Shown here: positions 1 to 22,073 of the stretch, piece by piece
Layout: every line of letters begins with the position of its first letter
Position numbering within the stretch: position 1 is the first letter of the stretch
IMG/VR virus record: IMGVR_UViG_3300017743_000153
Span: 1-22,073 of that record
Origin: a virus
Reading direction: 5' to 3' (one strand)
DNA length: 22,073 bases
The notes under the pieces: generated by a model
Database searches by the model: none
The model's input: only the letters and a program-made list of their open reading frames with translations
What the model was told of the DNA's origin: nothing
Translations under genes and position numbers: made by a program

Positions 1-51
1 ATCAAAGTCGTCAAAATAAGGAGCTACATTAAGATTAGTTTCCTGGGGCAT
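1..51 (-). CDS. 5' start of a cyanophage virion structural protein (partial, DUF4815-like)
   Basis: An ATG at 51-49 opens a frame that runs off the window edge and gives 17 residues, MPQETNLNVAPYFDDFD. From memory, this start is typical of a large structural protein of T4-like cyanophages annotated with DUF4815, which lies next to gp8 and is thought to be part of the baseplate or fibre apparatus. The ATG is 6 nt after the gp8 stop, so the two genes are probably co-transcribed. No strong Shine-Dalgarno is visible in the short spacer. The family call rests on 17 residues only and the rest of the protein is outside the window. Confidence 0.6.
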   Translation of the reverse strand, partial: MPQETNLNVAPYFDDFD

Positions 52-57
52 GATTTC

Positions 58-1614
58 TTAGAACTGCAAGATAATTTTAACGTCTTCTTTCTGTGATGAA
101 GACCTCGTAACTGAAGGTCTGTTGTCAACGTAAATGATATCACCCGAGAACTTTTGACTCTCTGGATTTGCTAACCCATTTACGAAGTTCTGACCCAGAT
201 AGTAGGTACGACTATTTAGAACCGTTGAAACACCTTGGAATGCGGTGTTAATACCCAAACTAACTGATCCACCAGTAATAGAAAGACTGCCACCACTAGT
301 GATATTTGAGGTAAATTTGTTTGATCTAAATCCATAAACTGGAGATGCATCAACATTACCATCAGAACCAAAACCTGAGTTTGTTCTATCCTGCCAATAC
401 TTCAGAACACCAGTAACTTGATCATAGGATACAACTTTACCAACAGCAGTAGATCCAAGTCCAACAGTTTGTGTAATAGTTGAGTCAGCTGTAAATAATG
501 CCGAACTATATCCAATACCGGTAAGTCTTATTGCGTAGACTGCACTAGCCTTATCAAGTGTTAAGATTGAGGATGAATCATATGCTGTTGGATTTTCAAT
601 CATTCCAACACGAGCAAACTGGTTACCCGTAATAAAATCAGGGTTCTCAGTATCATTCTCAAATCTAGCGTATGTGAGTACATTATATGCACCCAACTCA
701 CGATAGATATCGGATCCATGACCACCAGATGGTGGAACAATTACATTAAATATTGGTGAAGTTGTTCCAGTAGGAACATTGCCTGCTATCAGGTCAACAG
801 TTCCATACGAATACCCTTCTCCACCTTTTGATACGGTGATAGTTTCAACTTTAGAATCATTATTAACAACGATGGTTGCTTCTGCACCAAACCCATCACC
901 AAGAATAGGAACTCTTGTATATGTTGAGTTGGCAGTTCCCATACCAACACCACGATTTTTAATCGTCACCACTTTGAGTTGACCACTTGATGGTGCGTTC
1001 TGTCTTACAGGAGCATCATCTATACTTGTTTCCCAATTACTAGGAACAGGAATATAGTTAGTCGAATCAAACTTAATAGCCTGACTTGGTTTGATTGTAT
1101 ACAGATACTTCCAGATATAACCATCACCACTGTTACCTGCCTCCCTAGGTTCCAAATCGGTGAATGTTGGTTCATCCAATGAAGGTCCACCCACAAAGTT
1201 ATTTTCTGGAGTGGCGTTATTATACAAACAGATATAAACTCTAAAGTCAGAGTTCATAACATAGTAGTTTGCTGAGTAGATATCAAACGAACCCGATGGT
1301 TGTGATGGGTTATTACGAGTGATATCACTTCTCCACATATCATAAGTGATACCTGAAGCCCATTGAATTTTTCTCACAACCTGACTGACATCAGAAGAGT
1401 TAATCTTCTTCATCGCCAACATTGTATCCCAATAATCATTAGCCTGATCCAAACTATCCTTCGGAGCAGGGGGACTACTATCCCAATCAGATTGATAATC
1501 TTCTGGGTTAGGAAGTCCAATAAATGCGTAGTAAGAATTAGAGCTGGTCTGAACACCAGCCACAAAATTCTTCGCATTTAAGATACGAAGTTGATCAGTA
1601 ATTATTGCAGCCAT
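58..1614 (-). CDS. 8: Baseplate wedge subunit, T4 gp8-like, with insertion
   Basis: This 518-aa protein resembles T4 gp8, which forms dimers in the baseplate wedge and binds gp7, gp6 and gp10. The clearest matches to remembered T4 gp8 are GDGYIWKYLYTI at residues 163-174 (T4 GDGYVWEYLFEI), ITGNQFARVGMIENP at 328-342, and the C-terminus GDIIYVDNRP at 491-500 followed by a terminal IILQF (T4 ends GEMIYMENRPP then NILFTF). T4 gp8 is about 334 aa. The extra length lies mainly at residues 210-285, where two Gly-rich GxGY-type repeats occur, and at about 370-480. The gene starts 37 nt after the stop of the 902-aa fibre gene and has a GATAAATA motif in that gap. No Shine-Dalgarno is present; the leader instead reads UCCUCCC. 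Confidence 0.87.
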   Translation of the reverse strand: MAAIITDQLRILNAKNFVAGVQTSSNSYYAFIGLPNPEDYQSDWDSSPPAPKDSLDQANDYWDTMLAMKKINSSDVSQVVRKIQWASGITYDMWRSDITRNNPSQPSGSFDIYSANYYVMNSDFRVYICLYNNATPENNFVGGPSLDEPTFTDLEPREAGNSGDGYIWKYLYTIKPSQAIKFDSTNYIPVPSNWETSIDDAPVRQNAPSSGQLKVVTIKNRGVGMGTANSTYTRVPILGDGFGAEATIVVNNDSKVETITVSKGGEGYSYGTVDLIAGNVPTGTTSPIFNVIVPPSGGHGSDIYRELGAYNVLTYARFENDTENPDFITGNQFARVGMIENPTAYDSSSILTLDKASAVYAIRLTGIGYSSALFTADSTITQTVGLGSTAVGKVVSYDQVTGVLKYWQDRTNSGFGSDGNVDASPVYGFRSNKFTSNITSGGSLSITGGSVSLGINTAFQGVSTVLNSRTYYLGQNFVNGLANPESQKFSGDIIYVDNRPSVTRSSSQKEDVKIILQF

Positions 1615-1632
1615 TTTGGGAGGACTTTTTGT

Positions 1633-1640
1633 TATTTATC
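1633..1640 (-). promoter_or_regulatory. Late-promoter-like motif upstream of gp8
   Basis: The minus strand reads GATAAATA, one base from the T4 late-promoter consensus TATAAATA. It lies in the 37-nt gap between the 902-aa fibre gene and gp8, with 18 nt between the motif and the gp8 ATG. The same type of motif is at similar distance before both fibre genes. Late promoter function is inferred from T4-like phages, in which a gp55 sigma factor reads this element. Confidence 0.5.
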
Positions 1641-1651
1641 GTGGAAAAAGA

Positions 1652-4360
1652 TTACTTTTTGAAGAGATCAATTGCCAAACTACCTGTATCGATATTGGCA
1701 CCATCACTTACTCTTCTTACAAAGAAATCAGCGTGTGTAGTGAATCTACTAACACCTATACTAACAGGAGTTGTTGTAGGTGTATAATCATTCATACTGG
1801 TTTGTATGACATAATCTGTAGCGTTGGAATACGCTGTAGCAAATGTCGCTCTGTATTGACCAGCAGCTATTTGTGAAGCAGTAACTCCAGGAGTTCCAGT
1901 CCATGCTGGTGAACTACCAAGAGAAATCTCACCTACCTTACTATCAGCTGGTTCATAAACTGTTGTTGTAGAACCAGTAATTGGAAGAGCTGAAGCCGGT
2001 GGAGTGAAATTAGATGTATATCTTGCTGATTTAGAAACTCTAATATCATCAACATTACCTTCAAAATTGCCAACATCACCTCCATAACTGTATCTACCAA
2101 TCCTAAAACCGTGACCGGCCACATCATTAATCTGATTATCAATTAATTGATCACTACTAGTGTTGTTAGCTTCACTACCATCAAAATAGAAGTGAATTGA
2201 ACCATTGCTAGGTTCTCTTACAATAGCGATATGATGCCATGCATTATCAGATAAGGTAGTCTTGCCTATCTGTTTTAATGCAAATCCTGTGGTAGCATTT
2301 CCAGCCCCATTAGTTCCAGTATTGGAACTACTTCTATTATGCCAATAGAAGTTGAAAACATTAGTTCCACCACCAAGGTCGTAGTATCCAATTTTCCAGT
2401 TTGCAGCAACACTAATAGATGGATGATAATTTGCAAATAATACACCAGAATCTGTAATGCTTTGGGCTGTTGGAAGTTGAGTACTATCAAAGTAGAACCA
2501 TCCTTCAAGTGTCCAAGCACCTTCAAAAGGATAATATACAGATCCTGAATTATCTTGTTGGAAGGTTAAACCACTATTATTAGTTTGGAATCTTGCAGAT
2601 TTTGTTCCATACTTTACTGGTGATGCGACTACATCAACTTGACCGGCACTCGGGGTTCGTCCATCCTTTAAGTTGGTAACAGCACCAATGTTTGCCTGAT
2701 CGAAATTCATACGAATCATCGTATTATCCCAATCACTATCTGCCTGATTGACAGTAGATGGAGCATCTACAAGGAATAATGCTCTCCAAGTAGTTCCATC
2801 ATAGTAATATGGTTGACCACCAATTTGTTTGACTTGACCAGTGGTTCCTGCTGTACCAACAACTGTTGGATTATTGTGTGATAGTGTTAGTGCAGGTGAA
2901 TCAATTCCATTAGTAGATGAACCTGATCCAACGGATACAGTATATGGAGTTTGTAATTTATTAGAGTTCGTATATACCGCATTACCCATATATGCATGAT
3001 TAGTACATTGATAATGAAGAACTTGCGGAGTAGTATCACTTATTGCAATTTCAGTGTAAGCATTATTAAAGGTTACCCCTGTAGAATATAATGTTGTCCT
3101 GTCTGCTTCAAGATAAAACTTGAGTGGATGAGATCCCGTGTTAGTATGGAGGAATCTATAACTTCTACCTGGTGTGAGTGTAAGGAATGGAGCTTGAACT
3201 CCATTAAGTAGATATCCATTACCACTACCTGAACCATTGTACCTATGTTCTTGGGTCTTAGTAGCAACAGTCACATTAATTGTGACCATTGATCCATTTG
3301 GTTGTTTCCAGAATGGTGCTTGTAGGTAAGCATATCCTGCAATTGATTGATCGACACTTATACCATAAGCAGTCGTTTGTAACCTTATACTATCAGAATG
3401 TTTAAGTGTAACTGGTGCAGCATCAATTTCTATCTCACCAGCACTTCCAACTCTTTCAAATTTAACAATATTTCCACTATTATTATAAATTATTCTTGCA
3501 TCATTGTTAGTACCAAGATTAATTCCATTCTCATCATACATGTACAGTTGACTATTTCCACTGCCTGCTTTGAATGAAACATGTGCATTTACATCAACAT
3601 TACCATTAAAAGTAGAAATACCACTAACTTCTAAGAAATTAGTTCTTATATTATTAGTATTACCAATTCCACTGCCACCTCCGCCACCGCTATAATTAAC
3701 GATATTGAGAGTTGAGATACCAGTAATATTTGCTCCACCACCTACGAATGATGTAGCAGTTAATGCTCCAGTAACTGTGACACCATTAGTAGTAGTTTCA
3801 AGTTTCTTGTTTCCTGCAAAGTGTGCTTCTACACCAGCAGCAGAATTGAATTTCAACCAACTTTGGTTCGCATTACCTTGATCTTGAATATATCCTGATG
3901 ATGCCCTGATATACAAATCACCAACACCAGAATCTACAATGAAACTGTGAAATCCAGTATGATAAATTTCTAAATCATCACCAGTTCCCAACAAAATCTT
4001 ATCAGCATCCTGCAGGTCTAGATTTGCATTAAGAATTACATTATCAGTAAAGGTTGATACTCCATCAACAGTCAGACCGCCACTAAGTGTAGATATTCCA
4101 CTAACTTCAAGAAAATCAGTTCTTAAATTATTAGTATTAGCAATACCAGTGTTGGTAATGGTTACACTACCAGTCGATCCACTTACATTAATGCCAGTTC
4201 CACCTACAACATTAGTAACTGGAACTGCAAGTGTTGTTCCATCACCAATAGCAGTATAAATCTCATTAAAGTTTGAGTTAACTTTAATTGCACCATCGAG
4301 TAAACTATCACCTGTCCCATCATTAGGTGCAGAACCAGTACTTATCCCTAACTTGGCCAT
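1652..4360 (-). CDS. Tail fibre-like structural protein with internal cupredoxin-like and LamG-like domains
   Basis: This 902-aa protein is probably a baseplate-attached fibre or receptor-binding protein. Residues 1-100 are 91% identical by direct count to the start of the neighbouring 703-aa protein. They begin MAKLGI.TGSAPNDGTGD, an N-terminus seen in many phage fibres and probably the virion anchor. The motif FLEVSGIST occurs at about 83-91 and again at 242-250. A KLETTTNGVTVTG beta-repeat and a glycine hinge (224-229) follow. Residues about 372-466 look like a cupredoxin, with H411, C452, H455 and M458. Residues about 545-790 look like a concanavalin A/LamG-type jelly roll, with WTLEGWFYFD, WHHIAIVREP, IHFYFDG and VDDIRVSKSARYT. 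The C-terminal 110 residues are not recognised. The gene has its own late-promoter-like leader and no Shine-Dalgarno. The role as a host-recognition fibre is inferred. Confidence 0.75.
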   Translation of the reverse strand: MAKLGISTGSAPNDGTGDSLLDGAIKVNSNFNEIYTAIGDGTTLAVPVTNVVGGTGINVSGSTGSVTITNTGIANTNNLRTDFLEVSGISTLSGGLTVDGVSTFTDNVILNANLDLQDADKILLGTGDDLEIYHTGFHSFIVDSGVGDLYIRASSGYIQDQGNANQSWLKFNSAAGVEAHFAGNKKLETTTNGVTVTGALTATSFVGGGANITGISTLNIVNYSGGGGGSGIGNTNNIRTNFLEVSGISTFNGNVDVNAHVSFKAGSGNSQLYMYDENGINLGTNNDARIIYNNSGNIVKFERVGSAGEIEIDAAPVTLKHSDSIRLQTTAYGISVDQSIAGYAYLQAPFWKQPNGSMVTINVTVATKTQEHRYNGSGSGNGYLLNGVQAPFLTLTPGRSYRFLHTNTGSHPLKFYLEADRTTLYSTGVTFNNAYTEIAISDTTPQVLHYQCTNHAYMGNAVYTNSNKLQTPYTVSVGSGSSTNGIDSPALTLSHNNPTVVGTAGTTGQVKQIGGQPYYYDGTTWRALFLVDAPSTVNQADSDWDNTMIRMNFDQANIGAVTNLKDGRTPSAGQVDVVASPVKYGTKSARFQTNNSGLTFQQDNSGSVYYPFEGAWTLEGWFYFDSTQLPTAQSITDSGVLFANYHPSISVAANWKIGYYDLGGGTNVFNFYWHNRSSSNTGTNGAGNATTGFALKQIGKTTLSDNAWHHIAIVREPSNGSIHFYFDGSEANNTSSDQLIDNQINDVAGHGFRIGRYSYGGDVGNFEGNVDDIRVSKSARYTSNFTPPASALPITGSTTTVYEPADSKVGEISLGSSPAWTGTPGVTASQIAAGQYRATFATAYSNATDYVIQTSMNDYTPTTTPVSIGVSRFTTHADFFVRRVSDGANIDTGSLAIDLFKK
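1991..2728 (-). other. LamG/concanavalin A-like domain in the 902-aa fibre
   Basis: Residues about 545-790 carry the usual landmarks of a laminin-G-3 type lectin fold. A strand region with KYGTKSARFQ is followed by WTLEGWFYFD, then DNAWHHIAIVREP, SIHFYFDG, a GHGFRIGRYSYGG segment and VDDIRVSKSARYT. Such domains often bind glycans, so receptor or surface-polysaccharide binding is a reasonable inference. The 703-aa paralogue lacks this domain. Confidence 0.7.
2963..3247 (-). other. Cupredoxin-like segment with type 1 copper ligand pattern (902-aa fibre)
   Basis: Residues about 372-466 include LTPGRSYRFLHTNTGSHPLKF, a typical edge-strand plus first-histidine region, then LHYQCTNHAYMGNAVY. The possible ligands are H411, C452, H455 and M458. 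C-x2-H-x2-M matches the ligand loop of amicyanin. The first His is followed by Pro, as in the HPF motifs of multicopper oxidases, instead of the Asn common in small blue-copper proteins. Copper binding is a prediction only. Confidence 0.6.
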
Positions 4361-4389
4361 AGTAGTTCTATTTGGTAAAAGTATTTATT
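4061..4389 (-). repeat. Duplicated leader and fibre N-terminus, copy 1
   Basis: The 29 nt upstream of the 902-aa start (4361-4389) are identical to those upstream of the 703-aa start, and the following 100 codons encode 91 identical residues. The other copy is at 6206-6534. Identity begins exactly at the AATAAATA motif, so the duplicated unit includes the presumed promoter as well as the anchor domain. Confidence 0.9.
4382..4389 (-). promoter_or_regulatory. Late-promoter-like motif upstream of the 902-aa fibre gene
   Basis: The minus strand reads AATAAATA, followed by CTTTTACC, with 21 nt between the motif and the ATG. It matches the T4 late consensus at 7 of 8 positions. It lies in the short gap after the 703-aa gene stop and is preserved exactly in the paralogous gene's leader. 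Confidence 0.55.
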
Positions 4390-4393
4390 GTGT

Positions 4394-6505
4394 TTATCTA
4401 AGTGTCGGATAGATATAAAGTTTTCCACCCATTGCAGCGTGTGCAGTACACTGATAATAAAGTGTATCAGGAGCATTGAATGGAACCTCAAATTTGAGTG
4501 TTCCATTACTTACATCATTATTAGTAACACCAGTATTATATTGTGTTCCAGTAGAACCATTTGCAGTGCTCTGAATACGGAATGGATGTGCTCCCATCCC
4601 ATTCACGAACTCATAAACTGCACCCCTCGCGAGATATAGATCAGGGTCATTTGTAGTGACTGGAAATCCAATACCAGTGAAGGTATAGTTATTACTACCA
4701 TCAGCACCCAGATCCCACTTTCCAGATACCGCATAAGAGGCATCACCACTGATTGATCCAGCAGCACCAACTGTAATATTATTACTTACAGTTAAACTAC
4801 CAGTAACAGCTGTAGTACCATTAATGTCTACACCATTTGAAGTAGTTGTAAGTCGTTCAATTTGTGCACCCTGACTAGTAGCATAATATAACGAGAGTCC
4901 ACCTGAAGTTGAAGCACCAGTGTTTGTTTTTAATAAAATAGATCCTTGATAACTCTGTATCTCTACATTACCAGCAGCTTTGATCTGGATTTCACCACCG
5001 GTACCAGTATTCGTGAGTAATACATCTTCTGCTCCAGCACGTTGAATACTAAAGGATCTACCCTGCAGTGCAATCGAATCGCTTTTCGACTCTCCTGTGA
5101 TTTTTACACCACTAGTAGTGGTTTCAAGTTTCTTGGAGTTGTCATAATAAAGATCTACAGAACCATTTTCAGTAGCAACTATATAATCCTCAGCCCCTGA
5201 TGCATTTGACCAAGCGTTTGTACCACCTCCTCTGAGAACAATTCCACCAGTGTTACTAATAATTTTGAAACTACTCGTATCTTGATAAATTTCAGAATTA
5301 TGGAACTTTAATCTATCATCACTAGATCCACCACTCAACGCAAGTACAACATTTGCCCCATTTAAATTAATATCACCAGAGAATGTAGAAATACCAGAAA
5401 CACTTAAGGTATCAGTCTCAGTATGACCCGTTACGTCAATACCAGTGTTATTAATAGTAACTCCAGCTCCAACAAATTTATCAGACCAAACTGCTGCCCA
5501 TCTATTGGTGTTTGTACCTAAATTATATGTTGAATCACTAAATGGTGTTATGTGTTTTACGAATGTCTGGCTAGCTCCAAATGTAACATCTACGAGAAGA
5601 TCTGCACCACCATTATACCTATTGTATATTGATATACCACTACTGACATCATATCTAATCGCAGGACTATTTCCACTCGATGGAGAAAATCTAATATCAA
5701 AGGCTGATGAGGAATTTCCTAGTGTAAGGTAACCAGTACCAGTTTCAAGATTAGTGCCATTTATATCTCCATTGACAGTTATACCAGTATTAGTAGTAGT
5801 TAGTTTTGAACTACCTTGATAGAGAAGATTAGAAAATCCAGATGTAACCTCAAGACCAAGATTTGCCGTGGTTTCTGAGGTACCACCATATACATGCAGT
5901 CCATTTTTAGCTATGACGACTAAATCACCAGCACCTCCCCCACCATTATTTTGAGCGTGAGAAATATATGCTTTTTGATTACTAGATCCATAAATTTGAA
6001 ATGGATTATTAGAAGCAGTATCCATTGAGATACCCTTACTAGCACTAAAAGTAATAGTTTGATTAGTGGTAGCACCTCTAGAAGTTACATCAGCAAGAGT
6101 GTCAGATCCTCCTCCTCCTCCTCCGCCACTGTAATTAACAATATTGAGAGTAGAAATACCAGTAATATTTGCTCCACCACCTACGAATTGTGTTGCAGTA
6201 GCGTTGCCAGTTACTGTAAGTCCACCAGACAGGGTAGATATTCCACTAACTTCAAGAAAATCAGTTCTTAAATTATTAGTATTAGCAATACCAGTGTTGG
6301 TAATAGTCACATTACCGGTAGATCCACTTACATTGATACCAGTTCCTGCTGAAACACTAGTAACTGGAACTGCAAGTGTTGTTCCATCACCAATAGCAGT
6401 ATAAATTTCTGTGAAATTTGTATTAACTTTAATGGCACCATCAATTAGACTGTCACCTGTCCCGTCATTAGGCGCAGAACCAGTATTTATCCCTAACTTG
6501 GCCAT
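4394..6505 (-). CDS. Tail fibre-like structural protein with C-terminal cupredoxin-like domain
   Basis: This 703-aa protein is a probable baseplate-attached fibre, paralogous to the 902-aa protein downstream. The first 100 residues are the shared MAKLGI anchor. A GGGANITGIST segment and a seven-glycine run (127-133) follow, much as in the paralogue. The middle (about 140-580) is a low-cysteine beta-repeat shaft with recurring KLTTTNTGITVNG, LSVSGISTFSG and KKLETTTSGVKITG type motifs, as in many marine phage fibres. The last about 100 residues resemble a cupredoxin, with H640, C686, H689 and M692, ending GGKLYIYPTLR. The gene begins 27 nt after the giant gene's stop, and the promoter-like motif overlaps that stop. 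There is no Shine-Dalgarno. The fibre role is inferred from composition and position. Confidence 0.75.
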   Translation of the reverse strand: MAKLGINTGSAPNDGTGDSLIDGAIKVNTNFTEIYTAIGDGTTLAVPVTSVSAGTGINVSGSTGNVTITNTGIANTNNLRTDFLEVSGISTLSGGLTVTGNATATQFVGGGANITGISTLNIVNYSGGGGGGGSDTLADVTSRGATTNQTITFSASKGISMDTASNNPFQIYGSSNQKAYISHAQNNGGGGAGDLVVIAKNGLHVYGGTSETTANLGLEVTSGFSNLLYQGSSKLTTTNTGITVNGDINGTNLETGTGYLTLGNSSSAFDIRFSPSSGNSPAIRYDVSSGISIYNRYNGGADLLVDVTFGASQTFVKHITPFSDSTYNLGTNTNRWAAVWSDKFVGAGVTINNTGIDVTGHTETDTLSVSGISTFSGDINLNGANVVLALSGGSSDDRLKFHNSEIYQDTSSFKIISNTGGIVLRGGGTNAWSNASGAEDYIVATENGSVDLYYDNSKKLETTTSGVKITGESKSDSIALQGRSFSIQRAGAEDVLLTNTGTGGEIQIKAAGNVEIQSYQGSILLKTNTGASTSGGLSLYYATSQGAQIERLTTTSNGVDINGTTAVTGSLTVSNNITVGAAGSISGDASYAVSGKWDLGADGSNNYTFTGIGFPVTTNDPDLYLARGAVYEFVNGMGAHPFRIQSTANGSTGTQYNTGVTNNDVSNGTLKFEVPFNAPDTLYYQCTAHAAMGGKLYIYPTLR
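4397..4708 (-). other. Cupredoxin-like C-terminal domain with type 1 copper ligand pattern (703-aa fibre)
   Basis: Residues about 600-703 contain DLYLARGAVYEFVNGMGAHPF, then a 40-residue stretch and TLYYQCTAHAAMGGKLYIYP. Candidate ligands are H640, C686, H689 and M692. C-T-x-H-x-x-M is the arrangement seen in amicyanin (CTPHPFM), and pseudoazurin has the similar CTPHYxM. The domain sits at the extreme C-terminus, so it could be exposed at the fibre tip. Confidence 0.65.
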
Positions 6506-6534
6506 AGTAGTTCTATTTGGTAAAAGTATTTATT
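6206..6534 (-). repeat. Duplicated leader and fibre N-terminus, copy 2
   Basis: This is the partner of 4061-4389. The non-coding part (6506-6534) is identical to 4361-4389 base for base, and the 100 following codons differ at nine residues. The leader overlaps the stop codon of the giant gene by two bases. Confidence 0.9.
6527..6534 (-). promoter_or_regulatory. Late-promoter-like motif upstream of the 703-aa fibre gene, overlapping the giant gene stop
   Basis: AATAAATA on the minus strand lies 21 nt before the ATG. Its first two bases are shared with the TAA stop (6533-6535) of the giant gene. The placement and the exact duplication before the next gene support a regulatory role. The assignment rests on similarity to T4 late promoters. 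Confidence 0.55.
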
Positions 6535-9500
6535 ATGATGTATAATCCCTATACTTCAAAGGTTCAAACCTAGACAGAAGACCAGAAGAAGAAATTCCAA
6601 TGATTCCATTGTTGCCATAGAAACTAAATTCTTGTGGTGATGTTCTTCCTTCGAATTGAATCTTACCCCAACTGAATCTACCCATATTAGAAGCAGAACT
6701 AATTCCACCTGCGTATACAGTAAAGGTTCTAGTATCAAGGGTATATGAAGAAGAATCAAAAGTAATCAAAGAAGAAGAGAATGACTCGGTTGAGATATTA
6801 CCAACATTAACAAATACCCTTCTTACAGTGGTATTACCAACACCAATAACATTTTTCTCAAGAGTGTAAGTACTCTTAACTTGATATACACAATCAATGA
6901 ATGATGTAGTGATTCCAATAGGGGTTCCATCAATTCTATTAGAATCGATAGTTTCAGTTGTGTCAACATTTGAGTTGAATACTGAGAAGTAATCACCAGT
7001 TCCAATACCACTGACTGTGATACCAGTTCCAACATATTCACTATCTCTCATAAACGAATCAGTAGGAATATAGAAATCAAGGATTATTTCATTTCCACCA
7101 GATACAGTTGATAAACCAAATCCAACCAAAATACCATAATCACCACTATAATCGTCAACACCAATCTCTTCTCTTACGATAGTTGGCTCAGAAATGAGAA
7201 CTAAAGGAGGATTAGTGTCCGTATAACCAGTTCCAGGGTTGGTAATAGTTACAACACCAACACTACCACTAGAGAGTGACAATGTGCCAGTAGCTCTTGT
7301 TCCATCAGAAGGATTAGCAATACTCAGTGTTGGAGCTATAGTGTATCCAGAACCAACATTGGTTACATTGATAGAGACAGTTCCAAGTCCAGAAACAATA
7401 GCCGTAGCAGATGCTGAAACTGAATTATCCTGAGACAAAATCTTAATCTTTTTCTGGAAATCTCTACTATTAGACTCACTTTGAGTATCAAAGAGAGGTC
7501 TTACACTATCAACATAGGCAATTGTTGAAACCAAACTAATTGGTTGAATTAGGTAGGAAGTTGGATAAATCAGAGGTTCATATTCGACCCTATCCTTACC
7601 TATTTCCTGTCCATTGATGACCTTATCAATCTGTTGCTTACACCATATTAGAGGTCTACTGAGAGTTGTATCATTGGTGACACCGGGACCATTGTAGGTA
7701 GTGGTTTGAACACTATCAATAGTGTTAATACCGACAACAGTTCTCACATCTTCATTCAACCCAGAACCCTGTCCTTGTTTTGGATTGTTGTTTATGTCTA
7801 ATGTGTCACCAGTTTTAACTGTTTCCAGAACATCAGTGAATACAACATCAACATCTCCACTACCCTTATAAAATAGTACCTTTGAACTATCACCAGGTTC
7901 TGGTGGTTCAACGAACTGAACTGTACCACCTCCAGTAAAGTTATATGCGACTTCTGGTTGTTGAAGAACATCGTTGATGAAGATCAATAGTGTTTTATCA
8001 ACTTCAATAGGTGATCCAGGTGCTGATTGAATTGAAAGTGCAACATCATTAACTGATAATCTAAAACTTCTACTTAAACCATCAAACTGAGAATCAAAGT
8101 TATCAAGAACCTGAAGTTGTCCAATAGAGAAACCATTAAAATCATCTTGATAGATTTCATCAATAGTAATCTGGAACTCACTGAAGGTTCCACTAGTAGG
8201 AATACCGGTCGCTCCACCAACATTAACAGTTAAGATCTCACCATTACCATAGGCGAAACCTTCTTGTTTCAGTTGGTAATCAATAACACTACCACCAGAT
8301 CCAACTTGAATATCAATAGTTGCAGATTGACCGATACCCTGTATAGAACTTCCACTGTAGACCAGAGGAATGTTTGTATATGACGCGGGATCATCGATTA
8401 CAAGTTTAGGTAAGTTAGTTGAGGTATAACCAGATCCAGGATTGGTAATTGTAACACTAGTGACATTACCACCAGATACAGTAGCTGTACCAATAGTTTG
8501 AATATTAGGAGTTCCAATACTAGAAGTTTGAACACCAACAAATACTGTTCCTAATCCTGATCTATAACCAGAACCAGAGTTACCAATACTTACAGAGGTA
8601 ATTGTTCCAGCTACAGATACAGTAACTGTACCACCAGCTCCAATCAAAGGTTGATATCCACCACCTTCTGTGGATCCAATAGAAACAATAAAACCACCAA
8701 TTGGAAGATTACTTCTATTAGGATCGTAACCATAAGCTGCTCCACTCTCTTCAAACCTGATTGAAGAAATGCCAGAAACAGTTTCAGAAAGATCATAGGT
8801 TCCTTGATTTGCTTGAACACCCAGTGGTTCTTGGAAGATATTGTTTATCAGAATAATGGCATTATCTGTTGAGAATCCTGTGGTATTCTGACCTCCACTG
8901 GTAAGTCTAAACTCACTTCTAAGACCTGTGAAGTTATTTGATACATCATCAAATACGTGGTTAGCGAAATATGTCTCTCTATCGGTGTTGACAGGAGCAG
9001 TTCTCATAAAGGTTCTACCTTGGAAAGTAGAATGTGTGGTTAAACCAGTATAATCTCTCTCAGAAGGTGCAGATGATGTGGTAGAGAGTGGAATAGCTCC
9101 ATATGGTGGAGAGATAAAGTTCAGAGTACTTCCGACAATATTATAAGTACCACTCATTTTAGTGATAGTAGATCCAATACCATGAGGTTCTAAGTTTGTT
9201 CCAAGTTGACCTCTCTGGACAGTCAGATTTTCGGCACCACCAACACCGACAGAGATAACACGCATCACCTCATCATTAATCTTAACTAAATCAGCTGCAG
9301 CAATAGATGTTATACCAGTGGTTCCGAGTATAGAATCAAATATAATATTGCCATTAAGAGATGTAGTAATCTGAGTTTCAGATAAAGGGGCCTGAATCAT
9401 ATTATCAACAGCGATTAGAGCTTTAGAGTTCTGTTTCTTAGCAGTGATATTATGAGAGGTTCCAATACCGACTGAGGTAAATTGTAATACCTCTGGATTT

Positions 9501-12500
9501 AATCTTAGTGCCTTTTCTGCACTTTCTGCAAATCTGACACTACCATCTCCAATCTTAACAACAAATAAATCTTTAGGAAGTTTATTGGTAACACCAATAC
9601 CAGTCACATTAGTTGCCGCAATTCCAATAGCCTGTTCTGTTCCATTACCAGCATAAGAGTAAGTAACATTTTCGCCAGTTACAAAGAAATGTTCTTTGAG
9701 GAATAAAGTATTATTATCAAAATCAAATATTGTTGAGGTATTTCCAGCAAATTGTCTCTCGAAAATTGGAAGACCATCATGTTTGAGATCAAATGCAGTT
9801 CTCAGATCAAGTTTAGTACCACTATAAAGACCTCTATCTGATTTAATATCAACGTTGTTTAGATTAAAATTAGTTGGAGCACTCACGTCATCATCATAAA
9901 GTTTCTGCTCAATACCAAATGTTCTGACTTGAACATCTGTGCTTGCATTGGGTGTGTAAGTTAAGTTTCTATACTTACCAGTTGTTGTAAATCCAATCTG
10001 ACCAATACTATTACCAGTATAGACGTTTGCAAACTCTACAAAACTATGATTCGATTCAGAAGCGATAACACAAACTTCAAACATCTCATACTGAGAGTTT
10101 GTTGTATCCTTAACAGATACAACATAATAACCAGTTGAGTATGGTTCTTCAAACTGAAGGATTGTATTAGCTGATGGGGATCCAGAAGATGCGATATTCT
10201 TAAATCCAGAGTTTAATCTAGATTCTTGGAATGTTAATGAAGAGATACCACTTGCAGAATCAGATATTCTTACAACAGAACAATTAGTTGTAACCGCTGA
10301 ACCAACATTTGGTGTATATTCAAGAATAAAGTTACCACCACCGTCAATTCTGGATCCAAAAGTACCAAATCCAGTAGATGAGTATGAACCAGGTTTGGTT
10401 TGCATCTGACCATAATCCACCATATGAACATCAGTTCCATCATGGATCAGGTTAAGCTCATTAAATGCATATTCTCCTTTATCATCTTCCTGAAGAACAA
10501 GAACCTTCATCGCTCTGTCGTTTGCTGCCGTAGTATCCACAATTTGAGTAGTTACTCCATCAGGAACAGTAGTTCTAGTAGATTGCAGAGCGACACTATT
10601 ACCAAGTTGAGTGTTACCAATAGAGGTTATATTGTCCTTGATACTGATAGAAATTGTGGATGTATCATATATGTTGTTCGCAAACTTTACAGGATGGAAC
10701 TGAAGATTCCAACCATCAGCAGTTGAGAAATAATCAAAGTATCCAAGTTCTGGATAAGTTTCTAGTGTTGCATATTCTTGCATATATCCAACACTTTCAC
10801 TTTGAATCAGTGAAACAATAGAGAGTTGCCTCTCATCTGTAAAGATTCTATCCCTTACAAATGTGAATATTTTATTGTAGATATCATTAAACTCAAATGC
10901 ATCAATATCACTATACTTAGTGGGTCTTTCATTACTGAAGAACTCACCACTGAAGTCATCAATATCAAGAACTCTGTTACCAACTGATTGGAAGTAATCT
11001 GAAAGAATTCTATTCTCAAAGAAAATTTCATCAGAAGACAGAACACCATTTATAGTATTATTGCTCTCTGTTACATAATCAAAATCATAGAAACAGTAGA
11101 CACTTGCTCTACCAACAATATCGGTAGTAGTTTCAACATCAGAATCAAAAGGTTGTACAATCGCCAACGGTTGATCTTCTATACTGATGACTTGAAGATC
11201 AGAGAACTCCTTATATCCAGAAGTATGGTTGAGTGCAGATACTGGATCTTCCCAGGTATCATAAGGAACTCTAGATTTGATAGAATATGAGAATGTTTGA
11301 TAATACTCATTATTGGGGATTCTTTGTAGAGAATCATTCAAGAAACCTGTGTTCTTCTGCCAACCATAAGTTATAGTTGCACCAGCACCGGTAGTAATCT
11401 CGGCATCAAAATCAATTTTAGTTCGAATGACAGCTTGAGTATCAGATGATAGACCTCTTACAATTTGTCCAACTTCATACTCTTTAGAAGTATCAACTTT
11501 AAGGATTTCAGTAACTGGATTCCAAGATTCAACTCTACCAGTTTGTTTTCCTTCATATAGAATTATTTCATTTTTAAAGAAATCATTTGTTGTAAGAGTG
11601 GTATTGAAGATTGGAAAGTGGTCAACAGGAATAACTCTACCAGCTGAATTTGATAAATCTACACTACCAGGAACATCACTATCACTCAGATATTCTTTAA
11701 GACTATAATCAATATATGCTCCGCCGCCACCAATCTTGGAGTCTAAATCAGTTATACTAAAGAACTGGTAACTATAGTTTTCAGAGTTATATCCTTTAGC
11801 TGTGGAATTAACACCGACATTCAAATTTTCAACAAAAATCTTACTACCAATATTGTACGGGAATGCACTAGCGTCACTAAATGTACTGTTCAAATAAAGT
11901 CTGACAGTCTTAGTTGATGAGGTGTATGTTAAAGAAGCAATACCAATACCATTTGTATTATCAATAGGAATGATTTCTGGTGTTACATTAAACATTCCAG
12001 TAGAGTTTTGGAGAATAGTAACTTGATTATCCCCAAGACTGTAAGTAAGATCTAAATCTTCAACAACCTCTCTTGTAAATCCATCAAGAACAACCAAGCT
12101 TGGTGATCTCAGATAATTTCTACCACCAGAACTAATACCAATAGACTCAAATGATGTTAGAGATTCTAATTCAAGAATTTCAGGTGGATTAGCAATAGGT
12201 CTTAGAGTCTCATCAGTTGGATAGTCAAATCCAATATTCTGTGAATTAAAAGTTACTCTTTCAATCTTACCAATAGAAGTGCTTTGTGGTTTAAGAATAC
12301 AACCACTACCGTGAGATGTAGTTACCCTTTTGATACTAGGAATACTATCATAGTTACTACCATTATCTAACATCGAAATACGACTGATTGGACCAAGAGC
12401 CGTAGATGATGTGGTTTCATATGTGGTGACTGAGTTCTCAATATTATATGTTGAAACATCAGGTTCTAGAGAAACATTATAACTGAAGGTAGTCGTTCCA

Positions 12501-15500
12501 ATACCACTGAGTGTATGGACACCATCATATCTGGTTTTTTCTACACTGATTTCCTGATGTGAATTTACATCAGTGTCAATAAAGATTTCTTTTTTAACAT
12601 TAGTGATGATATCATTATTAATTGGAACAAACTTATACCATAAGTTTGTTGGAACTTCATCAGATACCAATAGAGTTAGATTTGCATCTGAATCGATACC
12701 AGGTTGCCCAGAAGTTGTAACTTCAAAAGTAGTTTTGGTTTTAGATGTGTCATACACATTGGTATACTCACTATCACTATACAGTCTTAACTCAAAAGCA
12801 GAATAACGAACACCACTGACAACAAAGGAAAGTGATGGATTGGAAAGATCAAATTTGAGTCTGTTGTTCCTCTTTACATACAATGGTGGATTAATCTTGA
12901 AAAGAGTACCATTACCAGATGAAACAATATCAATAACTTTTGGTCTATCTTTCGATAGTTGGAACTTCTCTTTTATAAGTTGAATAGAGTTTGTATCATA
13001 TGGGTAGACGTAGTATAACTGATCGTCATCTAAACCATTGATAGATGAAGAACCTTCCCTATAAAGAACTTTATCACCTTTAACAAAATCATGACCTATT
13101 ATAGTCGCAGTGTTTTTGACAGTATCGGTAGCAGTAATACTCTTAGGATCAAATAAGATTCTTCTAGAAGAATCATCATAAGTAACACTCACTGTTTTAG
13201 TATCAGTTGGTTTGACAGAAATGTATACAGTATCAACAACTGAAAGACCGTGTGTTCCAGAAGTTGCAACATTGACTGTAGTTCTAGAGATTCTACCAGT
13301 CAATACATCGTCCTTATCTGTAAGGAAACTATGGTAGTCATTAGTGGGAACAGATGTGAAGTAAAGAAGTCCCGAAGTTGTTCCAACTCCAACAAATTGT
13401 GCTTCAGTTCCCATACCAATCTTATTGGTGGAAAGACCAATAAAATCTCTACTTATAGGAGCTGTGTAATAAAAATTATATGTGTCTAAGTTCTTGAAGG
13501 TAGGAGTGATACCATTCCAAACACCAATAGCAGTTCCACCCTGTCTATTGTAGTAAAGTCTATCATTTACACTCAAACCATGATTTGGGAGATATATTTG
13601 TTTGGTAGGAACAAACATCTGGGTAACACCCACACCAGGGTTGGAGAAGGTTATGGTAGAACCAACACCAACAGTGCCAACACCTACAACTTCTTGTGGG
13701 TAGAAGTAATATTCCTTATTGATTTTAAGAGCACTGGTTGTTTTCAGAGCACCAACGTTAATACGGAACTTGCGAGGATCCTCAAATAGAATTGTACTGT
13801 TGGTATGCGCCAAACCACAGGAGATGCCATCATATTCTCTTCTAACACGAATTCTTCTTGATCTGTCATCAATATTCAGAACTTTTATATTCTCTGTTCC
13901 AATACCAAGGATATCATTCTCACGAATGGTTGGATAGTTTAGATCACCGGACACATAGAAGTAAGTGGTAAGACCTGTAACACTTGTAGAACCGACTCCA
14001 AGAGTTAATACAAAGTTATCTGTTCTAATACCAAGTCTGGTATTTGTAACTCCAGAGTAACCACTGAAAGTTGTAGATAGTCCAGAGATAGTTACTATAT
14101 CAGTGTTATTAAATGGAATAGACTGAGTAGAGAAACCAATAAATTGATTCAAATTCTGGATATTTCCAAACTCAATATTATCTAAACCTGTGGTCTCAAA
14201 GTTAATGTAATTTACATCAACACCAGCTACTCTCTCTACACGACCTTGTGCGTCAGTTCCACTAGTTCCTTCATTGTTAATCAGAATACGGTCATTGACT
14301 TTGTAGAAATTACCTCCAGTAGTAATACCAATACTCTCAATAGATCCTTTAGATATACTAAGAATATCTAGTGATTGATTTTTTTCTTTATCAGAGTTAA
14401 ACACATAATCATAACCACTATTGTCATCATTAGTATGATATGCAATCGTGTTTCTAAACCACTCACCATTCTCCAGGTTGTAATCACTTTGATTACTCAA
14501 TACACCGAAGTTAGCGGTATTTGGTTTAGAATAGAATGTATTTCCAATGAAGTAGGGGAATGTAGGTCTTCTATAGTTTTTAAAAGGACCAGTAGAATCA
14601 ACACTAAAAGTATTCAGAGTTGAGAAATAACAATATCTACCATTTGGATAATCAGGTGTAACACAGAAACGACCATTATGAATATCAAGGTCACCTCTAT
14701 CCGTGAAGATATAATCTTCAATAAAATATCCGAGGGGGAACAATGATGTTGGTGGTCTATTAGTAGGATTGGTTCTTAGTTCATACCCAGAAATCATCTG
14801 AGATATATTACCACCCTGTGGATCAGTAAATCCATAAGGACCATAAATGGGATTACCATCATACGCCCAACCAAGAATAGGTGAGTGATAAGAACTTGTT
14901 TTCTCTATACCACCAGCTAGTGTAAGATCAGAGATACCATACTGAGTTTCATCACTGCCAGAGATAACATAAGTGTTAGATCTCAAAGGTCTTGGTGCAT
15001 AGAGGTGACAGTACTCAAGCGAGTTGTCATCAATACTCTCACTCACAAAACCATCATCAACACCAATATTATCAAAGTCTCTTTCAAAGAGGTTGATATT
15101 CCAGTTTCTGATTACAGCTTCAGTTTCGCCATACTTACCCGCAGGTTCTACTTGAATATTGGTCGATCCACTAATATAATCACTACCACCTCTCATAATC
15201 TTAACAGAAGTGATTACACCATTCTCAATGATTGGTGTAAGTTTTGCAAATCTACCCTCACCTGTAACAATAAGATTTGGAGAAGAATTATATCCAGATC
15301 CACCATCATTTACAATGATATCAACAATTTTTGAATTACTTACAATAGGTGTTAGTTGTGCATCTTTACCACTGTTGAATGCGATATTTGGCTGTCTATT
15401 GAAGTTAATGATTTCTGATGACCCATAAGCCACACCATTATTTGTTAGATCAACAGATTGAATTGATCCTCTGAAAAGAGGTTGAACTTTGCACTGGAAG

Positions 15501-18500
15501 TCTTGGCCTGTGACCGTATTGACACCAATAATGCCGTCAACAGTAACCTCAATGGGAAGATAGTTAAAACTACCATTACCAATAGTAGAGATATCAACTA
15601 ATATATTTCTATCATAAAAATACTTATTATCAGTCGCACCAGTTCCTACCAAAGATAATGAGAAGTTGTCATCATCTACCTTATTAACATAGTAATTCTC
15701 TGTAGTAGAAAGTCCGACAATACCACTAGTTGTTGTGGAGTACTTAATAATCTCACCAGAACTGTAACCGTGGTTGGGAATATTAAAACGATTACTTGCT
15801 GTGTTGATTCCAATTACTGGGATCTTTCTTTGATTATTTTTATAACCTTTACCAGGATTTATAATATAGATATCTGATACAATACTTTTATGGTCAACTG
15901 CAGTAATAGCCTGGAAACCTGTTCCGAAATCAACAATATCAACGGTATTGATTCCAACTCTTGCGTTGTCCTCTGAAGTATGAAGTTTGATAGTAGAAGT
16001 ATCTACCAGTTCAACATAATAGAATGTATTGGTTGAAAGACCTGCGATTGGATTGCCATCTTTGGCATCATAGAAAACCTTATCAGCAAGATTAAGTTTA
16101 TGGAATGTTGAGAAACCAATTAGATTGGCTTCAGTATTAATTCCGATATTAATTGTTGTTGCAGAGAGTCTTGAGTTAAGTTCTGAGTTAAAGTTGAGTG
16201 AATGAACGATACTCGTCATGTTCACTCTAGCAATAGCCTCTTCTGTGGGATTACCTCCAGTGATAGTTACTGTGGGAACATTCAGATAGTCAAAACCACG
16301 GTCAATTAGGTTTAGACCTACTAGATCTCCTTCGATTGATACAGTCCCTTCTGCACCACTACCATAGTCATCAACGATGCTCAATACAGGAGGATTGATG
16401 ATATCATATCCCTCACCAGGATTAGTGATTTCAAGAGATCTGAGATCACCATACTTTAAACCTTCGCCAGATTTATAATTAAGAATCTCAACACCATTAA
16501 TCAAAATACCACTATAACCAGGTTCAGTTAGATAGTTACCAGATTTGTTGTCAGGTGTGAGAACTTCTCTTACAATATTCTGTGGAGAAAGTTTCTTATT
16601 ATAGAAATCATAATAGATGAACTCATTATTTGATACAGTTCCGAGTAAGGTTACAAATTTCTCAGAAAAGATATCAGATCTAGATCTTGAAAGTTTGATA
16701 CTTGTAGAATTAATTCTCTTCACATAATAAACATTAGCTTCTATATTCTCAAATTTACTCTCTACTTCAGTTGTAACTGTGATTCCATCAGGGGCAATTG
16801 TTGTTGATTTAATTACACCTGGTTTGTAGAAGATGGCATCACCATTTAAAAAACCATGATCTTGATTTGTAGTGAGAACAAGAGTTTCAAGGTCAGCAGA
16901 AGATCCAGAAAAAGTGATCTTCTTATCATAAGGATCAGTAAAAATATTTGAGTAGTTAGGAAGTGAATTGGATGCAACTACTACATCACCATCAAACTTC
17001 TGATATACATTTTGAATATTAGCAACAAAGTTATTCAGAGTAGGATATTTGCCAGAGTTTCCTTTAAGGAGTTGATTCTCGACTTTGATATATGAAATAC
17101 TACCAACATTTGCTGCCAGTTTTGCAAGAAAAGTGTTAGCAGATGAAGATCTGATTACAATTCCAGGAAGTTGTAATCCACTATTACTTCTTAGTGTAAT
17201 CTGATATCCAGGTCTTAGGAAGTGACTATCAAGTAGAGTGATAAAATATGACTTCTCCAGTTCATCAACTAGTTCAATGTCCTCAATATTCCATTCTGTT
17301 TTAATATTGGAATACCAGTTCTGAGATCTTTCATCTCCTCTCTCAATACCAAGAGTTTGAATATTGATAGTATCACCTTCACTATAGAAGTATGAATCTT
17401 GTTTTAGTTTGAATTCTTTAAGAGTAGAAGTAATACGAACCTGAATTTGATTACTAGTATCAAATCCAACATATGCATATGAATAATCATCTAAACGAAT
17501 ATCTTCTTTTGATGTAAAAGTATCATCAACTCCATAAACATTGAAGAACTGATTAACACTCTTACCAGTATATGCAATCGAAACTATATCCCCTACATTA
17601 TCCTTGATGATTAACTTACCAGTATCTGGAAAACCAATAGTTGAATCAACATCAAGAATAGTTGAACCAATGCTTACATTGTTCAGAAGTTTTGTTTTAG
17701 GATTAACTTTGAACTCGCCAAAGATAGAACCACTAACACTAATGTCTCTAGCATATCCAGAGTCAATACTTATTTGATAATACTGTTTGTCACCATAGAT
17801 AATTGGTTTAACATCAGATACAGAACCTCTAGAGTTTGTAGAGTCCTGGAAGAGAGTAAGATTCTTGAGTTTTAATGGATCACCTAAAACTTGTTCTACA
17901 ACAAAGTCTTTTTCTACTTTGTAGTCTGCATTAGAAGGTCTAAACAGAAACTCACTTGGTTTGATAACTTCTACTTCTTCACCATACAGAGCTCTGAAGA
18001 GAATCTTAAATGATTGATCTGTTCCTTTTGATTTGTAAAAACTATCTACATTGTATAAGAAATTTCTCTGATCTAAATCGGAGAAAAACTGTCTATCATT
18101 GAAACCAGGTGCAATCTGATTCTTTAATTTCCTAAAGAACTCTTGGAGGAAAATAACATTCAGATTTTGGATTACTGAATTATCTGTATGTTCTGAAGCT
18201 TCTGTTTGATTAAACGTCAGTTGATCTGGTTGGTTACCAGAAACATATGTTGTAATACCACTGAATCCTCTGATACAATTGATAAAGGAGTTATTACTAA
18301 TCGATTCGTAGTGAATAATTTCTTGGTCAATCTTGATAAGACCATTAGTCTCAGGAAAACCTTCAGTAAAGTTTGTGAGAGATGATGTAGGGATTGTTGT
18401 GGCAGTATAATCCAGTGCACCATTCAGTTGAGTAGAAGTCTTAAGGTTGAATAACTCATCAACCTTAACATACTTGTCAATATTTTGAATCAAATCAAGA

Positions 18501-18631
18501 GTACCACCTTGATACTCTTGTGACTTATAGTATTGCTTTATGAATTCTGGAAGAAGAGGAAAGTCTTCCAAAACATACCTAGGAAATTGACTCTCAACAA
18601 TATCCTGGAACTGAACTCTATCTACTGCCAT
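6533..18631 (-). CDS. Giant gp7-like baseplate wedge/tail structural protein with YHYH domain
   Basis: This uninterrupted 4032-aa protein fills the gp7 position between gp6 and the fibre/gp8 genes. Its first 230 residues resemble a segment near the C-terminus of T4 gp7: a helical start (FPLLPEFIKQYYKSQEY, 24-40), then FYKSKGTDQSFK and LFRALYGEEVEV (198-222), where T4 has a similar FYSTKG...LFKVLYNEEVEIE. The rest is a mosaic of repeats: EIIHYxS/RGFSG-type motifs (about 97-125, 1563-1615, 3114-3160), HG-xx-GD-x-V-x-Y repeats (about 585-1893), GxGY repeats (about 730-3815), a YHYH domain (about 1200-1370), three tandem beta modules (2585-2910), and three INDxxQxP motifs (about 3077, 3263, 3544). 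It begins 9 nt after the gp6 stop and has no Shine-Dalgarno. T4 gp7 is about 1032 aa. The wedge role is inferred from position and the N-terminal match. Confidence 0.78.
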   Translation of the reverse strand: MAVDRVQFQDIVESQFPRYVLEDFPLLPEFIKQYYKSQEYQGGTLDLIQNIDKYVKVDELFNLKTSTQLNGALDYTATTIPTSSLTNFTEGFPETNGLIKIDQEIIHYESISNNSFINCIRGFSGITTYVSGNQPDQLTFNQTEASEHTDNSVIQNLNVIFLQEFFRKLKNQIAPGFNDRQFFSDLDQRNFLYNVDSFYKSKGTDQSFKILFRALYGEEVEVIKPSEFLFRPSNADYKVEKDFVVEQVLGDPLKLKNLTLFQDSTNSRGSVSDVKPIIYGDKQYYQISIDSGYARDISVSGSIFGEFKVNPKTKLLNNVSIGSTILDVDSTIGFPDTGKLIIKDNVGDIVSIAYTGKSVNQFFNVYGVDDTFTSKEDIRLDDYSYAYVGFDTSNQIQVRITSTLKEFKLKQDSYFYSEGDTINIQTLGIERGDERSQNWYSNIKTEWNIEDIELVDELEKSYFITLLDSHFLRPGYQITLRSNSGLQLPGIVIRSSSANTFLAKLAANVGSISYIKVENQLLKGNSGKYPTLNNFVANIQNVYQKFDGDVVVASNSLPNYSNIFTDPYDKKITFSGSSADLETLVLTTNQDHGFLNGDAIFYKPGVIKSTTIAPDGITVTTEVESKFENIEANVYYVKRINSTSIKLSRSRSDIFSEKFVTLLGTVSNNEFIYYDFYNKKLSPQNIVREVLTPDNKSGNYLTEPGYSGILINGVEILNYKSGEGLKYGDLRSLEITNPGEGYDIINPPVLSIVDDYGSGAEGTVSIEGDLVGLNLIDRGFDYLNVPTVTITGGNPTEEAIARVNMTSIVHSLNFNSELNSRLSATTINIGINTEANLIGFSTFHKLNLADKVFYDAKDGNPIAGLSTNTFYYVELVDTSTIKLHTSEDNARVGINTVDIVDFGTGFQAITAVDHKSIVSDIYIINPGKGYKNNQRKIPVIGINTASNRFNIPNHGYSSGEIIKYSTTTSGIVGLSTTENYYVNKVDDDNFSLSLVGTGATDNKYFYDRNILVDISTIGNGSFNYLPIEVTVDGIIGVNTVTGQDFQCKVQPLFRGSIQSVDLTNNGVAYGSSEIINFNRQPNIAFNSGKDAQLTPIVSNSKIVDIIVNDGGSGYNSSPNLIVTGEGRFAKLTPIIENGVITSVKIMRGGSDYISGSTNIQVEPAGKYGETEAVIRNWNINLFERDFDNIGVDDGFVSESIDDNSLEYCHLYAPRPLRSNTYVISGSDETQYGISDLTLAGGIEKTSSYHSPILGWAYDGNPIYGPYGFTDPQGGNISQMISGYELRTNPTNRPPTSLFPLGYFIEDYIFTDRGDLDIHNGRFCVTPDYPNGRYCYFSTLNTFSVDSTGPFKNYRRPTFPYFIGNTFYSKPNTANFGVLSNQSDYNLENGEWFRNTIAYHTNDDNSGYDYVFNSDKEKNQSLDILSISKGSIESIGITTGGNFYKVNDRILINNEGTSGTDAQGRVERVAGVDVNYINFETTGLDNIEFGNIQNLNQFIGFSTQSIPFNNTDIVTISGLSTTFSGYSGVTNTRLGIRTDNFVLTLGVGSTSVTGLTTYFYVSGDLNYPTIRENDILGIGTENIKVLNIDDRSRRIRVRREYDGISCGLAHTNSTILFEDPRKFRINVGALKTTSALKINKEYYFYPQEVVGVGTVGVGSTITFSNPGVGVTQMFVPTKQIYLPNHGLSVNDRLYYNRQGGTAIGVWNGITPTFKNLDTYNFYYTAPISRDFIGLSTNKIGMGTEAQFVGVGTTSGLLYFTSVPTNDYHSFLTDKDDVLTGRISRTTVNVATSGTHGLSVVDTVYISVKPTDTKTVSVTYDDSSRRILFDPKSITATDTVKNTATIIGHDFVKGDKVLYREGSSSINGLDDDQLYYVYPYDTNSIQLIKEKFQLSKDRPKVIDIVSSGNGTLFKINPPLYVKRNNRLKFDLSNPSLSFVVSGVRYSAFELRLYSDSEYTNVYDTSKTKTTFEVTTSGQPGIDSDANLTLLVSDEVPTNLWYKFVPINNDIITNVKKEIFIDTDVNSHQEISVEKTRYDGVHTLSGIGTTTFSYNVSLEPDVSTYNIENSVTTYETTSSTALGPISRISMLDNGSNYDSIPSIKRVTTSHGSGCILKPQSTSIGKIERVTFNSQNIGFDYPTDETLRPIANPPEILELESLTSFESIGISSGGRNYLRSPSLVVLDGFTREVVEDLDLTYSLGDNQVTILQNSTGMFNVTPEIIPIDNTNGIGIASLTYTSSTKTVRLYLNSTFSDASAFPYNIGSKIFVENLNVGVNSTAKGYNSENYSYQFFSITDLDSKIGGGGAYIDYSLKEYLSDSDVPGSVDLSNSAGRVIPVDHFPIFNTTLTTNDFFKNEIILYEGKQTGRVESWNPVTEILKVDTSKEYEVGQIVRGLSSDTQAVIRTKIDFDAEITTGAGATITYGWQKNTGFLNDSLQRIPNNEYYQTFSYSIKSRVPYDTWEDPVSALNHTSGYKEFSDLQVISIEDQPLAIVQPFDSDVETTTDIVGRASVYCFYDFDYVTESNNTINGVLSSDEIFFENRILSDYFQSVGNRVLDIDDFSGEFFSNERPTKYSDIDAFEFNDIYNKIFTFVRDRIFTDERQLSIVSLIQSESVGYMQEYATLETYPELGYFDYFSTADGWNLQFHPVKFANNIYDTSTISISIKDNITSIGNTQLGNSVALQSTRTTVPDGVTTQIVDTTAANDRAMKVLVLQEDDKGEYAFNELNLIHDGTDVHMVDYGQMQTKPGSYSSTGFGTFGSRIDGGGNFILEYTPNVGSAVTTNCSVVRISDSASGISSLTFQESRLNSGFKNIASSGSPSANTILQFEEPYSTGYYVVSVKDTTNSQYEMFEVCVIASESNHSFVEFANVYTGNSIGQIGFTTTGKYRNLTYTPNASTDVQVRTFGIEQKLYDDDVSAPTNFNLNNVDIKSDRGLYSGTKLDLRTAFDLKHDGLPIFERQFAGNTSTIFDFDNNTLFLKEHFFVTGENVTYSYAGNGTEQAIGIAATNVTGIGVTNKLPKDLFVVKIGDGSVRFAESAEKALRLNPEVLQFTSVGIGTSHNITAKKQNSKALIAVDNMIQAPLSETQITTSLNGNIIFDSILGTTGITSIAAADLVKINDEVMRVISVGVGGAENLTVQRGQLGTNLEPHGIGSTITKMSGTYNIVGSTLNFISPPYGAIPLSTTSSAPSERDYTGLTTHSTFQGRTFMRTAPVNTDRETYFANHVFDDVSNNFTGLRSEFRLTSGGQNTTGFSTDNAIILINNIFQEPLGVQANQGTYDLSETVSGISSIRFEESGAAYGYDPNRSNLPIGGFIVSIGSTEGGGYQPLIGAGGTVTVSVAGTITSVSIGNSGSGYRSGLGTVFVGVQTSSIGTPNIQTIGTATVSGGNVTSVTITNPGSGYTSTNLPKLVIDDPASYTNIPLVYSGSSIQGIGQSATIDIQVGSGGSVIDYQLKQEGFAYGNGEILTVNVGGATGIPTSGTFSEFQITIDEIYQDDFNGFSIGQLQVLDNFDSQFDGLSRSFRLSVNDVALSIQSAPGSPIEVDKTLLIFINDVLQQPEVAYNFTGGGTVQFVEPPEPGDSSKVLFYKGSGDVDVVFTDVLETVKTGDTLDINNNPKQGQGSGLNEDVRTVVGINTIDSVQTTTYNGPGVTNDTTLSRPLIWCKQQIDKVINGQEIGKDRVEYEPLIYPTSYLIQPISLVSTIAYVDSVRPLFDTQSESNSRDFQKKIKILSQDNSVSASATAIVSGLGTVSINVTNVGSGYTIAPTLSIANPSDGTRATGTLSLSSGSVGVVTITNPGTGYTDTNPPLVLISEPTIVREEIGVDDYSGDYGILVGFGLSTVSGGNEIILDFYIPTDSFMRDSEYVGTGITVSGIGTGDYFSVFNSNVDTTETIDSNRIDGTPIGITTSFIDCVYQVKSTYTLEKNVIGVGNTTVRRVFVNVGNISTESFSSSLITFDSSSYTLDTRTFTVYAGGISSASNMGRFSWGKIQFEGRTSPQEFSFYGNNGIIGISSSGLLSRFEPLKYRDYTS
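7185..7415 (-). repeat. GxGY beta-repeat pair in the giant protein (C-terminal cluster)
   Basis: Residues about 3739-3815 contain two consecutive units, VTNVGSGYTIAPTLSI and ITNPGTGYTDTNPPLVLI, separated by a Gly/Ser/Thr-rich strand. They follow the pattern hydrophobic-T-N-x-G-x-G-Y-x4-P-x-hydrophobic. Similar units occur elsewhere in this protein and in gp8. Confidence 0.7.
8388..8635 (-). repeat. GxGY beta-repeat pair in the giant protein (middle C-terminal cluster)
   Basis: Residues about 3332-3414 contain ITSVSIGNSGSGY and VTSVTITNPGSGYTSTNLPKL, the two most regular copies in the protein. Each is introduced by a 'G-x-V/I-T-S-V' strand. A weaker copy, LKQEGFAYGNGEILTV, follows at about 3452-3467. 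Confidence 0.7.
9895..10880 (-). repeat. Three tandem divergent beta modules in the giant protein
   Basis: Residues about 2585-2665, 2703-2785 and 2832-2910 share one pattern. Each has a hydrophobic strand plus acidic turn (FTFVRDRIFTDERQL, VLVLQEDDKGEYAF, VVSVKDTTNSQYEM), then a V-x-h-I strand, an aromatic-rich strand ending in YA, YG or FA (MQEYATLET, HMVDYGQMQT, FVEFANVYT), and a late F-x-P or Y-T-P turn. This looks like a repeated beta-sandwich domain. The alignment was made by eye. Confidence 0.55.
14520..15020 (-). other. YHYH domain inside the giant protein
   Basis: Residues about 1200-1370 carry the signature of the YHYH family: SSYHSPILGWAYDGNPIYG with Y1248 and H1249, then GPYGFTDPQGG, DIHNGRFCVTPDYP with H1318, and GRYCYFSTL. 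The family is found in marine bacteria and phage structural proteins. Its biochemical function is not established to my knowledge. Here it is embedded among beta repeats. Confidence 0.8.
16258..16440 (-). repeat. GxGY beta-repeat pair in the giant protein (N-terminal cluster)
   Basis: Residues about 730-791 contain ITNPGEGYDIINPPVLSI and LIDRGFDYLNVPTVTI. They fit the same strand pattern as the C-terminal clusters, so the repeat type spans almost the whole protein. Confidence 0.65.
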
Positions 18632-18640
18632 TTTCTGATA

Positions 18641-20752
18641 TTAGTAGGAATATGATGAAGTTGAACTTGATGTTGAACTGGAAGGTTGTGATGTAGTTGA
18701 TGATGTAGTAGTTGATGATGTATTATAATTTGATGATGACGATGATGTAGTGTTAACAGACACCCTAGAACCAATAACCTGTGCTCCAGAATCAGTAGAG
18801 TCAGTAGATGTAGAAGAAGAAACTATTGGAGTTCTTCTTACCAAGTTATTTGCGTAACTTGAGGATACGAGATAGTTTGTTCCAGAAACATCACTTCCTG
18901 TTGCAATTCTATCTGTTACCATATTTACCTTCATATTAAAGGGGTCTAATTGGAGATACAGATCTTGTAATCCAATAACATCATTTGAATAAGGTGTTGC
19001 TGAGATCTCAACCAAGTTAGTTCCACGGAATACATCAGTAGAAATAATATTGATTGGGTTGAGTTTAATCTCACCCTTTAAGTAATCAATAGTTCCAATC
19101 GATCTTCTCAGGACCACTGGTTCAGTTGGAGAGTTGAGTTTGAATAAGAAAACAATTCCTGTCTTCAAATCCCCCGAAGGAGTATCACCAAGATAAACAG
19201 TGTCTGAGATACCACTAATCTTAAATCCTGAAGAACGAATATTGTATCCAATTTGTCCTTGATGAATACCATGTCCATGATTTACAATCTGGAAACGATT
19301 ACCAAAACAAATTTCATACTCAGTAAAAGTATTCATTGTAGCCTGAAGATCTCTTCTAATATCTACAGTTGTGATATTAGAAGTAATAGACTCATGACTT
19401 TCATCAATGATTTTTTGAAATTTACTGTATTTAAACCTTGCCCCAAACTTATTTAACTCAGTAGAATTGGAGTATAAATTAGAGTTTTGTGTTATTAGAC
19501 TTGAAACAAAACTACTATTTGGTGCTCTGTTTGAGTTGTAATAAACATTCGAGTTTGTTTCAACATACAGGTACTTAAGATCAATAATCTCAGTTACAAT
19601 ACCTGCTACAGAATACTTACTAATTTGTCTCTTAATATTTTCTTTAATTGTGCTTGAAAGGAATACGCCATTAGTTGGCTTGATGCTCACAAATACCTTA
19701 CCATATTGTGGAGGTGTGAGTTCTTCACCACCAAAAGCAGAAACAGATTCAGTCTCAGGATAGATGGTAGGAACAATTGCCTCAAAGTCACCAGCAGTAA
19801 CTGCACGATTCTGTGATGAATAGATTTGTGTAGAGTACTTCTTAATTGATTCCACACTCTCAATAATACTACCACCATAAGATGGTTCATTAACAGTAAC
19901 TAATGATACTCCACTCGTGATTGCATTATTATTATTATCTCTAAGTGTTCCTGCGTATCTCAGTGAAGTTACTCCATTAGCATTATCACCATCACATGTA
20001 ATGTAATTGATTTCAATATAGTTTGGTTCTTGTAATGCCACACCAAATGTTCCATCACCAAACATCACTTCATATCTTTCAGAGCCAATCTCTTGAAGGA
20101 AGTATACGGGTGAGGATGGTCCTACCTCAAATAAACTATCAAACTGTTTAAAAGTTCTAGTGACAGTTGAAGATTGTGATTCTCTTACACTTACACGAAT
20201 TAAAGAAGTATCAATACCAACATTAGGTAAAATAAATTTTTGTGTCTTATTGCGTGAAGATACTGTATAAGTTTGTTTTAAGTATGTTCCCTGGAATACA
20301 TCAATATTGGTAAAGTTTGCAATTCCATCAGAATCAACTGAAACTGTAATATCATTTGGAATTGAGAATGTATATGATTTTTTACCAGATTCGCCAACAA
20401 TTGCTACAATTCCAGATTTTAAAGTAACAAATGTTGCTGTGGTATTAGATACATCTACTAAGAAAGAAATATTAGCTATAGATGCTTTCCTTGACCTTGG
20501 AAGATATCCTACGTTACGTGATAGTGATACAACATTCTCTCTCAATGTTGCACTATCAATGAATACTTCATTCGTCACCATGTTGGCGTTGTATGAAGTA
20601 ATATAAGTGTTATATGCTAGAGTATCGACTATCGTAGATAAGTTCGATCCTTCAAAGTCATAATCCGTGAAGTTTGAATTAGCACGAAGATAATCTTTAA
20701 TGGATGCCTTGATCTGATCGAAATCTAGATTACTAAAATTTACTAGAGGCAT
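18641..20752 (-). CDS. 6: Baseplate wedge subunit, T4 gp6-like
   Basis: This 703-aa protein resembles T4 gp6 (660 aa), the wedge component whose dimers join neighbouring wedges into the ring around the hub. The N-terminal match is strong: IKASIKDYLRANSNFTDYDFEGS, then TLAYNTYI, the TLRENVVSLSRNVGYLPRSRKA segment at about 69-90, and a conserved NGV(T/S)-type segment near 265. T4 has the equivalent DYDFEGSRLN and LAYNT. The family also shares the baseplate-J fold. The last 60 residues (644-703) are almost entirely Ser, Thr, Asn and Tyr and look disordered. The ATG directly abuts the gp25 TAA stop, so the two are probably translationally coupled. The stop lies 9 nt before the giant gene. No strong Shine-Dalgarno is seen. 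Confidence 0.93.
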   Translation of the reverse strand: MPLVNFSNLDFDQIKASIKDYLRANSNFTDYDFEGSNLSTIVDTLAYNTYITSYNANMVTNEVFIDSATLRENVVSLSRNVGYLPRSRKASIANISFLVDVSNTTATFVTLKSGIVAIVGESGKKSYTFSIPNDITVSVDSDGIANFTNIDVFQGTYLKQTYTVSSRNKTQKFILPNVGIDTSLIRVSVRESQSSTVTRTFKQFDSLFEVGPSSPVYFLQEIGSERYEVMFGDGTFGVALQEPNYIEINYITCDGDNANGVTSLRYAGTLRDNNNNAITSGVSLVTVNEPSYGGSIIESVESIKKYSTQIYSSQNRAVTAGDFEAIVPTIYPETESVSAFGGEELTPPQYGKVFVSIKPTNGVFLSSTIKENIKRQISKYSVAGIVTEIIDLKYLYVETNSNVYYNSNRAPNSSFVSSLITQNSNLYSNSTELNKFGARFKYSKFQKIIDESHESITSNITTVDIRRDLQATMNTFTEYEICFGNRFQIVNHGHGIHQGQIGYNIRSSGFKISGISDTVYLGDTPSGDLKTGIVFLFKLNSPTEPVVLRRSIGTIDYLKGEIKLNPINIISTDVFRGTNLVEISATPYSNDVIGLQDLYLQLDPFNMKVNMVTDRIATGSDVSGTNYLVSSSYANNLVRRTPIVSSSTSTDSTDSGAQVIGSRVSVNTTSSSSSNYNTSSTTTSSTTSQPSSSTSSSTSSYSY
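18644..18823 (-). other. Ser/Thr-rich low-complexity C-terminal tail of gp6
   Basis: Residues 644-703 of gp6 include runs such as NTTSSSSS, TSSTTTSSTTS and PSSSTSSSTSSYSY. On the plus strand this appears as gatgatgtag-like simple sequence. It lies beyond the end of the gp6 fold as judged by T4 length, so it is probably a flexible extension. Confidence 0.8.
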
Positions 20753-21154
20753 TTATCTGGTAAGCTCTAAGGCGAATGAGAGTTGTTGTGGATCAACGTC
20801 AATACCTATGATCTCATAGTTAATGACTACACTATATTCATTATCATCATATAATGGATTAACCTGAACTTCTTTCAGATCTACTCTAGATTCGAAGTTT
20901 TTGATGGTTTCTTCAATTTCTGTTTTAATTGCTAGTGTAGTAATTTGATCCATAGGATCGAATAACAACTCAGACACCCTAGATCCAAAGAATGGATTGA
21001 AAGGTTTGTCACCACGAGCAGTAAAAATTATATTACGAATAGAACGAGCAATGGCATTAGAATTTTTCAGTATAATCAAGTCATCGTTTAACGGATTAAC
21101 TTCGAAGACTGCACTGATGTCCTTAAACCCTTTGCTAATTCTTTCAGCAGGCAC
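20753..21154 (-). CDS. 25: Baseplate wedge subunit and sheath initiator, T4 gp25-like
   Basis: This 133-aa protein matches the GPW/gp25 family and is one residue longer than T4 gp25. In the T4 baseplate gp25 sits against the gp6-gp7 core and nucleates the contractile sheath. The central signature, RSIRNIIFTARGDKPFNPFFGS (38-59) followed by LLFDP, matches T4 SIKN...RKGSRPFDPEFG. The conserved EPR motif of the family reads ESR here (E88-S89-R90). The start is GTG at 21154-21152. The upstream frame has a TAG stop within about 30 nt and no ATG, so this is the best start. The gene abuts gp6. A hairpin and a CTAAATA motif lie just upstream. Confidence 0.93.
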   Translation of the reverse strand: MPAERISKGFKDISAVFEVNPLNDDLIILKNSNAIARSIRNIIFTARGDKPFNPFFGSRVSELLFDPMDQITTLAIKTEIEETIKNFESRVDLKEVQVNPLYDDNEYSVVINYEIIGIDVDPQQLSFALELTR

Positions 21155-21178
21155 GTATTTGATACAACAAATCTACCT

Positions 21179-21185
21179 TATTTAG
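21179..21185 (-). promoter_or_regulatory. Possible late promoter upstream of gp25
   Basis: The minus strand reads CTAAATA, similar to the T4 late element TATAAATA, with 24 nt between the motif and the gp25 GTG. The spacing resembles that of the three NATAAATA motifs before the fibre genes and gp8. It lies directly after a hairpin, which would suit a transcription unit boundary. Confidence 0.4.
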
Positions 21186-21208
21186 AACACTAATCCTCAG
21201 TTAGTGTT
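21186..21208. repeat. Perfect inverted repeat overlapping the 53-aa gene stop
   Basis: AACACTAA (21186-21193) and TTAGTGTT (21201-21208) form an 8-bp stem with a 7-nt loop. On the coding strand the stop codon of the 53-aa gene lies in the 3' arm. No U-run follows, so it is not a standard intrinsic terminator. It could be an mRNA-end or processing hairpin. Confidence 0.6.
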
Positions 21209-21351
21209 ACCTGTTCAGAACCACAAGTACAGATATGATCAGGGTCAGAACAATCAGTTGTTTCAAAGAGTCCATCTGTATTCACCTTTTTCATTTGTCG
21301 AGGATTTTTCTCATCATTCGCAATCTCCCTTAGGAATTCCTGGTTGCTCAT
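21190..21351 (-). CDS. Small 53-aa protein of unknown function, overlapping the upstream gene
   Basis: An ATG at 21351-21349 opens 53 codons ending in TAG at 21192-21190. It overlaps the last 38 nt of the 228-aa gene in another frame. AAGGAG is 7 nt upstream of the ATG, the best ribosome-binding site seen in the window, and it decides this start over the internal Met20. The protein is acidic, starts MSNQEFLREIANDEKNPRQM, and has a C-terminal cluster C34, H39, C41, C43 (C-x4-H-x-C-x-C), which might bind a metal. No signal peptide or membrane segment is visible. I do not recognise the family. Confidence 0.75.
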   Translation of the reverse strand: MSNQEFLREIANDEKNPRQMKKVNTDGLFETTDCSDPDHICTCGSEQVTLTED

Positions 21352-22000
21352 TTTCTCTCTCCTTAGCGGTTTTCCAAAAGTACTCGTCTTCGCGTCCCAT
21401 ACCTAATCGTTCAAATCCATTCTCTACAGAATAGTATTCAGTTGATACCTTAAAGTCAGGCATCTTAGGATCTACAGGTGTAAGACTATTGTCAAAGATT
21501 CTCATACGATTGTTTGGATACAAGGCATATTGACCGTTATCCAACTCAATCAGATTATGAGACTTATGTTCTGCAGGATTCTCAGATGTTGCATAATCAA
21601 TCACATCTGGATCTGCATGATAGTTGTCAATGGTACAGATATAAGTACCCTTCATGATATCATGATCTCTTGTATATAGTTCAAAGTCCATAGATCCAAT
21701 GAACTGTTTTGCAATACTTACTACACCATAATCCATACAGTTCCAAAACTGTAGGTTAGGTAGATTCATATCTGGATCAGGTGTCTTCGGTTCTGATACA
21801 AACGCACTGATAGGAAGTTTATCATACATTGCTGCATACTCTGGGAGATATGTCTCAAAGTAGAATGCACGTCCTGGCATACTCTTACAAGAAACCCAGA
21901 CACCCTTTACAAACTCTCCGTGACCAGATTGATGATCTGTTAGATATTCTTTTCTTACCCACACTTCTACTGCAGGAAGATTACAAATCAAAGAAGCCAT
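21314..22000 (-). CDS. Conserved-type hypothetical phage protein, 228 aa
   Basis: The frame extends to a TTG at 22006, but I choose the ATG at 22000-21998, which gives MASLICNLPAVEVWVRKEYL. The TTG would start inside the end of the terminator T-run. The protein is soluble-looking, rich in aromatic and acidic residues, with segments WVSCKSMPGRAFYFETYLPEY, PNLQFWNCMDYGVV and GQYALYPNNRMRIFD. No transmembrane segment or nucleotide-binding motif is seen. I recall similar proteins as uncharacterised in T4-like cyanophages but know no function. The start has no Shine-Dalgarno, and an intrinsic terminator ends only 7 nt upstream. The 3' end overlaps the 53-aa gene, suggesting coupling. Confidence 0.85.
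   Translation of the reverse strand: MASLICNLPAVEVWVRKEYLTDHQSGHGEFVKGVWVSCKSMPGRAFYFETYLPEYAAMYDKLPISAFVSEPKTPDPDMNLPNLQFWNCMDYGVVSIAKQFIGSMDFELYTRDHDIMKGTYICTIDNYHADPDVIDYATSENPAEHKSHNLIELDNGQYALYPNNRMRIFDNSLTPVDPKMPDFKVSTEYYSVENGFERLGMGREDEYFWKTAKERENEQPGIPKGDCE
21359..21364 (-). promoter_or_regulatory. Shine-Dalgarno site of the 53-aa gene
   Basis: AAGGAG lies inside the 228-aa coding region, 7 nt before the ATG at 21351. It supports expression of the small overlapping gene and is the only strong Shine-Dalgarno noted in front of a gene in this window. Confidence 0.75.
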
Positions 22001-22007
22001 ACGCAAT

Positions 22008-22033
22008 AAAAAAGACCCTAATATGTAGGGTCT
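22008..22033 (-). terminator. Intrinsic terminator after the upstream gene
   Basis: On the minus strand AGACCCTA and TAGGGTCT form an 8-bp perfect stem with a CATAT loop, followed by TTTTT then ATT. It sits 6 nt after the TAG that ends the upstream partial frame and 7 nt before the ATG of the 228-aa gene, so it probably terminates the preceding transcript. Confidence 0.88.
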
Positions 22034-22039
22034 CTAATA

Positions 22040-22072
22040 CTAACGTCCTTGTCCTCGGTAACGTTTGGGTTT
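22040..22072 (-). CDS. 3' end of an upstream gene (partial)
   Basis: The frame entering from the right edge reads KPKRYRGQGR and stops at TAG (22042-22040), just before the terminator. The tail is strongly basic. Another frame gives NPNVTEDKDVSIRDPTY with its stop inside the hairpin, which is less likely. Too little is present to name a product. Confidence 0.45.
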   Translation of the reverse strand, partial: KPKRYRGQGR

Positions 22073-22073
22073 A

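Follow-up and report, generated by a model that had tools for sequence, protein, structure and literature searches.

Cupredoxins have long been known, and the type 1 copper sites that they carry are electron-transfer sites. In phage T4, the gp9/10 proteins join the fibers to the baseplate, and cyanophages rank among the most numerous viruses in the ocean. The presence of iron in phage fibers is known. A study of fiber tips describes metal in the tip of the T4 fiber, and it contains the proposal that iron in tail fibers serves as a lure (PMC11705849). In the open-license literature that we searched, judged by titles and the beginnings of abstracts, no description of copper or of a cupredoxin in phage fibers was found. 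In this report, we describe two cupredoxin-like domains in adjoining baseplate fiber genes of a marine T4-like phage.

Results

Two gp9/10-like Fiber Proteins in a Cyanophage-Related Genome

The window, by which we mean the whole stretch of DNA that was analyzed, is a virus record of 22,073 bases from a T4-like phage related to the cyanophages. Each of the 20 named records that resemble it at the DNA level comes from a Synechococcus phage, a Prochlorococcus phage, or a marine single-cell phage. The genes for gp25, gp6, a 4032-residue baseplate-wedge protein, two gp9/10-like fiber proteins, and gp8 are found on the minus strand. The 4032-residue protein is designated gp7-like from its position and from the label "baseplate wedge initiator" carried by the RB11-B gene in that place. 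The features under discussion are the following.

4394–6505, minus strand: 703-residue gp9/10-like baseplate fiber protein (ORF, Pfam, PHROG)
4397–4738, minus strand: cupredoxin-like domain 1, residues 590–703 (about 114 residues) of the 703-residue protein (AF2, Foldseek, hhalign)
4586–4588, minus strand: codon of H640, the first His ligand of domain 1
4430–4450, minus strand: C-T-A-H-A-A-M ligand loop of domain 1 (C686, H689, and M692)
1652–4360, minus strand: second gp9/10-like fiber protein, 902 residues, adjoining gene (Pfam, PHROG)
2945–3304, minus strand: cupredoxin-like domain 2, residues 353–472 of the 902-residue protein (H411, C452, H455, and M458)
2987–3007, minus strand: C-T-N-H-A-Y-M ligand loop of domain 2

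Both fiber proteins were identified as T4 gp9/10-like by matches to PF07880 above the cutoff, by baseplate profiles, and by the neighboring gp25, gp6, and gp8. The 703-residue protein matches PF07880 with E 2.2e-7 (31.6 bits, cutoff 25) and phrog_677, "baseplate wedge tail fiber protein connector", with E 2e-46. It consists of a T4 gp9/10 N-terminal domain (residues 6–57), a Gly/Ser-rich middle, and the C-terminal cupredoxin domain. The 902-residue protein matches PF07880 with E 9.4e-9 and also matches phrog_16570, phrog_30742, and phrog_677. Its N-terminal domain resembles that of the 703-residue protein and is followed by the internal cupredoxin domain and a weak laminin-G-like region (Laminin_G_2, E 0.032, under the cutoff of the model).

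Two other genes of the window were noted in passing. The 4032-residue baseplate protein (6533–18631, minus strand) contains a YHYH domain at residues 1245–1340 (PF14240, E 1.1e-24). A 230-residue protein (21314–22006, minus strand) matches phrog_3704, "ferredoxin", with E 8.2e-116; the similar stretch is PurM in several named records, and Pfam gave nothing above the cutoff.

Ligand Residues of the Two Domains

The initial annotation had placed a blue-copper motif made up of H640, C686, H689, and M692 in the 703-residue protein, and these residues and their numbering are correct. The codons for C686, H689, and M692 occupy 4448–4450, 4439–4441, and 4430–4432 of the minus strand, respectively. 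The domain is C-terminal as had been proposed, and the extent given for it (4397–4708, the last 100 residues) was slightly short of the approximately 4397–4738 (residues 590–703) now assigned. The second copy, in the adjoining 902-residue protein, had been overlooked; it came to light when domain 1 was searched against the window (E 4.3e-10). Domains of the two types are 24–32% identical to one another.

The CTAHAAM loop is the sole C-x2-H-x2-M sequence in the 703-residue protein, and C686 is its sole cysteine. The single cysteine of the 902-residue protein is likewise the ligand C452. From the composition of the two proteins (1 Cys, 7 His, and 4 Met in 703 residues; 1 Cys, 18 His, and 7 Met in 902 residues), the chance expectation of a C-x2-H-x2-M motif is about 6e-5 and 1.5e-4, respectively. 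A loop with this spacing is also present in Copper-bind proteins that were fetched for comparison (e.g., L150). As judged from sequence, the conserved His-Cys-His set with an axial Met, in that order, constitutes a putative type 1 copper site.

Predicted Structures

Domain 1 was modeled with a 50-row alignment made up of the two domains of the window and 48 from viral contigs, and the AlphaFold2 model has a mean pLDDT of 94.4. The model of domain 2, from a 35-row alignment, has a mean pLDDT of 91.8. When domain 1 was compared with the PDB using Foldseek, 22 of the 22 matches at E ≤ 0.001 were cupredoxin-fold copper proteins, including rusticyanin, Cu nitrite reductase, amicyanin, plastocyanin, laccases, Fet3p, and ascorbate oxidase. 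With VIA-align, the best match for domain 1 was the N-terminal domain of the Cu nitrite reductase from Hyphomicrobium (Z 10.8, rmsd 2.5 over 95 residues). For domain 2, the best match had a Z of 9.2 (2dv6, rmsd 4.8 over 96 residues), and the next had a Z of 9.1 (rmsd 2.8 over 94 residues). A Greek-key β-sandwich of the cupredoxin type is thus the fold of both domains, as predicted rather than solved. A Z near 8 may reflect no more than a common arrangement of strands, and the profile evidence therefore matters.

Six proteins from Marseillevirus and Pithovirus records (LCMAC and LCPAC) in BFVD share the fold of the domain, with E values from 5e-7 to 2e-5. These proteins are named "beta-sandwich protein" or are uncharacterized.

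Sequence Homology to the Copper-bind Family

Single-sequence searches are too weak for an assignment to a family, and the profile–profile and fold comparisons are needed for this reason. Domain 1 fell short of the PF00127 Copper-bind cutoff (14.4 bits vs 21.2; Pfam E 0.053), and it scored 16.2 bits against the amicyanin model, far under the cutoff of 110.2. The relatives L121 and L120 scored 17.9 and 18 bits against Copper-bind, and the place on contig L121 was rated by another tool as over the Copper-bind cutoff (21.2 "with its neighbours in the frame"). Among the 50 members of the alignment, 21 matched the NCBIfam amicyanin model, the most of any model (best E 4.5e-4); a plant At5g54830-like domain was matched by 19 (best E 3.6e-4), halocyanin by 18, and Copper-bind by 17 (best E 2.5e-4). 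Against the sequences of the PDB, a phmmer search with the single sequence returned only Cu nitrite reductase (E 0.6). The profile returned six matches, of which the best copper protein was Cu nitrite reductase (E 0.0078) and one was no copper protein (cerato-platanin-like, E 0.45).

For the profile–profile comparison, 30 segments from bacterial genomes that match Pfam Copper-bind were aligned. Using hhalign, the 50-row domain alignment matched this set with a probability of 96.8 and an E of 2.2e-10, and H640, C686, H689, and M692 were placed on the known copper ligands. The corresponding E for domain 2 was 1.3e-9. Thirty column shuffles gave a best E of 0.028 and a probability of at most 1.7, and the reversed alignment gave an E of 0.15 with a segment set that included a misread segment (L139). 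The match persisted when the four ligand columns were masked (E 3.5e-4, probability 37) and when everything from just before the ligand loop was removed (E 1e-4, probability 58). A bridging protein from a Bacteroidetes bin scores 33.5 bits against Pfam Copper-bind (cutoff 21.2) and matches the phage profile with E 1.5e-7. On the evidence of hhalign with its controls and of this bridging sequence, the domains are homologous to a recognized cupredoxin family. The cupredoxin reading offered in the initial annotation is therefore backed by this profile alignment on the Copper-bind ligands and by the fold predicted for residues 590–703. The two lines of evidence are in agreement on a single site at which the four side chains would meet.

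The four residues might instead have come together by chance in an unrelated, β-rich fiber domain. Fiber proteins are indeed rich in β-strands, and middling structural Z-scores are common. The motif, however, is found in both proteins and in most relatives despite the very low expectation from composition, the similarity to Copper-bind outlasts the masking of the ligands, and copper proteins account for all of the PDB matches from Foldseek at E ≤ 0.001. A chance origin is contradicted by the Foldseek, hhalign, and ligand-conservation results, and we consider it extremely improbable.

Conservation and Loss of the Ligands

The four ligand positions were examined in 122 domains, drawn from two viral-locus sets and the window, and were found to be conserved in 117 (first His), 116 (Cys), 115 (second His), and 114 (Met) of these. 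A larger set contained 161 distinct domains at E ≤ 0.001 from viral contigs, five named phages, and the window, from which two that were cut off at locus ends were excluded. Of the remaining 159 domains, 153 have HCHM, 2 have HCHL, with Leu in place of Met, and 4 are degenerate; the degenerate copies of L070 and L072, which belong to the 122-domain set, are outside this one. The counts from viral contigs are partly biased, in that some of the search patterns contained the Cys and the His. A fairer sample is provided by 24 named records picked from tblastn matches to domain 1 or domain 2. In these records, 32 of the 37 domain matches have all four ligands, and the most divergent of the full-length domains are about 33% identical to domain 1. 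The five matches that do not have the ligand loop are from Syn19, S-RIM2, P-SSM4, syn9, and Escherichia phage tiwna. The first four of these (E 4e-4 to 0.15) are second matches in a neighboring fiber family and may be degenerate copies. The match in tiwna is 64 residues long (E 2.3e-4) and is without the Cys loop.

The ligands tend to be lost together. Three domains had lost at least three of the ligands, and 10,000 permutations, in which the domains were treated as independent, gave at most one. Loss of several ligands together would be expected of a metal site. The loci L049, L070, L074, and L229, which contain degenerate copies, also hold an intact copy, as is partly expected because most of these loci were fetched through one. 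The loss of the C/H/M positions in close homologues had been named in the initial annotation as grounds for abandoning its reading; among the close relatives examined, nearly all retain the four positions, and some copies are degenerate. Three copies are present in one phage locus, L074 (869–1873, 3971–4312, and 5625–7277). One of these is intact, and the ligand losses in the other two have the look of decay in surplus copies.

The degenerate copies bear on whether the fold is used with copper at all. The domain could be a β-sandwich module for docking or receptor binding, whose site is empty in life or occupied by zinc. Degenerate copies that keep the signature of the fold without the ligands are consistent with this possibility, as is the assembly of phage parts in a reducing, copper-poor cytoplasm with very little free copper. 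On the other hand, the four ligands are present in 32 of the 37 matches from named records and are lost together rather than singly, and a conserved axial Met is difficult to reconcile with a zinc site. We regard use of the fold without copper as rather unlikely, though it deserves to be kept in mind.

Distribution of the Domain

At E ≤ 1e-5, the domain is matched by 325 phage records, of which 250 are from Synechococcus phages, 50 from cyanophages, 19 from Prochlorococcus phages, and 6 from others. By comparison, 373 Synechococcus, 61 cyanophage, and 24 Prochlorococcus records contain the gp8 of the window, and the two sets are not nested. Since these gp8 counts exceed those of the domain, the domain is common and not universal. 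Searches of whole records from 22 named carriers gave 1 to 4 copies each. Five cyanomyoviruses were picked from the gp8 list, and four of these matched the profile: the ligands are intact in S-SCSM2R, P-RSM4, and Syn1, and S-CREM2 has a degenerate copy only. No domain was found in ACG-2014f at E ≤ 0.001, nor in a T4-like Klebsiella phage by the profile search. Plasmids gave no match to the domain. Two Autographiviridae cyanophages, P-GSP1 and P-SCSP2, also carry the domain, as do a Pelagibacter phage and Methylophilales phages.

The domain is C-terminal in 10 of 13 gp9/10-like ORFs. Of 13 such ORFs whose domain is intact, 11 have the ligand as their sole cysteine. A copy is found near the N-terminus in P-SSM2, P-GSP1, P-SCSP2, and S-SCSM1. 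The fiber terminus proposed in the initial annotation is thus appropriate for the 703-residue protein, where the domain is C-terminal, and not for the internal copy of the 902-residue protein or the copies near the N-terminus in these other phages, so that a location at the fiber tip is not general. The S-SCSM1 protein that contains the domain is called "virion protein" in its GenBank record. The portions available to us of the paper on S-SCSM1 report 45 virion proteins by mass spectrometry, and the domain protein was not seen named there (PMC9602691). The presence of the domain in virions rests on this S-SCSM1 relative.

Domains of this type are also found under bacterial titles. The contigs L121 and L122 have such titles and a gene order that, read by eye, is phage-like. 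On L122, which is in a gammaproteobacterial bin, a subtilase (5578–7989) contains an inserted cupredoxin-like domain (E 2.3e-17 against the 50-row profile); a heme oxygenase gene (8020–8553) adjoins that of the subtilase. Collagen-like proteins of a Bacteroidetes bin carry the domain, and a Prochlorococcus bin has it, with all four ligands, in a surface-type protein that is rich in repeats (L125, 3–3173). In a sample from the phylum of Prochlorococcus, 1 of 194 genomes matches at E ≤ 1e-5, and it is the Prochlorococcus bin itself; in the sample for the Bacteroidetes bin, 3 of 99 match at the same threshold, namely, that bin and two others. A recent gain from common host genes is not supported by these frequencies.

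This distribution bears on a further possibility, in which copper on the fiber reacts with, or is recognized by, the host surface, thereby aiding adsorption or triggering the baseplate. Variants of this proposal include electron transfer and a copper-based counterpart of the iron "Trojan horse". The electron-transfer chemistry of type 1 sites is in keeping with it, as is the location of the domain on gp9/10-like proteins, the fiber–baseplate joints of T4. The lure proposed for iron in tail fibers offers a parallel (PMC11705849). The domain is also found, however, in proteins for which a role of this kind is not apparent, namely, a subtilase-like phage protein and bacterial proteins of the surface type, and the hosts of the carriers belong to two phyla (Synechococcus and Prochlorococcus; Pelagibacter and Methylophilales). 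A redox or copper-delivery function appears to us quite doubtful.

Discussion

Proposed Role of the Putative Copper Sites

The computations give a predicted cupredoxin fold, homology to Copper-bind proteins, an alignment of the ligands with known copper ligands, and retention of these ligands amid sequence divergence. We think it reasonably probable that the domain in both fiber genes is a true cupredoxin with a complete type 1 ligand set, that it binds copper, and that it serves as a metal-locked, structural module. Each site would bind one copper ion, as suggested by the fold and the ligands. Because the cytoplasm is copper-poor and reducing, the domain probably contains little or no copper on leaving the cell; the metal would then be taken up from the lysate or from seawater, and this place of loading is a guess. 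The bound metal would lock the loop that closes the β-sandwich, and the baseplate fibers may thereby gain a rigid knob or linker that contains no disulfide. The most likely use would be structural, as a metal-stabilized module that docks to another part of the fiber or to the host surface. We infer this metal-locked role from the compact and often terminal domain, from the metal of the T4 tip, and from the single cysteine, which allows no internal disulfide (11 of 13 ORFs).

A broader proposal is that many ocean T4-like cyanophages and some of their relatives that infect other marine bacteria carry type 1 copper proteins in the virion, often more than one site per genome, and use it at host contact. 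This we consider unlikely as a whole; the copper could possibly serve as a redox trigger, as a lure, or as a switch that arms the fiber after release into copper-bearing seawater.

If the baseplate fibers do hold type 1 copper, virions would carry redox-capable metal sites of a kind for which we found no precedent among descriptions of phage tails. The particles could then be part of the organic copper pool of the ocean, beside the role proposed for them with iron, and copper levels could affect the lifetime or the attachment of virions.

Comparison with Known Systems

The cupredoxins with a C-x2-H-x2-M loop, such as amicyanin and halocyanin (PF00127), are similar to the phage domains in predicted fold, in the order and kind of the ligands, and in the spacing of the loop. 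They differ in that the phage domain is part of a large fiber protein and has a longer gap between the first His and the Cys. This gap is 46 residues in domain 1 and 39 residues in amicyanin, and the amicyanin spacing claimed in the initial annotation accordingly holds for the loop and not for the distance from the first His. The best structural matches are to the N-terminal domain of Cu nitrite reductase (2dv6 and 6tfo) and to rusticyanin (Z 10.8 and 9.8; Foldseek E 3.1e-5 for rusticyanin 1gy2). Identity in the VIA-align alignments is 17–19%, and the three-domain nitrite reductase and rusticyanin are an enzyme and a soluble electron carrier rather than fibers.

Among phage families, PHROG 677 and PHROG 30742 (tail fiber protein) contain the domain and are matched directly by the domains of the window (E 5.6e-38 and 1.8e-43, respectively); their descriptions as listed mention neither copper nor cupredoxin. 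The HxH fiber tips of T4 gp37 and of Alteromonas phage R22Y likewise have a metal as a structural or adsorption element of a phage fiber. The metal in those tips is iron, predicted in the case of R22Y, and it is held in octahedral HxH sites of trimeric fibers (PMC11705849), whereas the phage domains described here present a putative type 1 copper site within a cupredoxin fold.
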